Shown piece after piece: positions 1 to 64,000 of a stretch of DNA of 64,000 nucleotides (positions within the stretch are counted from its first letter, which is position 1; each line of letters starts with the position of its first letter). The DNA is taken from IMG/VR virus record IMGVR_UViG_3300027816_000051, positions 124,001-188,000 of that record; one strand, written 5' to 3'. The notes under the pieces were generated by a model. The model was not told the DNA's origin. It searched no databases and saw only the letters and a list, made by a program, of their open reading frames with translations. Source of the stretch: a virus. The position numbers and the translations under genes are program-made.

Positions 1-367
1 GTACCCAGCAAGTGGTACAATTGAGATATGTTCATGTAGTATTCCAAGTGTATTAGGTCCTTATGGTGGGGAGATAACGTATGATGGTGCTTGTGGTGAT
101 TGTTTGTGTACAGACTTTTTTGTTGATATTAATGATTTAACAGCCTCAGATGATAATCAAGTATACTTTGCATACCAATGTTGTGATGGTACATTCACAA
201 CACAAGGTTATAACGCCCCTGGTAATTATAGCGTTTGTCTTATGAGAGTGACAAATGTGTTTATATTGTTTAGAGGAAACTTCGTACCACCAATATATAC
301 TTCGCAATATACATACGGTACTGGTTGTGGTGATTATTGTAACACATTTTGTGGAGAAGCATGTTAA
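1..367 (+). CDS. C-terminal part of a virion surface/tail protein
   Basis: The reading frame is open from base 2 and enters from outside the window, so the TTG at 104 is not a real start. The visible part is Cys-rich and holds the pattern YFAYQCCDGTFTTQ followed by YSVC. The same Y-x-Y-x-x-C-x-G-x-L/F module appears several times in the large gene at 4268, which makes this a member of the same structural family. It ends with closely spaced cysteines (GCGDYCNTFCGEAC). No Pro-Thr linker lies in the visible part. A role on the virion surface is inferred from the neighbours. Confidence 0.6.
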   Translation, partial: YPASGTIEICSCSIPSVLGPYGGEITYDGACGDCLCTDFFVDINDLTASDDNQVYFAYQCCDGTFTTQGYNAPGNYSVCLMRVTNVFILFRGNFVPPIYTSQYTYGTGCGDYCNTFCGEAC

Positions 368-387
368 TGATAAAATAATGATTTAAG

Positions 388-395
388 TATTTATA
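388..395 (+). promoter_or_regulatory. TATTTATA motif upstream of tail gene (possible late promoter)
   Basis: TATTTATA ends 16 bases before the ATG at 412. The same box stands before many other probable late genes in the window on both strands, always in the sense orientation. It may be the -10 element read by the phage sigma factor; this is inference. Confidence 0.4.
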
Positions 396-411
396 GAAAG
401 AATAGTAATAA

Positions 412-2976
412 ATGCCAGCACAAATAATAACATTTCAAAATTGTTTAGACCCAGCGTCATACTATGATTTTGTCGTCGATGACAGTTTAGTATTATCGGG
501 TGACACGATTTTTGCTGATTACCAATGTTGGTCTTCAACAGGAAATGTCGGAGGTGGACCGTCAGGTACGGTTATTTTTAGTGGTTATACAACCTGTGAA
601 CAATGTAACGACGATTTTAATGGGTGGCAATTTGAACATTGCCAAATACCAGGGGCATTTGTTTACTTTGGTTTAAAAAATTCAGAAGTTAATCAGTATT
701 TCCAAAGTACAGGTGCAACAATTTCTTATGATGGTACATGTTACAACTATACAGGAGTTTATGAACAAGGCACTGGTAGCACCACTTACAATTATACTGT
801 TGCACAATTAATTTCTGAAAATGCTCTTTTTACAAATTGTATTGACTGTTTAACACCACCAAGTCCAACTCCTACCCCTACTCCAACACCCACACCAACT
901 TTATGTTACTCAGGTATAACCGATTCACCAAATTGGTATTATACGGACTGTTGTGGTGTATATCATAGTGGTTCATTTTCACCAACATATGTTTGTTACG
1001 ACCCGAGTTACCCATATGCAGGGATATCTTTCAATGGTTTCTGTACTGTAGTTTGTCCGAGTGTGACCCCAACTCCAACACCCACATTAACACAAACTCC
1101 TTCCGAAACTCCTTCCGAAACCCCAACCCCAACAAATACTGTAACTCCAACAAAAACTCCAAGTCTAACTCCGACACCTTCGGTTACACCAACAAATACA
1201 CCCACAAATACACCGTCAAGTACGTTAGGTTCGACACCTTCGGTTACACCAACAAATACACCCACAAATACCCCTTCATTAACACCTTCGGTAACTGTTA
1301 GTGTAACACCCACAGTAACCCCATCACCTTCACTAGTACCTACAGGATGTACTCAATATACATTCTCATTACACCCAATTTATTTTTTAACGCAAGCCGG
1401 ACCTTATAATATTTCGGGAACAACAACAGGAGGAACTATAGTATTAATTGCAACTGGTGTGACAACATCTCAATTATTATCTGGGTATACCGCACTTGTG
1501 TGTTATTCAATAACAACATTTACAGTTCAAAGTACTGGTACGTGTACTAATTCTGTGAATTTTACATTACCTGTACCTATTGTATCTCCAACCCCGACCC
1601 CAACAAAAACCCCAACACCAAGTCCATCCGGTAATCCAGTTGCGACCCCAAGTGTAACACCTACTAATACCGTAACCCCGACCCTGACCCCAACACCATC
1701 AGGTGGTTGTAGTGATTCAGTTAGAAATACTCTTGCCGCAACGAATTCATATTCTGCCGTTGGTAGACAAGGTATGGTTTATTCATCATCAAATAACAAA
1801 GCATACGTTCTAAACGCATCAAGTGTTGTACAATCTTTTGTCCCAAATTCAACAAGTTTAACAAATGAATTTACATGGTCAGGAAGTAGTTTATTATTAG
1901 GATATAACTCAACTAACAACAAATTATACAGTTGGGAATCATCATTTCCTGTTAAAATGTTAATAAGAAATTTAAACACAAACACAACATCGTCAATATC
2001 AATTTCGGGAATAACATCAGGTTTAGGAAAAATTGAATATAATTCTGTTTTAAATAAAATTTATGCATTTAGTCAAACAGGTGGAAATTTTTCAGTTTCA
2101 CAAATTAGTGTCATAGATGGTTCAACAGATACTTTTACAAACCAAATTACAGGTATAACTTTATCAAACCCTGAAGCGACTGTTTACAATCCTAATAATA
2201 ATAAATTATATTTCGCTCAGAGTGGTAGAATATATTCTTGTTCTGGTAATACTATTTCGTTAGATGGTACATCACTACCAATCACCTCAGCAAGTTTAAT
2301 TGCTTTGGATGTGACGAACAATATTATTTATTTAGTTAGTGCGTCTACGGTATACAAAATAGATGTTGCAACAAACACCACACTTACTTTAAATTCAATA
2401 TCGGGAGCAACTTGGATTTTTGGCTCAACAAGGTCTATGATATATAATCCTGATAACGGTAAATTATATATTAGCAGATATTCAACATTGTCAGATGGAT
2501 TCTTAGGTGTTCTAGACCCGACAACAGGTATATTTAGTGAAATTATTGGTGACGGTATTTCTAAACCTTTGTATGTACCGACAAATACAATATATGGTAT
2601 AAATGATAATGCTCTATACGAAATTTGTGGTTCATCCTTGGTAGCGGTTTCCCCAACCCCAACCCCTACTTTAACTAAAACCCCAACCCCAACTAAAACT
2701 CCATCAGTTACACCAACACCTAGTCCGACATATCAAGAATGGAATATGGTTGGATGTACAAATTACTGTAGTGGGGTTGTGTTGTGTTCAGGTTCGTATA
2801 GTGTAACATTATACACATTACCAAATGTGGTCAATATTTATGATTCAGGTGTTACCATCTACACGAATAATAACTTAACAACAACATTTGATGGGTTTTT
2901 TCAAATTGGAAGTGTAATTTATGAAGTAGTTTCTGGTTCGGTAACTACTCAGTATACAATTGGTGATGGATGTTAA
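412..2976 (+). CDS. Pro-Thr-rich modular tail/adhesin protein with a propeller-like domain
   Basis: The protein has 854 residues and no signal peptide. Small Cys-containing modules are joined by long linkers of PTPTPT, TPT-x-TPS and TPTNT repeats at about residues 150-165, 220-310, 395-435 and 745-775. Residues about 440-745 form a separate block with repeated phrases such as YNSTNNKLYSW, YNPNNNKLYFAQ and YNPDNGKLYISR, spaced as in YVTN-type beta-propeller repeats. A last small domain (WNMVGCTNYCSG) follows. This architecture suits an extended receptor-binding or surface-decoration protein. The Thr/Pro linkers could be O-glycosylation targets, given the glycan operon at 29713-41822. The modular layout is seen; the virion role is inferred. 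Confidence 0.6.
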   Translation: MPAQIITFQNCLDPASYYDFVVDDSLVLSGDTIFADYQCWSSTGNVGGGPSGTVIFSGYTTCEQCNDDFNGWQFEHCQIPGAFVYFGLKNSEVNQYFQSTGATISYDGTCYNYTGVYEQGTGSTTYNYTVAQLISENALFTNCIDCLTPPSPTPTPTPTPTPTLCYSGITDSPNWYYTDCCGVYHSGSFSPTYVCYDPSYPYAGISFNGFCTVVCPSVTPTPTPTLTQTPSETPSETPTPTNTVTPTKTPSLTPTPSVTPTNTPTNTPSSTLGSTPSVTPTNTPTNTPSLTPSVTVSVTPTVTPSPSLVPTGCTQYTFSLHPIYFLTQAGPYNISGTTTGGTIVLIATGVTTSQLLSGYTALVCYSITTFTVQSTGTCTNSVNFTLPVPIVSPTPTPTKTPTPSPSGNPVATPSVTPTNTVTPTLTPTPSGGCSDSVRNTLAATNSYSAVGRQGMVYSSSNNKAYVLNASSVVQSFVPNSTSLTNEFTWSGSSLLLGYNSTNNKLYSWESSFPVKMLIRNLNTNTTSSISISGITSGLGKIEYNSVLNKIYAFSQTGGNFSVSQISVIDGSTDTFTNQITGITLSNPEATVYNPNNNKLYFAQSGRIYSCSGNTISLDGTSLPITSASLIALDVTNNIIYLVSASTVYKIDVATNTTLTLNSISGATWIFGSTRSMIYNPDNGKLYISRYSTLSDGFLGVLDPTTGIFSEIIGDGISKPLYVPTNTIYGINDNALYEICGSSLVAVSPTPTPTLTKTPTPTKTPSVTPTPSPTYQEWNMVGCTNYCSGVVLCSGSYSVTLYTLPNVVNIYDSGVTIYTNNNLTTTFDGFFQIGSVIYEVVSGSVTTQYTIGDGC
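1172..1271 (+). repeat. 60-bp-period direct repeat in a Pro-Thr linker
   Basis: A 40-base stretch starting cgacaccttcggttacacc at 1172 recurs unchanged at 1232. Both copies encode TPSVTPTNTPTNTPS. This shows recent tandem duplication inside the linker of the 412 gene. Confidence 0.85.
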
Positions 2977-3006
2977 AATAACTTTACTATAAAATAGGAT
3001 TTTTTA

Positions 3007-3013
3007 TATTTAT
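3007..3013 (+). promoter_or_regulatory. TATTTAT motif upstream of tail gene
   Basis: TATTTAT (preceded by TA and followed by C) ends 26 bases before the ATG at 3040, in the same orientation as other copies of this motif. Confidence 0.3.
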
Positions 3014-3039
3014 CAAATATAGAAATCAATAATTAAAAA

Positions 3040-3888
3040 ATGGGATTAAATGTTCGTTTATACAATATAATCAATGATGGTACGTACTCAATTAGATACA
3101 AGTCCGGTGATAGCCCGTATCCTGAAACGAACAATTCAACATTTACACTTTACGCAACAGGTTTAACTCTTACAGCTGTTACAATTACAAACTTAAGTTT
3201 TAATACTCAATATTGGGTTAAAATGACAGACGACACTACAGGTCGTTATATAATTAAAAATATTTACACTCACGATAGTAAAGCGTTTCCTTGTTATGAT
3301 ACACTATGTTTTAGTGTTGAGGTACAGTGTGACCCACCAATAAGTCCAACTCCAACACCTACAGTTACAAGAACCCCAACCCCAACACCTACAGTTACAA
3401 AAACACCAACAGTTACCGCTACACCATCTAAGACACCGAACGCTTCAATTACACCAACCCCTACTCCAACAAAAACTCCTGGTTTATCACCAACCCCAAC
3501 AGTTACCAAGACTCCAACTCCTACTCCAACACAAAACACCCCTTCATCATATTGTTTATGGTACAGTATTGAAACGATAGATGAAAATATACAATATGAA
3601 GTTACTTGGACACTAAAAGATAATTTAGGTAGTGTAACAACCGCCACTTCAAATATCCCAATTACTTTTTATAAGGTTAATAGTTCAGGGGTGGTAATTG
3701 CGGTATACACATCACCACAATGGCAAATATTCATTGGTTCATCACAGGATAGTGGAAATATTACACTCAATCCAAGTGCTGGTGAATACTTAGTTGCACA
3801 AACCGGTTTAAGTGGAACCATAACAGACCCTAACTATTGTGGTATTGCATTTATAGATTGTGATTTAAATCCCGATTATTGTAATTAA
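3040..3888 (+). CDS. Pro-Thr-rich tail/surface protein
   Basis: The protein has 282 residues in three parts. An N-terminal domain (about 1-100) contains [16 protein letters not shown] and looks like a fibronectin-III-type beta sandwich. A Pro-Thr linker (about 103-170) reads [15 protein letters not shown] and similar. A C-terminal domain (about 171-282) starts at [20 protein letters not shown]. It follows the 412 gene after a 63-base gap that holds a TATTTAT motif. The shared linker type places it with its neighbours as a virion surface protein; the fold of the first domain is a guess from pattern. Confidence 0.55.
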
Positions 3889-3913
3889 ACATTGAATTTA
3901 TATTTATGAAATA

Positions 3914-4264
3914 ATGCCGTCATTAGTAACATACTCAGTAACAATATCAAATTTTTCAGGACAAACACCTTGTAACGGGTACTATATCTACACAGGGTTA
4001 ACACATAATATTGATGATGCAAATTATATCAATGGGGTTGAAGTTTTAATTCCAATATCAACGGGATATACGTTTAATATAAGTTTATTGGATAACATAC
4101 CACAAATTTTTGTATTTGTGGAACACTGTGACGGACACATAAACCCTGTACCATCATCGGTACCAAAATTGCAAGGTGGTTATCAATTAGCATTAGTTGA
4201 TTTAAGATGTAGTGATTGTTACTACCCATGTGCATTTAATGTTAATGTTGTTCAAATAACGTAA
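3914..4264 (+). CDS. Small structural protein without Pro-Thr linker
   Basis: The protein has 116 residues and looks all-beta, with no membrane segment. Four cysteines are clustered near the C-terminus (LRCSDCYYPCAFNV). It sits between two linker-bearing genes and ends 3 bases before the next ATG. A TATTTAT motif ends only 6 bases before its start codon. It resembles a single free-standing module of the type found inside the larger neighbours; function is otherwise unknown. Confidence 0.5.
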   Translation: MPSLVTYSVTISNFSGQTPCNGYYIYTGLTHNIDDANYINGVEVLIPISTGYTFNISLLDNIPQIFVFVEHCDGHINPVPSSVPKLQGGYQLALVDLRCSDCYYPCAFNVNVVQIT

Positions 4265-4267
4265 TAA

Positions 4268-7189
4268 ATGGCTTGTCAATTATATAACGTCACAATAAGT
4301 TCATTGGATACCGGTAATGCCACCGGTAACACTAACCCTGTTAATAATGGTAAGGTGTATGTTGCTTATTACAACTGTAATGGTGTACTTACAACAACAA
4401 GTTTTTCAAATGGTAGTTATACTATTTGTACCGACATACAAAATGGATTACCTAGTTTATATTATTTTAAAAACGATTCTCCATTAACCGCATCGAATAG
4501 TACTGCAAATGATAGTGGTTCACAATGTCAAGAAACCACTTTTTTTGAAAAATGTTGTGAACAAGGAGGCACTATTTATGAAGTACAAAGTGGATTAAAT
4601 TATATAGTAGGTAGTGTATACACTGACAATACGGATTGTTATATTGCGGTTGCGTCGGGCCCTTCAACCGCAACAGTTGACGACACTGGGACGTGGGTTT
4701 CACAACCAAGTTGTACAGCTGGTGAGTGTCCATCATGTCCTTCACCAACCCCGACACCAACTCCAACAGAAACACCCACAGAAACCCCAACTCCAACAGA
4801 AACACCCACAGAAACCCCAACCCCAACACCTTCAGAAACACCCACAGAAACCCCAACCCCAACTCCAACACTTACTAAAACAGTTACACCCACACCAACT
4901 AACACTGTAACACCAACACTATCCCCCACCCCAACACCAACACCATCAATATGTACGGATTGTGTGTGTAAACAAATCATAAGTGAAGATGGAAATACAA
5001 TTACATATTCATATACTGATTGTTATGGTTTGCTTCAAACTTCCGGAACCATCGCACCTTTTGCTACGGTTTATCAATGTGTATGTTTTGACAATCAAAC
5101 AATTACATTCAGTGACCCAACTAATATAGTTGTGAATCCTAATGGTGGTTGTGAGGACTACCAAAATTGTGACTCACTACCGGTCCCAACACCTACATTA
5201 ACTAGTACTCCGACAGTCACACCTACAGTCACTCCTGAACCAACAAGTTCACCAGCTTCAACTGTATCTGTCACACCAACAGTAACACCAACAGTAACAC
5301 CAACAAGTTCGCCGGTTTCAACTGTATCTGTCACACCAACAGTAACTCCTACAAATACAGTTACACCTACAGTCACAACTTCACCTGGCGGTTCACCTAC
5401 ACCAACCAATACATCAACTCCCACAAATACAGTTACACCTACAGTTACTTCATCACCAGGCGATTCACCTACACCCACACCAACTACCTCACCATCAGTA
5501 ACTCCAACCAATACATCAACCCCTACAAATACAGTTACACCTACAGTTACTTCATCACCAGGAGGTTCGCCCACACCAACTACTTCACCATCGGCAACAC
5601 CCTCTAATACACCAAGTGAAACACCTTCAACAACTCCGTCTTTAACACCGACAGTTACACTTACAGTAACATCAACACCGACTCTAACACCTAGCGTTAC
5701 ACCATCAGTTACATCAACACCTGGTGGTTCGCCAACCCCAACACCCACCAACACCCCAACAAAAACCCCTACACCTACTGTTACACCTTCAGGTTGTGTA
5801 AACGATTTGGTCACCCCAAAAGGCGTTAAGATTTCATTTAATTCCGGTTCTAATTATACAAATTGTACGGTCTATACCGGATTAACTTCAACTAACATAA
5901 CAGGTATAACTTCATGTACAAGTATGTCCACAGGAGATATTTGTGATATTACAGGTATAGACCCAACATTAATGGAGATATATGTTAGAATTGATTGTGA
6001 AGGTTGTTGTGAACAAGTTTTTAGAGTTAATTTGGATGATTGTTGTGATAGTTCGTCGACACCGATATCATCACCCACCCCAACAGTAACACCGACTCAG
6101 AGTGCGACTCCTACGAATACACCAACACTTACCCCAACACCAACTGTTAGTAGTACACCATCAACAGGGTATACTTGTAACGATAGCGTTTATGTCCCCT
6201 CGACAGTGAACGGTGTTTCTATAACATCAACATATAGTGGTAGTGTTACCGAAAATACATCTGGATACACGTCATCCTGTGTTGGTGACACTATTGTAAT
6301 GACCGACTATCATAACTTTTTAGGAAATTCAGGACCTTTCTCATATAGATACAATTTTAGTTCACCAGTAAATGATTTAGTTGTTTTTATAACCGGTATG
6401 GGTGGTACTAGTGATGAAGATTTCACATTTACAACAAATACAGGTACCCCCACAATATCTTCACCGTTAAGTTGTTATGTAACAATAACAGGTAACACAA
6501 TTATTGGTGGCTCAACCGCACCACTTTTTGTCAATGGTGGTGGAAAATTCATAATAACAAATTCAACACCATTTATCTCGATGACCATATCAGGTAATGG
6601 TGGTGCCTCAGGTTCTAGGGTGGGTATTTGCTCCGATTCAATCATACCACTTGTAACACCCACACCCACCAATACTTTAACACCAACACCGACCGTAACC
6701 CCAACGAATACTGTAACACCTACTAATACAGTAACTCCAACAATTACAACATCACCCGGTGGTTCGCCCACATCAACACCAACAATAACACCTACTAATA
6801 CAGTTACACCAACTGAAACTGTAACACCAACACCGACCGTAACCCCAACGAATACTGTAACACCTACTAATACAGTTACACCAACTGAAACTGTAACACC
6901 AACACCGACCGTGACTTCTACCAATACAGTAACACCAACAAATACCCCAACACCAACACTCACCCCAACCAGTTCGGCTACTCCATGTGACATACTATGG
7001 GAATTCGATGGAGGAACGACAGGAACAGGAGGTCATACCACATTTAGTTATACTGACTGTACCGGTACCCTTCAATTTATTACTGTTGGGAATGGTACAA
7101 CTGAGACATACTGTGGTTATTTAACACCAACACCTCAAGTTACGAATGATGGTGACGGTACTTTTACAAGCACTGGAACATGTAATTAA
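4268..7189 (+). CDS. Giant Pro-Thr-rich modular surface protein
   Basis: At 973 residues this is the longest of the three linker proteins. Globular modules alternate with Pro-Thr/Pro-Ser linkers. The module Y-x-Y-x-x-C-x-G-x-L occurs three times: VYVAYYNCNGVLTT near the N-terminus, ITYSYTDCYGLLQTS in the middle and TTFSYTDCTGTLQF at the C-terminus. Linkers lie at about residues 157-220, 298-510, 605-630 and 795-900. Closely spaced cysteines (KCCEQGG, ECPSCPSP, CTDCVCK, CEGCCEQV) suggest disulfides or metal sites. It is probably a virion fibre or decoration protein; the linkers could be glycosylated. The repeated modules are seen and the role is inferred. Confidence 0.6.
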   Translation: MACQLYNVTISSLDTGNATGNTNPVNNGKVYVAYYNCNGVLTTTSFSNGSYTICTDIQNGLPSLYYFKNDSPLTASNSTANDSGSQCQETTFFEKCCEQGGTIYEVQSGLNYIVGSVYTDNTDCYIAVASGPSTATVDDTGTWVSQPSCTAGECPSCPSPTPTPTPTETPTETPTPTETPTETPTPTPSETPTETPTPTPTLTKTVTPTPTNTVTPTLSPTPTPTPSICTDCVCKQIISEDGNTITYSYTDCYGLLQTSGTIAPFATVYQCVCFDNQTITFSDPTNIVVNPNGGCEDYQNCDSLPVPTPTLTSTPTVTPTVTPEPTSSPASTVSVTPTVTPTVTPTSSPVSTVSVTPTVTPTNTVTPTVTTSPGGSPTPTNTSTPTNTVTPTVTSSPGDSPTPTPTTSPSVTPTNTSTPTNTVTPTVTSSPGGSPTPTTSPSATPSNTPSETPSTTPSLTPTVTLTVTSTPTLTPSVTPSVTSTPGGSPTPTPTNTPTKTPTPTVTPSGCVNDLVTPKGVKISFNSGSNYTNCTVYTGLTSTNITGITSCTSMSTGDICDITGIDPTLMEIYVRIDCEGCCEQVFRVNLDDCCDSSSTPISSPTPTVTPTQSATPTNTPTLTPTPTVSSTPSTGYTCNDSVYVPSTVNGVSITSTYSGSVTENTSGYTSSCVGDTIVMTDYHNFLGNSGPFSYRYNFSSPVNDLVVFITGMGGTSDEDFTFTTNTGTPTISSPLSCYVTITGNTIIGGSTAPLFVNGGGKFIITNSTPFISMTISGNGGASGSRVGICSDSIIPLVTPTPTNTLTPTPTVTPTNTVTPTNTVTPTITTSPGGSPTSTPTITPTNTVTPTETVTPTPTVTPTNTVTPTNTVTPTETVTPTPTVTSTNTVTPTNTPTPTLTPTSSATPCDILWEFDGGTTGTGGHTTFSYTDCTGTLQFITVGNGTTETYCGYLTPTPQVTNDGDGTFTSTGTCN
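6791..6915 (+). repeat. 72-bp tandem repeat in a Pro-Thr linker
   Basis: The 72 bases from 6791 to 6862 are repeated from 6863, with a mismatch near the end of the second copy (about 6913). The repeat encodes TPTNTVTPTETVTPTPTVT. It is in frame and marks expansion of the last linker of the 4268 gene. Confidence 0.85.
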
Positions 7190-7210
7190 AATTGATTATC
7201 TCAACTAAAG

Positions 7211-7218
7211 TATTTATA
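7211..7218 (+). promoter_or_regulatory. TATTTATA motif upstream of the 716-residue structural gene
   Basis: TATTTATA ends 8 bases before the ATG at 7227. It lies in the short gap after the last linker gene. Confidence 0.4.
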
Positions 7219-7226
7219 TTATAACC

Positions 7227-9377
7227 ATGAGTTTTTTAAGTAATAATAATTCAGAATTTTTATCAGTTAGAATCACCCAAAAGGGTAGAAATTCTATTGC
7301 AAAAGGTAGTTTTAACATCGCATATTTTCAAATTGGGGATTCTGAATTTGATTACACATCACCGTTTGATAATTTTACAGGATTAAACTCACAACCATTT
7401 CAAATGGTCTTTGCACCCTTTGATAAAGAAGGGGGTGTAAAATATCCCTATAAATTAGATAGTAGTAACACGGGTTCTACGGTTTATGGTATTCCCGTAC
7501 AATCTTCAACCACCGATACTTTAAGAAACGTTATGGGTCCTGCCGGTTTTGTAACCGAGTATATTGATTATGATAGTAGTAATTGTACAGGAACGAGTGT
7601 TGAGTGTGAAACTCAACAAATATCATTATCCGCGATGACAGGTGATAATAGTGTGACCGTATTAACAGGTGCTAGTTTTAATGACTGTGAGTATATTACA
7701 ATAGTTTATGGTGGATTTTGTGGTAATGACCCAAATCATCCTGTAATCACTGGTGAAACAAACAGTTTAACATATAAAATTACAGGTGTAACAGGAAATA
7801 CACTTTATCTTGATAGAGCGACACCTAATTTTTCAGGATGTACAGGTCCCGCTCAAGTGGTATGTAATTCTTGTGAAAATGAATATCCTGTAAGTGTAAC
7901 ATATAATCCAAACTGTAAACCCGCGGAAATTGACCCAACACAACAATTAAATTCATGGACCATGAATGTCGTTTGGGGTATGAAACCAATCGGTTTTGAC
8001 GTTAATGGTGTGGACGAAAACATAACAGGTTTTACATCAAACAAACACGTATCAACTAAACAATTTTTAGGTTATACAACATCAAGTGGTCAAACATTTA
8101 CAACAAGTTCAGGTACCACGGTAACTAACCCCACTTCTTATAAAAATTCATATAATGAAGTGATTGAAGTTACTCCTGAGGAACAAAGATGTATTGCTGT
8201 AATCCATTATTCAGAACTCGGAGATTTAAAAAATGACCCTGAAAGATTCTATAAGTACGACGATTATATAAGCACAAATAATACGGAATCTCAAGCATTG
8301 TTAGAAGACTCAATTGGTAACACGATAACAGATTTAGAATATTTTGAAGTATATATCCCATTTATTCAATACCATAGAAATACTGGTACAACAATAGGTG
8401 CTTTACTTACTATGGACACAACAGATTACTTTGTTAGTTCGAAGAAAAACGCATACCAAAAAATCAAGTACAGATATCTATTAGATGAGATTGGAAATAG
8501 AGTTGGTAAAATTTTCGTAAACAATAAAGTAGTTGTCATTGACGACCAAGAGTTGGTTGCTGTTATGGATTATAAATCTAACAGAAAGTACACACTACCT
8601 TCACCAAAAATAAACTTATTACCAAGTGATTTACCAGCCGCACAATCTTTTTATTCTGGTTCAACTGAACAGACTATATGGTTAACATACATGTTAAACT
8701 ACACGGGTGATACCCAAATGAATGGATTACCTTGTAACTACTATACTAAATTCGAAACAACAACAGGTAGTACCTATTATACAACTCCCTGTCAGTTATA
8801 TGTCAAGTTCGCAAATGGTTATTTCACAGATATGGTAACAGGTAGTACTTGTAATTTTAAAAATGGGTTTATAGCTAATCAGTTCCAATTATTAATTCAA
8901 GTTACCAATTATGGTGATTTACCTGAACCAAATCTTTGGAAATTATTGGATATGACTCAATATATACCAAATCATACTGTTGGTAACACAATTAACCCTG
9001 CGAACTTAGTTGATTATTCATTTCAAGTTACTTTTGACATGTACGATAATGATACTACAATATTTGATTTAGAATCTTATATTGGTGAGATACCAAATCA
9101 ACCATCAACAGCACCACAGTTTGGTGATGAACAACCTTTTCCTGGTAGTATTAAATTGGTAAGAGCAACGGATATTGAGAAAATGAATTTCTTGGTGAAC
9201 TTACCGGCTAGTCAATTTAATGTTACACAAAATCCAACGTATACTACAGGTCAAGATAAGAGAATTACAGAAGTTGCTTTATTGAACGAAAATAAAGAAG
9301 TGTTGGCAATAGGTAAGACCGCCAATCCTGTAAAAAGAAGCGGAACACAAGTATTCGCAATAAAAATAGATTTCTAA
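7227..9377 (+). CDS. Large virion structural protein (tail/baseplate type)
   Basis: The protein has 716 residues, no signal peptide and no transmembrane segment. The N-terminus (FLSVRITQKGRNSIAKG, then FQIGDSEFDY) is a style I associate with phage tail or baseplate-wedge proteins, but I cannot name the family. The body is rich in Thr, Asn, Gly and Tyr, with short beta-type phrases, and ends in TEVALLNENKEVLAIGKT. It lacks the Pro-Thr linkers of its upstream neighbours and lies directly downstream of them. A structural role is inferred from position and composition; the exact part of the virion is not known. Confidence 0.5.
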   Translation: MSFLSNNNSEFLSVRITQKGRNSIAKGSFNIAYFQIGDSEFDYTSPFDNFTGLNSQPFQMVFAPFDKEGGVKYPYKLDSSNTGSTVYGIPVQSSTTDTLRNVMGPAGFVTEYIDYDSSNCTGTSVECETQQISLSAMTGDNSVTVLTGASFNDCEYITIVYGGFCGNDPNHPVITGETNSLTYKITGVTGNTLYLDRATPNFSGCTGPAQVVCNSCENEYPVSVTYNPNCKPAEIDPTQQLNSWTMNVVWGMKPIGFDVNGVDENITGFTSNKHVSTKQFLGYTTSSGQTFTTSSGTTVTNPTSYKNSYNEVIEVTPEEQRCIAVIHYSELGDLKNDPERFYKYDDYISTNNTESQALLEDSIGNTITDLEYFEVYIPFIQYHRNTGTTIGALLTMDTTDYFVSSKKNAYQKIKYRYLLDEIGNRVGKIFVNNKVVVIDDQELVAVMDYKSNRKYTLPSPKINLLPSDLPAAQSFYSGSTEQTIWLTYMLNYTGDTQMNGLPCNYYTKFETTTGSTYYTTPCQLYVKFANGYFTDMVTGSTCNFKNGFIANQFQLLIQVTNYGDLPEPNLWKLLDMTQYIPNHTVGNTINPANLVDYSFQVTFDMYDNDTTIFDLESYIGEIPNQPSTAPQFGDEQPFPGSIKLVRATDIEKMNFLVNLPASQFNVTQNPTYTTGQDKRITEVALLNENKEVLAIGKTANPVKRSGTQVFAIKIDF

Positions 9378-9401
9378 CTCTTTACAATTTAAATGATATC
9401 T

Positions 9402-9418
9402 CATATAATTTTTATATG
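9402..9418. repeat. Short perfect palindrome overlapping a start codon
   Basis: CATATAA and TTATATG flank a TTT centre. The right arm contains the ATG of the RuvC-like gene. It could be an operator or simply an AT-rich promoter. A longer palindrome of the same plan (TTT centre, ATG in the arm) lies at 52851. Confidence 0.35.
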
Positions 9419-10024
9419 AGTATAAAATTTAAGAATGCACCCAAAATTTTGGGATTAGACATTTCAACCAAGACCATCGGATGGGCGCTATTTGATGTTA
9501 ATTCTTCGCGACTTTTAGAATTGACACACTTTTCTCCTAAAATAAAACCTCAACCTGAAGATAAGATTGAGGAACTTCTAAAGAAGGCACAGGCGTTTAA
9601 AAAACATTTAGAAGATTATAAAGATGTGGGGATAACACGAGTTGTTATTGAGGAACCACTATTAAATTCAAATAACATTTACACTGTTGGAACATTATTG
9701 AGATACAACACAATGATTCTCAAATCGTGTTATGAGATTTTAGGTATTGTACCTACTTTCATTACCACCTACAATGCAAGAAAATATGCATTTCCAAGCT
9801 TAGTTGGTAAAAACGATAAGGGTAAGAATGTTTTATTTGGTGGTTTACCTAAAGATATAGACAAGAAACACATTATATGGGAAAACGTAAATACCGTTTG
9901 TCCTGAGGTAGAGTGGTTGTATGGTAAAAACGGTCAATTGAAAAAAGAAAACTACGATATGAGTGATGCGGCAACAGCGGTGATTGGATTTGTGAACATG
10001 CAAAAATTAGGTATTTCCAATTAA
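9416..10024 (+). CDS. RuvC-like Holliday junction resolvase / RNase H-fold nuclease
   Basis: The 202-residue protein has the acidic pattern of RuvC-type nucleases: D15 in ILGLDISTKTIGWAL, E79/E80 in RVVIEEPL and D181/D184 in DMSDAATAVIGF. This family cuts branched DNA with two metal ions and in phages resolves recombination or packaging junctions. The length is close to that of bacterial RuvC. An insert at about 120-165 (KYAFPSLVGK to HIIWENVN) is longer than in bacterial enzymes. It is the first gene of the DNA-metabolism block and is followed by a terminator. The motifs are clear; the cellular substrate is inferred. Confidence 0.8.
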   Translation: MSIKFKNAPKILGLDISTKTIGWALFDVNSSRLLELTHFSPKIKPQPEDKIEELLKKAQAFKKHLEDYKDVGITRVVIEEPLLNSNNIYTVGTLLRYNTMILKSCYEILGIVPTFITTYNARKYAFPSLVGKNDKGKNVLFGGLPKDIDKKHIIWENVNTVCPEVEWLYGKNGQLKKENYDMSDAATAVIGFVNMQKLGISN

Positions 10025-10114
10025 AATTTGTTTTTATGAAAATGATTGTGTATACTTTGAAAAGAATTTGATTCAATAACTAATAATGTCAAGATAGCAT
10101 TAGTATTTTGACAT

Positions 10115-10152
10115 AAGGTGGGAGGTTTTGGTGTATAACCCCCACCTTTTTT
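10115..10152 (+). terminator. Rho-independent terminator after the RuvC-like gene
   Basis: AAGGTGGG (10115-10122) pairs with CCCACCTT (10141-10148) across an 18-base loop and runs into a row of T. It closes the tail/RuvC unit ahead of the primase gene. Confidence 0.7.
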
Positions 10153-10195
10153 TATGCGGTTTGGTTTTACAATTTTTATTTTGTATATTTTATCT

Positions 10196-11134
10196 ATGCC
10201 ATCAGTTGCCATTGAATACAAACCTGTTATTGACATCCTTGAAGATATTCTTGGTGACTGTAGAATGCACAACGAATACAAAGGACAGTTGGCGTTTGAT
10301 TGTCCAGTATGTTCCCACGAAATCAAAGGATTAGACCACGGTGATGGTAAAGGTAACTTGGAAATCAATTACAAAATGTTGGTTTATAAGTGTTGGTCAT
10401 GTTCTGAATTATACAATACCCATGGCTCGGTTTACAAACTCATAAAAAAATATGGAAACGAAAAACATCTAAAAAGATATGAGTTATTAAAACCTGATGA
10501 GGTAGAACTTGTGGTAAAACAATTCAAACAAGTTGAATTACCCAAAGAATTTATTGCACTTAACAATCCAAGTGACGGTGTTAAATTGACTCACCACTAT
10601 AGACAAGCCATGGCGTATCTAAAAAAGAGAAACGTTACTGACAAAATAATAAGAAAACACAATATAGGGTTTGCATTCTCAGGACCATATGAGAATAGAA
10701 TAATAATTCCATCTTATAATGAATGGAGACAAATCAATTACTTTGTTGCACGTTCATTTTTGTCAAAAACTAAATTAAAATATAAAAATCCTGACGTACA
10801 AAAAGAGACAATTATTTTTAATGAAAGTTTGATAGATTGGTCAAAAAAAATTTATTTAGTCGAGGGTGCGTTTGACTCTATTTTTTTAGATAATGCCGTC
10901 CCAATGTTAGGTAAGTACATAAGTGATTTACTCTTTAATAAAATATATGACCTTAGATGTGAAGTGACAATATTGTTAGATGGTGATGCGTGGGACGACG
11001 CAGAAAAATTATATCACAAATTAAATTGTGGTAAACTATTGGGTAAGATAAACATCGTGAAACTACCTAAAGACAAAGACATTGCAGATTTACAAGGAAA
11101 CTTAACCGAATACAAAGAATTTAAATTAGATTAA
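10196..11134 (+). CDS. DNA primase, zinc-ribbon plus Toprim
   Basis: The chosen ATG gives 312 residues beginning MPSVAIEYKP; the upstream ATG at 10154 would add a spurious hydrophobic leader that overlaps the promoter-like TATATTTT at 10184-10191. A zinc ribbon is seen as CPVC (C36, C39) and CWSC (C66, C69). The Toprim core follows: YLVEGAFDS at about 219-227 gives the catalytic Glu and LLDGDAWDD at about 260-268 the Asp pair. This is the layout of DnaG/T7-type primases without a helicase part. It would lay down RNA primers at the phage fork. The nuclease gene follows 1 base after its stop. Confidence 0.8.
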   Translation: MPSVAIEYKPVIDILEDILGDCRMHNEYKGQLAFDCPVCSHEIKGLDHGDGKGNLEINYKMLVYKCWSCSELYNTHGSVYKLIKKYGNEKHLKRYELLKPDEVELVVKQFKQVELPKEFIALNNPSDGVKLTHHYRQAMAYLKKRNVTDKIIRKHNIGFAFSGPYENRIIIPSYNEWRQINYFVARSFLSKTKLKYKNPDVQKETIIFNESLIDWSKKIYLVEGAFDSIFLDNAVPMLGKYISDLLFNKIYDLRCEVTILLDGDAWDDAEKLYHKLNCGKLLGKINIVKLPKDKDIADLQGNLTEYKEFKLD

Positions 11135-11135
11135 A

Positions 11136-11990
11136 ATGAATTTAACAGAAATAGCACAGGAAATCAGAGAGTGTGTTGAAATTAGAAAAAAGGAGTTAGA
11201 ACTTACTTTTTATGAAGATGAACACATTTATTTTATGAGAGATTTAGATGGAAAACATAGAAATAATTTTCCATCCGTATCAAAAGTCATTAAAAAATTT
11301 TACATCCCATTTGATGCAGAATCTAAAGCTTACCAAATGACAGATGGTGACGAGGAAGAAACTCGTTTATTGTTAGAAAAATGGAAGAAAGCGGGTGATT
11401 ACTCTACAAATTTAGGTAGTAGGGTTCATTACATGTTAGAAACTGATTTAGTTGGTAGATATGGTAATTATAAAGATGTGAGACAACCAATTTTTGAATG
11501 TGACAATCAACAAATCATGAAGAGTGACAGTATGATATCAGCGGGTAAAGATTTTTTAACCTTGATGGAAGAAAGAGGTGCGGTACTCTTAGATACTGAA
11601 ATGGTGTTGGGTGACCCTGAACTAGGATATGTTGGTCAACCTGATAAATGCTGGCTGATGATGAACAAACAAAAAGACGGATTTGGAATTGTTGTTACGG
11701 ATTGGAAAACAAACCAAGAAAAGAATTTTCAAATACAACCCTATACTTCAAAAATGTTACACCCTTTTGAAAACTATTATGATACCGCTCTAAGTCACTA
11801 TTATGTTCAACTACCATTGTATGGTAAACTATTATTAAAAATGTTGGAAGGTAGTAAGTTTTCAGATATCAAATTATTAGGTTGTGTCATTACACATCTT
11901 AAAGATAATGGGACGTTTACGGAATACAAAGTCCCATCGGACATGACCAATTCGATTTTACAAATGGATATAAAAAAATACTTAAAATGA
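11136..11990 (+). CDS. PD-(D/E)XK nuclease, RecB/Cas4-like
   Basis: This 284-residue protein carries the RecB-type motifs in order: H98 in GSRVHYMLE, E155 in LLDTEMVLG, D170 in GYVGQPDKCW, D189-x-K191 in VVTDWKTN and the QxxxY-like VQLPLYGKLL near 225. The family is made of metal-dependent DNA exonucleases acting in recombination and end processing. The gene lies between primase and SbcD and overlaps SbcD by 4 bases (ATGA), which points to a coupled role in DNA end resection. The motifs are clear; polarity and substrate cannot be read from the sequence. Confidence 0.8.
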   Translation: MNLTEIAQEIRECVEIRKKELELTFYEDEHIYFMRDLDGKHRNNFPSVSKVIKKFYIPFDAESKAYQMTDGDEEETRLLLEKWKKAGDYSTNLGSRVHYMLETDLVGRYGNYKDVRQPIFECDNQQIMKSDSMISAGKDFLTLMEERGAVLLDTEMVLGDPELGYVGQPDKCWLMMNKQKDGFGIVVTDWKTNQEKNFQIQPYTSKMLHPFENYYDTALSHYYVQLPLYGKLLLKMLEGSKFSDIKLLGCVITHLKDNGTFTEYKVPSDMTNSILQMDIKKYLK

Positions 11991-12793
11991 TAAGAAAAAT
12001 TATACACATATCTGATTTACACATCAGGACCTTTCAATTACATGACATGTATAAGAAACAATTCAAGATGGTAATTGACGATGCGATGAGAAGAGTGGAA
12101 GATTGTAATTACGATGAGATAAGAGTGGTCATTACTGGTGACATTGCTCATCAAAAAATTAATATCTCAAACGAACAAATGATGCTCACATCTTGGTTCC
12201 TAACACAGTTACACGAAAACATCGGACCTGTTATAATAATACCAGGAAACCATGATTTTTTAGAAAATAATGTGAGTAGATTGGATAGTATTACCCCAAT
12301 TGTTGAAATGTTGAATAATGAAAATGTCAAATATTTCAAAAACAGTGGGGTATATGAGGATGAGAACATTAATTGGGTGGTTTACTCTTTATATCAACAC
12401 AATCAAAAACCCGATTTTGAAAAAGAGGATAATAAATTTTATGTTGGTTTATTTCATGGACCAATACAAGGTTTGTCCACTGATTTAGGGTTCGAGTTTG
12501 AAAATGCCTACTCACCATTAAACTTTGTTGGTTTGGATTTATTACTTTGTGGTGATATCCATAAAAGACAAATGTTTGACTTACCCAACGGAGGTAAAGC
12601 TATCATGATTGGTTCTCTGATTCAACAAAATTTTGGTGAGACAGTTAATTATCACGGATACGGTGTTTATGACGTGGTAAACGATGAATACCATACTTAT
12701 GATATAGAGAATGAACAACCTTTTCTACATTTCTCCATATCTGACATATTAGATATTGACAATGAATCAGAAAAACTACTTAATATTAGATAA
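11987..12793 (+). CDS. sbcD: SbcD/Mre11-like exonuclease subunit (T4 gp47 type)
   Basis: The 268-residue calcineurin-like phosphoesterase has a complete metal-site set: D10/H12 in HISDLHIR, D52 in ITGDIAH, N88/H89 in IPGNHD, the His of GLFHGP near 152 and GDIHKRQ near 187. It should pair with the SbcC-like ATPase at 14181 as the T4 gp46/47 complex, which resects DNA ends for recombination-dependent replication and helps degrade host DNA. In T4 the two genes are close neighbours. Here three genes separate them, though they stay in the same strand and block. The C-terminal capping domain is short. Confidence 0.88.
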   Translation: MIRKIIHISDLHIRTFQLHDMYKKQFKMVIDDAMRRVEDCNYDEIRVVITGDIAHQKINISNEQMMLTSWFLTQLHENIGPVIIIPGNHDFLENNVSRLDSITPIVEMLNNENVKYFKNSGVYEDENINWVVYSLYQHNQKPDFEKEDNKFYVGLFHGPIQGLSTDLGFEFENAYSPLNFVGLDLLLCGDIHKRQMFDLPNGGKAIMIGSLIQQNFGETVNYHGYGVYDVVNDEYHTYDIENEQPFLHFSISDILDIDNESEKLLNIR

Positions 12794-13277
12794 TGAATTC
12801 ATAAAGTATTGTGAATTAAACAAAATTGAGAATCCTCAAGAATTTGCGGAACAAGTTTTTAAAAAAGGTTTCAATATTGTAAAGTACGGTGAAGTACCAT
12901 TTGGATTTTCATCTGGTGAAAAGATAGTAGAGAAGGAAGTAATCAAAGAAATTATTAAAGAGATTCCCGTAGATAGGATAATTGAAAAACCAATTGAAAT
13001 TATTCGAGAAGTTATTAAAGAGGTACCTGTTGAAGTTATTAAAGAGGTACCGGTGGAGATAAAAGGGGATACTCAGATTGTAGTAAGAGAGGTTATAAAA
13101 GAAGTCCCAATTGAAAAGATTATTGAGGTAAAAAATGACGAAGAATTAAACACTTTAAAAGTTGAAAATGAGAAATTAAAGTCTGAATTGGAAAGTCTAA
13201 CAAAATCATTAGAGGGTCTCGGCAGAAAGGGTAAATTTATGAAGGACAGTAACCTCTCATCTTTATATGGTGAATAA
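12762..13277 (+). CDS. Hypothetical protein with E/K/V-rich repeats and coiled coil
   Basis: ATG 12762 is preferred to TTG 12756; it overlaps the sbcD end by 32 bases. The 171-residue product has a globular N-terminus (FIKYCELNKIENPQEFAEQV, then FNIVKYGEVPFG), then repeats of EVIKEVPVE at about 52-115 and a coiled coil (EELNTLKVENEKLKSELES) at about 128-155. A 24-bp DNA repeat (13008-13031, again from 13032) underlies the middle. The function is unknown. The position between SbcD and SbcC suggests a DNA-metabolism partner, but that is only context. Confidence 0.65.
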   Translation: MNQKNYLILDNEFIKYCELNKIENPQEFAEQVFKKGFNIVKYGEVPFGFSSGEKIVEKEVIKEIIKEIPVDRIIEKPIEIIREVIKEVPVEVIKEVPVEIKGDTQIVVREVIKEVPIEKIIEVKNDEELNTLKVENEKLKSELESLTKSLEGLGRKGKFMKDSNLSSLYGE

Positions 13278-13325
13278 TTTTTTTATTGATTTTTTTTTCA
13301 TATATTTTATAAAATACATTCAAAC

Positions 13326-13670
13326 ATGACAAACATTTTTATTTGGATTATGGCAGCATATGGAATGAGCACTATAATCGTTTACGGTTCTATTTTTGAC
13401 TCTGTAAGAGATTCCATACATAATTGGGCCAAAAATGAATACGCTCCTTTACAAGGAGTTGGAAATTTTATTTCAGGATTGATTAGTTGTATGTTATGTA
13501 CATCAACATGGGTTGGATTCTTCTTTTCAATCTGTCTCGGGGGAATGACAACTCATTTTGGTATTCATTGGTTACCATCTATTTTCTTTGACGGTATGTT
13601 TACCGCGGGAAGTGTATGGGCTATAAATGGAATAGTTGAATTCTTTGAAGAAAGTAGATTCAATAAATAA
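13326..13670 (+). CDS. Small membrane protein, DUF1360-like
   Basis: The product has 114 residues and two or three hydrophobic segments: IFIWIMAAYGMSTIIVYG at 4-21, GFFFSICLGG near 63 and MFTAGSVWAING near 92. Two cysteines sit before a Trp (SCMLCTSTWVGF), which recalls the C-x-x-C-x-x-x-W core of DUF1360 membrane proteins. A T-rich stretch and TATATTTTAT at 13301-13310 form a promoter-like upstream region. The biochemical role is unknown. Confidence 0.55.
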   Translation: MTNIFIWIMAAYGMSTIIVYGSIFDSVRDSIHNWAKNEYAPLQGVGNFISGLISCMLCTSTWVGFFFSICLGGMTTHFGIHWLPSIFFDGMFTAGSVWAINGIVEFFEESRFNK

Positions 13671-13698
13671 ACCCTGACGGGATGTTCAAAAATTTTAA

Positions 13699-14205
13699 AT
13701 GGGTTACATAAAAAGAAGTTTTGATGACACTGAAGTAAGAAATTTTGCTAAAATTTTCATTAAAGAAGTTTTTAACATTTTGTTCGAGTCACATCCTAAT
13801 TCAAAAGCAATTGATTTAATTTGTGTTGACGATAATTCATTTGGTGTGGAGTTGGAAAGAGGGGGTTGGATTGGTGATTTTTGGGAGAATGAATATTCCT
13901 TGATTAGTGGTTATGATTTTAGGACTGTTAATATTCCAATACGGAAGGTAAAGTATTGGTACGATAAAGTAGGTGATACTATAACCCCAAACAAAAATAA
14001 GCATTGGTTTATTAGAACAAACAGAGATTTTACTCAAGTTATATTAATAAAACCAACCACAATTAAGAATAAAGACAAAATACTTTTCACAGAATTCAAA
14101 CCAAACAATAGTGAAGAGATAGAAAAATGGATGTCATTTAAAAAAGAACACGTTCAAACCTATAACTTAAAGAAGAACAAATGGACACTACAAAGAAAGA
14201 AGTAA
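13699..14205 (+). CDS. Hypothetical protein upstream of sbcC
   Basis: The 168-residue soluble protein has no motif I recognise. It is mixed alpha/beta, with an aromatic-rich middle (GGWIGDFWENEYSLISGYDF) and a basic tail (NLKKNKWTLQRKK). Its last 25 bases overlap the start of sbcC in another frame, so the two are probably translated together. Confidence 0.6.
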   Translation: MGYIKRSFDDTEVRNFAKIFIKEVFNILFESHPNSKAIDLICVDDNSFGVELERGGWIGDFWENEYSLISGYDFRTVNIPIRKVKYWYDKVGDTITPNKNKHWFIRTNRDFTQVILIKPTTIKNKDKILFTEFKPNNSEEIEKWMSFKKEHVQTYNLKKNKWTLQRKK

Positions 14206-16547
14206 CCAATCTTAAAAATCCCTACATTAAAGTTACATGGCAGGATACACATGAGAACTTCACCTCTGAAAAACTCAATAGAGTTAAATCATATTTTCAA
14301 AAGAAATACAACACAAAGTACGTTCAAATTATAACTAAAGTTATATCCAATGATGACCAAACAAAATTAGCGTCATTAGACATAACAGAAAATATTTCTG
14401 ATTTTCAGTACCAAAAAACTTTGATGAAAGATTTCGTTGAGGAGAATGAAATCAATATATCATTAGAAAGACTTAATAATCTTGACAATAAAGTAAATGA
14501 AGAATTCATCCGTAAAAACGGTGATAGAATCAAATACACTAAATGGTATATCAAAAAGGTTGAATTTTCAAATTTCCTGTCCTATGGGGGAAACAATGAG
14601 ATTGATTTTACCATATTACCCGGCATCACAGTTGTAGAATCTACACCCAAAAATTTTGGTGGTAAGTCAACTGCAACAGTTGATTTAATGATGTTTTTAT
14701 TTTTTAATAAAACCACAAAAACTAAAACCAATTCAGAAATTTTCAATAGGTTCAGTAACAATGACGAAGTAAAAGTTAAGGGATACATAACCATAGACAA
14801 TGAGGACTACATTATTGAGAGAATAAGCTCACGTAAGAAAACAAAAAGTGGTGATTATACCGTCACAAATAAATTGGATTTTTATAAAAAAAATCAAGAT
14901 GGTACGATTGAAAATTTAACAGGTGAACAACGTAGAGAAACTGAAGATTTTATAACAAAGGCAATCGGCACAGAGGAAGATTTTCTATCAACAATATTAA
15001 CAACTGGAAATAATTTAGAAGAACTCATTGAATCAAAACCTACTGCAAGAGGTTTAATACTTACAAAGTTTTTAGGTTTAGAAATTCTTAAAGAAAAAGA
15101 AGAAATCTGTAAAACAATTCAAAGTGAATGGAGTAAAAAATTGATTTCCAATAATCATAATATGAATGATTTGGAAACAGAGATTACTTCTTTTCAAGAA
15201 GGTATCGATGAAAACAAATCAGAAATATCTAGATTAGAAATTGAAACAACAAAAACTCAGTCAACCTTAAAAAATGCGGAAAATAAAAGAGATGATTTGT
15301 TGTCAAAAAGAAACACAGATATTGACCAAGATTTAATTCGTACCAATACAAGTCAAATAAAGGTTGATATTAGTAATTTGGAAAAACAAAAACAAGTTTC
15401 AATTACTAACGCCGATTCTGTTAATGTAAAAGAACCTTCACAGTTTTATCTTGAGGAAAATCATTTGTTACTAAAAGATGAAATGAATGGAATAGTTGTG
15501 GAAGGTAGAGTAAATGCTGACTCCATTAAACGAAACGAAGAACTAATAAAACAATTAGAGGAAGGACAAATATGTCCGACCTGTAAAAGAGCATTAGCTG
15601 AGGTTGACCACACTGATGAAATAAATAAATTAAAAGAATTGGTCGAATCAATTAGGAAAATTCAAACAGATAATCGTAAGAAGTATGATGAATTAACTGA
15701 AAAGGAAAAGGTCTTTATTGATTTGAAAAAAGAGTACGATGGGTACGAAAAAAACAAAATTAAAAAGACAAGGTATGAGTTGGAGGTCGAGCAGAAAAAA
15801 ATAGAAATTGAAAAGTTACAAACAAAACTTGATAACTATGACCGCAACAAACAAAAGTTAGAAGAGAATCAAAGAATAGATGCTGAAATTGTGGGTTTAA
15901 AGTCTCAAATTGAAACCCTCAATGCAAATCTAAGAAGTTATGGCACTACTATTGAAAGATTAAAAAATCAGAATCAAACTTTAACTGAAAAAATTGAAAC
16001 TAATAAGGATTTAATTAGAAAGATAAAAGTTGAAAATGAAACTCAATCTATCTTCAAGGTTTACCTAACCGTTTTCGGTAAGAATGGAATCTCAAAGGTT
16101 ATTTTAAAAAATATGGTCCCACTAATTAACCAAGAGTTGTACAGACTTTTAGTTGATAGTTGTCACTTTATTTTAGAATTGAACATCAACGAGAGAAACG
16201 AGGTTGAATTTATAATGATTGATACTGAAACTAGAGTAGTAAAACCACTCGTTAGTGGTTCGGGTTATGAAAGAACTATTTCATCACTTGCCCTTCGAAG
16301 CGTATTAACCAAGATATCGTCATTACCCAAACCAAATATTGTTGTAATGGATGAAGTATTTGGTAAAATTGCGGATGAGAATTTGGAAATGGTGGGAGAG
16401 TTCTTCAAAAAAATTAAAGATTATTTTGAACACATATTTGTTATTTCCCATAACCCATTAATTAGAAACTGGTCGGACAATTTGGTTATGGTCAAAAAAG
16501 ATAACAACATTAGTTCAATTGATTTTATCACACCAAAAATTTCTTAA
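14181..16547 (+). CDS. sbcC: SbcC/Rad50-like ATPase (T4 gp46 type)
   Basis: The 788-residue protein has the Rad50 plan: ABC half-domain, long coiled coils, zinc hook CPTC at about 464-467, coiled coil, second half-domain. The signature region is VSGSGYERTISSLALRS near 690, Walker B is IVVMDEVFG near 720 and the H-loop is IFVISHNPL near 750. Walker A (residues 156-164) reads PKNFGGKST, so the first Gly of GxxxxGKS is Pro and the usual NG is NF. About 115 residues precede the typical N-terminal beta strand (KKVEFSNFLSYGG), more than in T4 gp46. With SbcD it should form the end-resection complex. Confidence 0.88.
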   Translation: MDTTKKEVTNLKNPYIKVTWQDTHENFTSEKLNRVKSYFQKKYNTKYVQIITKVISNDDQTKLASLDITENISDFQYQKTLMKDFVEENEINISLERLNNLDNKVNEEFIRKNGDRIKYTKWYIKKVEFSNFLSYGGNNEIDFTILPGITVVESTPKNFGGKSTATVDLMMFLFFNKTTKTKTNSEIFNRFSNNDEVKVKGYITIDNEDYIIERISSRKKTKSGDYTVTNKLDFYKKNQDGTIENLTGEQRRETEDFITKAIGTEEDFLSTILTTGNNLEELIESKPTARGLILTKFLGLEILKEKEEICKTIQSEWSKKLISNNHNMNDLETEITSFQEGIDENKSEISRLEIETTKTQSTLKNAENKRDDLLSKRNTDIDQDLIRTNTSQIKVDISNLEKQKQVSITNADSVNVKEPSQFYLEENHLLLKDEMNGIVVEGRVNADSIKRNEELIKQLEEGQICPTCKRALAEVDHTDEINKLKELVESIRKIQTDNRKKYDELTEKEKVFIDLKKEYDGYEKNKIKKTRYELEVEQKKIEIEKLQTKLDNYDRNKQKLEENQRIDAEIVGLKSQIETLNANLRSYGTTIERLKNQNQTLTEKIETNKDLIRKIKVENETQSIFKVYLTVFGKNGISKVILKNMVPLINQELYRLLVDSCHFILELNINERNEVEFIMIDTETRVVKPLVSGSGYERTISSLALRSVLTKISSLPKPNIVVMDEVFGKIADENLEMVGEFFKKIKDYFEHIFVISHNPLIRNWSDNLVMVKKDNNISSIDFITPKIS

Positions 16548-16586
16548 TATCACTTTTTTTTCTTAGATTTAAAAAAAATAATTCAC

Positions 16587-17261
16587 ATGAACAGTAAACT
16601 ATATAAAGACTTCGGACTATTCGCTAAGGACAAAGGGATTAGCGGTTTAAATTTACATCACTACAACAAACAAGTTGAAGACAGTTTAACTCCATACATA
16701 TTGGAAGAGAGACAAATGAACGTAACCGTGATGGATGTATTCTCACGATTGATGATGGAAAGAATCATATGGGTTGCGGGTGTTGTAAACGATAACATGT
16801 CGACAGTGGTTCAAGCTCAACTTATGTTTTTAGACAGTATCGATAATACTGATATCACAATGCACATTGATAGTCCTGGTGGTTCTGTAAAAAGTGGATT
16901 ATCAATGGTGGATGTAATGGATTATATCAACTCGGATATTCGTACAATCAACACTGGAATGGCAGCATCTATGGGTTCGGTTTTACTTGGTGCGGGTACA
17001 AAAGGTAAGAGATGTTCACTAAGATTCAGTAGAACAATGTTACATCAGTCTTCAGGAGGTTTTGAAGGTAATATTCAGGATGCTAAGATTAATATGAAAG
17101 AATGGGAAAAATTAAATAAAATTCTATTTGACCTATTGGGTGAATATTGTAACAAACCATCCGAAGTTGTCATGGAGGATGCGTCGAGAGATTTGTGGTT
17201 ATCATCAGAAGATGCGTTGAGTTATGGCATTATCGATGAGATAATTAGAAAGAAAAAATAA
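16587..17261 (+). CDS. clpP: ClpP-like serine protease
   Basis: The 224-residue protein has the ClpP core with an intact triad: S128 in GMAASMGSVLL, H153 in RTMLHQSSGG and D202 in SRDLWLSSEDA. The oxyanion-loop motif DSPGGSV lies at 95-101. No ClpX or ClpA partner lies in the window. In phages such proteases either act with host Clp ATPases or process prohead proteins. The length is near that of bacterial ClpP with about 25 extra N-terminal residues. It is transcribed just ahead of the spanin-like pair. Family and active site are clear; whether it is a maturation protease is open. Confidence 0.85.
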   Translation: MNSKLYKDFGLFAKDKGISGLNLHHYNKQVEDSLTPYILEERQMNVTVMDVFSRLMMERIIWVAGVVNDNMSTVVQAQLMFLDSIDNTDITMHIDSPGGSVKSGLSMVDVMDYINSDIRTINTGMAASMGSVLLGAGTKGKRCSLRFSRTMLHQSSGGFEGNIQDAKINMKEWEKLNKILFDLLGEYCNKPSEVVMEDASRDLWLSSEDALSYGIIDEIIRKKK

Positions 17262-17271
17262 TTATTATTAA

Positions 17272-17279
17272 TATTTATA
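17272..17279 (+). promoter_or_regulatory. TATTTATA motif 4 bases before a start codon
   Basis: TATTTATA is separated from the ATG at 17284 by only 4 bases. If it is a -10 box, the transcript of the spanin-like gene would be leaderless or nearly so. Confidence 0.4.
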
Positions 17280-17283
17280 TCAT

Positions 17284-17676
17284 ATGGACGAAAGACTTTT
17301 AAACGCAAAAGAAAATACAAATAAAATTGCAGGTTTTCTTGCAAAGAACTATAAAACCGTTTTAATGGTTGTGTTCGGGTTGTTCGTTCTGTATTGGATG
17401 ATTTTCATTTTAACACCTCGAGTGGGTATGTCACCTGAAGATAAGGCGAAGATTGATTCTTTGAATGTTGTAATTAATAACATGTATAAAGAACAAGAAA
17501 TGTTAGACGATAAAATCGACAACATCAATAAAGAAATTGGAGAAGTTGATAATAGTATCGATAAAATTAAAAATCAAAAAACAATAGTAAAGGAAGTATA
17601 TCATGAAAAAATTAATCGTGTTTCTAATTTTACTGAGCCAGAGCTTGATAGCTTTTTCTCAGACAGATACAAATAA
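17284..17676 (+). CDS. Membrane-anchored coiled-coil protein, candidate inner-membrane spanin
   Basis: The 130-residue protein has one N-terminal membrane segment (TVLMVVFGLFVLYWMIFIL, about 25-43). A charged coiled coil follows (about 58-105), then a short end TEPELDSFFSDRYK. This N-in/C-out layout is that of Rz-type i-spanins. Its last 74 bases overlap the next gene, which starts with a secretion signal, as in Rz/Rz1 overlaps. Flanking genes include ClpP and, further on, an amidase-like protein. The spanin call rests on topology and overlap only. Confidence 0.45.
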   Translation: MDERLLNAKENTNKIAGFLAKNYKTVLMVVFGLFVLYWMIFILTPRVGMSPEDKAKIDSLNVVINNMYKEQEMLDDKIDNINKEIGEVDNSIDKIKNQKTIVKEVYHEKINRVSNFTEPELDSFFSDRYK

Positions 17677-18031
17677 TAAAAATCGAACCCCCGAACCAGT
17701 AAAATGTTTACCGGTTTCTACATTTAAGTCAATTGCTAAAGACTTATTAAGAGGTGATTCTGCGATTGCTGAATTGAAATTATCAAATGAACAAATCACA
17801 AAATTAGAGGAAAAGGTTTCACTGAAAGATAGTGTAATTGTTACCATGCAGAAGAAAGAGGAAAATTATTTAACAATAATTAAATCTCAAGACGAAAAAT
17901 ATCAAATTTTAGAAAATCACACAAAAAATTTAGAATTACAGTTGAAGAAAGAAAAGGTGAAAAATAAGTTCAAAACCATCGTTGGGGGTGGACTTATTGC
18001 AATTTTATCCGTATTTTTAATCGTACAGTAA
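17603..18031 (+). CDS. Secreted coiled-coil protein with C-terminal membrane anchor, candidate spanin partner
   Basis: The 142-residue product starts with a signal peptide (MKKLIVFLILLSQSLIAFSQ). A coiled coil runs from about 60 to 118 and a C-terminal hydrophobic segment (IVGGGLIAILSVFLIV) ends the chain. There is no lipobox Cys at the cleavage site. Signal plus C-terminal anchor resembles a unimolecular spanin, except that those carry a lipid anchor. It overlaps the previous gene by 74 bases in another frame. It may act in lysis, or be an envelope protein of unrelated function. Confidence 0.45.
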   Translation: MKKLIVFLILLSQSLIAFSQTDTNNKNRTPEPVKCLPVSTFKSIAKDLLRGDSAIAELKLSNEQITKLEEKVSLKDSVIVTMQKKEENYLTIIKSQDEKYQILENHTKNLELQLKKEKVKNKFKTIVGGGLIAILSVFLIVQ

Positions 18032-18040
18032 TTTATTTGA

Positions 18041-18502
18041 ATGAAGACATATCTTTTATTTTTATTCGCGAATTTCGAAGACCACGAAGACATTGAATTT
18101 TTTTGTTTGGAAGTTCTTGGAGTTAGTCCAAAAATTGCCAAGGTTAGGTTTGTTATTGAAGATACGTCTAAAAGTATAATAGTTATATTTGAATCCGAAT
18201 CAAATAGAAAAGAGCTCTCTGAAGAACTTCACAATATTATTTCTATGGAGGATGTGAAATTTTACTTCCTCTTCGAAAGAGAAAGTATATATAGTGCCAA
18301 TTTACCTATACAGATGAAGGACTTTATGTTTAAGCCAAGTGAAGAATATAGTTCATTAAGGTTAGAATATAATAAAAAAGAAAACACCGAGAACCCTAAC
18401 GAAACAATGGACCTTGATAATATTTTAGAGAAAATTGAACAGGAGGGGATAGACAGTTTGACTCCTGACGAAAAAAAATTCTTGGATGGCTTCCAAAATT
18501 GA
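18041..18502 (+). CDS. Hypothetical protein with Bacteroidota-type C-terminal motif
   Basis: The 153-residue protein has an unrecognised N-terminal part. Its C-terminus DLDNILEKIEQEGIDSLTPD, continuing EKKFLDGF, matches the pattern L-D-x-I-L-x-K-I-x-x-x-G-x-x-S-L-T-x-x-E-x-x-F-L found at the ends of many Bacteroidota proteins (I recall it as DUF6576). It is good evidence for host phylum. The gene lies between the spanin-like pair and the sigma factor. Confidence 0.6.
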   Translation: MKTYLLFLFANFEDHEDIEFFCLEVLGVSPKIAKVRFVIEDTSKSIIVIFESESNRKELSEELHNIISMEDVKFYFLFERESIYSANLPIQMKDFMFKPSEEYSSLRLEYNKKENTENPNETMDLDNILEKIEQEGIDSLTPDEKKFLDGFQN

Positions 18503-18546
18503 TTTTTTTTACATATTTTTACCCATGAACCACAAACCGAACATTC

Positions 18547-19359
18547 ATGGCCAAAACATTACTAATCAACACTGAAGAAATTCAGAACTACATCAAAGAC
18601 ATCCGAAAGATTAAGGTAATTACTCACCAAAGACAGGATGAAGTCTTCGAACTCTTAAAAAATAAAGACCTACCTAAGAAGGAAAGAGTCGATTTGTTAA
18701 ACGAACTCGTAGTGGGTAATCTACGTTTTGTAATCACCGTCGCTAAATCATATCAAAACAATGGTATGGATTTAATTGATTTAATATCCGAAGGTAATAT
18801 CGGTCTCATACGAGCCGCCGAAAGATTTGACCCTAACAGTGGTTACAAATTTATTTCATATGCTGTTTGGTGGATTAAACAATCTATTATGGCTTCTCTA
18901 AACGAGAATTCAAGGATGATAAGACTGCCGTCAAACATTATTCAGGAAAATCAAAAAAGAAAGAAAAATGAACAGTTAAATGTTGATGACCCTTTCTTTA
19001 TCAATTATGAAGATAATGGGGCAGAAATAGTACTACCTCATTGTGTAAACTTGAATGATGAAATAAATGAAGAGGGAGACCAATTAATCGATACCATCAT
19101 TAATGTCAACGCTGATAACCCTGAAGACATTTTAAATACGTCTGAAGAAATTAAAAAAAGAGTTTCTCAAATGCTTTCAATCCTTGACGATAGAGAAAAG
19201 GTCATTATTGAAAAGTCTTATGGGTTGAACGGTATTGAAATGAATTTAGAAGACTTGGGTGATGAATTCGGATGCACTAAAGAACGTATTAGACAACTAC
19301 GTGATAAAGCACTAAAGAAACTTCGTAACGACAGTTATGGATTATTAAACTATTTATAA
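18547..19359 (+). CDS. Sigma-70 family RNA polymerase sigma factor
   Basis: The 270-residue protein has region 2 at about 45-115 (NLRFVITVAKSYQNNGMDLI, DLISEGNIGLIRAAERFDP, FISYAVWWIKQSI), a short region 3 and region 4 at about 205-262 with a helix-turn-helix around LGDEFGCTKERIRQLRDKAL. It lacks region 1.1 and is shorter than a primary RpoD, though region 2.3/2.4 is of the primary-sigma type. It should redirect host RNA polymerase to phage promoters, and the recurring TATTTATA motif is a candidate target. An ACATATTTTT promoter-like stretch lies at 18511-18520. Confidence 0.88.
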   Translation: MAKTLLINTEEIQNYIKDIRKIKVITHQRQDEVFELLKNKDLPKKERVDLLNELVVGNLRFVITVAKSYQNNGMDLIDLISEGNIGLIRAAERFDPNSGYKFISYAVWWIKQSIMASLNENSRMIRLPSNIIQENQKRKKNEQLNVDDPFFINYEDNGAEIVLPHCVNLNDEINEEGDQLIDTIINVNADNPEDILNTSEEIKKRVSQMLSILDDREKVIIEKSYGLNGIEMNLEDLGDEFGCTKERIRQLRDKALKKLRNDSYGLLNYL

Positions 19360-19368
19360 ATAAAAAAC

Positions 19369-19656
19369 ATGAAAAATTTTATTCAAAAAAATTTCACAAT
19401 AATCGTTTTGGTTGTTGCACTTTTAGGATTTTTTAAAAGTTGTGGCGACGGAAGAGAACTCTCTAAAATGAGAAAGGAAATTGAGTCAATTAAAGATTCT
19501 ACCTACACCAAAGAAGAATTGGATGTTAGGTTAAGAATTGAAGGATTGAAATCAGAAAAAAGAATGATTCAAGCAACTGATAGAAAAATTTTAGATGTAA
19601 ACCGTCAAACTGAAATTGATAATGAAATAAGCAAGTTGGAAAATAGTGTTAAATGA
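19369..19656 (+). CDS. Small membrane-anchored coiled-coil protein
   Basis: The 95-residue product has one N-terminal hydrophobic segment (FTIIVLVVALLGFF, about 9-22) followed by SCGDG and a charged helix. A Cys closely follows the segment, but the lipobox is poor (GFFKSC). The stop overlaps the next start (ATGA). It may form a membrane complex with the 19653 product, which starts with the same MKN-x-I-x-K-N pattern. Confidence 0.6.
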   Translation: MKNFIQKNFTIIVLVVALLGFFKSCGDGRELSKMRKEIESIKDSTYTKEELDVRLRIEGLKSEKRMIQATDRKILDVNRQTEIDNEISKLENSVK

Positions 19657-20762
19657 AAAATTGGATTAATAAAAATTATAAAACATTAATAGTATCTGCG
19701 TTTTTAATACCAATTATAACTGTTGCGTTGGTTTCAATATCACACGTAACTAAATGGTACGGAATTTCAAACCCAATTAGTTGGGCTATCTATTTATCAA
19801 TAGGTATCGAAATTGCCGCATTATCTGCGTTGGCTGCAATATCAGCTGATATGGGTAGAAAAGTATATTTCCCATTTGGTATTGTAACCCTCATTCAATT
19901 TATTGGTAATATTTATTTCGCCTATTCATATATTGATATTACGAGTCAAGCATTTATTTCTTGGGTTGAGTTAGTTTCACCACTTTTAGAATATATTGGT
20001 GTTGACCCTACAGACATGATTGGTCACAAAAGATTTTTAGCGTTTTTCGCTGGAGGTATGTTACCAATCATTTCACTTTCTTTTCTACATATGTTAGTTA
20101 AGTTTACTCAGAGTGAGAAAAATACTGTAGAGGTTGAACAACCAGTGGTAAAAGACGCTCCTGAACCCGTTGGTGAAGAAACACCGGTGGTAGATGCTAA
20201 AGACATTGTTGGTGAAGTCTCTCGAGTTAGAATCTCTCAAGAAGATTTAGATATTTTAGAAAAATTACTTAACAAAACCCCCCAACCAAAAGATGTTGAA
20301 ACTCCTGAGGAAGAAGAGGATAATGACTCATCAGATGTTTTTTTAATTGAGGACCATTTAATTAAAGAAGAACCGGTGGTTGTTAAAGAAACAACTATTA
20401 CTCCTGAACCAATTGTTGAAGAACAACCTGTAATAGTTGAAGAACCAATTGTCACACCTGAACCAACTATTGCACCTGAACCAATTGTTGAAGAACAACC
20501 GATAGTAATTGAAGAAACAACTATTACTCCTGAACCAATTGTTGAAGAACAACCTGTAATAGTTGAAGAACAACCGATAGTAATTGAAGAACCAATTGTT
20601 GAAGAACAACCTGTAATAGTTGAAGAACAACCGATAGTAATTGAAGAACCAATTGTTACACCTGAACCGATTGTTGAGGAAATAATTGAAACACCTGAAC
20701 CGATTGTTGAGGAACCAATACAAGATGAACAACTTCCCATTGAGGAAGAAAAAAAAAATTAG
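19653..20762 (+). CDS. Four-helix membrane protein with long E/P/V repeat tail
   Basis: The zero-frame product has 369 residues. Membrane segments lie at about 12-30, 42-62, 75-93 and 128-147. A cytosolic tail (about 150-369) is built of PEPIVEEQPVIVEE-type repeats. The frame ends at TAG 20760 right after ten A residues. In the -1 frame the acidic tail continues without a break for about 50 codons (LEESPQQEESLENFGLDNGE and on) and ends with a basic KRLTRNVGNTQRRRFR at 20911, overlapping the next start. The extension looks genuine, so a programmed -1 frameshift, transcript slippage or a sequencing indel is likely. The role is unknown; the tail may be a scaffold or tether. Confidence 0.7.
   Translation: MKNWINKNYKTLIVSAFLIPIITVALVSISHVTKWYGISNPISWAIYLSIGIEIAALSALAAISADMGRKVYFPFGIVTLIQFIGNIYFAYSYIDITSQAFISWVELVSPLLEYIGVDPTDMIGHKRFLAFFAGGMLPIISLSFLHMLVKFTQSEKNTVEVEQPVVKDAPEPVGEETPVVDAKDIVGEVSRVRISQEDLDILEKLLNKTPQPKDVETPEEEEDNDSSDVFLIEDHLIKEEPVVVKETTITPEPIVEEQPVIVEEPIVTPEPTIAPEPIVEEQPIVIEETTITPEPIVEEQPVIVEEQPIVIEEPIVEEQPVIVEEQPIVIEEPIVTPEPIVEEIIETPEPIVEEPIQDEQLPIEEEKKN
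20535..20648 (+). repeat. Perfect 57-bp tandem repeat
   Basis: Two identical 57-base units (20535-20591 and 20592-20648) each encode 19 residues, PIVEEQPVIVEEQPIVIEE. Diverged partial copies extend back to about 20410. Confidence 0.92.
20749..20758 (+). other. A10 slippery run, candidate -1 frameshift site
   Basis: Ten A residues sit just before the zero-frame TAG. In-frame codons are AAA-AAA-AAT, which provides A-AAA-AAA and A-AAA-AAT heptamers. A -1 shift joins the membrane protein to a continuous 50-codon extension ending at 20911. I did not find an obvious strong stimulatory hairpin. Confidence 0.55.
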
Positions 20763-20876
20763 AAGAGTCCCCACAACAGGAGGAATCGTTGGAAAACTTT
20801 GGTTTGGACAATGGGGAAATAAATAATACAGAAGACAACGACATTTCTTCTGTTATCAGTAAAAGGTTAACTAGAA

Positions 20877-21482
20877 ATGTTGGAAATACACAACGTAGAA
20901 GGTTTAGATGATAAAACTTTAAATGTTGTTCGTCGCAGAACGAAAAAAACCCAAATATTACTGTACGACACTAATAGACGTGCGGACGATTTCATTAATA
21001 AATTAAAGTACAGGAAGTGTGGTAAATACGACGAAATACCACACTTTATTGTCACTAAATTAGGTACAATCTACCAACTTTTCGATACCAACTATTATTC
21101 AAATACATTTGACGAACCTTATATTGACAAACAATTTATTAAAATTGCGGTTGAAAATTTAGGATGGTTAAGTAAAAATACCGTAACAGGTTTCATGCAT
21201 AATTGGATTGGAGACCCTTACAGATGTGAACCTTTCGTTAGAAATTGGAGAAACCATTATTTTTGGGATAGGTATAATGATGACCAAGTATTATCAATTT
21301 CATCATTGTGTGAACATATATGTGAATCCCACGGTATACCAAAAAATATAGTACCTTCTCAGGGATATCTTGAAAGCGCTATTAAATTTAATGGTGTAGT
21401 GTGTAAATCTAATTTCTCAAATATTTATACAGATATAAACCCATCATTTAATTTTAGACTAATTTTTAAAAATGAACAATAG
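20877..21482 (+). CDS. N-acetylmuramoyl-L-alanine amidase-like protein, zinc site degenerate
   Basis: The 201-residue protein follows the amidase_2/PGRP fold order: EIPHFIVTKLGTIYQLFD (about 58-75), IKIAVENLGWL, DQVLSISSLCEHICESHGIP (about 142-161) and TDINPSFNF near the end. The usual His of the first strand is replaced (ILLYDTNR), and the second His motif is GVVCKSNF, so at least two zinc ligands appear missing. It may therefore be a peptidoglycan-binding or virion protein rather than an active endolysin. Its start lies inside the frameshift extension of the previous gene, and its end overlaps the next gene by 11 bases. Confidence 0.5.
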   Translation: MLEIHNVEGLDDKTLNVVRRRTKKTQILLYDTNRRADDFINKLKYRKCGKYDEIPHFIVTKLGTIYQLFDTNYYSNTFDEPYIDKQFIKIAVENLGWLSKNTVTGFMHNWIGDPYRCEPFVRNWRNHYFWDRYNDDQVLSISSLCEHICESHGIPKNIVPSQGYLESAIKFNGVVCKSNFSNIYTDINPSFNFRLIFKNEQ

Positions 21483-22017
21483 AAAAACATCGGGGTACGA
21501 CGAGATAAAAGGTATGTTAAAGACGTTAAGGTCTCTTAATGAAACCGTGTACACCAACAAGAATTTGATTAAGGAAGAGGATGAAACTCAACAACCTAAT
21601 ACCAATACACAAAATACCGATAACGAGTTAAACAAAAAACAGTACGATAACGTGGAGGTTGTTAATGATGTGGATGTTAAATTATTGTCTTCTGACCAAG
21701 AGGATATAAAACTTAAACCTGAAGAAAAAACCGCCTTATCACAAATAATTGATTCATTTAGACAACAAGTTTCACAAATTGCAAGTTTAGAACCTGGAAT
21801 TACCATAACCGAGACTGAAATCAGACTTGATGGTGAAATTACAGACTTAGAAATTAATTTTGTTATGATTTCGGGTGAAGGTAGTGGGTTATACATAAAT
21901 GGCGACATGTTATTATTAGACGACGAAACAATGGACATGTTAGAAAAATTGAGAAAATTTGAACCAACTTTCACATCGGCTATGGAGCCATTAATTAGAG
22001 ATAGAATGAACGCATAA
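21472..22017 (+). CDS. Hypothetical phage protein, probable virion-module member
   Basis: The 181-residue acidic protein has a low-complexity Asn/Gln/Thr region (about 38-55) and then a compact C-terminal domain (EKTALSQIIDSFRQQVSQIA, ITITETEIRLDGEITDLEIN). I do not recognise the family. An L-N-E tripeptide (RSLNET) lies near the N-terminus. It is tightly coupled to the next gene, sharing one base with it. Confidence 0.55.
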   Translation: MNNRKTSGYDEIKGMLKTLRSLNETVYTNKNLIKEEDETQQPNTNTQNTDNELNKKQYDNVEVVNDVDVKLLSSDQEDIKLKPEEKTALSQIIDSFRQQVSQIASLEPGITITETEIRLDGEITDLEINFVMISGEGSGLYINGDMLLLDDETMDMLEKLRKFEPTFTSAMEPLIRDRMNA

Positions 22018-22256
22018 TGGCACTTACAAACACCGATGTTAAAGAAATTGAAAAGATTGCAAGAAAAGAAATGAAAGATTTTCTTGAGACCACTCAAGCA
22101 CATACCATTGTAATGAAAATAATACAAAAAGAGATAGGTGCTAGGTCAGTTGATGAAAGAATCGTTGACCTATCATCTAAAGTTGTTGTGGAACTTTTCA
22201 AAACACTATGGCAACGTAAGTCTTTTTGGGAACAACCCTTAAAAAGTGTTAGATAA
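22017..22256 (+). CDS. Small helical phage protein
   Basis: The 79-residue protein is predicted helical and charged (DVKEIEKIARKEMKDFLETT). Its start shares the A of the previous stop, and its stop shares a base with the next start. This perfect packing supports expression as one unit. The function is unknown. Confidence 0.6.
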   Translation: MALTNTDVKEIEKIARKEMKDFLETTQAHTIVMKIIQKEIGARSVDERIVDLSSKVVVELFKTLWQRKSFWEQPLKSVR

Positions 22257-22759
22257 TGTCATATAATTTCGAGAAAATATTGAGAGGGAAAAAATCTTCC
22301 CCAAAAGATACAAATGAAACTTCTGCAGATTCCTCAGGTTCATTTGAGGGAGCTCTGAGCGGTCCATTAGTTAAAAGGAAAATAAAAAAGATTCATAATT
22401 TTGAAGAAGAATTAAGTGAAGTTACAGACTCTTCTTCTTCAGGACAATATGACACTTCTTATAGTGCTGGTAGGTCGAACCCATTAAAAATCAATGGTCC
22501 CAATAGTATCATGAACAGTCGAGCGGTAAAAGATAAAAATTTCCCAAAATGGGGAGGTCCTGGTGGTGTTTATGTAAAGGTAAAAGAAAGATGTAAAAAA
22601 TATCCTTACTGTAATCAGGGTGATATCAAAAGTTTAGATTTTTTTGAAGACCAAGAATTGAAAGAATCCGTTTATAATGTATCAAAAAAATTAGGATTAC
22701 CGTATTCTCAGGTCGAGAAAATTGTAATAAATGAAATAAATAAGATATTTATTAAGTAA
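22256..22759 (+). CDS. Hypothetical virion-module protein with SSSGQY motif
   Basis: The 167-residue protein has a Ser/Thr-rich disordered first half, with EVTDSSSSGQYDTSYSAGR at about 55-73. A central block reads FPKWGGPGGVYVKVKERCKK, and PYCNQGD follows. The C-terminal helix pair (VYNVSKKLGLPYSQVEKIVI) looks DNA- or protein-binding. I have seen SSSGQY-type segments in phage virion proteins, but the role here is unknown. It directly precedes the probable prohead protein at 22760. Confidence 0.5.
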   Translation: MSYNFEKILRGKKSSPKDTNETSADSSGSFEGALSGPLVKRKIKKIHNFEEELSEVTDSSSSGQYDTSYSAGRSNPLKINGPNSIMNSRAVKDKNFPKWGGPGGVYVKVKERCKKYPYCNQGDIKSLDFFEDQELKESVYNVSKKLGLPYSQVEKIVINEINKIFIK

Positions 22760-24085
22760 ATGAAAAAGAATATATCAAATATCATTTCGGAGTCATTATT
22801 TGACGAAGTAAAAAGAACCATATTAAAAGAAAATAAAAAATCTCAAGATATGTTTCAAATTACTTGCGAGGGAGAACCCGTTGAAACATTTGAATCCGAA
22901 GAAATTGCAATGCAACATTTGGATATTTATAAAAAGAAACATCCTAAAAAGGAGTTCATAATCGAAAAAGTAAAATATAATTCACCAACTGAAATGATTG
23001 ATAAATTAGACCAGATGGGAGAAGAATTAGAAGAAAATAAAGAAACCACAAAAATGAAAAAAATTAAAGTATCGAGCATGGCAGAAGCCATTTTATCCGC
23101 TAAAGAAAAAGGTCTAAAAGAAATTAAATTTAACGGAAAAGTACATAATGTTGAAGAATCATGGAAACAACTTGAAGAAGAGGAAGGTGTTTGTGATGAG
23201 TGTGGACAAGGTTATATGGAAGAAGAAACAAATGTGGAGGAATCAAGCGCGTTTGTTTTGGCTGCTGATAAAGCGAGAGATGCTGGTAAAAAAGAATTCG
23301 AATTCCCTAAAGGAAGTGGTAAAATGCATAAAGTAACAATCACTAAAGATATTGATACAAATGAAGGTGAAATGGGTACGTGTAGTGAGTGTGGTTCACC
23401 CATGAATGAGGAAGGAATGTGTTCAGAGTGTGGTACTGGTATGTATGAATCTAAGAAATCGGTTCTTAGACTTACTGAAAGTGAAATGGTTTCTTTGATT
23501 AAAAAAATGGTAATTGATTCAAAAAAAAATCTAAGTGAGGCGGTACCCGGTATTGCGGTAACTAAGAAAGCTCAGAGTGGTTCTAAAAAAGAAAATGACG
23601 ACGCAATTAAAGATGTTCAGAAAAAACTGAAAAAAGCATCAACATTTGATGGTAATGATAATCCTGAGTTTCCAAAACAAGTTGGTAAAGGTGAAAAAAT
23701 GGCGGTAAACCCAACTGAGAAACAAGAAGAGTATATTGATGATAATATGAAGGGTGGTACCCTTTTAGATTTAAATTATGATTTTGAACCATCAGAATCA
23801 TTCAAAAAAAGATTAAAAATGGCATTAGAAGGTGACTCAAAAATGGGTAACTCACAAAATGCTGCTAACGTTATAAAAACAAAAACAGGAGAGAGATTAA
23901 GTAAATCGGCTGAAAGAAAAAAAGAAAAAGAGAAAGACGCACCTGAAGCATTCCATGGAGCAAGAGGAGTTCAACCTTTAAAAGTAAAGAGTGTGAATGA
24001 ATCTAAAACTACAATGACTTCAATTGTGAATGAGGAAATCTCGAGAATGAAAAAAATCATCGGATACAACGAAAGTACTCAGTAA
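22760..24085 (+). CDS. Possible prohead/internal virion protein with zinc ribbons
   Basis: The 441-residue, Lys/Glu-rich, largely helical protein has three Cys pairs: CDECG near 148, and CSECG twice near 211 and 221. Two segments resemble T4 capsid-targeting peptides with an (I/L)-x-E cleavage tripeptide: NIISES at the N-terminus, and RLTESEMVSLIKKMV then NLSEAVPG at about 238-265. The C-terminus has TSIVNEEISRMKKIIGY. This suggests a scaffold or internal head protein processed by a prohead protease, possibly two ancestral units fused. The motifs are seen; the assembly role is inferred. Confidence 0.45.
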   Translation: MKKNISNIISESLFDEVKRTILKENKKSQDMFQITCEGEPVETFESEEIAMQHLDIYKKKHPKKEFIIEKVKYNSPTEMIDKLDQMGEELEENKETTKMKKIKVSSMAEAILSAKEKGLKEIKFNGKVHNVEESWKQLEEEEGVCDECGQGYMEEETNVEESSAFVLAADKARDAGKKEFEFPKGSGKMHKVTITKDIDTNEGEMGTCSECGSPMNEEGMCSECGTGMYESKKSVLRLTESEMVSLIKKMVIDSKKNLSEAVPGIAVTKKAQSGSKKENDDAIKDVQKKLKKASTFDGNDNPEFPKQVGKGEKMAVNPTEKQEEYIDDNMKGGTLLDLNYDFEPSESFKKRLKMALEGDSKMGNSQNAANVIKTKTGERLSKSAERKKEKEKDAPEAFHGARGVQPLKVKSVNESKTTMTSIVNEEISRMKKIIGYNESTQ

Positions 24086-24126
24086 TCTTCTTTTTTTTGT
24101 TTTCTTTTATCCTTATATTTTAACAG

Positions 24127-24591
24127 ATGAGGATTATGGAAAATAGAGAAGAGTATATTGAGTCAGATATTTCTGAAAAATACAAACATCAAATAGACAT
24201 TTGGTATAGAACCTACAACATTAATAGGGATAAAATAATATTATTTTATGATTTCCTATCTTCTTTATATGATTTAGTAGACGAAACCTTTTTAGGTTCT
24301 GATGTACTTTATGACGAAATAGACCAACGAAACCATTTTAATTGGTGTTGGAATAAAATAATCACCAATTTTGATAAAGAAAAAATATTCTTCAAGGAGA
24401 AAGGAACCCACTATGAATATATGTGGAATTTTTTCTATGAGGCGTACTATTTTGTTAAATTGGAAGAAAAAGAAAATAGAATATCTGAATACTTTTACAA
24501 GTTATTTGATTTTAGATATCAAAAGTCAAGGTCCGAGTTGGACATTCTCACAGAAATTTATAAATTATTCGAACAAAACTTGAAAAAGTAG
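24127..24591 (+). CDS. Hypothetical protein
   Basis: The 154-residue protein is rich in aromatic residues (YDFLSSLYDLVDETFLGSD, HYEYMWNFFYEAYYF). It is predicted mostly helical and soluble. No known motif is visible. A T-rich stretch and TTATATTTTA (24113-24122) form a promoter-like region. An ATG at 24136 is an alternative start. Confidence 0.6.
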   Translation: MRIMENREEYIESDISEKYKHQIDIWYRTYNINRDKIILFYDFLSSLYDLVDETFLGSDVLYDEIDQRNHFNWCWNKIITNFDKEKIFFKEKGTHYEYMWNFFYEAYYFVKLEEKENRISEYFYKLFDFRYQKSRSELDILTEIYKLFEQNLKK

Positions 24592-24595
24592 TTTA

Positions 24596-24626
24596 TTTTC
24601 CGTATACTATATATAAAAACGGAAAA
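24596..24626. repeat. Inverted repeat directly before the histone-like gene
   Basis: TTTTCCGT (24596-24603) and ACGGAAAA (24619-24626) flank a 15-base AT spacer, and the ATG follows at once at 24627. It could be an operator, a hairpin covering the start, or the end signal of the upstream gene. Confidence 0.55.
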
Positions 24627-24809
24627 ATGGACACACTTAAACAAATCAAAGACTTGGTGGAAAAAATGTCTGTTGATACCACCAAGGTATTCGAAAAGGG
24701 TAATAGAAGTGCATCTATTCGAGCTAGAAAATATGCTCAAGAAATAAAAGAGTTAATTCCTCTTTATAGAAAAGAACTATTACAAGAAATAAAAAAACAT
24801 GATGATTAA
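24627..24809 (+). CDS. Hc1-type histone-like DNA-binding protein
   Basis: The 60-residue protein matches the short Bacteroidota form of the histone H1-like Hc1 family. A helix (QIKDLVEKMSVDTTKVFEKG) is followed by NRSASIRARKYAQEIKEL and a final charged helix. In host members the N-R/K-x-A-x-x-R-A-R-K segment is the conserved core. It lacks the long Ala/Lys tail of chlamydial Hc1. It probably binds or compacts DNA, either phage DNA or the host nucleoid. A perfect 8-bp inverted repeat covers its leader. It overlaps the next small gene by 11 bases. Confidence 0.7.
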   Translation: MDTLKQIKDLVEKMSVDTTKVFEKGNRSASIRARKYAQEIKELIPLYRKELLQEIKKHDD

Positions 24810-24981
24810 TTATATCTTTATTTTTTTGATGGTATTGAGTACCATTTACGTACTAAGGTTCTGTGTTGAATTTTTGATAAAATTCTTCTCAGAACAACCC
24901 TCAATATTAAAGTTGACCAAAATAGAATCTGTTTTGTTTTATCTTGCGGTTTCTTACATAATAACATTTTTAATAATATAA
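24799..24981 (+). CDS. Small two-helix membrane protein
   Basis: The 60-residue product has two hydrophobic segments (INYIFIFLMVLSTIYVLRF and VLFYLAVSYIITFLII) joined by a short charged loop. It overlaps the histone-like gene. The function is unknown. Confidence 0.55.
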   Translation: MMINYIFIFLMVLSTIYVLRFCVEFLIKFFSEQPSILKLTKIESVLFYLAVSYIITFLII

Positions 24982-24985
24982 TTTA

Positions 24986-25441
24986 GTGTTTGACAATATA
25001 AGACATTTAAGACCATATTTTTTCTCTTTGAGAGAAATAGACAATAACGTAAGTTTAGACATTAAACTTCCTGTTACTTGGAAAATCGAATCAATAATTT
25101 CTCAATACAAATCTATCAAATATAAGATACAAGATAAAAATGAGAAATTTACTTTGGTTTCATTAATCAGTAATGCAACCGCTGATGGTTATGATGTTGT
25201 TTTTTCTTGTGCAAAAGAAATAATAACCATGAATAAAGAAATGGAAGAGAAACAAAGACTCTTACAACAAAAGATTAAAGAGTTAGAAGTTTTGTTTCAA
25301 CACCAGACACTTGATAAGTTAAAAGAAATATCATTTATTGAGGATGCAAGACAAGAGAATACAACAGGGATTAAATTGGTTGAATCGGGAAGTGGAGAGG
25401 GACTCCAAGGAGATACAATCCCACAAGAATCAAATGATTGA
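24986..25441 (+). CDS. Hypothetical protein with GTG start
   Basis: The 151-residue product starts at GTG 24986, four bases after the previous stop. A globular first half is followed by a coiled coil (EMEEKQRLLQQKIKELEVLF, about 88-110) and a flexible Gly/Glu-rich tail. No family is recognised. Confidence 0.55.
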   Translation: MFDNIRHLRPYFFSLREIDNNVSLDIKLPVTWKIESIISQYKSIKYKIQDKNEKFTLVSLISNATADGYDVVFSCAKEIITMNKEMEEKQRLLQQKIKELEVLFQHQTLDKLKEISFIEDARQENTTGIKLVESGSGEGLQGDTIPQESND

Positions 25442-25550
25442 GGAAATCAAAAAATTGGATAAAACCAAAATGTTTGAGACCCCTAAAAAAGAAAAACTTT
25501 CTTTTTTTAAAAGACTTTCTATAATTTTTGGATATGGAAAAAAAAGGTGA
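25434..25550 (+). CDS. Small basic protein
   Basis: ATG 25434 overlaps the previous stop (ATGATTGA) and gives 38 residues beginning MIEEIKKLDKTKMF and ending in basic KRLSIIFGYGKKR. A longer version starting at 25338 would lie wholly over the previous gene and is less likely. The function is unknown. Confidence 0.45.
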   Translation: MIEEIKKLDKTKMFETPKKEKLSFFKRLSIIFGYGKKR

Positions 25551-25767
25551 CTTGATAAATCAATTGGCAATAATATCAGATTTAATTGAAAAAATTAATT
25601 TGGATACTAAATCGTGCACATTGGTTATTGAGTTAGAAAACGAAAAGTTTCTACAAACTTTTGATTATATCTCAAAAAAACAAAATAGTCGAATGGTTAA
25701 ACCCGACAAAACTTTTACAATTAAAATTGGTCAGGTGGATATCATCTTTAATAAGAGTAGTGTCTAA
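25534..25767 (+). CDS. Small hypothetical protein
   Basis: The 77-residue product starts at ATG 25534, inside the end of the previous small gene. It has a helix (LINQLAIISDLIEKINLD) followed by beta strands (SCTLVIELENEKFLQTFDYI). Its end overlaps the end of the convergent gene on the minus strand by 20 bases. Confidence 0.5.
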   Translation: MEKKGDLINQLAIISDLIEKINLDTKSCTLVIELENEKFLQTFDYISKKQNSRMVKPDKTFTIKIGQVDIIFNKSSV

Positions 25768-26386
25768 ATAATTCTGATTTTTTAAATCCTTTGGATTCAA
25801 GTAGTTGATATAACAATTTTCTTTGTGCGGTTGACACGTCTTTTATGAATATGAAATTACCTTTCTTCTTTTTTAGAACGTCCTCTCTTATCAATTCAAA
25901 CAACCTTTTAGCGTCACGGATGTTCTTATTTCCAAACAACAGTATATTATCATCGTTTTGAACAAATAGTTTATTATTCAATGTGAATATTTGACCTATT
26001 TCATTTATAGATGTTATTTGTTCTAACAATTCATGATATCTAATTCTTTCCTTCTTTTGAAAATCGTATATTAGTTCTTCTTTCCAATAAGGAATTATCT
26101 CTTTGATTCTGAATTTATCATCTTCGTACTTAGCCTCAATCAATCTCCCCAAACTATCCTTGACAAATGTTTTAGTCGCCCACCTATTGTTAGGAAAAAT
26201 TAACGCAAGTTCATAAACTACTTCGTTGTTTCTTTTTCTGTTTTGTGTTTTTACAAATCTTGGTTTTTTCTCTGTCTTATATTCATGCCAATACTCGTAC
26301 ACAGTTGTCCTTTTTTGACACCTGTATAGAATTTTAACTCTTTTCTTGTTACAAAAGAGAACTACAAAGTATTTTCCATTTTTCAT
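25748..26386 (-). CDS. Hypothetical protein
   Basis: The 212-residue basic protein has a beta-rich N-terminus (YFVVLFCNKKRVKILYRC, TVYEYWHEYK). The C-terminal part has KNIRDAKRLFELIREDVL and KDVSTAQRKLLYQLLESKGF. This gives the look of a nucleic-acid or virion accessory protein, but no family is recognised. It is translationally coupled to the small minus-strand membrane gene (4-base overlap) and converges on the plus-strand set. Confidence 0.6.
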   Translation of the reverse strand: MKNGKYFVVLFCNKKRVKILYRCQKRTTVYEYWHEYKTEKKPRFVKTQNRKRNNEVVYELALIFPNNRWATKTFVKDSLGRLIEAKYEDDKFRIKEIIPYWKEELIYDFQKKERIRYHELLEQITSINEIGQIFTLNNKLFVQNDDNILLFGNKNIRDAKRLFELIREDVLKKKKGNFIFIKDVSTAQRKLLYQLLESKGFKKSELFRHYSY

Positions 26387-26547
26387 AGAAAGTTTTTAAC
26401 AAAGGAGTAGATTCCGTAAACCGCGAAAACACTCCAAATAATAAAAGCACCATACATCACCTTTTCTGTCTTTTGTGCTAATCTTTCCAATGACTCCTTT
26501 GTTGGAGGAGCCATTTCTTTCTTCTGTTTACAATTAGAACATCCCAT
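26383..26547 (-). CDS. Small membrane protein with N-terminal MGCSNCKQ
   Basis: The start at 26547 gives 54 residues (MGCSNCKQKKEMAPP). A hydrophobic C-terminal segment (VMYGAFIIWSVFAVYGIYSF) follows. The longer reading from 26664 runs through the facing gene and is rejected. A similar MGCGCKK start occurs in the gene at 42149. The role is unknown. Confidence 0.6.
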   Translation of the reverse strand: MGCSNCKQKKEMAPPTKESLERLAQKTEKVMYGAFIIWSVFAVYGIYSFVKNFL

Positions 26548-26573
26548 AATACAAAAAATAAGTAATAAATAAG

Positions 26574-26580
26574 TATTTAT
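26574..26580 (+). promoter_or_regulatory. TATTTAT motif 4 bases before a start codon
   Basis: TATTTAT ends 4 bases before ATG 26585, in the gap between divergent small genes. Confidence 0.35.
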
Positions 26581-26584
26581 CAAT

Positions 26585-26752
26585 ATGAAATTGATTGAAT
26601 TGTTGGAAGACATGGTGGTTGAAAAATGGTCAATGAAATATAAAAAGACCATAGATTGTAGCAATCCAAAAGGTTTTTCTCAAAAAGCCCACTGCGCCGC
26701 GAGAAGAAAAAGACAGAAAGGTGGAAAGACCAAATCTCAGCCGGTAAAATAA
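26585..26752 (+). CDS. Small basic protein with CSNPKGFSQKAHC motif
   Basis: The 55-residue protein starts with an amphipathic helix (KLIELLEDMVVEKWSMKYKK). It then has IDCSNPKGFSQKAHCAARRK and a Lys/Arg/Gly-rich end. The C-S-N-P-K-G-F-S-Q-K-A-H-C block is a motif I recall from small proteins of other large phages, so this is very probably a real gene. The two Cys and the His could bind a metal, and the basic tail could bind DNA. Function is not established. Confidence 0.7.
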   Translation: MKLIELLEDMVVEKWSMKYKKTIDCSNPKGFSQKAHCAARRKRQKGGKTKSQPVK

Positions 26753-26837
26753 AAGTGCGCACTGATTTCCATTTTTGAAAAAAGTTTCTTATATTTTTAT
26801 AGTTAGAGGACTAATAACGCAAAATATAAAATTATAA

Positions 26838-27728
26838 ATGATATCTTACATTGGAGGAAAAGCTAGAATAGGTAAGTGGATTGTTCCGTTCATACCTAAT
26901 GATATTGAAACCTACGTGGAGGGGTTTTCGGGTATGTTTTGGGTCTTTTTTAATATGGACCTAAAGAAATACCCCAATCTCAAAACAGTCGTTTACAATG
27001 ACTTTAATCGATTGAACGCAAACCTTTTTAAATGTGCTAAACATTACGATAGGTTATGGGATGAACTCGCGAAATACCCATGTCAACAATTAGGTGTGGA
27101 AAACACCCCACCTGAATATGAACAAATGTTCCGTACATACCAAAAAGAAGTATTCAACGAAGAATTAGTCATTGGGGATGAGCCCAATTTTGATGTTGCC
27201 GCAAAATACGTTTACGTATTAACTCAAGTTTTCTCAGGTTCCAAACCCGAAACTTCTAGTTATACTGATTACAAGGGTAAGTACAGATGTAAGGTGTTAA
27301 TCTTTATGGACAAACTCAAACATCCTGAATATAGAGCACATTTAGATAGAATCACGTTTGTCGAAAACATGGATTTCCAAAAAGTTGTTGAAAAGTATGA
27401 TTCGCCAAAAACATATTTTTACATGGACCCCCCTTATTGGAAAACAGAAAATTATTATTCAAATCATGATTTTGATAGTAATGACCATGAAAGGTTGGCA
27501 AACACATTAAAGGGTATACAAGGTAAATTTAGTTTATCTTATTATGAGTTTAAACAACTTCATGATTGGTTCCCCGAAAATGGTGTTGGTATTGGTAAAA
27601 ATGGACAACTTTTGATGTTTCAACCAACTGGTTACAAATGGGCTAAAGAAACTTTCAAAAAGGCGGCTGCCGCTAAAAAAGACGGAACACAAAACGAAGG
27701 TATTGAATTACTGATTATGAATTATTAA
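26838..27728 (+). CDS. dam: DNA adenine-N6 methyltransferase, Dam (D12) type
   Basis: The 296-residue protein has the alpha-class order. The AdoMet motif is YIGGKARIGKWIV at the N-terminus, followed by YVEGFSGMFWVFFNM, VYNDFN, and the catalytic DPPY in YFYMDPPYWKTENYYS near 195-202. The AdoMet loop is GGKARIGKW, where most Dam proteins have GGKxxLLP. No restriction nuclease is adjacent. It probably methylates phage DNA against host restriction or regulates transcription. A TTATATTTTT promoter-like stretch lies about 40 bases upstream. Confidence 0.85.
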   Translation: MISYIGGKARIGKWIVPFIPNDIETYVEGFSGMFWVFFNMDLKKYPNLKTVVYNDFNRLNANLFKCAKHYDRLWDELAKYPCQQLGVENTPPEYEQMFRTYQKEVFNEELVIGDEPNFDVAAKYVYVLTQVFSGSKPETSSYTDYKGKYRCKVLIFMDKLKHPEYRAHLDRITFVENMDFQKVVEKYDSPKTYFYMDPPYWKTENYYSNHDFDSNDHERLANTLKGIQGKFSLSYYEFKQLHDWFPENGVGIGKNGQLLMFQPTGYKWAKETFKKAAAAKKDGTQNEGIELLIMNY

Positions 27729-27730
27729 AA

Positions 27731-28021
27731 ATGGATTTTTCTCCTGAAAGTTTGATATATTTGCAAACAATTAAAAATTACTTTGAAAGTAATGAGGAAG
27801 CGAGAAAATATTTTTTATCAAACTTGAACGAAGATGAGTTTTATAATAGTATTTTAAAAGTCGCTGAAAATAATTTTAGAAAAACAGGTGAACCTCAATT
27901 AACACAGGAACAACTTGAATTTCTAAGAGTATCTTTGATGATTTTTAAAAAAGTAGAAGATAGTGAATTTAATGGAATTTACTTTTATGAATCAACGGAT
28001 TTAAAATTTTATTACAAATAG
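27731..28021 (+). CDS. Hypothetical protein between Dam and the AAA ATPase
   Basis: The 96-residue acidic protein is mostly helical (LIYLQTIKNYFESNEEARKY). The gene starts 2 bases after the dam stop and ends 1 base before the AAA start, so it is part of that operon. No motif is recognised. Confidence 0.6.
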   Translation: MDFSPESLIYLQTIKNYFESNEEARKYFLSNLNEDEFYNSILKVAENNFRKTGEPQLTQEQLEFLRVSLMIFKKVEDSEFNGIYFYESTDLKFYYK

Positions 28022-28022
28022 A

Positions 28023-29090
28023 ATGAGAAAAACACCAGACCAATATTTTATTTATGAAACATCGTATGGTACCGACGTACCAACGAATCAATTGTATCTT
28101 CACACCTTTGATGAAATACCATCTGTTTATAAGACGGAGAAGGTGTATACATCAGATGTAATGGATTATTTCATATCAGATGGATATAGACCTATATGTG
28201 AATTAAATTCAACCTCTAAAAGAAGAGTACATAAACCAAATACAGAAATTTTTCTTCTTAATGATAATAATAAAACTGCAATATTATTAAAATCAAAATA
28301 TGAAAAAGAAGAATTATTATTTGAGTTAGAATTTTATTACACATTATCTCATGGTATATTTGATACAAATTTTGATTTGAAAAAAATATCAGGATTTGAG
28401 TTTGAATTAAAAAAGAGTGGTATTAGTTTAGTAAAATCTGAACATGGTCATATGGACACCGAGGAATATGAATTAAATGTACCTGATGTTGACATAAAAT
28501 TAAATTACGGTGATAAGTTTGTAAAACTACACGATACTATTGTCACTCGACTGAACAAGAAAAATGATAAAGGTATTGTGTTATTTCATGGAGACCCCGG
28601 CACGGGCAAAACTTCGTATATAAAGTACCTTACAAGATTGATTGTCGATAAAGAGATACTATTTATTCCACCATCTATGGCCGAATCTCTTTCAGAACCC
28701 TCAATTATTCCATTCTTGATGGAACATAAAAACTCTATTCTGATTATTGAAGATGCCGAGAAAGTAATTTCAGATAGAGAATTAAACGGTTCTTCTGTTG
28801 GTGTTTCTAATATATTAAACATAACAGATGGTATTCTTGGGGATTGTTTGAATATTCAAATCGTTGCTACCTTCAATATGAAAAAAGAAAAAATTGACCA
28901 AGCCCTACTGAGAAAGGGTAGATTAATTTGTGAACATAAATTTGAACCTCTAAGTGTTGAAGAATCTAACAAATTATTAAAACACTTAGGTAAGAAAAAA
29001 ACAGTTGATAAACCAACTACACTTGCGGATATTTATAATATCGATGAAGACGTGGTTCGAGTTGAAAATAAAAAACAAATAGGATTTTAA
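28023..29090 (+). CDS. AAA+ ATPase, Bcs1/FtsH-like core
   Basis: The 355-residue protein has an unrecognised N-terminal domain (about 1-165) and one AAA module. Walker A is FHGDPGTGKTSYIK at about 188-201 and Walker B is SILIIEDAEKV near 240. Sensor 1 is IVATFNM near 281 and the Arg finger is LLRKGRLI near 296. Single-AAA proteins of this build are frequent in large phages. They act as chaperone or remodelling ATPases, but the substrate is unknown. It is cotranscribed with dam and the two redox genes. Confidence 0.8.
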   Translation: MRKTPDQYFIYETSYGTDVPTNQLYLHTFDEIPSVYKTEKVYTSDVMDYFISDGYRPICELNSTSKRRVHKPNTEIFLLNDNNKTAILLKSKYEKEELLFELEFYYTLSHGIFDTNFDLKKISGFEFELKKSGISLVKSEHGHMDTEEYELNVPDVDIKLNYGDKFVKLHDTIVTRLNKKNDKGIVLFHGDPGTGKTSYIKYLTRLIVDKEILFIPPSMAESLSEPSIIPFLMEHKNSILIIEDAEKVISDRELNGSSVGVSNILNITDGILGDCLNIQIVATFNMKKEKIDQALLRKGRLICEHKFEPLSVEESNKLLKHLGKKKTVDKPTTLADIYNIDEDVVRVENKKQIGF

Positions 29091-29102
29091 AATTAAAGAA
29101 AA

Positions 29103-29408
29103 ATGGAATTAGTAACAGTTGAAAAACTAAATGAAATGAAACAAAACGGTGAGAAAGTTCTTGCCGACTTTTACGCTGAATGGTGTGGACCATGTAAAAT
29201 GTTATTACCAAAATTAGATTTACTACAACACGAATACCCTGATGTTAAATTCGTCAAGGTTAATGTTGATTCTGAAATGTCAGGTTCTCAAGAATATGGG
29301 GTACGTTCAGTACCAACGGTAATGATATTTAATGGTAATAACGAAGTATCAAGAACATCAGGTGTTAGACCCGATTCTTTTTACAAAGAAATATTAAACA
29401 CTTTATAA
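29103..29408 (+). CDS. trxA: Thioredoxin
   Basis: The 101-residue protein has the full thioredoxin fold, with the redox site EWCGPCKMLLP (C28, C31) and the cis-Pro loop VRSVPTVMIF. It probably supplies electrons to ribonucleotide reductase or acts as a polymerase or assembly factor as in other phages. No reductase gene lies in the window. It is followed after 1 base by a second thiol-redox gene. Confidence 0.92.
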   Translation: MELVTVEKLNEMKQNGEKVLADFYAEWCGPCKMLLPKLDLLQHEYPDVKFVKVNVDSEMSGSQEYGVRSVPTVMIFNGNNEVSRTSGVRPDSFYKEILNTL

Positions 29409-29409
29409 T

Positions 29410-29703
29410 ATGGCGAATGAATTACTTCTATTTACACTTGAGGGTTGTGGAGGTTGTAAAAGATTAAAAGAGAGACTCCAAAAAGAATCATTACCTTACC
29501 GAGAAGTTGAAGTTGGTAAGAATAAAGAGATTTGGAATAAAGTAATTGAACAAACGGGTAATGAATATTTACCCGCCTTTTACATTAAAAAAGACGACAC
29601 TGGTAAAGGACCCTTTTTTTGTCCCGAAAAAGATTTTAATGGGGACGACGAGGCGTTAGCAATTATATTAAAATACATTGAAAAAAAAGAAGGGGGTCAA
29701 TAA
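29410..29703 (+). CDS. Glutaredoxin-like protein
   Basis: The 97-residue protein starts LLLFTLEGCGGCKRLKERL with redox Cys C13 and C16 and has the cis-Pro motif EYLPAFYIK. The CGGC site differs from the CPYC of classical glutaredoxin and fits phage NrdH/glutaredoxin-like proteins. The pair with thioredoxin suggests support of deoxynucleotide synthesis. The stop codon lies within the loop of the terminator that follows. Confidence 0.8.
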   Translation: MANELLLFTLEGCGGCKRLKERLQKESLPYREVEVGKNKEIWNKVIEQTGNEYLPAFYIKKDDTGKGPFFCPEKDFNGDDEALAIILKYIEKKEGGQ

Positions 29704-29714
29704 CCCCCTTTTTT
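29690..29714. terminator. Bidirectional terminator between convergent operons
   Basis: AAGGGGGT (29690-29697) pairs with ACCCCCTT (29703-29710) around loop CAATA. T runs follow on both strands. It ends both the redox operon (+) and the glycan operon (-). Confidence 0.88.
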
Positions 29715-30774
29715 ATTTAACTAAACTATTAATCCATTTATAGGTTTTTTCCATTCCATAGAACAGAGGTTCACTAACAACCCAACCTATTTTTTCGTGG
29801 TATAATTTATTGTCTGAATTTCTTCCCCTCACACCAACAGGACATTTATATCCATACTTCTGTTTAAATTCTTCCCCACCAATATTTCTGATATAAATTT
29901 CTTTACCTGAAATATCTATAGCCATTTGAGCCAAATCATTAATTGTTACTTTCTCTTCAGAACCAATGTTTACAGGACCCAAAAAAGAGTCTTGTCTCAT
30001 TAGTCTTAAAACCGCTTCAACACATTCATCCACATATAAGAATGAACGAGTCTGTTGACCATCACCCCAAACTTCAATTTCTCCACCGTCTAACATTTCG
30101 GCAACTTTTCTACACATAGCTGCTGGTGCTTTTTCTTTACCACCTTTCCACGTACCATATGGACCAAATATGTTATGAAATCTAGCAATTCGAACATCCA
30201 AACCGTGATTTCTGTGAAAAGCCAAGTACAACCTTTCCGAAAAAAGTTTTTCCCAACCATATTCTGAATCAGGATTCGCGGGATATGCTGATGATTCTTC
30301 ACAATTTGGGTTGTTAGGGTCTAATTGATTGTGTTCAGGATACATACATGCCGATGATGAATAAAAAATCTTCTTAACTTTTGTCTTCACTGATTCATTT
30401 ACAACATTTAAATTTATCATTGCAGAATTGTGCATAACATTCGCGTCATTTTCACCAGTGAAGATGTAACCAGCACCACCCATATCGGCAGCTAATTGAT
30501 AAACCTCATCAAATGGGACCTCAGTTGAATATGGTTGTTTGTAATAATTAAACGGTAATATCGTACCATTTAATTCTTCTAATCTCATTACTGATGATAC
30601 GTTTTTTGGGTCCGTAAGGTCATATATTAAGAATTCGTCACAAAAGTCTTTCTCATCAAAATATTCGTGTCTTTTTATATCAACTACTCTTACGTAGTTT
30701 CCTTCATTTTTTAATCTTTTTGCTAGGTGACCACCAATAAATCCGCCACCACCCAATACTAATACTCGTTTCAT
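29713..30774 (-). CDS. NAD-dependent sugar epimerase, GDP-mannose 3,5-epimerase-like
   Basis: The 353-residue short-chain dehydrogenase has the Rossmann loop VLGGGGFIGGHLA and the catalytic Y172-x-x-x-K176 in SEYGWEKLF. The later phrases RFHNIFGPYGTWKGGKEKAP, VWGDGQQTRSFLYVDECVEA and GVRGRNSDN are close to plant and bacterial GDP-mannose 3,5-epimerase. That enzyme makes GDP-L-galactose or GDP-gulose from GDP-mannose. The SSxxC segment (SSACMYP) is also kept. It is the last gene of the 15-gene minus-strand operon and overlaps its upstream neighbour by 4 bases. The exact sugar product is inferred from similarity. Confidence 0.8.
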   Translation of the reverse strand: MKRVLVLGGGGFIGGHLAKRLKNEGNYVRVVDIKRHEYFDEKDFCDEFLIYDLTDPKNVSSVMRLEELNGTILPFNYYKQPYSTEVPFDEVYQLAADMGGAGYIFTGENDANVMHNSAMINLNVVNESVKTKVKKIFYSSSACMYPEHNQLDPNNPNCEESSAYPANPDSEYGWEKLFSERLYLAFHRNHGLDVRIARFHNIFGPYGTWKGGKEKAPAAMCRKVAEMLDGGEIEVWGDGQQTRSFLYVDECVEAVLRLMRQDSFLGPVNIGSEEKVTINDLAQMAIDISGKEIYIRNIGGEEFKQKYGYKCPVGVRGRNSDNKLYHEKIGWVVSEPLFYGMEKTYKWINSLVK

Positions 30775-31388
30775 TTTATTTTTTTAAAAAATCCCTCACC
30801 AAAATTATTACCCCACCAAAATTGTTCAACACAGGTAAACCCATGATGTGTCATCCAATTGTTTATTTCATCAAAGTGTGGACAACCTTTATATAATTCG
30901 GCTCTGTTTATTTCTACAATAACGTAGTCAATGTTGATTAATGTATTCACGGAACCTTTGAGAACCTCTAATTCAAAACCTTGAACATCGATATTCATCA
31001 TGTTGTATTTTGAAAAATCGTAATTTAAATCATCCAATCTATCCATTTCAACTTCTTCTACAGAATCAAAAACGATATGAGGAAATTGAACAGAATGTAA
31101 TTTCGGTTCTAATATTGAGGATGACATACCTTTATTAAAGGATTCTACAAACATAGAAACTTTTCTCTTTTCATTACCTAACGCCAGTTTAACTAAAATT
31201 GCGTCATCATCTATTTTTTCTTTTAAGGTCTCAAAATTAGACGATAGAGGTTCAAAGTATATTCTGTTTGAAATACCCAATTCCTTATAAACTTCATCTT
31301 CTTGACCAAAATGTGCACCAACGTGAATCACACCATGGATATTAACATTATGATTAATCATAAATGTCTTTAGCTCTATATTATTCAT
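30771..31388 (-). CDS. FkbM family methyltransferase
   Basis: The 205-residue protein has the AdoMet site GVIHVGAHFGQEDEVYKELG and the second acidic motif IYFEPLSSNFETLK. The FkbM core phrases DRLDDLN, MMNIDVQGFELEVLKGS and YVIVEINRAELYKGC follow. FkbM enzymes O-methylate sugars or polyketides, so here it probably methylates a glycan made by the operon. It ends with the common C-terminal HHGFTCVEQFWWGNNFGEGF. Confidence 0.85.
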   Translation of the reverse strand: MNNIELKTFMINHNVNIHGVIHVGAHFGQEDEVYKELGISNRIYFEPLSSNFETLKEKIDDDAILVKLALGNEKRKVSMFVESFNKGMSSSILEPKLHSVQFPHIVFDSVEEVEMDRLDDLNYDFSKYNMMNIDVQGFELEVLKGSVNTLINIDYVIVEINRAELYKGCPHFDEINNWMTHHGFTCVEQFWWGNNFGEGFFKKIK

Positions 31389-32152
31389 TCTCTATCCTCT
31401 TTATATTTGTCTTTATTATACAATAAATCCCTGTGTTTTTCAAGTATTTTTGCTGCGTTTACGTAAACTAAATTATTATGTAATGATTGATTTTTTTGTC
31501 TAGTGGTCCCCCATCCAGGTTCGGAAATATAATCTATCGTATATAAACCTGACACTTTTCCGAGTTCTTTGAATGCTCTCATGGACATATCCATATCATC
31601 ATAATTTTGGGGTGAAAAATATTCGTCTAAAAAATTTAATTTGACCACGTCATTATAGTTGTACATTAGTGGACCTCTGTTACCATATTCTCTAGCATAA
31701 AAAATATCTCTTGATGAGTTATCTTTATGTGCAATATCGATGTAATTTATTTGTTTTGTTTGTTCATTATAGATGTTATTGTGAGCAACAAAAGATGTTA
31801 CAGCGAACACATCACTATATTTTATGAACGGTTCCAACATCCTCTTATCAAAATCTTTTTCTGTGACAACCATATCATCTTGGATTAAGACCACATAATC
31901 ATTTATAACAGACTTTAGACCAATATTATTTGCTTTGGTTTCAAAAACATTGTCGGCATACAGGTAATCAATTTTTTTATTACTAACTCTCTTTAAATTG
32001 TCACGAACAATACCTTCACTATTATCTGTACAACCATCAAAAACTATTACAATCTGGTCATTCAGTTCTGATAAATTATTTACCAAGTTACTCACCACTT
32101 GGTTCATTAAGAATTCCTTGTTGTGAATTGTCAATACTACTGATGTTTTCAT
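31385..32152 (-). CDS. Family 2-type glycosyltransferase
   Basis: The start at 32152 (MKTSVVLTIHNKEFLMNQVV) overlaps the previous stop by 4 bases and is preferred to 32182. The 255-residue protein has the GT-A nucleotide-sugar fold: VVLTIHNKEF, then IVIVFDGCTDNSE, then the metal motif VVLIQDDMVV. A late NYDDMDMSMRAFKE corresponds to the acceptor-site acid. The sugar donor is unknown. Confidence 0.82.
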   Translation of the reverse strand: MKTSVVLTIHNKEFLMNQVVSNLVNNLSELNDQIVIVFDGCTDNSEGIVRDNLKRVSNKKIDYLYADNVFETKANNIGLKSVINDYVVLIQDDMVVTEKDFDKRMLEPFIKYSDVFAVTSFVAHNNIYNEQTKQINYIDIAHKDNSSRDIFYAREYGNRGPLMYNYNDVVKLNFLDEYFSPQNYDDMDMSMRAFKELGKVSGLYTIDYISEPGWGTTRQKNQSLHNNLVYVNAAKILEKHRDLLYNKDKYKEDRE

Positions 32153-32910
32153 TTTAAAAGATATTTTGATAATTCTATACAATCACCTTTTCTATCAAAC
32201 AGGTGGTCAACATAATTATACGTTTCAATCACGTTATAATTTTCTTTGTGAAAAATCCAATTATTTGCCGTTTGCTCACAACAATGATAAATCTTCGAGT
32301 CTGTATCAGTCACATCTGAAATGTCTACCGATATCATATCTTCCATAATTTTTTTTGCTTGGTGAATATTGTAATCCGCGGGCAACCCAAAAATACCTAA
32401 ATTATAAATTTTAAAATCTAAATCATTTGTAACCTGTTTACATATTTTTATTTCACCCCATCTCGGGTCACCATTCCTAACGATTCTTTCATACTTCCAA
32501 ACCATAATAGAATTATCATCAATTTGTGGTAATTCCGAATGAAAAAATAAATCATTATCGATTTTTACAGTGTACTCAGTTTCTGATTTTGCATAATTAA
32601 TAAAATCATTTAAAACTGTAAAACTATAATTAAGACTTTCATTGTATTTGGTAAGTTGTTCCGTGTAATCAATATAAATAATTCTGTCTTGGTCAATGTT
32701 ATACTTGTTCATTTTTTCTTTCATACCCTCAACATCATCAGTATAAAGATGTAAAATACTTTTTCTATTCTTATCAATAAATGAAGCATAAGATGCTGAT
32801 GAATAATCAGATATAAACTCTTTATTTTTGTAGACATCAAACGCCCATTTCCGACCGATTTGGGACATTTTATTTAAGTCATAATTATAATTTAATGCAA
32901 TAAATTTCAT
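32149..32910 (-). CDS. Putative glycosyltransferase
   Basis: The 253-residue protein has a GT-A-like layout with the acidic D-x-D centre TVKIDNDLFFHSELP at about 115-129 and a later NLGIFGLPADYN. The first strand is unusual (MKFIALNYNYDLNK), so the family is not clear. It lies inside the glycan operon with 4-base overlaps on both sides, which supports a role in the same pathway. Confidence 0.6.
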   Translation of the reverse strand: MKFIALNYNYDLNKMSQIGRKWAFDVYKNKEFISDYSSASYASFIDKNRKSILHLYTDDVEGMKEKMNKYNIDQDRIIYIDYTEQLTKYNESLNYSFTVLNDFINYAKSETEYTVKIDNDLFFHSELPQIDDNSIMVWKYERIVRNGDPRWGEIKICKQVTNDLDFKIYNLGIFGLPADYNIHQAKKIMEDMISVDISDVTDTDSKIYHCCEQTANNWIFHKENYNVIETYNYVDHLFDRKGDCIELSKYLLK

Positions 32911-33581
32911 GGTATATATACGTTGTATTTTATTCTATAATCGAGACAATAATCAAATTTTAAATTATGTTTCACAACCAAGTTAGTTAATATACTTTGG
33001 TCATTTCTATGGAATTGCCAATTTGGAAAATTCTCACCAATTTGATTTGGTTCATTGTCAACTATCTGTTTAATACTACAATACTTAAAATAATCGTGAA
33101 CAAATTCCATCATTTGTTTGGTTTTTTTAATGATGATAAATCCTGCTTCCATCTGTGGTGTTTCATGAAACTTTTCTTCATCACAATCCATCAAGATAAA
33201 ACAGTCTCTTTTTGTACATATTTTTTGAGGCCAACGATTTCCATTCCAATTTGTAAAATAATAATCATTATCTTTCAAATAATTTGCAATCGTATTATAA
33301 TCAACATCAACTAAATCACCGGCATCGGTATAAATTAATGCATCCCCATCTTCTAATTCATTCAAAATATCTAAAATAATTTTTGGTTTCCACAACCAAA
33401 ATCCATCACCCGTTTCACAATCTAATATTTCTTTATGGTTTTCATAAAAAATACCTTTCTTAACATCTTCAGATTTAAATCCTCGGATATCATTGAAACC
33501 ACGTGAATTATAATATCCGATTAATTTTTGAACGGTGTTACTAAATTTATTGTTGGTGTAAAAAGATAGAACAATTTTCAT
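32907..33581 (-). CDS. Glycosyltransferase-like protein
   Basis: The 224-residue protein shows DGFWLWKPKIILDIL, then the metal motif GDALIYTDAGDLVD near 75-88, then QMEAGFIIIKKT and FHRNDQSILTNL. This order is typical of a GT-A family of capsule/LPS sugar transferases with G-Y/F-W-x-W-K-P and H-R-x-D-Q-S motifs. Donor and acceptor are not known. Confidence 0.72.
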   Translation of the reverse strand: MKIVLSFYTNNKFSNTVQKLIGYYNSRGFNDIRGFKSEDVKKGIFYENHKEILDCETGDGFWLWKPKIILDILNELEDGDALIYTDAGDLVDVDYNTIANYLKDNDYYFTNWNGNRWPQKICTKRDCFILMDCDEEKFHETPQMEAGFIIIKKTKQMMEFVHDYFKYCSIKQIVDNEPNQIGENFPNWQFHRNDQSILTNLVVKHNLKFDYCLDYRIKYNVYIP

Positions 33582-33583
33582 TA

Positions 33584-34285
33584 TTAATGTATCCCCCGAA
33601 CATTTACGTTTATTTCATATTCATTTATTAATGGAGAGAGTTCATTAGGGTATTCAGATAAATTCCATTTACCTCTAACTAAAGCCGTTGCTATATATGG
33701 ATAAACAGAACTATCAAAATGATTCAACCCCCTTTTGTTTTCACCATCGTAATGATATAAACCTTTGATGTTGTTTTCTATCATAAAATTTCTATATGTT
33801 TCATTCTCTAACCACATATTATTTTTGGTACCTTTCATGATTTTAATGTAATCATCTTTTTTCCAAATAGTTGGTTGCATAGAAAATATATCTTTATTGT
33901 CGGATTCTATTTCATATAAGGTCTCATAAATTTTTTTATCTTTAACAGACCCCGATTTTAACAATCTAATGAACGAATATTCTTGGTTATCATGTAAAAA
34001 ATCGAGGTAATTAAAAATTTTATCATGACTGACATTGTTATAAAGAATAAAGTCTTCTTGTAAGTATATAAAATAGTCATATGGTATTGAAGATAAACAC
34101 TTTAACCATGATTCATAATAAGGTTCTTGATTTTCATATAAAAAACAAATTTGCTCGGGTATCATTACATCTGTAATAAAATACATCGGTAAGTTTGTGT
34201 ACTTTTTTTGTTCTAACAAGAACATATCCAAAATATCTGAACATTTTGAATTTGTATAAGTAACGTAACAAATTTTATTATCCAT
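33584..34285 (-). CDS. Putative glycosyltransferase
   Basis: The 233-residue protein has PYDYFIYLQEDFILYNNVS at about 68-86, a GT-A metal motif of the Y-x-L-Q-E-D type, followed by SFIRLLKSGS and FSMQPTIWKKDDYI. Family members act in surface polysaccharide synthesis. It overlaps the following FkbM gene by 8 bases in the direction of transcription. Confidence 0.65.
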   Translation of the reverse strand: MDNKICYVTYTNSKCSDILDMFLLEQKKYTNLPMYFITDVMIPEQICFLYENQEPYYESWLKCLSSIPYDYFIYLQEDFILYNNVSHDKIFNYLDFLHDNQEYSFIRLLKSGSVKDKKIYETLYEIESDNKDIFSMQPTIWKKDDYIKIMKGTKNNMWLENETYRNFMIENNIKGLYHYDGENKRGLNHFDSSVYPYIATALVRGKWNLSEYPNELSPLINEYEINVNVRGIH

Positions 34286-35012
34286 AAGGTGTTAAATTTT
34301 TGTTGATATAAACCACATCCATTTCTGTGTTTGAAGATTCTGGCGACTCGTCTATTGGTATAAACCTATTTAGTTTTTCATCTAGTTCAGATTTACTTGT
34401 AGAACCACGATATAATTCCTGTAACCCTACTTCGGTGGTTATTATTTTTACATCATTTAAATATTCTTTTAGAGAGTCTAATACGATATTTTCTGCACCT
34501 TGAACATCCATCCAAATCAAATCAACACTTTTAATATCATTTTCTTTTAACCAATCACTAAGAACAATACAGTCAACCTCAGTTTCCTTTTGGGCCCACT
34601 GAGATGAACGCCAGTGGTTTGTTGTCTGTAATAAAGAACTGGCACCCACATTTCCATTATAAACTTCGTAAAATTTAGTTTTACCGTTGTAATTGTTTAT
34701 TGCGTATTGGTAAACTTTTATGTTATTAATTTTCTCAACGTTCTTAACTGTAAATTCGTAGTTTTCTTTTACTGGTTCAAACGCATATATTTTAGCATGT
34801 GGAAACCATCTATTTAACTCTAAACTTTGGCAACCATCTCTTGACCCAATATCTAATATTGTGTTGACATCATTAAAGTCAATTTTATCTTTTATAACAT
34901 TAATCATTTTTGTTGTCCATAATGGACATCTACCATTCAAATCGGTAAAGGCACCCCTATTTAATTCATCTTGAGTAAATGCGTCGTCAATAAATTTTGA
35001 ATTATCTATCAT
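34278..35012 (-). CDS. FkbM family methyltransferase (second copy)
   Basis: The 244-residue protein has the AdoMet motif TILDIGSRDGCQSLEL, KIYAFEPVKENYEFT, the FkbM core DLIWMDVQGAENIVLDSLKE and TEVGLQELYRGS. It differs clearly from the FkbM protein at 30771, with a longer N-terminus and other spacing, so the operon probably methylates two different positions or sugars. Confidence 0.85.
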   Translation of the reverse strand: MIDNSKFIDDAFTQDELNRGAFTDLNGRCPLWTTKMINVIKDKIDFNDVNTILDIGSRDGCQSLELNRWFPHAKIYAFEPVKENYEFTVKNVEKINNIKVYQYAINNYNGKTKFYEVYNGNVGASSLLQTTNHWRSSQWAQKETEVDCIVLSDWLKENDIKSVDLIWMDVQGAENIVLDSLKEYLNDVKIITTEVGLQELYRGSTSKSELDEKLNRFIPIDESPESSNTEMDVVYINKNLTPYG

Positions 35013-35023
35013 TTTTATAATTT

Positions 35024-35614
35024 TTAAATCACCACCATACTATAACATGGTGCGTCTTTATATGTGGACAAATTAATATTTCGTTTTAACCAAAAAATTT
35101 CATTATCATTACTTAATTCGCCACCCATAAAGTTTATATTTTTATAGTTAAGTGATATTATATTTTCCGTGATTATTTTTTCCGAATACTCATCGTGTAT
35201 GGTAGATACATTCCAAATATCAAACACCGTATCTATTTCACCCTCCACAAAATAATCAACAAAATATTTTCCTTCATTATGCCAAGTCAAAAAATTTACA
35301 CACTCTTTTTTAAATGTGGAAACTAATCTATTTGCATTAGATGGTAGTAAATCACTTCTCCATTTAAGGACTCTGTTGTAACCTATTTCTTTGGCTTTCA
35401 TTATTCCATTCAAAGTTGATATTTTTTGTAGTGCTATATTTTGTACACCCCTATCGTGTGGAATACTGTTGAATAAGACAACATCATTAGTATCGTATTT
35501 TGATTCTTCACCTTGCCATGTTGACCAAATCAAATCATAACCAGTCCAAGCGTTTTTTAATTCTTTAACGTAGTCTGAAGGTCCTTGTACTATGACACAA
35601 AAATCATTATTCAT
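35024..35614 (-). CDS. WavE-like glycan synthesis protein
   Basis: The 196-residue protein starts CVIVQGPSDYVKEL and continues with LIWSTWQGEE, DRGVQNIALQKISTLNGIMK and NRVLKWRSDLLPSNANR. This is the pattern of the WavE family named from Vibrio LPS core synthesis, whose members are likely glycosyltransferases. The K-x-R-x-D motif is the probable metal or donor site. The assignment is by motif order only. Confidence 0.62.
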   Translation of the reverse strand: MNNDFCVIVQGPSDYVKELKNAWTGYDLIWSTWQGEESKYDTNDVVLFNSIPHDRGVQNIALQKISTLNGIMKAKEIGYNRVLKWRSDLLPSNANRLVSTFKKECVNFLTWHNEGKYFVDYFVEGEIDTVFDIWNVSTIHDEYSEKIITENIISLNYKNINFMGGELSNDNEIFWLKRNINLSTYKDAPCYSMVVI

Positions 35615-35620
35615 ACTGAA

Positions 35621-36340
35621 TTAAAATTTTGATATGTGATTATGATATTGTGACCCTTCATACATGTATGGTCTAGTTATTTTATTATGTATGAATACAT
35701 CTAATGCGGAACCAAAATCAATATAAGTGTTATTACTATTATTTGTAAACATATGTTTTATGATAACAGCAGATGTTGGTCCACAACATACGATAAATAA
35801 AGTATCTTTATATTTTGAAGAAACATTGTATATTTTTTCTAAAAACGAATCTCTATGTTCTTCCCAATAGTTTACACAATCATTAGGGAACGGTACAAAT
35901 TCTGATACACTAAATGGTATGTTTTTTAAATCACAATTTTCATTACAAATTAAAACAACATCTCGATTTATATTTCTTATTCTTGATATATTTTCTTTGT
36001 AATTTGCGTTAATCCATAGGTTAGCAAATGTAATGTTTGATTTATTTTGTATTCTATCATATAAAAAATTATAGTCTCTAATACTATCAGTTTTGGAGGA
36101 TATTGCAAAATAAAAATTTGGGTCGTTCAACCCTATACATTCATTTAAATCCACACCTAATTTGGTTTGTCCCCCACTCGAAAACCATTTATCGTTTTGA
36201 TACGCTTGTGTATTCTTTTCTATCGGTGAATTATTCATTAACATCACTTCACCATCGGCATATCTAACAAAAGAAAAGTTAGTTCGACTATCTATCTTTT
36301 CCCAAAACGAATTAAAATCTTCAATATACTTTTCAATCAT
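35621..36340 (-). CDS. GT-D-type glycosyltransferase
   Basis: The 239-residue protein has the GT-D signature: FSFVRYADGEVMLM with the metal D-G-E near 27-30, and IVCCGPTSAVIIKHMF then YIDFGSALDVFI near 183-213. GT-D enzymes were first described on streptococcal adhesins as sugar transferases acting on Ser-rich repeat glycoproteins. That is suggestive here, since the phage has Thr-rich repeat proteins. Motifs are seen; the acceptor is inferred. Confidence 0.68.
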   Translation of the reverse strand: MIEKYIEDFNSFWEKIDSRTNFSFVRYADGEVMLMNNSPIEKNTQAYQNDKWFSSGGQTKLGVDLNECIGLNDPNFYFAISSKTDSIRDYNFLYDRIQNKSNITFANLWINANYKENISRIRNINRDVVLICNENCDLKNIPFSVSEFVPFPNDCVNYWEEHRDSFLEKIYNVSSKYKDTLFIVCCGPTSAVIIKHMFTNNSNNTYIDFGSALDVFIHNKITRPYMYEGSQYHNHISKF

Positions 36341-37061
36341 TTAATATTGTCTTAAATCCTTTATTTACATACCCACGGTAAACTTCACCCATTAAATTCA
36401 TATTTGAATGATTTACGGAAATTGCGTTGGAATCAGTTCCATGTTCCCATGCATATTCTGGTATACTACCCCACATTTCTCTATTTTCTTTAGGATGGGG
36501 AGGAACGTAAGTTCCGATATTTGCGTATTTCTGTAATGTATATGAAAAGTGCATATCCTCACCAACTAATTTACTCTGATTGATTTCAGGTAATTCTCTC
36601 CAAAATATCGATAACCATTCTCTTTTAAAGAACCACGAGTGACCAACAATGTCGACCTTTTCAATTTCTTCGTTAGGTTGGTCCCAACCGACTCTTGTTG
36701 CTGGCCAATAAGAGTTTTTTGTGTGAAATTTTACACCGATAGTTCCTAATAAACCTTCTTGAATTTTCATGGTGTTTAGACAGTTTTCTAACCATAGTTT
36801 ACCCGGTATTGTGTCATCATCAAAAACACAAATATATTCTGTGTTGGCATTTAAAGCAAATGCAAATCTTGCCCACACACCTAAATTACTATTACAAGAT
36901 GCGTGAATTAAATCTTTGGTTAGTCCCTCATCAAATTGAGAACCAGAATTTTGCCAAAATAAAATTGATTCGGGTTGGACACTTTGATTTCTAATTGATT
37001 CCAATTGTTTTTGGAGAACATGTGGTCTTTTATACCCATTTAATATTACCGTTATACTCAT
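36333..37061 (-). CDS. Family 2-type glycosyltransferase
   Basis: The 242-residue protein has ITVILNGYKRPHVLQKQLES, the metal motif YICVFDDDTIPGKLWLEN near 78-95, and GHSWFFKREWL with VGEDMHFSYTLQKY as the catalytic acid region. It is a soluble GT-A enzyme with no membrane segment. It overlaps the WecB-like gene by 4 bases. Confidence 0.82.
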   Translation of the reverse strand: MSITVILNGYKRPHVLQKQLESIRNQSVQPESILFWQNSGSQFDEGLTKDLIHASCNSNLGVWARFAFALNANTEYICVFDDDTIPGKLWLENCLNTMKIQEGLLGTIGVKFHTKNSYWPATRVGWDQPNEEIEKVDIVGHSWFFKREWLSIFWRELPEINQSKLVGEDMHFSYTLQKYANIGTYVPPHPKENREMWGSIPEYAWEHGTDSNAISVNHSNMNLMGEVYRGYVNKGFKTILND

Positions 37062-38050
37062 ACAATTTTTCTAAATATTTCAATGATTCTTTCACAAGAA
37101 TTACCATCACCAAAAGGACAATCATATTCTGTTTGGAAATCGTTAATAATATCGTAAAAAATACCTTCTAAGTCAATGGGTTTTTTACATATAAAAGACG
37201 TTTTACCCAAGGACTCAGGTCTCTCAGTTTTTTCTCTACATACAATAACTTTCTTATTTAGGAACGACGCCTCTTCTTGAACACCCCCACTATCTGAAAT
37301 TAGTAATTTACAGGATTTGAATTCCTCAATAAATTTATCATGGGTTAATGGTTCAATAACATCAACATGTGTCAATATATGTTTGTGTTTTATGACGTTT
37401 GGGTTTGGGTGTATTGGAAGAATGAATTTTAATTCAGGATTATTCTTTGCTAATCGATTGATAACATCAAACCACTCCGACATCATCTCATGATTCTCTC
37501 TTCTATGTAAAGTGATTAAGACTTTATTTTCGTATGTAATATTTTCTTTATTAAGATTATCTAATACGGTATTGCCAACTACAAAATTTTTACCCTGAAC
37601 TTTTTCATTTTCTAAGTTCATCTTGTTACTTTCTGTTGGGCAAAGATTATAGTTTGAAATTCTACTAATTAACTGCCGATACATTTCTTCGGGGTAAGGG
37701 TGATTGTAGTCATATGTCCGTAATCCCGCTTCTAAATGAATCACTTCTTTTTTATGGTGTAATCCTATTAGGGATAATGAAAGAGCGGTTGCGGTGTCCC
37801 CTTGGATAAGTATATGTGTAACCCCTTCCAAAAATTCTTTTTTAAAATTTAAAAATACGGATGACATAATACTATCCAATCTATTTTCACACGTATCATC
37901 AATGGATAATTTATAATCAAAATCACCCAATACAATATCTTTGTGTTGGGTAACATATAAAATTTTATGGGGAATACTTTCCCCACACATTTCTATTAAT
38001 TTTTTTATTTTAATATACTCAGGTCTTGTGCCGTAACAAAATAATATCAT
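37058..38050 (-). CDS. wecB: UDP-N-acetylglucosamine 2-epimerase
   Basis: The 330-residue GT-B-fold protein has the family landmarks FCYGTRPEYIKI, HILIQGDTATALS, IHLEAGLRTYDYNHPYPEE with PEEMYRQLIS, VGNTVLDNL, VLITLHRREN and ISDSGGVQEEASFLNKKVI. It converts UDP-GlcNAc to UDP-ManNAc, an activated amino sugar for surface glycans. It is slightly shorter than bacterial WecB (about 375 residues), mainly through short loops, with the catalytic acids in place. Confidence 0.88.
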   Translation of the reverse strand: MILFCYGTRPEYIKIKKLIEMCGESIPHKILYVTQHKDIVLGDFDYKLSIDDTCENRLDSIMSSVFLNFKKEFLEGVTHILIQGDTATALSLSLIGLHHKKEVIHLEAGLRTYDYNHPYPEEMYRQLISRISNYNLCPTESNKMNLENEKVQGKNFVVGNTVLDNLNKENITYENKVLITLHRRENHEMMSEWFDVINRLAKNNPELKFILPIHPNPNVIKHKHILTHVDVIEPLTHDKFIEEFKSCKLLISDSGGVQEEASFLNKKVIVCREKTERPESLGKTSFICKKPIDLEGIFYDIINDFQTEYDCPFGDGNSCERIIEIFRKIV

Positions 38051-38868
38051 ATATAAGTTGAAATGATTTCTAAATTTTTTAAAGTGTTAGTTTCTAAGAA
38101 ATCAATTAATTCATCACCTGATAACCTATTAAACCATTCTTCTAAACTTGCACCATAATTTTGTGTCGTTATTACTTCCAAACCTAAACATTTTGCCTCA
38201 ACAACCAGTCTACAAAAAGTTTCTCTTGCTATCGGGAAAAACACAATACCTTTACATTTGGCCATATTACTTAAAAATTCAACTCTGTCTTTAGATTCTT
38301 TAAGAATATGGACCGGTAATTTATTTTCAGAACAATACTTCAGACTACCTTGGGTGTTCTTTATCCAATTATTTGTATAGTAAACAGAATATTTGTCGTT
38401 TTTAACATTGTTGGATTTATTTAAATTCCTCAATAATTCTAAGTCCTCATTTGACCATATCGAACTATTCAGATTTATAAAATTAGCAACAACATCGTTT
38501 TTAAGATAAACGTTCATGTGGTCGGTTGTTTGAACAAATACCGCTTTTGCATTCCGGTAAAGAGAATAGTTGGTTCTTTCCTCAATCGGAATTATGTTGT
38601 CGGTATATCTCCATGGGTGTCTACTTGCACATATTTTATAATCGTTTTCAATAATGACGTAGTTCAAATTTTGTATTTGATTAACCAAGTTTGGGTTCAT
38701 CAAAGAAATATTTGATATAATATACAGGGCGTTGTAATCAAATGACTTGACTTGGTTTGAATATTCAAACTCAAGATTAAATCTATCAATTAAAACTTGA
38801 TTCACCCATTCAGAACCACCGTGAGGTACTTCTTTAATGGTAAAATCCGATATAAGTATTTTCCTCAT
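38047..38868 (-). CDS. GT-B (family 4-like) glycosyltransferase
   Basis: The 273-residue protein has an N-terminal Rossmann half with HGGSEWVNQVLIDRF and a donor-binding half. The latter reads GIVFFPIARETFCRLVVEAK, then CLGLEVITTQNYGA, equivalent to the E-x7-E region of family 4 enzymes. It is short for the family, and the last helix is reduced. It probably adds one sugar in the operon pathway. Confidence 0.72.
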   Translation of the reverse strand: MRKILISDFTIKEVPHGGSEWVNQVLIDRFNLEFEYSNQVKSFDYNALYIISNISLMNPNLVNQIQNLNYVIIENDYKICASRHPWRYTDNIIPIEERTNYSLYRNAKAVFVQTTDHMNVYLKNDVVANFINLNSSIWSNEDLELLRNLNKSNNVKNDKYSVYYTNNWIKNTQGSLKYCSENKLPVHILKESKDRVEFLSNMAKCKGIVFFPIARETFCRLVVEAKCLGLEVITTQNYGASLEEWFNRLSGDELIDFLETNTLKNLEIISTYI

Positions 38869-39587
38869 ATAACTTGATAATTTTCTTTTAACATGCTGTC
38901 CATGTAATTGAATGGTAAATTAAAATAATGTTCACCGAATTTATGTTGTTTATTGAACGATGACAATCTCTTTGCTCTTGAAATGTAAATGTTCTTCACG
39001 TAGTCTTTACCCAAGAATTTATAGTGAAGAAGTTTTATTTCCCGCTCATCCGAAAATTTACCATCAACAGAATTAAAACTGTGACCACCAATGCCGTATT
39101 TTATATCTAAATCAGGATGAAAAATTATATTTTTACACATTGGTTCATACGTTTGTGAACCTGTTTTAATTTTTGTTGTAATGAATTCACCGTCGTATAT
39201 TGGAAATTCAGTACTAACCATGTCGTGACCGTCTATTCTTGGGACGGTTATACCCATTTCTTTGTACTCTTGAAGTTTATCCATAAGATTTTCATGGTAT
39301 ATAAACTCATCACAGTCACAAACTATAACCCAATCAACACCCTGACCTCTACTTCTTTTTTTATACTCTTCGGATTTAATGTTTACGTAATTAATTTCAT
39401 TTATTTCATTACCACTATCCCATTTAATAACCTCAACTTTTGGGTACCTCTTATAAATCTCATCAGAGGAGTCCGTTGACATATTATCGTATATGAATAT
39501 TTTTTCACAGATTGTACTATAGTAATCCAATGTGAATGGTAATATTTTTTCTTCATTCCATGACAGTATATGTGCGTGTATCTTCAT
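38865..39587 (-). CDS. Family 2-like glycosyltransferase
   Basis: The 240-residue protein has AHILSWNEEKILPFTLDYY, FIYDNMSTDSSDEI and the metal motif WVIVCDCDEFIYHENLM near 84-100. IKLLHYKFLGKDYV follows at the C-terminus. This is the usual set of the Glyco_tranf_2_4 group. The donor is unknown. Confidence 0.8.
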   Translation of the reverse strand: MKIHAHILSWNEEKILPFTLDYYSTICEKIFIYDNMSTDSSDEIYKRYPKVEVIKWDSGNEINEINYVNIKSEEYKKRSRGQGVDWVIVCDCDEFIYHENLMDKLQEYKEMGITVPRIDGHDMVSTEFPIYDGEFITTKIKTGSQTYEPMCKNIIFHPDLDIKYGIGGHSFNSVDGKFSDEREIKLLHYKFLGKDYVKNIYISRAKRLSSFNKQHKFGEHYFNLPFNYMDSMLKENYQVI

Positions 39588-39588
39588 T

Positions 39589-40368
39589 TTAAAATATGTT
39601 TTTCCAAAGTGTTAATATCTCTTCGTTACTTAATTTAGAAACTTCATTCATAGTCTCTTCATTACCATAAAACTCTGTACCGGTTAAATAACATTCATCT
39701 TTAACCAAACAAGCAACCTCACCCTTTGATGAGTGATATACCTTACCAATCATATCGTACATTTCTTGTTTATTGGTGGTGTGACCGTAATGAATTACTC
39801 TTGGATTCATTAAAGGTTTTACCAATTTGTCAAAATAGTTTTGGTCACCGATGTGACCGAACAAATAGATTTTTTCACACCTGTCTTTTAATGCTCTTTG
39901 TATTGACACATGGGTCTGTTTTCTGTCTTCAATTGTACCAATAATTCCTGCAATATTTCTTACCAGCTCTTTATTTGAAATAATTAAATTTTCTTTGATG
40001 TTTGGTATTATTACATAATCACCCCTGTAATCCGAGTGATATTTTCGATGCTCTTCATGTAAAAACACGCACAGGTCCCAATACTGTTTAATTTTACCAA
40101 CAGGGAACCACCATTTTTCATGACAAGACAAAATAACTTTTTTAACAGGTGGTCTTTCCTGTAGTTGTAAAAAATGGGTAATTACAATATCATCAGATTC
40201 ATACTTTAAATCTTTTTCAATGTTCCCTGATTTACATTTGTCTAAATGGTAATTCTGATTACCGTAAAATGTGCAATCAATACCATTTTCATTTAAGAAA
40301 TTTGTTAAGTTTATAAAAAAAGTGGTAGAACCACCTTTTTCTGTAAATCCCGATACAATTTTTATCAT
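39589..40368 (-). CDS. GT-B-like glycosyltransferase
   Basis: The 259-residue protein starts MIKIVSGFTEKGGSTTFFIN, a glycine-rich acceptor loop. It then has VILSCHEKWWFPV, GIIGTIEDRKQTHVSIQRAL and KIYLFGHIGDQNYFDKLV. The C-terminal ALVRE-type motif is replaced by VACLVKDECYLTGTEFYGNE. It is a probable sugar transferase of the same operon; the family assignment is approximate. Confidence 0.65.
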   Translation of the reverse strand: MIKIVSGFTEKGGSTTFFINLTNFLNENGIDCTFYGNQNYHLDKCKSGNIEKDLKYESDDIVITHFLQLQERPPVKKVILSCHEKWWFPVGKIKQYWDLCVFLHEEHRKYHSDYRGDYVIIPNIKENLIISNKELVRNIAGIIGTIEDRKQTHVSIQRALKDRCEKIYLFGHIGDQNYFDKLVKPLMNPRVIHYGHTTNKQEMYDMIGKVYHSSKGEVACLVKDECYLTGTEFYGNEETMNEVSKLSNEEILTLWKNIF

Positions 40369-41822
40369 CTTAATTGTTTGATATTTTTTCTAATTTCAGG
40401 TGAGTTTATGTACTGACCTAAGACTTGTTTTAATTCAACATCAACCTTTTCAAATTTTGATGCCATATCAATCATTACCACACTGTTTGTGTCAATGAAT
40501 GTTTTACGTTTTTTAAGTAAAGTTTTCAACGCAAAATCTAAGTTATAAATTGATGTTTCTAAATTAATATCAAACCAATCAATCATTTTTAAATTTGTAG
40601 ATGTAGTGGCAAAAAAGTCACTAATACTACCAAAATTGTTTGGAAAGTGTCCGTGTAAAATATTGAAAAAAGATGATTTGTTTTTAAAAATTAAATTGAA
40701 CTGTTCGTTGTTTTGAACTATATCCAATCCATTTGAAAAAATTGTTCGGTCGTTTTCTAATACTGTAGGAAAGACGCACCCAAAAGTATTTTTTTCACTC
40801 TTAAATATTGAATACATACTTGAGAAAACGTCGTTCAATACGGTAACAGTATCATTACTGAAAAATAACAAATCTGTTTTTGATTCCATAAACGATTCAT
40901 CCCATTTCAGTACTGATAAGTTTTTATTTAATGTATCAAAAAAACCCTCGTAAATTTTAATATTTTCAGATTCAAATTCTCTAATATTGTCTATATTGGT
41001 ATCCGTCGAGATGAGTGAAATCTGTAAACTATCAAACACTGGTAATTTTTTTATGTTTTCAAAAAACTGAATTAAATTTTCATTATCGTTTGATGTTTGA
41101 ACTATTAAATTAAATTTATCTTTAAACTGTTTTGGTTTGGTTATGTCATAATCAATTTTTGGTGTTATATTAATTGGTAGGTTCTCTTTAAATTTTTCAA
41201 TGTAAAATTCCCTATTCTTTTCCCAAGAATCATTGGTCATTCCGATTGATTTGTGAGTGATTCTTATGTTGTATATAACACCGATGTTTACCTCACTTAA
41301 GTGATTGCTAGTACAGAATACCATATCATAAAAATGAAAACCCGGTACTGACTCATCAAAAGTGTGTTTTATTCTGTTTTTGTGGATTCCAATGAATAAA
41401 CCATCCACTAAACAAACTTCGTGAATTGAATTTGGGATTCCATTTGCATATCTCGATTCCCATTTTTTACCCTCATTTTCATGATTAACAATACCAACCA
41501 TTTTGGTATTATCTGTCCACCACCTACCACTCTCATGAATATTGGTTGTACCGGCAACACCGAGAATCCCGTAGTCAGATTCTTCAAAATGTTTGACTAA
41601 TTTTCTACCCCACGAAGTCGTATTAAAGTAAATGTCATCATGACAAAGTACGACAATATCATGAATCGACTCTTGAATAATTTCATTGTAAGTTTGTGAA
41701 AGACTTTTTTCACCATTGTTTACTTTTTCAATAACTTGAACTTTGGGGTGTCCACAAGTTTTTTTTAAATATTCTTGAAATTTTGGGTTGGACTCTCTTG
41801 TACTGTAACCTATTGTAATCAT
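40365..41822 (-). CDS. Glycosyltransferase with C-terminal second GT-like domain
   Basis: The 485-residue protein is the first gene of the operon. Residues about 1-220 form a GT-A domain (LSQTYNEIIQESIHDIVVLC, then HDDIYFNT, then GLFIGIHKNRIKHTFDES). Residues about 235-470 look like a second, weaker family 2 domain (FNLIVQTSNDNENLIQFFEN, TDLLFFSNDTVTVLNDVFSS). Two linked domains suggest a polymerising or bifunctional enzyme. The upstream region contains an AATATTTTAAAAC promoter-like stretch on the minus strand. Confidence 0.75.
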   Translation of the reverse strand: MITIGYSTRESNPKFQEYLKKTCGHPKVQVIEKVNNGEKSLSQTYNEIIQESIHDIVVLCHDDIYFNTTSWGRKLVKHFEESDYGILGVAGTTNIHESGRWWTDNTKMVGIVNHENEGKKWESRYANGIPNSIHEVCLVDGLFIGIHKNRIKHTFDESVPGFHFYDMVFCTSNHLSEVNIGVIYNIRITHKSIGMTNDSWEKNREFYIEKFKENLPINITPKIDYDITKPKQFKDKFNLIVQTSNDNENLIQFFENIKKLPVFDSLQISLISTDTNIDNIREFESENIKIYEGFFDTLNKNLSVLKWDESFMESKTDLLFFSNDTVTVLNDVFSSMYSIFKSEKNTFGCVFPTVLENDRTIFSNGLDIVQNNEQFNLIFKNKSSFFNILHGHFPNNFGSISDFFATTSTNLKMIDWFDINLETSIYNLDFALKTLLKKRKTFIDTNSVVMIDMASKFEKVDVELKQVLGQYINSPEIRKNIKQLR

Positions 41823-41871
41823 TTTTTTGTTTTAAAATATTGATGATAATATAAGAAATAAAATTCACAAC

Positions 41872-42072
41872 TTAAAATTTGGAACCGTTTGGTGCAAGAC
41901 CGTTGTGATTATCAATTTGTTTTCTAAAATCTTCTCTAGTGTTATATAGGTCAAGAGCTCGGTTTACTAATTTTTGTAGATTGATTGAACCATCTACACT
42001 TTTTATCTTAAATCTTTTATAAACATCATCTATGATGTTAACGCTGGTTAGTTTTGTTTGTTGTTTAGGCAT
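41872..42072 (-). CDS. Small ribbon-helix-helix-like protein
   Basis: The start at 42072 (MPKQQTKLTSVNIIDDVYKR) gives 66 residues; the reading from 42111 adds an unlikely hydrophobic leader. A beta strand followed by two helices (VNIIDDVYKRFKIKS, INLQKLVNRALDLYN) fits a ribbon-helix-helix DNA-binding protein. It sits just upstream of the glycan operon and could regulate it. Confidence 0.55.
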   Translation of the reverse strand: MPKQQTKLTSVNIIDDVYKRFKIKSVDGSINLQKLVNRALDLYNTREDFRKQIDNHNGLAPNGSKF

Positions 42073-42148
42073 AATATAAGTATATAAATTTATATATATT
42101 ATAAAAGACAAAAAATATCGGACAATTTATTAGACTGTCCGATACAAT

Positions 42149-42334
42149 TTATTGTCCTTCTGTGTTTTCTTCGTTAGTTTGATTGTTAATCTCCTCAACC
42201 TTTTTTATGATTTGGTCAAGTTGTTGTTCCATAATTGTAATCTCCTGTGGAGGTGTTGAACCACCTTCGGTTAGTTGAATGTTTACCGTTTGATTACTAA
42301 CAGGTTGGTTTCTTTTTTTACATCCGCATCCCAT
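42149..42334 (-). CDS. Small MGCGCKK protein
   Basis: The 61-residue protein starts MGCGCKKRNQPVSNQTVNIQ and ends in a coiled coil (IMEQQLDQIIKKVEEINNQT). Paired N-terminal cysteines also occur in the small gene at 26383. A TATTTATA motif lies upstream on the minus strand. The function is unknown. Confidence 0.6.
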   Translation of the reverse strand: MGCGCKKRNQPVSNQTVNIQLTEGGSTPPQEITIMEQQLDQIIKKVEEINNQTNEENTEGQ

Positions 42335-42349
42335 GATTTTAAGTTTTTT

Positions 42350-42357
42350 TATAAATA
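42350..42357 (-). promoter_or_regulatory. TATTTATA motif (minus strand)
   Basis: Read on the minus strand, TATTTATA ends 15 bases before the start codon of the MGCGCKK gene. Confidence 0.35.
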
Positions 42358-42421
42358 TTTTGGTTTATTGTTTTTTATTCGTTATCTTTTGTAATAATAA
42401 TAAATAGAAAACAATTTGTCA

Positions 42422-43270
42422 ATGGAAATGAATAAAATTTATCAGGGTGACTGCTTAGAACTGTTTAAGGAGTTAAATGACGGTACTGTAGACCTCTTTG
42501 TTACGAGTCCACCGTACAATGTCGGTATTAGTTATGATGTGCACAAAGACGATGCTCCGATGGATGAGTATTTTGAGTGGTGTAAGAAATGGTTATCCGA
42601 AGTTTACCGTACATTAAAAGATGATGGTAGAATTGCCTTGAATATACCATATGAAATAAACGTTAGAGAAAGAGGTGGGAGAATTTTCTTAGTATCTGAA
42701 TATTGGCAGATGATGAAAGAGATTGGTTTTGGATTCTTTGGTGTTGTGGACTTAGAGGAGGATTCTCCACACCGTTCTAAAACAACCGCTTGGGGTTCTT
42801 GGATGTCACCATCATCACCATACATATACAATCCAAAAGAATGTGTAATTCTTGCATATAAGAAAGATTACAAAAAGAAAGAAAAAGGTATATCTCAATG
42901 GTCTTATAATCAGATTGAGGTCGAAAACGAGGAAGGTAATTTTAAAAACAAAAGGGTTTATTCAGATAAAGACAAAAACGAATTCATGGAATTAGTCTTT
43001 GGTCAATGGAAATACTTCAACGACACAAAATCTTTAACTAAAGCCACATTCTCCATGGACATCCCAATGAAAGCAATAAAAATACTTTCCTATCAAAATG
43101 ACCTGATTGTTGATTGTTTTTCAGGAAGTGGAACCACCGCTTTGTCAGCTAAGAAGCTGAATAGAAATTATATTGGTTTTGAGTTATCAGAATCTTACAC
43201 AAAGATATCTCAACAGAGATTGATTGATTATGATAACCAAAAGAAACAACTGGTAATGTTTGAAGAATAA
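42422..43270 (+). CDS. DNA methyltransferase (N4-cytosine/N6-adenine, beta class)
   Basis: ATG 42422 gives 282 residues. Motif IV is LFVTSPPYNVGISYD near 25-39. Motif I comes late, as VDCFSGSGTTALSAKKLNR near 228-246, with NYIGFELSESY after it. This IV-before-I order defines the beta class. No cognate nuclease is adjacent. It is the second orphan DNA methylase of the window and likely has a different target sequence from Dam. Confidence 0.85.
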   Translation: MEMNKIYQGDCLELFKELNDGTVDLFVTSPPYNVGISYDVHKDDAPMDEYFEWCKKWLSEVYRTLKDDGRIALNIPYEINVRERGGRIFLVSEYWQMMKEIGFGFFGVVDLEEDSPHRSKTTAWGSWMSPSSPYIYNPKECVILAYKKDYKKKEKGISQWSYNQIEVENEEGNFKNKRVYSDKDKNEFMELVFGQWKYFNDTKSLTKATFSMDIPMKAIKILSYQNDLIVDCFSGSGTTALSAKKLNRNYIGFELSESYTKISQQRLIDYDNQKKQLVMFEE

Positions 43271-43272
43271 AA

Positions 43273-43641
43273 TTAACGGACAGGATTCATAGGTGTTCCC
43301 AAATACATATTAACTCGGTCACCTTCTTTAAATTTATCAGTAACACCGGCGGGAAACTCAATAACATGGTCACCTATGCCGGTGTATCTTTTTGGGTTCA
43401 ATTCATTTTGACCAGCGGGTTCACAATTTCTATGTATTTTACTGATTCTATTTTTCAATACAAAAACAATATCCAAAGGTATTAAACAGTTTTTCATCCA
43501 AAAAGAATGGTGACCAACACCACCCATATTAAAAACCATACAACCATTTAAATTATCTCTACCCATCATACCTTGACTAATTTCTTCAGGTTCGGATAGG
43601 TATTCCGCAGGGAACTTTGTATTATTAATAATCACTGACAT
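43273..43641 (-). CDS. DUF192 family protein
   Basis: The start at 43641 (MSVIINNTKFPAEY) gives 122 residues. DUF192 hallmarks are EEISQGMMGRDNL, GCMVFNM, SFWMKNCLIPLDIVFVLKN, the Cys-containing IHRNCEPAG and VIEFPAGVTDKFKEGDRV. Members are small beta-barrel proteins of unknown role, usually periplasmic in bacteria; no signal peptide is seen here. The end converges on the methyltransferase with a 2-base gap. Confidence 0.8.
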   Translation of the reverse strand: MSVIINNTKFPAEYLSEPEEISQGMMGRDNLNGCMVFNMGGVGHHSFWMKNCLIPLDIVFVLKNRISKIHRNCEPAGQNELNPKRYTGIGDHVIEFPAGVTDKFKEGDRVNMYLGTPMNPVR

Positions 43642-43646
43642 ATTTT

Positions 43647-43654
43647 TATAAATA
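43647..43654 (-). promoter_or_regulatory. TATTTATA motif 5 bases before a start codon (minus strand)
   Basis: On the minus strand TATTTATA ends 5 bases before the start of the DUF192 gene. It supports the 43641 start and a leaderless or very short leader. Confidence 0.4.
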
Positions 43655-43692
43655 TTTGACTTTATCATATTTGTTTACTATATTTTAATATC

Positions 43693-43938
43693 ATGAAAGG
43701 ACTATTCAACGACCAATTAAATTTTGACAATAATGATGAATTGGAAATGGTTTTAGATAATTTAAACCCACAGATGGCAATTCAAATTATTGAAATGGGT
43801 TTACAACATGGTCATTATTCCGGTGTTTTTAACATGAGGGAAACACACACGTTATATAAAACAATTCAATACTTAAAAACATATGAATATAAGGACAATA
43901 ATTTACGTACTGATGATTCTGACGGGAATCATAATTGA
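43693..43938 (+). CDS. Small hypothetical protein
   Basis: The 81-residue acidic protein contains LEMVLDNLNPQMAIQIIEMG and a predicted helical hairpin. The upstream region has CATATTTG followed by TATATTTTAATA, promoter-like. The function is unknown. Confidence 0.55.
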   Translation: MKGLFNDQLNFDNNDELEMVLDNLNPQMAIQIIEMGLQHGHYSGVFNMRETHTLYKTIQYLKTYEYKDNNLRTDDSDGNHN

Positions 43939-44059
43939 AAAATACGGAATGAACACCAGTAATCCCGAGATTGAAAAATATTTTGGATTTGGTATAATTT
44001 CTCTTGGTTCATTCAATATAGTTTTAGATTATTTAAAAAAGAAAAAAAATGTCAAATAA
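43883..44059 (+). CDS. Small two-helix membrane protein
   Basis: The 58-residue frame bridges two genes, overlapping the previous one by 56 bases and the next by 11. It reads MNIRTIIYVLMILTGIIIEK with a second hydrophobic stretch FGFGIISLGSFNIVLDYL and a Lys-rich end. The alternative ATG 43913 would shorten the overlap. Its hydrophobic pattern and fit in the gap support a real gene. Confidence 0.5.
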   Translation: MNIRTIIYVLMILTGIIIEKYGMNTSNPEIEKYFGFGIISLGSFNIVLDYLKKKKNVK

Positions 44060-44258
44060 AGAAAAGAAATACATCACGGATTTTTTTGTAATAAGAAAGA
44101 AATACCATTGGTTTCTTTTACCAACTCCCATATTTTACTACCGTAAAGACACGTTTTTTGAAACCGGTGCAACCTCACCAAGCTGGGGTTTGGCTTTGAG
44201 ATTCTTAATTTTTATGGTCGGTATTCAGATACAGAAAAACATATATTATAAAAAATGA
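44049..44258 (+). CDS. Small membrane protein
   Basis: The 69-residue protein has a polar/aromatic N-terminal part (YHWFLLPTPIFYYRKDTFFE) and the segment TSPSWGLALRFLIFMVGIQI, probably one membrane helix. It overlaps the glutamine synthetase start by 4 bases (ATGA). The function is unknown. Confidence 0.6.
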   Translation: MSNKEKKYITDFFVIRKKYHWFLLPTPIFYYRKDTFFETGATSPSWGLALRFLIFMVGIQIQKNIYYKK

Positions 44259-45379
44259 AAACAAAAGTAGAATACGTATGGCTTGATGGGTATTCCCCTG
44301 AGCCAAATCTCAGAAGTAAAATAAAAATTGTGGACCTACCGGCACCATTTGAATTGAAACACATCCCCAATTGGGGGTTTGACGGAAGCTCAACTAAACA
44401 AGCGGAAGGTAACTTTTCAGATTGTTATCTTAAGCCAGTAAAATTATATCATACAAATAGTTCACTTGATACAGTATATGTATTATGTGAGGTTTTAGAT
44501 GGTAATAATGAAATTCATCCATCAAATCATAGAGCAAAAGTAGGTGAGGAAGATGTAAATTTTTGGGTTGGATTTGAACAGGAATATTTTATTCGTTCTT
44601 CACATAATAATCCAATTCTTGGATTTGAAAGAAATGGTATCATTGACGGTCAAGGAATTTATTATTGTGGTGTAGGTGGACATATTGTTGGTCGAAATAT
44701 TTCTGATGAACATTTGAACATGTGTTTAAAATATGACATCAATGTGGAGGGAACCAATTCAGAGGTTGCATTAGGTCAATGGGAATACCAAATTTTTGCA
44801 ACAGGTAAAATTGCCGCTTCTGATGATTTATGGATGAGTAGATATTTTTTACATAAAATTGCTGAGAAATATGGTCGTTCTATTGAGTTACATCCCAAAC
44901 CGATGACCCACGGAGAATGGAACGGTTCAGGTTTACATACAAATTTCTCAAATCAAAAAATGAGAGAAGAGGGTGGTGAACAATACTTCAATGCAATTTT
45001 TAGGTCTTTTGAATCAAGAACACAAGAACATATTGACTCTTATGGTTCTGATAACCATTTGAGATTAACAGGTCATTTTGAGACACAATCTATTGATAAA
45101 TTTAGTTGGGGTGTCTCAGACAGAGGTGCATCTATCCGTGTACCAAAATCCGTTGGTGAGACATGGAAGGGTTATCTTGAAGACAGGAGACCAGCATCAC
45201 ACGCGGACCCATATAAAATCGTTAAAGTGATTAGTGATAGTTTATCATTAGCCGAAGAATTAAATAATGTTCATCACATGATGAATGTTGAAATAGACAC
45301 CGAAAAAATTGTAAATAAATACGGTACACTTTCAGGGGAGGAACTCTTGGAAAGTTATCGAAAAGATGAAGAAGAATAA
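44255..45379 (+). CDS. glnA: Glutamine synthetase, eukaryotic-like type II
   Basis: The 374-residue enzyme matches the short GSII class. It has WGFDGSST at 40-47, metal ligands E108 and E110 in VGFEQEYF, and GGHIVGRNI. E170 and E177 lie in SEVALGQWEYQ. WNGSGLHTNFS carries H228, followed by SDNHLRLTGHFET, RGASIRVP and GYLEDRRPASHADPY. All recognisable active-site residues are present, so it should make glutamine from glutamate, ammonia and ATP. The adenylylation loop of bacterial GSI is absent, as expected for the class. It is a rare phage metabolic gene and probably came from a bacterial GSII. It may feed nucleotide or amino-sugar synthesis. Confidence 0.92.
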   Translation: MKTKVEYVWLDGYSPEPNLRSKIKIVDLPAPFELKHIPNWGFDGSSTKQAEGNFSDCYLKPVKLYHTNSSLDTVYVLCEVLDGNNEIHPSNHRAKVGEEDVNFWVGFEQEYFIRSSHNNPILGFERNGIIDGQGIYYCGVGGHIVGRNISDEHLNMCLKYDINVEGTNSEVALGQWEYQIFATGKIAASDDLWMSRYFLHKIAEKYGRSIELHPKPMTHGEWNGSGLHTNFSNQKMREEGGEQYFNAIFRSFESRTQEHIDSYGSDNHLRLTGHFETQSIDKFSWGVSDRGASIRVPKSVGETWKGYLEDRRPASHADPYKIVKVISDSLSLAEELNNVHHMMNVEIDTEKIVNKYGTLSGEELLESYRKDEEE

Positions 45380-45385
45380 AATACC

Positions 45386-45550
45386 ATGGGAAAAAAAGAC
45401 AAAGAACATAGAAAAAAAGTTCAAGCTCGTAATCAAAGATTAAAGAGAGAAGAGTCCACATTGATGAATTTATTTAAGAAAATGCAAGAGACTAAAAATT
45501 CTGAATCAATAAATCAAGAATCGGAATCAAATAAAAATCAAGAAATATAA
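45386..45550 (+). CDS. Small basic helical protein
   Basis: The 54-residue protein starts MGKKDKEHRKKVQARNQRLK, is strongly basic at first and Glu/Asn/Ser-rich at the end. It follows glutamine synthetase after 6 bases. It is probably a helical nucleic-acid-binding or structural peptide; function is unknown. Confidence 0.6.
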   Translation: MGKKDKEHRKKVQARNQRLKREESTLMNLFKKMQETKNSESINQESESNKNQEI

Positions 45551-45557
45551 ATTAATT

Positions 45558-45728
45558 ATGGTAAGTCAACAAATTTTAGATACGTTCATTTATGAAACAT
45601 TAAACGGACAATTTGGTGTGTCCGACCCAACAGAATTTGACCAAACTATTGGGGTTTTTGCAACTAAAATAGAAGCGGAAAACGCATTAAAAGAATACAT
45701 TATTAGAGAACAAATAACTTTTGAGTAA
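45558..45728 (+). CDS. Small acidic protein
   Basis: The 56-residue protein contains ILDTFIYETLNGQFGVSDPT and a final helix IEAENALKEYIIREQI. Its stop and the next ATG share one base (TAATG), typical of real coupled genes here. No family is recognised. Confidence 0.6.
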   Translation: MVSQQILDTFIYETLNGQFGVSDPTEFDQTIGVFATKIEAENALKEYIIREQITFE

Positions 45729-46156
45729 TGGAATTTTTGAATTCACACCCCATAAAAAAGTCGGATTTAGGATTCCACGGAAATTTATTCGGTGGAAAAC
45801 TTTTAGCGTGGATTGACGCGGCGGCTGCGGGATACTCCATGCAATTGTGTGATTCACCAAGATTAGTTACCGTATCAATTGATAAATGTTTTTTTGAAAA
45901 ACCAGCCAAAGAGGGTCAGTTGATTAAAATTTACGGGTCACCAAGTAAATTAGGGAATACTTCAGTTACCTTGTATATGGAAGCAAGAGCACATAATGTT
46001 TACACAGGTAACCAAATTGTCATCTTGAAAACAAACATAAGGTTTGTTAGGATTGATGAAGAAGGTAATCCGGTACCAATTGGTGAAAAAGGTAGGAGTA
46101 GAATTCAAAAATTAATTGACATAAGAGATTCTGAACAAAACGATGTCAACCCTTAA
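45728..46156 (+). CDS. Acyl-CoA thioesterase, YciA-like hotdog fold
   Basis: The 142-residue protein has the hotdog core HGNLFGGKLLAWIDAAAAGY at 17-36, with the catalytic Asp D30. SIDKCFFEKPAKEGQLIKI and SVTLYMEARAHN follow. These match the YciA/cytosolic acyl-CoA hydrolase group, which releases fatty acids from CoA. Phages seldom carry this enzyme. It may alter membrane lipids or CoA pools during infection. It overlaps the following small gene by 14 bases. Confidence 0.8.
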   Translation: MEFLNSHPIKKSDLGFHGNLFGGKLLAWIDAAAAGYSMQLCDSPRLVTVSIDKCFFEKPAKEGQLIKIYGSPSKLGNTSVTLYMEARAHNVYTGNQIVILKTNIRFVRIDEEGNPVPIGEKGRSRIQKLIDIRDSEQNDVNP

Positions 46157-46316
46157 AAGACAATATAAAATTTACATTAAACAAAATCCCAACTCAAATC
46201 TTTCTTATGAGGAATGGGAAAAAAATTTTTTGGAAAATTTGAAATTGGGTATGGAATTAGGTGACGATTTTTCAGATTGGGACGTAACTTTAATGGACGG
46301 TTTGGAGGATGAATAA
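46143..46316 (+). CDS. Small hypothetical protein
   Basis: The 57-residue product starts MSTLKRQYKIYIKQNPNSNL, then YEEWEKNFLENLKLGME, and has an acidic Trp-containing end (DDFSDWDV). It overlaps both neighbours by 8 to 14 bases. It is probably a real small gene of unknown role. Confidence 0.55.
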   Translation: MSTLKRQYKIYIKQNPNSNLSYEEWEKNFLENLKLGMELGDDFSDWDVTLMDGLEDE

Positions 46317-46713
46317 AAAGAAACCTGATATTGTTGTTTGGGATGAAACAAATGGGTACGACGCTAATAGAAAGCATTATCCTACCAGTATCGGTTCGCC
46401 AAAATTTGAATTACCTAATGTGGGTCTCGTAAAAAAAGAGTCCTCAAAAAAAATGATTGATGTCTTTAATCGTCAAAGAGAAGAAATCATTCAATCAATA
46501 GAAAAACTTCAAAGAGAGTATGTGGATTCAATAATGGTTTGGGAATCAAAAATTTCTTTTGACCCAATTGTTGGTGAAACATATTACTTATATAATTTTA
46601 ATGGTGTAAATACATTATCATTATTATCACCAAAAGATTGGAATCGGGGTGACGATTTTATTGGTGCTTTTACATTAAATTCAGATAGAAAATGGGTTAG
46701 AAATGAAAGGTAA
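46309..46713 (+). CDS. DUF2452-like protein
   Basis: The 134-residue protein has the order PTSIGSPKFELPNV, a long helix (VFNRQREEIIQSIEKLQREY) and IVGETYYLYNFNGVNTLSLL, then SPKDW and a final beta strand ending KWV. This corresponds to the pattern I know as DUF2452. The biochemical function is unknown. It overlaps the next gene by 11 bases. Confidence 0.6.
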   Translation: MNKKKPDIVVWDETNGYDANRKHYPTSIGSPKFELPNVGLVKKESSKKMIDVFNRQREEIIQSIEKLQREYVDSIMVWESKISFDPIVGETYYLYNFNGVNTLSLLSPKDWNRGDDFIGAFTLNSDRKWVRNER

Positions 46714-47317
46714 ATTAATATATCAAAAAAAATCTGACGAACTTATTAACAGTGTCGAAGGATGGTTTATTGTTTCTGAAGATTCATCAAAGAATTTTGA
46801 AGCATCAAAAGAAACTTTAGAAAAAATAAAAAGCGGAAAATATGATGTAAAAGACGGTGATGAAGTCGAGTATGTTTTAAAAACAAATTGTCAAGTAATG
46901 TACGATGATATTTTTCATAGTACAATTGCTGACATCATAATAACGCAAAAAATGGTTAGTCGGGTTTTTCTGATTGATATTGATGGGACAATTTGTGACG
47001 ACATTAAAAATGAAGATTCACATCTTTATCCGACAGCTAACCATTACCCAAACGCGTTGGGTATCATCAACAAATGGTACGATGAGGGAAATGTAATTAC
47101 ATTTTTTACCGCTCGTGAAAGTAAAGACCGTGAAGTAACCGAAACATGGTTAAAAGAAAAAGGTTTTAAATATCACGGATTGGTTATGGACAAACCAAGA
47201 ATCAAAGATGACCAAGAATATGTGTGGATTGATAATAGAAAAGTCAGAGCGATTACGTATCTTGGAACGTGGTCTGAATTAAAAGAAGTAGACGCAAAAA
47301 TTCAAACATTTGAGTAA
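46703..47317 (+). CDS. HAD-superfamily phosphatase with N-terminal extra domain
   Basis: The 204-residue protein has a short N-terminal domain (about 1-88, KSDELINSVEGWFIVSEDSS). The HAD core starts at RVFLIDIDGTICDD. Motif II is ITFFTARES, the lysine region is KPRIKDD and the late acid motif is YVWIDNRKVRAI. It probably dephosphorylates a small metabolite or nucleotide. It is directly followed by thymidylate synthase, sharing one base, so a nucleotide role is plausible. Confidence 0.75.
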   Translation: MKGKLIYQKKSDELINSVEGWFIVSEDSSKNFEASKETLEKIKSGKYDVKDGDEVEYVLKTNCQVMYDDIFHSTIADIIITQKMVSRVFLIDIDGTICDDIKNEDSHLYPTANHYPNALGIINKWYDEGNVITFFTARESKDREVTETWLKEKGFKYHGLVMDKPRIKDDQEYVWIDNRKVRAITYLGTWSELKEVDAKIQTFE

Positions 47318-48642
47318 TGAACAAATTAGATAAACAATACACAGACTTACTCCAAACTATTATAGATTATGGGGTAGAAAAGAAAGACCGTACAGGTACA
47401 GGAACCAAATCTATTTTTGGTTATACAATCCGTCATAAAATGTCCGATGGGTTTCCATTACTTACAACCAAGAAAATGGCGTGGAAGACGATGGTAACCG
47501 AATTGTTATGGTTCCTTCGTGGTGATACAAACATCAAGTTCCTTGTTGATAACAATTGTCATATTTGGGATGGTGATGCGTATAAGAACTATCTAATTGA
47601 AGATGCCAAAATCTTACCTAATATGTCAAAAGAAAAAATGTTAGAGTTAGGATTTCGATTAACAAAAGAAGAATTCATCAACAAAATAAAAACCGATGAT
47701 GAGTTTGCTAAGAAGTGGGGTGACCTCGGACCTGTGTATGGTAAGCAATGGAGAAGATGGGGTAGAAAGAATGTGACTAATTACGACTTAAAGGATGTAA
47801 AAGGTTCTGACCAACACAGAGTACTAAAAGCAATTGAAATCGGTGAAGATGTTACCAAGTATGGTGTCAAAATAGAATACCAAAACAATTCAATAGACCA
47901 AATCACAAACCTAATCAACGACCTTAAAACAAATCCAGACTCAAGACGATTAATGGTCAATGCTTGGAATGTTGGAGAGCTGGACCAAATGGTTCTTCCA
48001 CCTTGTCATTATGGATTTCAAGTTTATACGAGAGAGTTGAGTTTAGATGAAAGGATTAATTATTATAACTCAACAAAAGACCCTTTAAATCAAAGTAGTG
48101 ATTATCACGATGTTCACATGGATAGTTTAAGAGTTCCTAAACGAGCAATCTCTTTAATGTGGAATCAACGCTCAGTAGACACATTCTTAGGTCTACCATT
48201 CAATATTGCTTCTTACGGTTTGTTACTTGAGATTATTGCTAAAGAAGTAAATATGGTACCTGATGAGTTGATTGGTAATTTAGGTGATACTCATTTGTAT
48301 AGTAACCATGTTGAACAAGCAAGAGAACAAATCGGTAGAAAGTATACACATGAAGAGAGAGAAGGTATGTTAAAAGAGGCGATGGGTCCTAATGGTTATA
48401 AAAGTGCGTTGAAAGACTTAGCACCATTTGGTGGAGGTATGTCTGAATATTATGAGATATATAAAATACCACGATACACAAGAGAACCTTATAAATTACC
48501 CAAACTAAAACATATGAAGACCGATGAATTTTATAAATCATTATCTGAAGACTCATCTTTAATAACTCATTTGGAAAATAAGGATTTTCAAATCGAAAAT
48601 TATCAATCACACCCATCGATTAAAGCACCCTTAAGTAATTAA
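47317..48642 (+). CDS. thyA: Thymidylate synthase with long insertions
   Basis: ThyA motifs are present: DRTGTGTKSIFGYTIRH, FPLLTTKK, ELLWFLRGDTNIKFL, LGPVYGKQWRRWG, the nucleophile Cys C230 in LPPCHYGFQVY, then MWNQRSVDTFLGLPFNIASY and GDTHLYSNHVEQ. The enzyme makes dTMP from dUMP. At 441 residues it is far longer than the usual 264-315. An insert lies before the LGPVYG motif, another of about 30 residues lies between the active-site Cys region and MWNQRS, and a C-terminal tail of about 100 residues follows. The tail is not recognised and could be a regulatory or docking part. Confidence 0.9.
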   Translation: MNKLDKQYTDLLQTIIDYGVEKKDRTGTGTKSIFGYTIRHKMSDGFPLLTTKKMAWKTMVTELLWFLRGDTNIKFLVDNNCHIWDGDAYKNYLIEDAKILPNMSKEKMLELGFRLTKEEFINKIKTDDEFAKKWGDLGPVYGKQWRRWGRKNVTNYDLKDVKGSDQHRVLKAIEIGEDVTKYGVKIEYQNNSIDQITNLINDLKTNPDSRRLMVNAWNVGELDQMVLPPCHYGFQVYTRELSLDERINYYNSTKDPLNQSSDYHDVHMDSLRVPKRAISLMWNQRSVDTFLGLPFNIASYGLLLEIIAKEVNMVPDELIGNLGDTHLYSNHVEQAREQIGRKYTHEEREGMLKEAMGPNGYKSALKDLAPFGGGMSEYYEIYKIPRYTREPYKLPKLKHMKTDEFYKSLSEDSSLITHLENKDFQIENYQSHPSIKAPLSN

Positions 48643-48645
48643 ACT

Positions 48646-48801
48646 ATGAAAATAAGTATTGACAAAGTTGTATATCAATCTTATATTTTACCATATGTTA
48701 AAATAACATATAACAGTTGGTTAAATGGTGATTATGAATTAATAATTGGTTGGTTTAGTTATCAATTGGTTATTGGTTATACACCAAAACATAACAGATA
48801 A
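48646..48801 (+). CDS. Small hypothetical protein
   Basis: The 51-residue product starts MKISIDKVVYQSYILPYVKI and is rich in Tyr, Ile and Trp, with alternating hydrophobic residues that suggest a small beta protein. It follows thyA after 3 bases. Coding status is likely but not certain. Confidence 0.45.
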   Translation: MKISIDKVVYQSYILPYVKITYNSWLNGDYELIIGWFSYQLVIGYTPKHNR

Positions 48802-48814
48802 TTGAAAAATATAG

Positions 48815-49063
48815 ATGATTAAATTTTTAAAACTGCTATTGATGAAACTTAGGCGTTTAAATTCCCCAACAATAGTTGAACCAGTAAAATGGTCAGTAGA
48901 GGATTTTAATAAAGCCAAAAAATGGGCCCAATCAAGATTACACCCTTCTTATAATGATAGAACAATATGGGACGTGGTTTATAGTGTAAGATATGATACT
49001 GCCGAAGTTCTTCACGAAATAAATAAGTTCATAGTTATAGAAAATAAAAATAAAAACAAATAA
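48815..49063 (+). CDS. Small hypothetical protein
   Basis: The 82-residue protein is helical, with FNKAKKWAQSRLHPSYNDRT and IWDVVYSVRYDTAEVLHEIN. It has no clear membrane segment and a Lys/Asn-rich end. It ends 4 bases before the lipoprotein gene. The function is unknown. Confidence 0.55.
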   Translation: MIKFLKLLLMKLRRLNSPTIVEPVKWSVEDFNKAKKWAQSRLHPSYNDRTIWDVVYSVRYDTAEVLHEINKFIVIENKNKNK

Positions 49064-49067
49064 AAAA

Positions 49068-50444
49068 ATGAAAATTACAAAAACACTATTATTAATTTTA
49101 GGATTGTTTACAATCGTATACTCATGTTCTGACACGAGTAAAACAATTAAACCACAAGAGTTCCCAACGGACTTAGGTATTTCGGGATTCAATTTTCCTG
49201 AAGACTCTACGAAAATTTACGGATGGTTAGAGAATCAAGATACAACCAGTATTGTAAATCACGCGTGGGGTATTTGGGCTGGACTTACTCAACCAACAAA
49301 ACAAAAATACAATGGTCAAACATTGTTGGTTTTTGAAACTTGGATGGGTGTTCAAGAACTATCTGCAATGTCTGCACAGGGTCAAGTTTCAAGTTCAATG
49401 GAAAAATCAAACAGAACTGAACTTAACATCCCGAAACAATTTGTACATGGTAAACTTTTCGCGGGACAAAAGATTGACACAAACTTCACTGTGTTGGAAA
49501 CAGTTTCTTATGACCCATCTGCGGCACATTTTGCAACATCAAACAAATTATTTAATCAATCGTCATTGAACAAATATTTGGTAAAAGATGGAATTGGTGC
49601 GGTACCTGAATTTCCTAATACTTCAATCACCACCAAACCAACATATTATGCTGGTGTACCAAGTAAAAACGGTTTGATTAGAGTACCTGTTTGGGTATCA
49701 CCAAATCCGGCCAAAGCGTATAGATATAATGAATGGCAACAATGGGTTTACGCCGATGTTAATAATAAACAGGAACCGAATAAAAAGTTAGTACCTGTAA
49801 CAACATCAAATCCCACAGAGGAACAAATTAAAGATGCGACCTGTAACGTAAATGATTTTATTAATTATAAAATTGATAGAGTAGGTGCGGACTATCTCAA
49901 TAGTCACCAAGACGTTGGAACTACACCAAGTAGACAATTTATCGAAGGTGACTATGTGTTGTTGGTAGCCATGCACGTAACAACAAAAGAATTTAAAAAT
50001 TGGACATGGCAAACTTATTTTTGGTGCCCTGACCCGTCTAACCCTCCTTCACCAAGTTCTAAATTTGAAGCAGGTCTTAGACCTAAAGAACTTAAAGGCG
50101 CCGCTTCACACTACGCAGTTAGTACAGCATACGCAATGGTTTGGCCGAATCAACCTGTGAGTGGCGGTTCTGACAACAACGCTAGACCGATACTTGCTTT
50201 CAATCCTTATTTAGAGGGTGGATTTGGTCCAAAAGTTTTCAGTTTACAAAACAAATTCAGACCTGATTTTGTGTATGGAATGCAAACAAACTGTATGTCA
50301 TGTCACGCATTGTCGACTATGACGGGTAAGAATGGATACACCACAAATCAATACATTGATATGATGGACACATCGTTATTTAAGAATGATGTTAAATTAG
50401 ATTTCACATGGTCAATTCAAGGTAACTTGAATTCTGATAAGTAA
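49068..50444 (+). CDS. Secreted lipoprotein with cytochrome c-type CxxCH motif
   Basis: The 458-residue protein starts with a lipoprotein signal (TLLLILGLFTIVYSC, lipid Cys at about 20). The long body is Trp- and Pro-rich (YGWLENQDTTSIVNHAWGIW, FETWMGVQEL, WTWQTYFWCPD). A single heme-binding type motif CMSCH (C409, C412, H413) lies near the end, in YGMQTNCMSCHALS. This build is that of bacterial cytochrome-type lipoproteins and is not typical of phages. No other heme or export gene is near. It was probably gained from a host and would sit in the periplasm or outer membrane. Heme attachment is inferred from the motif. Confidence 0.75.
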   Translation: MKITKTLLLILGLFTIVYSCSDTSKTIKPQEFPTDLGISGFNFPEDSTKIYGWLENQDTTSIVNHAWGIWAGLTQPTKQKYNGQTLLVFETWMGVQELSAMSAQGQVSSSMEKSNRTELNIPKQFVHGKLFAGQKIDTNFTVLETVSYDPSAAHFATSNKLFNQSSLNKYLVKDGIGAVPEFPNTSITTKPTYYAGVPSKNGLIRVPVWVSPNPAKAYRYNEWQQWVYADVNNKQEPNKKLVPVTTSNPTEEQIKDATCNVNDFINYKIDRVGADYLNSHQDVGTTPSRQFIEGDYVLLVAMHVTTKEFKNWTWQTYFWCPDPSNPPSPSSKFEAGLRPKELKGAASHYAVSTAYAMVWPNQPVSGGSDNNARPILAFNPYLEGGFGPKVFSLQNKFRPDFVYGMQTNCMSCHALSTMTGKNGYTTNQYIDMMDTSLFKNDVKLDFTWSIQGNLNSDK

Positions 50445-50463
50445 TAACATAAAATAACAACAA

Positions 50464-50775
50464 GTGAAGCTCCGTAAAATCGTAAAAGAATATAAAAATG
50501 CTACAACTTATGAGATATGGGAAGGAATTAGAGACAATTTTACTTTCGGTTTCATCGGAGCGACACTTGTTGTTTTTATTGCAACAAGAACCGACTTTGC
50601 TGTTCTTATCGGTTATATTGTCTACTATTATTACATGGGTCGGATAGTTAATCGACCAAAGTACGTTACAGATTTAGGTAAGTTGATAGTTTTCCCAATC
50701 CCTTCGGCATTGGGTGCGTTCACAGGGTATAAGTTATCTTATACTTTAATTGGGTTATTGGGGAGTATTTTTTAA
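50464..50775 (+). CDS. Small polytopic membrane protein
   Basis: The 103-residue product starts at GTG 50464 (KLRKIVKEYKNATTYEIWEG). Hydrophobic segments lie at FGFIGATLVVFIATRTDFAV, LIGYIVYYYYMG and ALGAFTGYKLSYTLIGLLGS. It directly follows the lipoprotein gene. Its function is unknown; an accessory to the lipoprotein is possible. Confidence 0.5.
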   Translation: MKLRKIVKEYKNATTYEIWEGIRDNFTFGFIGATLVVFIATRTDFAVLIGYIVYYYYMGRIVNRPKYVTDLGKLIVFPIPSALGAFTGYKLSYTLIGLLGSIF

Positions 50776-50924
50776 TTAGTTCTCCTACCCTGTCCACGGT
50801 AGTTTTTCTCACTTTTATCGTGTTTATTAAAAGATTTTTTAGCTTTACCTAATCTTCTTTTACCAAAATTCACCTTTATAGATGCGTTTGATGATTTACC
50901 TTTTGAACTTTTTCCTGCTGCCAT
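50772..50924 (-). CDS. Small highly basic protein
   Basis: On the minus strand, 50 residues start MAAGKSSKGKSSNASIKVNF and continue GKRRLGKAKKSFNKHDK and YRGQGRR. The strong Lys/Arg/Gly bias with regular phrasing indicates a real nucleic-acid-binding peptide. It converges with the membrane gene, the stops overlapping by 4 bases. Confidence 0.7.
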   Translation of the reverse strand: MAAGKSSKGKSSNASIKVNFGKRRLGKAKKSFNKHDKSEKNYRGQGRRTN

Positions 50925-50970
50925 GTTAATAATTTTATAAAAATAAATATGGATATCATTAAAAAAGTGG

Positions 50971-50978
50971 TATATTTG
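50971..50978 (+). promoter_or_regulatory. TATATTTG promoter-like box
   Basis: TATATTTG fits the Bacteroidota -7 consensus TAnnTTTG and ends 15 bases before ATG 50994. No clear -33 TTG is seen. Confidence 0.45.
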
Positions 50979-50993
50979 TAAAAAATATCAAAA

Positions 50994-52829
50994 ATGCAAC
51001 TCATCAAACAAAGATTTTCTTATTTCAGAATAGATTTAGTTAGGGATAATTGTATGTTGTCTGAAGATAGACCAATACCAATTGTTGTATCTGATGGTAA
51101 AGAACTGGATGATGATTTTTTATTTACTGAACAGGTTAAGACACTTGAGCCCGTTGTAAATAGGGATACCAAATTTGAAACCATAAAATTGGAACCAAGA
51201 CCATCAAAGGGTGCGAGGACAAAATATTTTTATGGTGAAAAAGAAAAAGAATACGTTTCTTTCATAAAATTGACAAAAGAACCTTGTTACACAACAAGTG
51301 AAAAACATTTAAAAAGACATTATGGGAATCCTTTCTCATCAATACAAATTGTAACATTTGAAAGAACAATAGAACTTAGAGAAGGTAAACTTTACATAAG
51401 GTGTTACAAGAATACCAGATATCGTGATTTTAATTGGAAATATTTCCGTAAATCTTCCAAGGTAATGACGTTAACAATTGATTTACAGAAGGGAGATTTT
51501 ACGATTGGGGATATGAATTTTGGAAAGATAAAATCCAAAAGATTTAGAAAAAATTCATTTACTACGTTAGAAATCTTGTTGGGTTCAAACAGTCTTTTCA
51601 ATTTAAAAAAAGAGTTTAGTAACAATCTTAAAATCGCTAAGGAATTTGATGACACATTTAATGAACACGAATTTGTAAATGTTATTAAAAATCACATTCC
51701 AAACTTACCTACTAACGTTGGAAACTTATTTGATAAACATTTTTTTATAACTAGTTTTATTGAATTCTTTGCGGAAAAGAAAAAAATAAAAACACCAAAC
51801 GACTTTGTACCACTTATTAAAATACATTACCCAACTGAAAAATACCTTAAAAAGAATCAGAGAAAATTAATGCAATCTATTTTGGATAGTTACGGAATAA
51901 ATTCAAAATTTACCTTGAAACTTTTCCATGAAAATCCAAAATTAAATTTACAAGAGTTTTCATGTATGTGTGATTTACTTGGAAAGGATTATCCAAAATA
52001 CCTCGGTTCTTTGAAAAGTGAATGTTTTAATCTTTTTATGGTAGATAATGGTAATGCACATTCTATGGTACCGCTTGAATTGAGAGGTGCTAAAAATCAC
52101 CACCGACACCTGTTTATTGATAATGTTGATAGGGAAAATATCATTAAAATTTTAAATTCCCTGATTCCCAAACCGGCAGGAGACCATTCAGTATCGTCGG
52201 TTACTCGAGGTATATACACTTTGATAAAAGACCACTTCGATATGATTGAAAAGATTCGTGAATTTGACCCTAACATAAAAATGAGGGCAACAAATTACAC
52301 GGACTTTCATACAGAGCACATTGAACTATCCAAGACATGTTCATTAATCAAAAAGGGTTGGTCAATCGAATATCAATATGACAACAGAATGGTGAGATTA
52401 GTGGAGGAACAAATAAAGACTCGATTTGAGAACGACAATCATATTTTTTCTCCTGTGATATTAAAGAGAGAAGAAGAATATTCGGAAGAGGGTACATTTA
52501 TGCACCACTGTGTTGCCAGTTACGCAAACAAAGAATCATCAATGATAATTTCATTGAGGACCAACGGTGGTTCAGATAGAGTAACATGTGAGTTTAACAA
52601 AAAAACAGGTGACTGTATTCAGGAGAGACATTTTTGTAATAAGTTACCACCTGAGTATTTTGGTGAATCATTAGAAATATTAAAACAAAGAGTTAGAAAA
52701 TTTGCGTCACAAAGATTATTGAACCACATTGATATTAAAAAGGTGAAAGTTAAAATAAATGGGAAGGAAGTCAACCAAAGAGAACCTGATTTATTTGAAC
52801 AACTGATGAATGGTGACATAGAGTTTTAA
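50994..52829 (+). CDS. PcfJ-like protein
   Basis: The 611-residue protein has a C-terminal PcfJ-type core. EEEYSEEGTFMHHCVASYAN near 495-514 is followed by SSMIISLRTN, a Thr-Cys-Glu strand and GDCIQERHFCNKLPP. The M-H-H-C-V-x-x-Y motif is the family hallmark, first named from the conjugative plasmid protein PcfJ; its function is unknown. The middle contains KNQRKLMQSILDSYGINSKF, which also occurs in the next gene, so the two are paralogues. A TATATTTG box precedes it. The conserved His/Cys residues suggest a metal site. Confidence 0.7.
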   Translation: MQLIKQRFSYFRIDLVRDNCMLSEDRPIPIVVSDGKELDDDFLFTEQVKTLEPVVNRDTKFETIKLEPRPSKGARTKYFYGEKEKEYVSFIKLTKEPCYTTSEKHLKRHYGNPFSSIQIVTFERTIELREGKLYIRCYKNTRYRDFNWKYFRKSSKVMTLTIDLQKGDFTIGDMNFGKIKSKRFRKNSFTTLEILLGSNSLFNLKKEFSNNLKIAKEFDDTFNEHEFVNVIKNHIPNLPTNVGNLFDKHFFITSFIEFFAEKKKIKTPNDFVPLIKIHYPTEKYLKKNQRKLMQSILDSYGINSKFTLKLFHENPKLNLQEFSCMCDLLGKDYPKYLGSLKSECFNLFMVDNGNAHSMVPLELRGAKNHHRHLFIDNVDRENIIKILNSLIPKPAGDHSVSSVTRGIYTLIKDHFDMIEKIREFDPNIKMRATNYTDFHTEHIELSKTCSLIKKGWSIEYQYDNRMVRLVEEQIKTRFENDNHIFSPVILKREEEYSEEGTFMHHCVASYANKESSMIISLRTNGGSDRVTCEFNKKTGDCIQERHFCNKLPPEYFGESLEILKQRVRKFASQRLLNHIDIKKVKVKINGKEVNQREPDLFEQLMNGDIEF

Positions 52830-52850
52830 TACTACATAATTAAATTTAGT

Positions 52851-52871
52851 CCATGTATATTTTATACATGG
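52851..52871. promoter_or_regulatory. Perfect palindrome over the start of the second PcfJ-like gene
   Basis: CCATGTATA and TATACATGG flank TTT, giving 9-bp arms. Each arm holds an in-frame ATG (52853 and 52868). It looks like an operator or a hairpin that controls the start codon. Confidence 0.55.
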
Positions 52872-54256
52872 ATTTGTTACTTAGACATTATCAAAACAAA
52901 AAATCCAAAACGAACAATTCGGTTTCGATTTGTGAATTACAGTTGTATCAATATGATAGTTTGATACACTATATCGCGGATTTTTCTTTCGATTATTTAC
53001 GATACGGAATAAAAAACATCCTTACCATCCATCACGGGTTCACGGTTAATTTAAAAAACGGGGACATAAATACTTACTACCAATTATCAAACTATTCAGT
53101 GAGTGAAGGTGATAAAGGTAGAAGTAAAAATAATAGAAAGAAGAATAATTTTGATTCAATACTTGCACTAATAGAAAACGGCATGTACAAGGGTGAAAAG
53201 AGAAAAGATTATTGGGGTAAAAGGTATAATAAATCAATTCAGGACATTATTAATATTTTAATATCCAAAATACAATCTGAGTCAAATTTTAATATTGAAA
53301 AGAATTATCAAGAGAAATGCTATATTAATCCACTATATGATTTGTTAGTTGATTTTCATTTATCAAAGAAAAATATAAAATACCATGATACTGTTTACAC
53401 CACAATTCAACAAGAGTATCCACAGAAAAAATGGTTAAAATTAAATGATAATAAATTTTTACCTTCTATTTTAGATTCGTATGGAATTAAATCAAAGTAC
53501 TTGATTGCTGAATTAAATAAACCACAAAACTTTGATGTGAATATTAAAAGTCTAAGCTTTCTATGTAAACTTTTTGGTGATGGTTACGTTGATTATTTAA
53601 GACAAACTAAGTGGCACGACATTGTAAAACGTAATTCTAATTTCAGAAAATTCCACACTTTGAAAAATGATAAAGAAAAATCCATGATGGTCAAGGTTAT
53701 TAATGATTGGGAAACCACAAACCTATATAAAGATAATTTTGTTGAGTTGGTGAACAAATTAATGAATCTTCGAGAATTCATAGAATCCAAAAATATCCCC
53801 TGTAAATTTAATGCGAGCGATTCCGACTCTGTAGAATTACTTTTAAATAAATTTGAAAACATAAAAAATCATTTTAAAAGGGGTTACAAAACAAGATATT
53901 CATTTAATGAGGAGTTCATAAATGAAATAGAATCTGACATTATAATTGACAATAAAGTTTTTCAAACCAAAATACTCAAAACCGAAGAGGATTTTTTCAC
54001 TGAAGGATTTATGATGAAAAATTGTATGTCTAAACAATTCAGCAAAGGTGTGGTCTATATCTATCTTTCCATGAAATGTAATCGAACAAAGATTAATTTA
54101 GAATATAAAAAAGGTAGTTTGATAATGTCTTTTGGTAAGGCCAATAGTCCTGTTGAGTCTTATTTCAATCCCGCAATAAATGAAATATCAAAAAAAATGA
54201 TGAAATATTCCAATATGACATGGACTAAAGAAAAATATGAATATATTTCAAAATAA
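52853..54256 (+). CDS. Diverged PcfJ-like paralogue
   Basis: The product has 467 residues from ATG 52853, or 462 from ATG 52868; both ATGs lie in a palindrome. It shares with the previous gene the block LNDNKFLPSILDSYGIKSKY and the C-terminal order EDFFTEGFMMKNCMSKQF, KGVVYIYLSMK. The hallmark HHC is changed to KNC, so the paired His are lost while the Cys stays. It is shorter at both ends. A diverged tandem duplicate, with the catalytic or metal function perhaps lost, is the simplest reading. Confidence 0.65.
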   Translation: MYILYMDLLLRHYQNKKSKTNNSVSICELQLYQYDSLIHYIADFSFDYLRYGIKNILTIHHGFTVNLKNGDINTYYQLSNYSVSEGDKGRSKNNRKKNNFDSILALIENGMYKGEKRKDYWGKRYNKSIQDIINILISKIQSESNFNIEKNYQEKCYINPLYDLLVDFHLSKKNIKYHDTVYTTIQQEYPQKKWLKLNDNKFLPSILDSYGIKSKYLIAELNKPQNFDVNIKSLSFLCKLFGDGYVDYLRQTKWHDIVKRNSNFRKFHTLKNDKEKSMMVKVINDWETTNLYKDNFVELVNKLMNLREFIESKNIPCKFNASDSDSVELLLNKFENIKNHFKRGYKTRYSFNEEFINEIESDIIIDNKVFQTKILKTEEDFFTEGFMMKNCMSKQFSKGVVYIYLSMKCNRTKINLEYKKGSLIMSFGKANSPVESYFNPAINEISKKMMKYSNMTWTKEKYEYISK

Positions 54257-54292
54257 TTTTAGGATTTTTTTGGAAATCAAATTTTTCTTTTC

Positions 54293-54300
54293 TATATTTG
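54293..54300 (+). promoter_or_regulatory. TATATTTG promoter with upstream TTTTTTGG
   Basis: TATATTTG ends 20 bases before ATG 54321. A TTG at about 54270-54272 lies about 20 bases upstream of it, as in the Bacteroidota -33/-7 promoter. This is the best host-like promoter in the window. Confidence 0.55.
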
Positions 54301-54320
54301 GTTGGTAAAACCCCTTAATC

Positions 54321-54485
54321 ATGGAACCAAAAGAATCAAAATCTAATTCTCACTTCAATATAAGTTTGGCCAAGTCAGGTTTGAGAATCGTGGCTTGTTA
54401 TTTCTTATTTTTTACCAATTTAGAAACTGCGGCAATTTTATTTTTTGTGGCGGAGATACTCGGTATCGCGGAAGAAATCTTTTAA
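54321..54485 (+). CDS. Small membrane protein
   Basis: The 54-residue protein contains SLAKSGLRIVACYFLFFTNL and AAILFFVAEILGIAEEIF. A basic K-S-x-L-R-I-x-A-C start and an A-E-I-L-G-I-x-E-E-I end is a pattern I have seen in other small phage and bacterial proteins. It probably forms one or two membrane helices. The function is unknown. Confidence 0.65.
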   Translation: MEPKESKSNSHFNISLAKSGLRIVACYFLFFTNLETAAILFFVAEILGIAEEIF

Positions 54486-54497
54486 ATTGTATTAACC

Positions 54498-54770
54498 ATG
54501 AAATTCATTCAAGATATCAAATTTTATTTGGTACTCACCATGTTGTTTGCCATCTCTATGGGTATTCTTCTCCAAAAATCCATACATAGAGAAAATAAAT
54601 TAAAAACGGAACTATCAAGAACCAAACAGGAAATGGATAGTTTACAAACCTATCTATTTTTATTTGAAACTGAATATAATAGGTTCGCGATGGCGTATGA
54701 TATGTTCTATGAAAGAAACCCAAAAGCTGCCGAAGAATTTGACCACATATTATCAAATGAGACAGAATAA
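54498..54770 (+). CDS. Small membrane-anchored coiled-coil protein
   Basis: The 90-residue protein has one N-terminal membrane helix (FYLVLTMLFAISMGILL, about 9-25) and a charged helix (ENKLKTELSRTKQEMDSLQT). This is a simple inner-membrane anchor layout. The function is unknown. Confidence 0.55.
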   Translation: MKFIQDIKFYLVLTMLFAISMGILLQKSIHRENKLKTELSRTKQEMDSLQTYLFLFETEYNRFAMAYDMFYERNPKAAEEFDHILSNETE

Positions 54771-55131
54771 GACAAAACAAAAAGTCGAACCACAAAAAGA
54801 AGAAGAGATGATAGTTGTTGACCCATCAAATGAAAACAATCAGGATATTGGTATTAGTGGTGAATGGATTAATATTAGAAAATCAACAATAATCACCCTA
54901 AATGATTATTTGGTAGTTCAACACGATGAGGGACCAGTTTCTTTACGAGTTGAAATAAAGGCAGACTTTAATACTATACCACCTGAATACCATGAAATAT
55001 TTTTAAATGTTTTATCTTCAAGATATCAAGGAAGAGTAAATTTTGGGGACAATCCGTTCTCAAAATGTAAACCAATCCAAAAGAGAAAATGGTATCAATT
55101 TTGGAGGTCAAAATATTTTGTCGGACCTTAA
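54757..55131 (+). CDS. Hypothetical protein
   Basis: ATG 54757 (MRQNKTKQKVEPQKEEEM) overlaps the previous gene by 14 bases and is preferred to 54664, which lies wholly over it. The 124-residue protein has a beta-rich middle (WINIRKSTIITLNDYLVVQH, VSLRVEIKADFN) and a basic, aromatic end (KRKWYQFWRSKYF). No family is recognised. Confidence 0.5.
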   Translation: MRQNKTKQKVEPQKEEEMIVVDPSNENNQDIGISGEWINIRKSTIITLNDYLVVQHDEGPVSLRVEIKADFNTIPPEYHEIFLNVLSSRYQGRVNFGDNPFSKCKPIQKRKWYQFWRSKYFVGP

Positions 55132-55142
55132 TATTTATTTTC

Positions 55143-55289
55143 ATGAAAAGTCCAAAAGAAATTAATAATCAGGTCATTAAAGAAGATAACCCAATTGTAA
55201 ATGATGAAATAATTCAGGAGAATTATGAATCAGATAATGATTATACTTGGGACGATAATAAACAACATACCGAACAAAATTTCTACTAA
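55143..55289 (+). CDS. Small acidic protein
   Basis: ATG 55143 gives 48 residues (MKSPKEINNQVIKEDNPIVN), Asn/Asp/Glu-rich and probably disordered. A TATTTAT motif (55132-55138) ends 4 bases before the start, supporting this start. The end overlaps the end of a convergent gene by 4 bases. Confidence 0.5.
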   Translation: MKSPKEINNQVIKEDNPIVNDEIIQENYESDNDYTWDDNKQHTEQNFY

Positions 55290-55753
55290 AACCAAGGAGG
55301 TACATCTCTATTTTTCCATGTTGTGAATTTTGATTTTGCACCCCTGTAGTAGTTTCTGTAAGATTCAATCACACAATCTGTTTTATACTCTATTGGCATT
55401 GCTTTTGGTGGTGTAGTCAAACCTTTGTCACAAATTTTTAATTTATTTGTGACACACCACTCAATAACTTCTTGAGATTTATGACGTTTACCATAACGGT
55501 AAGTGTACTCTTTACAAAGTTCTAAACCCAATTCACAGAGTATTAGATAGTTTGTCAAGGATTCTCTTACCCATATTGAACACGGGTGATTTTTATGTGA
55601 CAACTTGTACGGTACTTGACCGGTTACTTGTTCGGTCATGTGATGAGCCCCACACAAAAGTTGTGCAGTTTCCAATATCATTTTCACAACGTGTTTGTCG
55701 CAATGATATTCGGCACATTTTTTTACATCTTTATCAAGAAAGAATATATTCAC
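55286..55753 (-). CDS. Conserved phage protein with HCDKHVVKM motif
   Basis: The 155-residue protein has the conserved phrases MNIFFLDKDVKKCAEYHCDK, KHVVKMILETAQLLCGAHH, KNHPCSIWVRESLTNY and KAMPIEYK, ending FTTWKNRDVPPWF. I recognise this as a widespread phage protein of unknown function. The many His and Cys residues (H-C-D-K-H) suggest a metal-binding or enzymatic role. It is the only minus-strand gene in this stretch. Confidence 0.75.
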   Translation of the reverse strand: MNIFFLDKDVKKCAEYHCDKHVVKMILETAQLLCGAHHMTEQVTGQVPYKLSHKNHPCSIWVRESLTNYLILCELGLELCKEYTYRYGKRHKSQEVIEWCVTNKLKICDKGLTTPPKAMPIEYKTDCVIESYRNYYRGAKSKFTTWKNRDVPPWF

Positions 55754-55811
55754 AAGTCAAATATAGTGATAATTTGAAAAAAAATAGTTATATTTACTAA
55801 AAAATCTTAAA

Positions 55812-56498
55812 ATGATGCGTATTTCAAATTCATTAATTGAAGGTGAAGTGAGAGAAATAAAACCTTTCATATTTGCTGTTATCGTTAAAAACCAATATGA
55901 TAGGTCTAGCTTGTTTTGTAGATACCAAGAATTTTACGAATCTCCATACCCACAGATTAGAGGTAAGTTTTTCACTTTAGAACAATACATGAAGTTGTAC
56001 ATTGATACAAATAAAAAACCTCATTTTACGTATCCAAGCGATTGGACTGGTTATAATATACCCTCGAAAGTTCTTTTAGAGGCAAAAAATACGTTTGGTT
56101 TACCTCGAACCCAATATGATTATACTATGTATGAAATTATTGAATACTGTGAAAGAGAGTGTAGAATAAAGAATCGTGGTGAACAACATTCTTGGTATCT
56201 TATCGGCGCTGATAAAGTAAAAAGTGGTGTAATGAATCATGAAATAGCTCACGGATTTTATTATACAAACCCACAATACAAAGTTGAGGTCGATTATTTA
56301 ATTGGAGATATTAATCATAGAGATTATGAACATTTGAAAAAAGTTTTAATTAAAGGTGGATATTCTGACGACAAAACGATTATTGATGACGAGATTCAAG
56401 CATACATGTCAACAGGTAAACATCATGAATGGAAAGATTCTGTCTATGAAAAATATTCGTCAGACTTTATTAAAATATTTAAAAGATTCAATAAATGA
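55812..56498 (+). CDS. Putative zinc metallopeptidase (HExxH)
   Basis: The 228-residue protein has HEIAH (H143, E144, H147) in MNHEIAHGFYYTNP, and a possible third ligand E194 in TIIDDEIQAYMSTG. No signal peptide is present, so it would act in the cytosol. I do not recognise the family beyond the zinc site; it is about the size of a small gluzincin. A TTATATTTA box lies about 15 bases upstream. The end overlaps the HAD gene by 4 bases. Confidence 0.6.
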   Translation: MMRISNSLIEGEVREIKPFIFAVIVKNQYDRSSLFCRYQEFYESPYPQIRGKFFTLEQYMKLYIDTNKKPHFTYPSDWTGYNIPSKVLLEAKNTFGLPRTQYDYTMYEIIEYCERECRIKNRGEQHSWYLIGADKVKSGVMNHEIAHGFYYTNPQYKVEVDYLIGDINHRDYEHLKKVLIKGGYSDDKTIIDDEIQAYMSTGKHHEWKDSVYEKYSSDFIKIFKRFNK

Positions 56499-57067
56499 AA
56501 GTTATATTTTTAGACCACGACGGTGTAATTTGTTTGTCGTCAGAATGGGGTGGTCGATTCAAGAAACAAGAAAAATGGGGTGGTCGTAAATTATCTATGA
56601 CAACATCAGAAATGCCACTAGAATACCGATTTGATAATTTCAATCAAAAAGCGGTTAAGGTATTAAACCAAATCATCGAAAAAACAGGTGCGGAAATTGT
56701 AACGTCATCTGATTGGAAGAGGTGGGCAAATCTCGAAGAAATGGGTGAATACTACGAATCAAAAGGTATCTCTAAAAAACCAATCGCTCTCACACCTAAT
56801 TTAGGTCAGTGTAATTGGTATAATGATAAAGTATGGGTTTGGTCACCGAGATGGGATTTGGAGATGACTCGCGTTATCGAGATTAAACAATTTTTACACG
56901 ACCACCCTGAAGTTACTCATTGGGTTTCTGTTGATGATTTGGATATGGGTAAAAATGGAGAGGACTGGAAAGATTGGGGTTTAGATAATTTTGTATTAAC
57001 TCCATCATCTACTTTAGGTATCAAACAATCTGGTATAAAACAAAAGATTATCGATTACCTTACTTAA
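56495..57067 (+). CDS. HAD-superfamily protein of the HAD_SAK type
   Basis: The 190-residue protein starts MKVIFLDHDGVICLSSEWGG with nucleophile D7 and acid D9. It continues with KTGAEIVTSSDWKRWANLEE (motif II) and a late WVSVDDLDMG. This fits the HAD group linked to Swiss-army-knife RNA repair proteins, so a phosphatase acting on nucleic acid ends or nucleotides is possible. It is translationally coupled to the metallopeptidase-like gene. Confidence 0.75.
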   Translation: MKVIFLDHDGVICLSSEWGGRFKKQEKWGGRKLSMTTSEMPLEYRFDNFNQKAVKVLNQIIEKTGAEIVTSSDWKRWANLEEMGEYYESKGISKKPIALTPNLGQCNWYNDKVWVWSPRWDLEMTRVIEIKQFLHDHPEVTHWVSVDDLDMGKNGEDWKDWGLDNFVLTPSSTLGIKQSGIKQKIIDYLT

Positions 57068-57091
57068 TTACACCGTTTCTAAACGTAGGGA

Positions 57092-57098
57092 TATTTAT
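57092..57098 (+). promoter_or_regulatory. TATTTAT motif upstream of the peptidoglycan hydrolase gene
   Basis: TATTTAT ends 20 bases before ATG 57119, within the only gap between the HAD and hydrolase genes. Confidence 0.38.
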
Positions 57099-57118
57099 TT
57101 AAGTATAGAATTGTTTTA

Positions 57119-58447
57119 ATGAAAAAACCCACACTACAAGAAGAATTACAACGAATCCATGAAATTACCTACGGTAAATCAATGGTAAATGAAAATTTTA
57201 TCGATGATTTATTGGGTAAAATTGGGTTAGGTAAAAAAGACGAAAAAAAAATAGACGACCCCAAAAAGGCGGACTTAGTTTCACCTGACGTTGCAGAATT
57301 TTATAAGACATTAGAAGATACCGCAGCTCAGGGTGGGTTATCAGAACAACCAAGAGGTTCTATGGAATATCAAAAAGGTGTCGAAACTATGCAAATTGGT
57401 TTAATACTCTTGGGTTATGAGTTACCTAAATTTGGTGTTGATGGTTTATTTGGTCCTGAAACCGCAAGTGCTGTTAGAAAATTCAAATCAGATAATTCTG
57501 TAATCAAAGAAAGTGCCGATTCATTAAGAGATAAATTAGATGATTTAGGTTACACCGAAAAAGGTAATGAGTTAACCAGTGGTGGTTCTATTAATGACAA
57601 ACTCACAGATATTGTTAGTCAAATTCTTGACAAGTACAGTCAAAGTAATCCTGATGTTGAGGTTACCATAACCGCAGGTAACGATAAATTCCACCATAAT
57701 TTAAATTACGTAAGTCAACACACCAAAGGAAATGCAATTGATTTGGTTTTAAATCCATATAATTCAAAAAACGCTTCCGATTTTATAAAATTACTCAACT
57801 CAACAAAAAGTAGTGATGGTAATTTTTCATACATAGATGAATACACCAATCCAACCAAAGCCGCAACTGGTGGTCATTTTCATTTACAATATGGTGGTAA
57901 ATCATCTTCTAGTAGTGGTACTTCTGAAAATGCCACACCTGAAATGTTAAATAAGTTATTGGAATTATTAAAAGCTAAAGGTGTTAAATCCGAAGAGTTA
58001 AAACAATACCTTGACCAAGCGGCTAAAAATTCACAAATCAATGTTGACGGTTTAACGGACATCAATTTTTATAAAAAACTACTTGAAAATTTAGGTGCAC
58101 CCGAAAGTGAGGAAAACTTAAAATTCTTATACGCTTGGAGACAGTCAGAAGGTTCGGGTGGAAAATATAATCCATTTAATACCACATGGGATTTACCGGG
58201 TTCCACTAACGCAAATAGTGTTGGTGTTAAAAATTACAAATCTTTAGAAGACGGTATGAAAGCAACCATCAAAACATTGAGAAATGGTCTTTATACTTGT
58301 ATTGTTGATGGTTTGGTAAATGATATTGGTGCTGCGGAAATTGCTAAGTGTGAATCACTTAAGACTTGGGGTACTGGTACTTTGGTTGCCAAAGTTGTAG
58401 ATGGTTACGAAAGAGGTGCCAGTCCAAAAATCAAATCTTTAGCGTAA
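57119..58447 (+). CDS. Three-domain peptidoglycan hydrolase, probably virion-associated
   Basis: The 442-residue protein has a leader with RIHEIT and MVNENF (about 12-27). A peptidoglycan-binding domain lies at about 84-124 (GVDGLFGPETASAVRKFKSD). A metallopeptidase M15-like domain lies at about 176-257, with H201/D208 in HTKGNAIDLV and H253/H255 in GGHFHLQ. A lysozyme-like domain lies at about 320-430, with probable catalytic E344 in FLYAWRQSEGSGG. It could cut both peptide and glycan bonds. The leader resembles those of probable head proteins, so it may be packaged and act at entry rather than lysis. No signal peptide is seen. Confidence 0.72.
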   Translation: MKKPTLQEELQRIHEITYGKSMVNENFIDDLLGKIGLGKKDEKKIDDPKKADLVSPDVAEFYKTLEDTAAQGGLSEQPRGSMEYQKGVETMQIGLILLGYELPKFGVDGLFGPETASAVRKFKSDNSVIKESADSLRDKLDDLGYTEKGNELTSGGSINDKLTDIVSQILDKYSQSNPDVEVTITAGNDKFHHNLNYVSQHTKGNAIDLVLNPYNSKNASDFIKLLNSTKSSDGNFSYIDEYTNPTKAATGGHFHLQYGGKSSSSSGTSENATPEMLNKLLELLKAKGVKSEELKQYLDQAAKNSQINVDGLTDINFYKKLLENLGAPESEENLKFLYAWRQSEGSGGKYNPFNTTWDLPGSTNANSVGVKNYKSLEDGMKATIKTLRNGLYTCIVDGLVNDIGAAEIAKCESLKTWGTGTLVAKVVDGYERGASPKIKSLA

Positions 58448-58502
58448 AAAATTAATTTTACTTTTTCTTTTTCTTTCATATCTTTTCATAAAACAAAAAG
58501 TT

Positions 58503-58727
58503 ATGGCAAAAGATACCTGTGTAATTTGTGGTGTTGAGACACCATATGAATTTGAAACTCATATTGATTTGAGATACGGTTACGTTGAGGGATTAGGTCA
58601 ATTGTGTGAGAAATGTAATCGTTCCGATGAGACTAAAAACTTATGTGTTCCAATTGATTTAATTAGGGATACACCAAACGATATGGAATTGGGTGAAAAA
58701 GTCAGAAGATTGTCCGATAAGTATTAA
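58503..58727 (+). CDS. Small zinc-ribbon protein
   Basis: The 74-residue protein has two Cys pairs, CVICGV at 6-9 and LCEKCN at about 37-40, forming a treble-clef-like zinc site. The spacer contains HIDLRYGYVEGLGQ. Such small zinc proteins often bind nucleic acid; the role here is unknown. CATATCTTTT at 58478-58487 is promoter-like. Confidence 0.65.
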   Translation: MAKDTCVICGVETPYEFETHIDLRYGYVEGLGQLCEKCNRSDETKNLCVPIDLIRDTPNDMELGEKVRRLSDKY

Positions 58728-58745
58728 CAATTCTGTTTTTGGTTG

Positions 58746-58753
58746 TATTTATA
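58746..58753 (+). promoter_or_regulatory. TATTTATA motif
   Basis: TATTTATA ends 17 bases before ATG 58771 of a probable virion protein. Confidence 0.4.
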
Positions 58754-58770
58754 TGTAAAGAATTATTTCT

Positions 58771-59964
58771 ATGGATAAATTAACCGAAAAATATTTAAGA
58801 CGTATCATTTCTGAATCTTATATCTCTGATGTGGAGGAAATGGCATACAAACAAAAGGGTGTCAGGGATGACAAAGGTAAACTAGTAAAATATAAACCTT
58901 TCTTCAAAGAAGATAATGACACAGATATCCCTGATTATTGGATTGCAAACCCCACCTTACAAGAGGGTGGTGAGATATTAGTGGTACCATTAGATTGTCA
59001 GGAACTTGAAGCGTTTAAAAATGCAAACAAAGAATTCTTAGAAAAAATCAAAGAACTCCACAATTTAGAACCACAATTAGCCGCTTGTAAGAGAGGAAAG
59101 TACCATAGACCTATTGAAAAATATGTTGAGGGTGGATATAAACCCACAGGTGACACATATAAAGAACAAGAAACAATTAAGAGAAGACTATTCACAATCA
59201 TTGCAAATACTTTTGAAGACGAATCGTTTGTTCAAGAACTTAACAAAAGAAGTATTCCTGCTGTGGTTGCTAGAGATAGAAAGAATGTCGACCAATATGG
59301 TAAATTTACAAATCAATTAATTGAATACTCAACACATAACTATAATGCTTACCCAACAGTAAGGGATTTTTTATTATCGGCAGTGGCTCGAGTTCAGGGT
59401 AAAGATACTGATGAAATGAAAACATTTTATATGGCTCGTCAGTACAATAAAAATTACAATAACTGGAGAGCAGACAAAAAAATGTTGAAACAATATGCTG
59501 GTAAAACACCAAAATATATGTTAGACGCATATGGTCTTGAGGAAAAAAACATAGACGTTACAGTTAGAATGGATTTTGAACTTAAAGGAGAATTAATTGG
59601 TGAAAATAGTTTTGCGTGGACCGCTAGAGCTCAAACCAAGTTAGGTAAAAAACTTGAAAGCGAAAGTGGATTAAAAGGTGGGTTTCTCGATGATAAATTA
59701 ATTCAATCATCTGCAACCGCACAACTTAGACCTGGAACAACATTCAATGATAATTATACGGTAATGAACGATAAACAAGTTGTGGATGCGTTAATGGAAG
59801 TTATTAATGATTTAAAAACACAGATTTTATCATTAAATCCAAAAGACAATCTTAAAAGCGCAACAGTAAAAAGATACCAAGTTGGGGGTCCAAACCAAAA
59901 TGAACTTAACGAATCAATAAAAAATAAATTGGTGAGTCGAATAGTTCAAAAAGTGGTCAAATAA
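58771..59964 (+). CDS. Hypothetical protein with targeting-like leader, probable virion protein
   Basis: The 397-residue protein starts MDKLTEKYLRRIISESYISD, similar to leaders of the 22760 and 62528 products. It carries an I-S-E-S tripeptide site like those cut by T4-type prohead protease. The rest (IANTFEDESFVQELNKRSIP, DVTVRMDFELKGELIGENSF) has no motif I know. The C-terminal helix repeats the basic amphipathic style (LNESIKNKLVSRIVQKVVK). A terminator follows. An internal head role is inferred only from the leader. Confidence 0.5.
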   Translation: MDKLTEKYLRRIISESYISDVEEMAYKQKGVRDDKGKLVKYKPFFKEDNDTDIPDYWIANPTLQEGGEILVVPLDCQELEAFKNANKEFLEKIKELHNLEPQLAACKRGKYHRPIEKYVEGGYKPTGDTYKEQETIKRRLFTIIANTFEDESFVQELNKRSIPAVVARDRKNVDQYGKFTNQLIEYSTHNYNAYPTVRDFLLSAVARVQGKDTDEMKTFYMARQYNKNYNNWRADKKMLKQYAGKTPKYMLDAYGLEEKNIDVTVRMDFELKGELIGENSFAWTARAQTKLGKKLESESGLKGGFLDDKLIQSSATAQLRPGTTFNDNYTVMNDKQVVDALMEVINDLKTQILSLNPKDNLKSATVKRYQVGGPNQNELNESIKNKLVSRIVQKVVK

Positions 59965-59978
59965 ATTAAAACCAAATT

Positions 59979-60006
59979 AAATCCCGAGAAATCGGGATTT
60001 TTTTTT
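59979..60006 (+). terminator. Rho-independent terminator
   Basis: AAATCCCGA (59979-59987) pairs with TCGGGATTT (59992-60000) around GAAA, followed by T6. It ends the 58771 unit just before a TATATTTG promoter. Confidence 0.9.
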
Positions 60007-60037
60007 GCAATATTTTGGTATATCCAAAATTATTTCA

Positions 60038-60045
60038 TATATTTG
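60038..60045 (+). promoter_or_regulatory. TATATTTG promoter with upstream TTTTGG
   Basis: TATATTTG lies 18 bases before ATG 60064. TTG at about 60015-60017 lies about 20 bases upstream of it. This fits the Bacteroidota promoter form and follows a terminator. Confidence 0.55.
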
Positions 60046-60063
60046 GCCCATATTAATTTTAAA

Positions 60064-60570
60064 ATGGGTACAAATTATTATCGTATACCGACCGCAGAGG
60101 AAATGGAGTCACGTAAATCACGTCTCCAAAGAGATATAGAAAAGATGACAATGTCACCTAGTGATATTGAACGTGGATTTCCCTTTATTGACCCATTTAA
60201 AGAATCTTGGGAGATAGTTAGCCCTTGGGACATATTCAGAGATGGTACATCAATTCATTTAGGTAAAAGAAGTGGTGGGTGGAAGTTTTGTTGGAATTTT
60301 CATAATAATAAACATTATTCAAATAAAGAAGAACTACTTTCATTTATTCGTTCAGGAAGAATTGTGGATGAATATGGTGAAGAATGGAATGTTGAAGAGT
60401 TTATCACCATGGCTCTTGAGTGGGGTCAACCAGATGGTTGGGTTGTAAATGAAGAATACAGGAGAGACCAAAGGTCGAAAGGCCACGGAATGTTTTGGAT
60501 GGACAACGAAAAATATGATGATTTAATAATCGATGGACTTCGTGTGAGTACATCAGTTGATTTTAGTTAA
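60064..60570 (+). CDS. Conserved phage protein, MGTNYY type
   Basis: ATG 60064 (MGTNYYRIPTAEEMESRKSR) is preferred to TTG 60043, which lies in the promoter. The 168-residue protein has IHLGKRSGGWKFCWNFHNNK, then IVDEYGEEWNVEEFITM. I recognise this set from other phage proteins of unknown role. It is followed after 1 base by the phosphoesterase gene, so the two are coupled. Confidence 0.65.
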   Translation: MGTNYYRIPTAEEMESRKSRLQRDIEKMTMSPSDIERGFPFIDPFKESWEIVSPWDIFRDGTSIHLGKRSGGWKFCWNFHNNKHYSNKEELLSFIRSGRIVDEYGEEWNVEEFITMALEWGQPDGWVVNEEYRRDQRSKGHGMFWMDNEKYDDLIIDGLRVSTSVDFS

Positions 60571-60571
60571 T

Positions 60572-61228
60572 ATGTTAAGAATAGATAACAATAGAAAAGT
60601 TTGGATAACGTCTGACACGCATTACTCACATACTAATATATGTAGAGGAATTACTAATTGGAGAATGCCTGACGGTAGTATTCCCGTTAATCAAACGAGA
60701 GACTTCGCAACTCTTGATAAGATGAACGCCGCGATTGTAAACAACATCAATGAGGTTGTTGGACAGGATGATGTTTTGATTCACTTGGGTGATTGGTCAT
60801 TCGGTGGGTTTGATAATATAGCGGAATTCAGACATAGAATCGTTTGTCAAGAGATTCACATCCTATTGGGTAACCATGACCATCACATTGAAAGAAACCG
60901 TGAGAATTGTCAGAGTTTATTTACCAGTGTAAGTCATTACAATAGACTTGAATACCAAGGGCATTCATTCGAGATGTTACATTATCCTATCAGTTCGTGG
61001 AACAATCTGAGAAAGGGTAGAATCCATTTACACGGACACTGTCATTTACCTAACCACTTAAAAGTTAGTGGTGGGAGAAGAATGGATGTTGGTATGGATG
61101 GACACCCTGAGTTCAGACCATATGACTTTGTACATGAGGTTTTAAATCCAATGTTGAAGGTTCCGATTGGTTCTGAATTGGGGGATATAGACCATCACAA
61201 TGACGACATGAAAAATGTTGTAGGTTAA
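60572..61228 (+). CDS. Calcineurin-like metallophosphoesterase
   Basis: ATG 60572 gives 218 residues. The metal-site motifs are complete: TSDTHYSHTNI near 14-24, VLIHLGDWSFGG near 69-80, ILLGNHDHH near 99-107, MLHYPISSW and HLHGHCHLPNH near 157-167. Single-domain enzymes of this size hydrolyse phosphomonoesters or diesters, often nucleotides or nucleic acid ends. It differs from the SbcD-type protein at 11987, and the substrate is unknown. Confidence 0.85.
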   Translation: MLRIDNNRKVWITSDTHYSHTNICRGITNWRMPDGSIPVNQTRDFATLDKMNAAIVNNINEVVGQDDVLIHLGDWSFGGFDNIAEFRHRIVCQEIHILLGNHDHHIERNRENCQSLFTSVSHYNRLEYQGHSFEMLHYPISSWNNLRKGRIHLHGHCHLPNHLKVSGGRRMDVGMDGHPEFRPYDFVHEVLNPMLKVPIGSELGDIDHHNDDMKNVVG

Positions 61229-61266
61229 ATTTTTTACTTTAAAAAATATTTCATATAATTTAATTA

Positions 61267-61611
61267 ATGAACATGTTAAACAAAATCTTCACCAATATTA
61301 TAAAATCCAAAACAACGATTACCTTTTTGGTATTTTTCTTCATTGGAATTTCTTATCAATTTTTAATCTTTCCTGGATTAACCGTTGCAAATACGATAAT
61401 CAACATAATCTCAGCGATTTTTTCGGTGGGTACGGCAATGTTTGCGGTTTTTTATATTAGGTTTATGTACTTTAATGATGAACCTTTTGAACTCTTCACA
61501 CCGGACCCAAATAAAACACCTGAGACGGAATTGGATTATAATCCAAAGAAAGTTACCAAAAAAGAAAGAAAATCTAAAACAACAATTAAAATTAAAAAAC
61601 AAACTAAATAA
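61267..61611 (+). CDS. Small membrane protein with basic tail
   Basis: The 114-residue protein has two membrane helices (TITFLVFFFIGISYQFLIF and IINIISAIFSVGTAMFAVFY, about 17-36 and 43-65). A cytosolic Lys-rich tail of about 45 residues ends KKERKSKTTIKIKKQTK. It lies 3 bases before the SPFH gene and may act with it at the membrane. Confidence 0.6.
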   Translation: MNMLNKIFTNIIKSKTTITFLVFFFIGISYQFLIFPGLTVANTIINIISAIFSVGTAMFAVFYIRFMYFNDEPFELFTPDPNKTPETELDYNPKKVTKKERKSKTTIKIKKQTK

Positions 61612-61614
61612 ATT

Positions 61615-62466
61615 ATGGAACCATTTTTGAAACGATTAATTTTCGGAATTTTAGGATTCATTATCCTAACCTTATTGTTTTTCTCTTGTGAGAGAATTGA
61701 CGCCGGTCACGTCGGTGTAAAAGTAAATCTATATGGTGATGGAAAGGGTGTTGATGATGTCACCGAATGTACAGGTATGGTATTCTACAACCCCTTCACA
61801 ACAAAGATTTATGAATTCCCAACCTATATTCAACACAAAGAGTATAAGAAAACTGAGGAATCTGATAATTCATTTGTTGTAAACTCAAAAGACGGTTCTG
61901 AGTTTCAAGTATCCCCAATTATGAACTATTCGGTTCAAAGAGAAAAAGTACCCACAATATTTTCAAAGTATCGTAGGTCATTACCTGAAATTGAGGAGGG
62001 ATTTTTAAAGACCGCAGTATATGACGCGTTTCGTTTAGCAACAAATAAGTACACTGCTGATGAACTAATCTCGAATAGGGCGGTGTTTGAAGTTGAGGTT
62101 CGTAAACTATTGGAAAGTCAACTTTTAAAAGAAGGGTTTGTGATAAACCAATTCACCTCAAATTTGATTTACCCTGAGACATTTAAGAAGTCCATTGAAG
62201 CCAAGAACAATGCGGTCCAAGCAGCGTTAAGGGCGGAAAATGAGGTAAAAACTGCGGAAGCTCAAGCCAAGATTAAAATTGCAACCGCCAATGGTAATGC
62301 TCAAGCAATGTTGACCGCGGCTAAAGCGGAATCCGAAGCCAATCGGATGAAACAACAAACAATTACACCTTTACTCCTACAACTTGAATGGATTAATAAA
62401 TGGAATGGGAAGTTACCCGAAACCATGTTAGGTGACAAAAATAATACGATGATAGGTATTAAATAA
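61615..62466 (+). CDS. SPFH/prohibitin-family membrane protein
   Basis: The 283-residue protein has an N-terminal membrane helix (LIFGILGFIILTLLFFSC). The band-7 domain starts RIDAGHVGVKVNLYGDGKGV and a helical part follows (EAKNNAVQAALRAENEVKTA, KAESEANRMKQQ). A Cys at the end of the membrane helix could be a lipid site, but the helix is long for a signal. SPFH proteins form ring scaffolds in membranes and are frequent in large phages; role in infection is unknown. A terminator follows directly. Confidence 0.88.
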   Translation: MEPFLKRLIFGILGFIILTLLFFSCERIDAGHVGVKVNLYGDGKGVDDVTECTGMVFYNPFTTKIYEFPTYIQHKEYKKTEESDNSFVVNSKDGSEFQVSPIMNYSVQREKVPTIFSKYRRSLPEIEEGFLKTAVYDAFRLATNKYTADELISNRAVFEVEVRKLLESQLLKEGFVINQFTSNLIYPETFKKSIEAKNNAVQAALRAENEVKTAEAQAKIKIATANGNAQAMLTAAKAESEANRMKQQTITPLLLQLEWINKWNGKLPETMLGDKNNTMIGIK

Positions 62467-62470
62467 AAAG

Positions 62471-62494
62471 AACCCCTCGAAAGAGGGGTTTTTT
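62471..62494 (+). terminator. Rho-independent terminator after the SPFH gene
   Basis: AACCCCTC (62471-62478) pairs with GAGGGGTT (62483-62490) around GAAA, with T4 after it. Confidence 0.9.
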
Positions 62495-62506
62495 GTTTAC
62501 ATACGA

Positions 62507-62514
62507 TATTTATA
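62507..62514 (+). promoter_or_regulatory. TATTTATA motif
   Basis: TATTTATA ends 13 bases before ATG 62528 and directly follows a terminator, so it must start a new transcript if the gene is expressed from its own promoter. Confidence 0.5.
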
Positions 62515-62527
62515 GATAAAAGAAAAA

Positions 62528-62761
62528 ATGAAAAAAGTAGTTAAATTATCAATCAAAGATTTAGAAAATATTGTAAAAAGAACAATCAACGAAGCTGAGT
62601 TTGATGATTTCGATACTCAAGCACAGCCCGAGGAATTACCAGGTGCTCAGGAGTACGAAGATGAACAAGAATTAAAAAGAACTGTGGCTATTGGTAAAGG
62701 TGACGATGGAAAAATATACGTAACTGATGTTGAAACCGGTGAAATAATTGCAACCAAGTAA
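62528..62761 (+). CDS. Small acidic protein with targeting-like leader
   Basis: The 77-residue protein starts MKKVVKLSIKDLENIVKRTI and then NEAEFDD. The leader is a basic amphipathic helix with the I-N-E-A site that T4-type prohead protease would cut; an acidic body (YEDEQELKRTVAIGKGDDGK) follows. It may be a packaged internal head protein. The leader is seen; processing is inferred. Confidence 0.55.
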   Translation: MKKVVKLSIKDLENIVKRTINEAEFDDFDTQAQPEELPGAQEYEDEQELKRTVAIGKGDDGKIYVTDVETGEIIATK

Positions 62762-62762
62762 A

Positions 62763-63263
62763 TTATTGGTCCTTAACTTTTTTCTTCAAGTTCCTTATCA
62801 TCCCAATTAATTTCTCATCCCTTTTATTATTAATAATAGTGGTGGTGTTAGATGATTCAGGAAGCATCGCCATCACTCTTACGGAACTATCATCATTAAT
62901 ATTATAGGTTTTACGAGACATTGAGTTTACTACTCTTGTCTCGTTTTTCATTTTATTGGTATAGTTTTCAATATCACTTATAATAGTTAATATCTCATTT
63001 TCCCTTTTAACCATTTCATTGGTACACTCTCTTTGATTTTCTATTACTTGGTTGTTTAACTCATCAATTCTATTGTTTAGTTGTACAATCTGATTGTTTT
63101 GGGATTCTATCCTTAATTTCAGTTCTTCGTCATTATATGTTAAAGACTCAGTGATTTTGGGTCCAACCGAGATAATTATAATTGAAAATAACAAAATTGA
63201 CAGAGCAACAATTCTTTGTCTCTGTGTGAATTTTGATAATATTTCAGATATATACTTAAACAT
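62763..63263 (-). CDS. Membrane-anchored coiled-coil protein
   Basis: The 166-residue protein has one N-terminal membrane helix (IVALSILLFSIIIISVG, about 18-34). A long coiled coil follows (LRIESQNNQIVQLNNRIDEL, IENQRECTNEMVKRENEIL), then an Asn/Ser/Thr-rich region and a basic end (LIGMIRNLKKKVKDQ). It is a candidate spanin or envelope protein, without other support. It converges with the previous gene with a 1-base gap. Confidence 0.55.
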   Translation of the reverse strand: MFKYISEILSKFTQRQRIVALSILLFSIIIISVGPKITESLTYNDEELKLRIESQNNQIVQLNNRIDELNNQVIENQRECTNEMVKRENEILTIISDIENYTNKMKNETRVVNSMSRKTYNINDDSSVRVMAMLPESSNTTTIINNKRDEKLIGMIRNLKKKVKDQ

Positions 63264-63289
63264 ATAATAATAAATATTTCATAATTAAA

Positions 63290-63628
63290 ATGGCAAACAA
63301 AAAAGGATTAAATACTCGAGTAATTACTGTTTTTCATCCAGACACTGACGAGGAATTTGAATTATTCGTAACCTATGAATACATAAATAAAGATGATTCA
63401 GATGAAGATGATAATTTATTTATGGATAACAATGAGGTTGATATTAAATCATATGAACCAAACAACGAAGTTGATGAATTACCAACTTGGTTAACAGAAG
63501 ATATGGTCTACGAGGCCTTGTACGCTGAATTGGAGATAGATGAATTCGAGGGGGAAGAACTCACAGAAGAAGAGGAAGACACCTACTACAATGATTTTGT
63601 TGAGGATTCTGACAATGATGATTATTAA
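63290..63628 (+). CDS. Small very acidic protein
   Basis: The 112-residue protein starts MANKKGLNTRVITVFHPDTD and becomes strongly acidic (NKDDSDEDDNLFMDNNEVDI, EEEDTYYNDFVEDSDNDDY). Acidic proteins of this sort can mimic DNA or act as scaffolds; no motif supports either. The region shared with the divergent minus-strand gene contains AATATTT motifs. Confidence 0.5.
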   Translation: MANKKGLNTRVITVFHPDTDEEFELFVTYEYINKDDSDEDDNLFMDNNEVDIKSYEPNNEVDELPTWLTEDMVYEALYAELEIDEFEGEELTEEEEDTYYNDFVEDSDNDDY

Positions 63629-63692
63629 AATTACTCTTTAAAATTTTTTATTTTAAAAATTTATTCTTATACTTGTCATAGAAGTATTTCAA

Positions 63693-64000
63693 ATGACAAA
63701 GTATACTATTTTTTGTGATTTAGATGGGGTCTTAATAGATTTCAACCAAGGTTATAAAGACCTTACTGGTATTGATTTGAACAAAGACGAACATCGTAAC
63801 GACTCACAATTTTGGGCACCAATAGAAAAGGCGGGATATGATTTTTGGGTCAATTTGAAATGGATTGAACCTGACGGTCACATTTTGTGGGAACACATTT
63901 CCAAGTATAATCCAACCCTTTTATCTGCACCATCAAGACAAGTTGAATCCCGTATTGGGAAAATGGAATGGGTAAACAGGGAGTTACCCGGTGTTGCTTT
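63693..64000 (+). CDS. HAD-superfamily nucleotidase-like protein, 3' end outside window
   Basis: The visible 102 residues start MTKYTIFCDLDGVLIDFNQG with the HAD nucleophile pattern D-L-D-G-V. They continue FWVNLKWIEPDGHILWEHIS and LLSAPSRQVESRIGKMEWVN. The order fits the 5'(3')-deoxyribonucleotidase-like branch, where SAP/TSP is motif II. It runs off the window, so the last motif is not seen. TTATACTTG about 20 bases upstream is a weak promoter-like box. Confidence 0.72.
   Translation, partial: MTKYTIFCDLDGVLIDFNQGYKDLTGIDLNKDEHRNDSQFWAPIEKAGYDFWVNLKWIEPDGHILWEHISKYNPTLLSAPSRQVESRIGKMEWVNRELPGVA

Follow-up and report, generated by a model that had tools for sequence, protein, structure and literature searches.

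A swappable fifteen-gene sugar operon and mucin-like proteins in a giant freshwater phage suggest self-made sugar-coated fibers

Introduction

What does a phage build with a 15-gene sugar operon, and on which molecule is the sugar placed? The question is raised by a locus on the minus strand of a 64,000-nt stretch of viral DNA (hereafter the window; positions given as "record" refer to the complete viral record). For the sugar clusters of aquatic phages, a 2010 study left open, in the part of its text available, whether they are functional or "stuffer DNA" (PMC3037559). Here we describe the operon, its counterparts in related phages, and the proteins that may receive its products.

Results

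Anatomy of the operon

The operon comprises 15 of the 19 minus-strand open reading frames (ORFs) of at least 100 aa picked in the 64,000-nt window, with junctions of -4, -4, -34, -4, +2, -8, +11, +6, -8, -4, -4, -4, +1, and -4 bp, the -34 bp overlap hinging on a TTG start. This bears out the tight packing reported in the initial annotation, as does the hairpin with a T tail for its strong bidirectional terminator. The surrounding 20,990 bp were found at 100% identity in 12 IMG/VR contigs, and the operon is thus not an assembly accident. The features of the operon are as follows (window coordinates).

29690..29710, no strand assigned: bidirectional terminator-like hairpin with T tail at the operon end, terminator-like read on both strands
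29713..30774, minus: g01, GDP-mannose 3,5-epimerase (GME), last gene (Pfam Epimerase 1e-40; PDB GME 1.3e-87)
30771..31388, minus: g02, FkbM methyltransferase (Pfam 1.3e-16)
31385..32182, minus: g03, GT2 glycosyltransferase (Pfam 1.9e-12)
32149..32910, minus: g04, possible GT-A-like transferase by a weak fold match and an invariant DND (no Pfam match)
32907..33581, minus: g05, no meaningful Pfam match, alone or with homologues
33584..34285, minus: g06, no Pfam match; related gene in the second cluster
34278..35012, minus: g07, FkbM methyltransferase (Pfam 1e-19)
35024..35614, minus: g08, no Pfam match, alone or with homologues
35621..36340, minus: g09, GT-D-like (Pfam 1.2e-4, 21.9 of 27 bits, below cut-off)
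36333..37061, minus: g10, GT2 (Pfam 1e-6, above cut-off)
37058..38050, minus: g11, UDP-GlcNAc 2-epimerase (Pfam 4e-60; PDB E 1e-43)
38047..38868, minus: g12, possible GT-B, weak (Glycos_transf_1 0.0025, below cut-off)
38865..39587, minus: g13, GT2 (Glyco_tranf_2_4 3e-15)
39589..40368, minus: g14, GT-B with GT4-like fold (AlphaFold pLDDT 72; Foldseek E 7e-8 to BshA, then PimA)
40365..41822, minus: g15, glycosyltransferase (Glyco_tranf_2_5), first gene (Pfam 3e-24)

The Pfam and PDB matches listed above uphold the earlier assignment of both epimerases (PDB GME E 1e-87 for g01), and the Pfam matches of g02 and g07 that of two FkbM methyltransferases. When g01 was aligned to PDB GME chains, its Cys and Lys positions matched those of plant GME, which we take to be the catalytic residues. 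A single-protein scan with g11 matched only identical copies of the phage under study; MaAM05, also matched by g11, was set aside because it reads as cyanobacterial chromosome genes.

The proposal of about eleven glycosyltransferases from five or more fold families held only in part. Five are well supported (g03, g10, g13, and g15 by Pfam matches above cut-off, g14 by its predicted fold) and three are suggestive (the GT-D-like g09, g12 with a weak GT1 match, and g04 with a weak GT-A match), but g05, g06, and g08 lack support, alone or with homologues. Structure prediction agreed with a transferase fold in g14 (GT-B) and gave a weak GT-A match for g04 (pLDDT 68; top Foldseek match GT8, E 2.5e-3), in which D118-N119-D120 is invariant across five sequences. 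Pfam searches with 20 homologues of the six Pfam-negative or weak proteins gave Glycos_transf_1 as the best result (3 of 20; 0.0025), and ten other families matched weakly and inconsistently. No Pfam or PHROG match corresponded to the "WavE-like" and "W-K-P/H-R-x-D-Q-S" transferase types named earlier. The g06 profile matched a gene of a second sugar cluster (record 276544-277455; 1.5e-10).

A cassette-type locus in related phages

We compared 46 records, namely 41 loci hand-picked from 80 GME loci (the best 80 of 569 confirmed), four cyanophages, and the record under study; the picking left out duplicates and mostly short contigs. The g15 gene was present in 23 of the 46, two of which are the phage under study. 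These 23 loci usually run dUTPase, g15 ... GME, PhoH, with PhoH after GME in 21; g15 is the gene at the 5' end of the island and GME usually that at the 3' end, while the interior is shuffled. In our phage, only 26 bp separate the genes at the usual dUTPase/PhoH site, which is thus empty; the island is found ~109 kb from it. One related locus (L045) keeps 13 of the 15 operon genes at 47-75% identity, and its island contains two homologues of second-cluster genes (61% and 55%), a link between the two clusters. In this T4-superfamily jumbo phage the operon represents a cassette-type glycan locus, and such cassette behavior is new relative to known cyanophage clusters.

Threonine-rich proteins of the same phage

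The start of the window and the record upstream of it hold four genes for threonine-rich proteins.

2..367 (record 107949-124367), plus: C-terminal end of a 5,472-aa Thr-rich mucin-like protein (ORF reading)
412..2976, plus: mucin-like protein rich in Thr and Pro, 854 aa, proposed acceptor (composition)
3040..3888, plus: mucin-like protein, 282 aa (composition)
4268..7189, plus: mucin-like protein, 973 aa, 27% Thr (composition)

The largest contains 45.2% Thr, with 86.4% in strict x-T alternation and mixed Thr codons (1.80 of 2 bits); the mean per ORF is 6.3%, from a set in which the giant gene was cut to 2,357 aa. Among three further assemblies, one carries this ORF unaltered; in the other two the frame changes at about residue 4,200. 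If extended, a phage mucin of ~5,500 residues would by our estimate measure over a micrometer. One mucin-like protein carries a DUF5122 propeller and adjoins a gene whose N-terminus reads as tail-sheath; from the neighboring genes and our own reading, we infer that the mucin-like proteins are fibers. A Pfam scan of one mucin-like gene gave no match, and no collagen repeats were found. A Skp1-like hydroxyproline route was rejected, as prolyl hydroxylase PF13640, the one family tried, had no match in the record.

The T4 late promoter TATAAATA was found in 15 of 285 upstream regions, against 10.2 after shuffling, and was absent upstream of both the operon and the giant Thr-rich gene. It stands before a gene at record 50818, relatives of which bear Thr-Pro domains.

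PF11397 transferases and Thr-Pro proteins

The second sugar cluster contains two PF11397 genes (3e-72 and 7e-48; record 265375-267907), a family that we take to be GT60. GT60 enzymes form GlcNAc-alpha-Thr on Trypanosoma cruzi mucins, according to the available text of PMC9472816. A search of the PDB by sequence with a PF11397 protein returned nothing at 0.01. In our genome the PF11397 genes lie outside the operon, which is itself not beside the mucin-like genes.

Neighborhoods were compared at viral PF11397 loci (68 retained from the best 80 of 575 confirmed) and control GME loci (71 retained from the best 80 of 569), after dropping anchors at least 95% identical. A mucin-like ORF lay within six genes at 33 of the 68 PF11397 loci and directly upstream at 13, always on the same strand (13/13); 12 of these 13 were of the Thr-Pro type and one was Gly/Ser-rich. 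Mucin-like neighbors numbered 55 of 735 at these PF11397 loci (51 of the 55 Thr-dominated) and 1 of 778 at the GME loci, and they also occurred at other positions of the PF11397 loci (8/59 at -4 and 8/59 at +6). The control GME loci are not fiber regions, and the adjacency may perhaps reflect just a shared location in fiber regions. At bacterial PF11397 loci (72 matched by the profile among the best 80 of 190), mucin-like neighbors were found at 19 of 72 loci and made up 20 of 668 neighbors, and the pairing may therefore not be restricted to phages.

Across the 46 records, PF11397 and the pattern TPTxTPT occurred together in nine, PF11397 alone in none, the pattern alone in ten, and neither in 27 (Fisher 8e-5, or 4e-4 without near-duplicates, both overstated because the phages are related). 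Thr-Pro proteins without PF11397 occurred in nine records (one of 261 kb) plus a fragment of our phage; a six-sequence PF11397 profile, which had no positive control, found no match in 13 records, among them nine that carry the Thr-Pro pattern. The g15 gene and the pattern were both present in 17 records, g15 alone in six (with lengths of 108 and 158 kb in two cases), the pattern alone in two, and neither in 21 (Fisher 6e-6, or 2e-5 without near-duplicates, likewise overstated by relatedness). The backward-pattern control gave one match in the record set (G028). The pattern is missing from each of the four cyanophages that have GME clusters, implying that such clusters can serve another target.

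Isolated phages

Three PF11397-bearing isolates, XacN1, RAS14, and CM1, have 34, 27, and 27 Ser/Thr-Pro sites, respectively; RAS14 and CM1 appear to be conspecific. Of 14 comparison phages (ten picked from major capsid protein (MCP) matches plus the four cyanophages, a non-random set), 12 had no such site and two had two each. The backward control gave one site in XacN1 and one in each two-site comparison phage. Like our phage, XacN1 combines a PF11397 gene with Ser/Thr-Pro stretches, one of them within a 3,313-aa protein encoded next to a gene annotated as baseplate wedge; this stretch is a short linker, as opposed to thousands of residues in our phage. In the part of the XacN1 report available, glycoproteins are reported with no acceptor named, the glycosyltransferases are ORF328 and ORF334, and the authors saw no tail fibers.

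Discussion

A candidate pathway and its alternatives

On balance we favor the reading that the operon and the second cluster assemble O-linked glycans on Thr-Pro-rich, mucin-like fiber proteins that the phage itself encodes. The PF11397 polypeptide GlcNAc-transferase would put the first sugar on Thr, and soluble operon glycosyltransferases would then extend the chain with sugars that may include GME products (of the L-galactose or L-gulose type) and ManNAc from the UDP-GlcNAc 2-epimerase. FkbM and TylF-type enzymes would methylate outer residues. With g15 and GME fixed at the ends and the interior exchangeable, related phages could swap glycan types. We infer the chemistry, the acceptor, the order of steps, the fiber nature and virion presence of the proteins, and the cooperation of the operon with PF11397. 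Of the two targets first suggested, virion proteins or DNA, the Thr-rich candidates and PF11397 favor a phage protein, and DNA is without support.

The main rival, which we consider unlikely but serious, is that the operon alters the surface of the infected host (LPS core, O-chain, or capsule) and so blocks adsorption of rival phages. Bacterial surface glycans, too, are made with the help of GME and UDP-GlcNAc 2-epimerase, which speaks for it, as do the hypervariable island interior, which resembles O-antigen loci, and the six of 23 g15 records without the Thr-Pro pattern. Host capsule and O-antigen loci encode Wzx/Wzy or ABC export and an initiating lipid-sugar transferase, whereas Pfam matched no such family in the 15 operon proteins. 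This Pfam result agrees with the initial annotation that the operon has no flippase or polymerase, but the argument from this to a soluble target is weak, since glycosyltransferases for LPS core or lipid-linked precursors are cytosolic and can use host export. The Thr-Pro co-occurrence in 17 of 23 g15 records is not predicted by a host-surface role. Similar pelagimyophage, cyanophage, and jumbo-phage clusters have been read as acting on the host surface in the available parts of PMC7824862 and PMC7029224; that of PMC3037559 names them LPS clusters and leaves their function open.

An improbable alternative is that the cluster glycosylates the capsid, tail tube, or sheath instead, leaving the Thr-rich proteins as bare stalks. 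Glycans on mycobacteriophage capsid and tail tube, cited in the available text of PMC12619734, offer a precedent, yet Thr-Pro genes neighbor PF11397 genes far more often than they do the control GME genes. Passively acquired filler, the "stuffer DNA" that Sullivan et al. named as a possibility for cyanophage clusters (PMC3037559, available part), is very improbable in view of 15 intact overlapping ORFs, PhoH after GME in 21 of 23 g15 loci, and 13 of 15 genes conserved at 47-75% in L045. Least probable is glycosylation of DNA against restriction. Such glycosylation is established in T-even phages, and a gene at 47317-48642 belongs to the thymidylate-synthase family, which resembles dCMP hydroxymethylases; a pair of NDP-sugar epimerases together with two FkbM methyltransferases would, however, be unusual for this purpose. 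The T4 DNA glucosyltransferase family PF09198, the single family tried, gave no match, and its control also matched nowhere.

Relation to known systems

The head, portal, and terminase families and the MCP relatives place the phage in the T4 superfamily, and its contiguous sugar-nucleotide, methyltransferase, and glycosyltransferase genes resemble T4-like sugar clusters. The S-SSM7 and S-SM2 clusters consist of similar runs and start with a GME, the listed cyanophage GMEs being 53-58% identical to g01. As the available texts describe comparable clusters in T4-like cyanophages (PMC3037559) and other jumbo phages (PMC7824862), "undescribed system" was too strong a term for the operon. T4-like cyanophages nevertheless differ: the MCP relatives of our phage point elsewhere, g09 and g15 had no tblastn match in the phage collection, and the four cyanophages lack both the Thr-Pro pattern and PF11397, which our phage has. 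Their clusters lie near hli genes and tRNAs, whereas the operon is beside a thioredoxin-like gene (read from its WCGPC motif) and a DNA methylase, with no tRNA gene within the window. Moraphages share size and T4-like core genes with our phage and have several core glycosyltransferase groups; their MCP tree places a Rhodothermus phage outside the clade (PMC12619734, available part). RM378 is among the MCP relatives of our phage.

GT60 mucin-type O-glycosylation in T. cruzi and Dictyostelium likewise pairs a PF11397-family enzyme with Thr/Pro-rich proteins (here putative acceptors), but sits in the eukaryotic Golgi or cytosol, whereas the putative counterpart belongs to a phage. Our search of the open-licence literature found no account of phage mucins or of GT60 in phages, which does not imply absence from print. 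Chlorovirus PBCV-1 and mycobacteriophages use their own glycosyltransferases on their own structural proteins, a likeness that holds if our reading is right; those systems are not known to use a mucin-like acceptor or PF11397.

Implications

In this giant freshwater phage, a swappable 15-gene sugar operon, mucin-like proteins, and a mucin-type initiating transferase together suggest self-made sugar-coated fibers. More tentatively, several jumbo-phage lineages may possess a phage-encoded mucin system, in which Thr-Pro "phage mucins" of up to ~5,500 residues, a dedicated polypeptide GlcNAc-transferase, and type-switching glycan cassettes would give a strain-specific sugar coat or hair. The PF11397/Thr-Pro pairing names a concrete candidate acceptor and initiating enzyme, and both can be tested in phage isolates. 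If true, phages would make mucin-like coats through chemistry known from protists, which would matter for adsorption and host range as well as for shielding and the diversification of phages.

Phage lineage and host

The window forms bases 124001-188000 of a 288,260-bp virus record. Its structural families (terminase, portal and major head) and its replication families (polymerase, primase and helicase) fit a T4-like jumbo phage. Among the MCP relatives listed were Rhodothermus phage RM378, Flavobacterium phage immuto, huge uncultured phages and Microcystis phage Mel-JY01. No Shine-Dalgarno motif precedes any of the 56 ORFs in the window that reach 150 aa; because its rate in shuffles was only 0.8%, the zero count indicates that the motif is not used rather than avoided. 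The pattern TTG-N17-22-TAnnTTTG occurred 93 times versus 47 in base shuffles, and TAnnTTTG was present in 39 of 285 upstream regions versus 17.9 in shuffles. A missing Shine-Dalgarno motif together with a TAnnTTTG-type signature is characteristic of Bacteroidota, and on this signature we read the host as a probable member of that phylum. Moraphages (PMC12619734) are a likely candidate lineage for this phage. The window also encodes a thymidylate synthase of 441 aa (47317-48642), whose matched domain has ~110 extra residues, an insert of some kind.

A glycan operon of a described kind

As the initial annotation proposed, 15 ORFs (g01-g15) form a minus-strand operon. The junctions run from -34 to +11 bp, and the hairpin at its end reads as a terminator on both strands.

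Window 29713-41822, minus strand: the 15-gene operon
Window 40365-41822, minus strand: g15, first transcribed gene of the operon
From window 29713, minus strand: g01, GDP-mannose 3,5-epimerase (GME)

The 20,990 bp round g11 occur at 100% identity in 12 IMG/VR contigs, so the operon block is not an assembly accident. The enzymes named earlier were recovered as GME (g01; Pfam, and a PDB GME match of 1.3e-87), UDP-GlcNAc 2-epimerase (g11; Pfam and PDB matches) and FkbM methyltransferases (g02 and g07; Pfam). The count of eleven glycosyltransferases (GTs) stood in part, eleven being possible and five well supported. Four genes (g03, g10, g13 and g15) exceeded the Pfam GT cut-offs, and g14 has a predicted GT-B fold (AlphaFold pLDDT 72; Foldseek 7e-8). 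Most of the 50 Foldseek matches listed for the g04 model (pLDDT 68) were GT-A-type, at E 2.5e-3 or worse; GT matches of g09 and g12 fell below the Pfam threshold, and Pfam scans gave no assignment for g05, g06 and g08. A small ribbon-helix-helix-like gene (window 41872-42111; 0.0066, below the cut-off), also on the minus strand, lies shortly before g15 and is a possible regulator.

GME, the end gene of the operon, begins the sugar clusters of S-SSM7, S-SCSM2R, Sf-CH8 and S-SM2, and the GMEs of the marine cyanophages listed are 53-58% identical to g01. Sullivan et al. named the cyanophage clusters LPS clusters and left their function open (PMC3037559), while Iyer et al. (PMC7824862) and a pelagimyophage paper (PMC7029224) favour host-surface modification. 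Given the matching GMEs and these published cyanophage and jumbo-phage clusters, the operon by itself is one more of an already described type, and not the undescribed system that had been suggested. Separately, 41 kb of MW495066.1 (L027, "Microcystis phage MaAM05") reads as cyanobacterial chromosome genes (smc, uvrA, topA, psbU).

Conserved ends and a variable interior

A GME scan with five query sequences yielded at least 569 viral stretches; the best 80 of 569 became loci, on which, together with four cyanophage loci, the g01-g15 profiles were run. In this set g15 was present in 23 loci, and each interior family (g03-g06, g08-g14) in only 2 to 8, counts that include the phage's own locus (L032) and some near-identical loci. 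Among these 23, PhoH followed GME in 21, and in 19 it did so at a distance of no more than two ORFs. In 16 of the 23, dUTPase preceded g15 by three ORFs at most, and several of the remaining loci start at g15. In the phage's own genome PhoH and dUTPase adjoin with a 26-bp gap (record 44671/44698), and ~109 kb separate them from the island. Read plainly, this is a locus whose end genes are conserved and whose interior is swappable, and which has moved in this lineage. The related locus L045 has 13 of the 15 operon genes (47-75% identity) in a different order, g03 and g05 being missing.

Mucin-like proteins and a second sugar cluster

Record 107949-124367 (end at window 2-367): giant Thr-rich protein, 5,472 aa
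Window 412-2976: mucin-like protein
Window 3040-3888: mucin-like protein
Window 4268-7189: mucin-like protein
Record 52194-53120: mucin-like protein
Record 61770-64304 (L005:3270-5804): mucin-like protein with a DUF5122 beta-propeller on a Thr-Pro stalk
Record 265375-281748: second sugar cluster

The giant protein consists of 45.2% Thr, 20.0% Pro and 14.5% Asn, with 86.4% strict x-T alternation (x mainly P, N, V). Its Thr codons are mixed (1.80 of 2 bits); Thr has therefore been retained while third bases changed. The gene just after record 61770-64304 is read, by its N-terminus, as a putative tail sheath. The pattern TPTxTPT occurs 595 times in the record and 592, 595, 595, 592, 594, 584, 585 and 585 times in other assemblies of the same phage; four further contigs gave 112, 285, 112 and 0, which we take to reflect their being cut. 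The giant ORF is identical in one other assembly and changes frame near residue 4,200 in two. In the close relative L138 (G002), most neighbouring proteins are 83-98% identical to those of this record, and the larger Thr-rich proteins gave short alignments only (37-84% identity), which suggests rapid repeat turnover.

The second cluster encodes two GlcNAc-transferases of PF11397 (the polypeptide GlcNAc-transferase family), one of them at record 265375-266631. It also has a nucleotidyltransferase, a HAD protein that matches nucleotidyltransferases weakly, a TylF-HtrL-GT2 fusion, a RuBisCO-like gene, and methyltransferase-like genes, some of TylF type and others weaker; several of its genes matched no family. 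The RuBisCO large-chain-like protein (PF00016, 1e-31) lies at record 272967-274196 (L013:7967-9196). The L045 island includes homologues of two second-cluster genes (61% and 55% identity) beside those of the operon, which ties the two gene sets together. We take PF11397 to correspond to GT60. On the mucins of T. cruzi, GT60 enzymes form GlcNAc-alpha-Thr (PMC9472816).

Possible targets of glycosylation

We lean, by no wide measure, towards the operon and the second cluster glycosylating the phage's own mucin-like proteins, which would be putative fibres. The chief rival, that the operon modifies the host surface, we consider rather unlikely. Against own-fibre glycosylation, PF11397 sits outside the operon, and Thr-Pro proteins are absent from all four cyanophages with GME clusters.

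In each of four viral records (G020, G023, G024, G031), PF11397 comes immediately after a block of Thr-Pro-domain genes without family match, which we take as probable fibre genes; G021 has the same genes as G020 there. With mucin-like ORFs defined by 60% S+T+P over 50 residues, 33 of 68 non-redundant PF11397 loci (from 80 kept of at least 575 confirmed) had one within six genes. In 13 cases the ORF immediately preceded the PF11397 gene and shared its strand, and 12 of these 13 ORFs were of Thr-Pro type. Mucin-like neighbours numbered 55/735 at these loci versus 1/778 at 71 GME loci (Fisher 6e-17, ignoring relatedness of loci), and 51 of the 55 were Thr-dominated; GME loci are not fibre regions, however, and this weakness of the control counts against own-fibre glycosylation. 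So do the bacterial PF11397 loci (L237-L316), of which 19/72 had Thr/Pro-rich neighbours, so that the pairing may to some extent be general; some of these contigs may actually be viral.

By record, PF11397 and TPTxTPT co-occur, as do g15 and TPTxTPT. Among 46 records, many of them fragments and many related, PF11397 and the pattern were both present in 9, PF11397 alone in 0, the pattern alone in 10 and neither in 27; for g15 the counts were 17, 6, 2 and 21. The records in which only one of the paired features occurs count against own-fibre glycosylation.

In the phage collection, the PF11397 protein had matches at 1e-5 in XacN1, RAS14 and CM1 only. Ser/Thr-Pro sites number 34 in XacN1 and 27 each in RAS14 and CM1. 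Twelve of 14 comparison phages that lacked a PF11397 hit had no such site, and the other two (484 and 595 kb) had two each; the backward control pattern occurred once in XacN1 and once in each of these two. In XacN1, whose PF11397 gene is ORF334, a 3,313-aa ORF next to a baseplate wedge gene carries a Ser/Thr-Pro linker. Glycoproteins are reported for XacN1, and this phage, though of a different lineage, comes nearest to experimental support for glycosylation of mucin-like phage proteins.

An open-licence literature search found no description of mucin-like giants, PF11397 and cassettes together in phages, which is not proof of absence from print. What is new is that giant mucin-like proteins, polypeptide GlcNAc-transferases of one family and glycan cassettes that can be switched occur jointly and adjacent to one another in jumbo phages.
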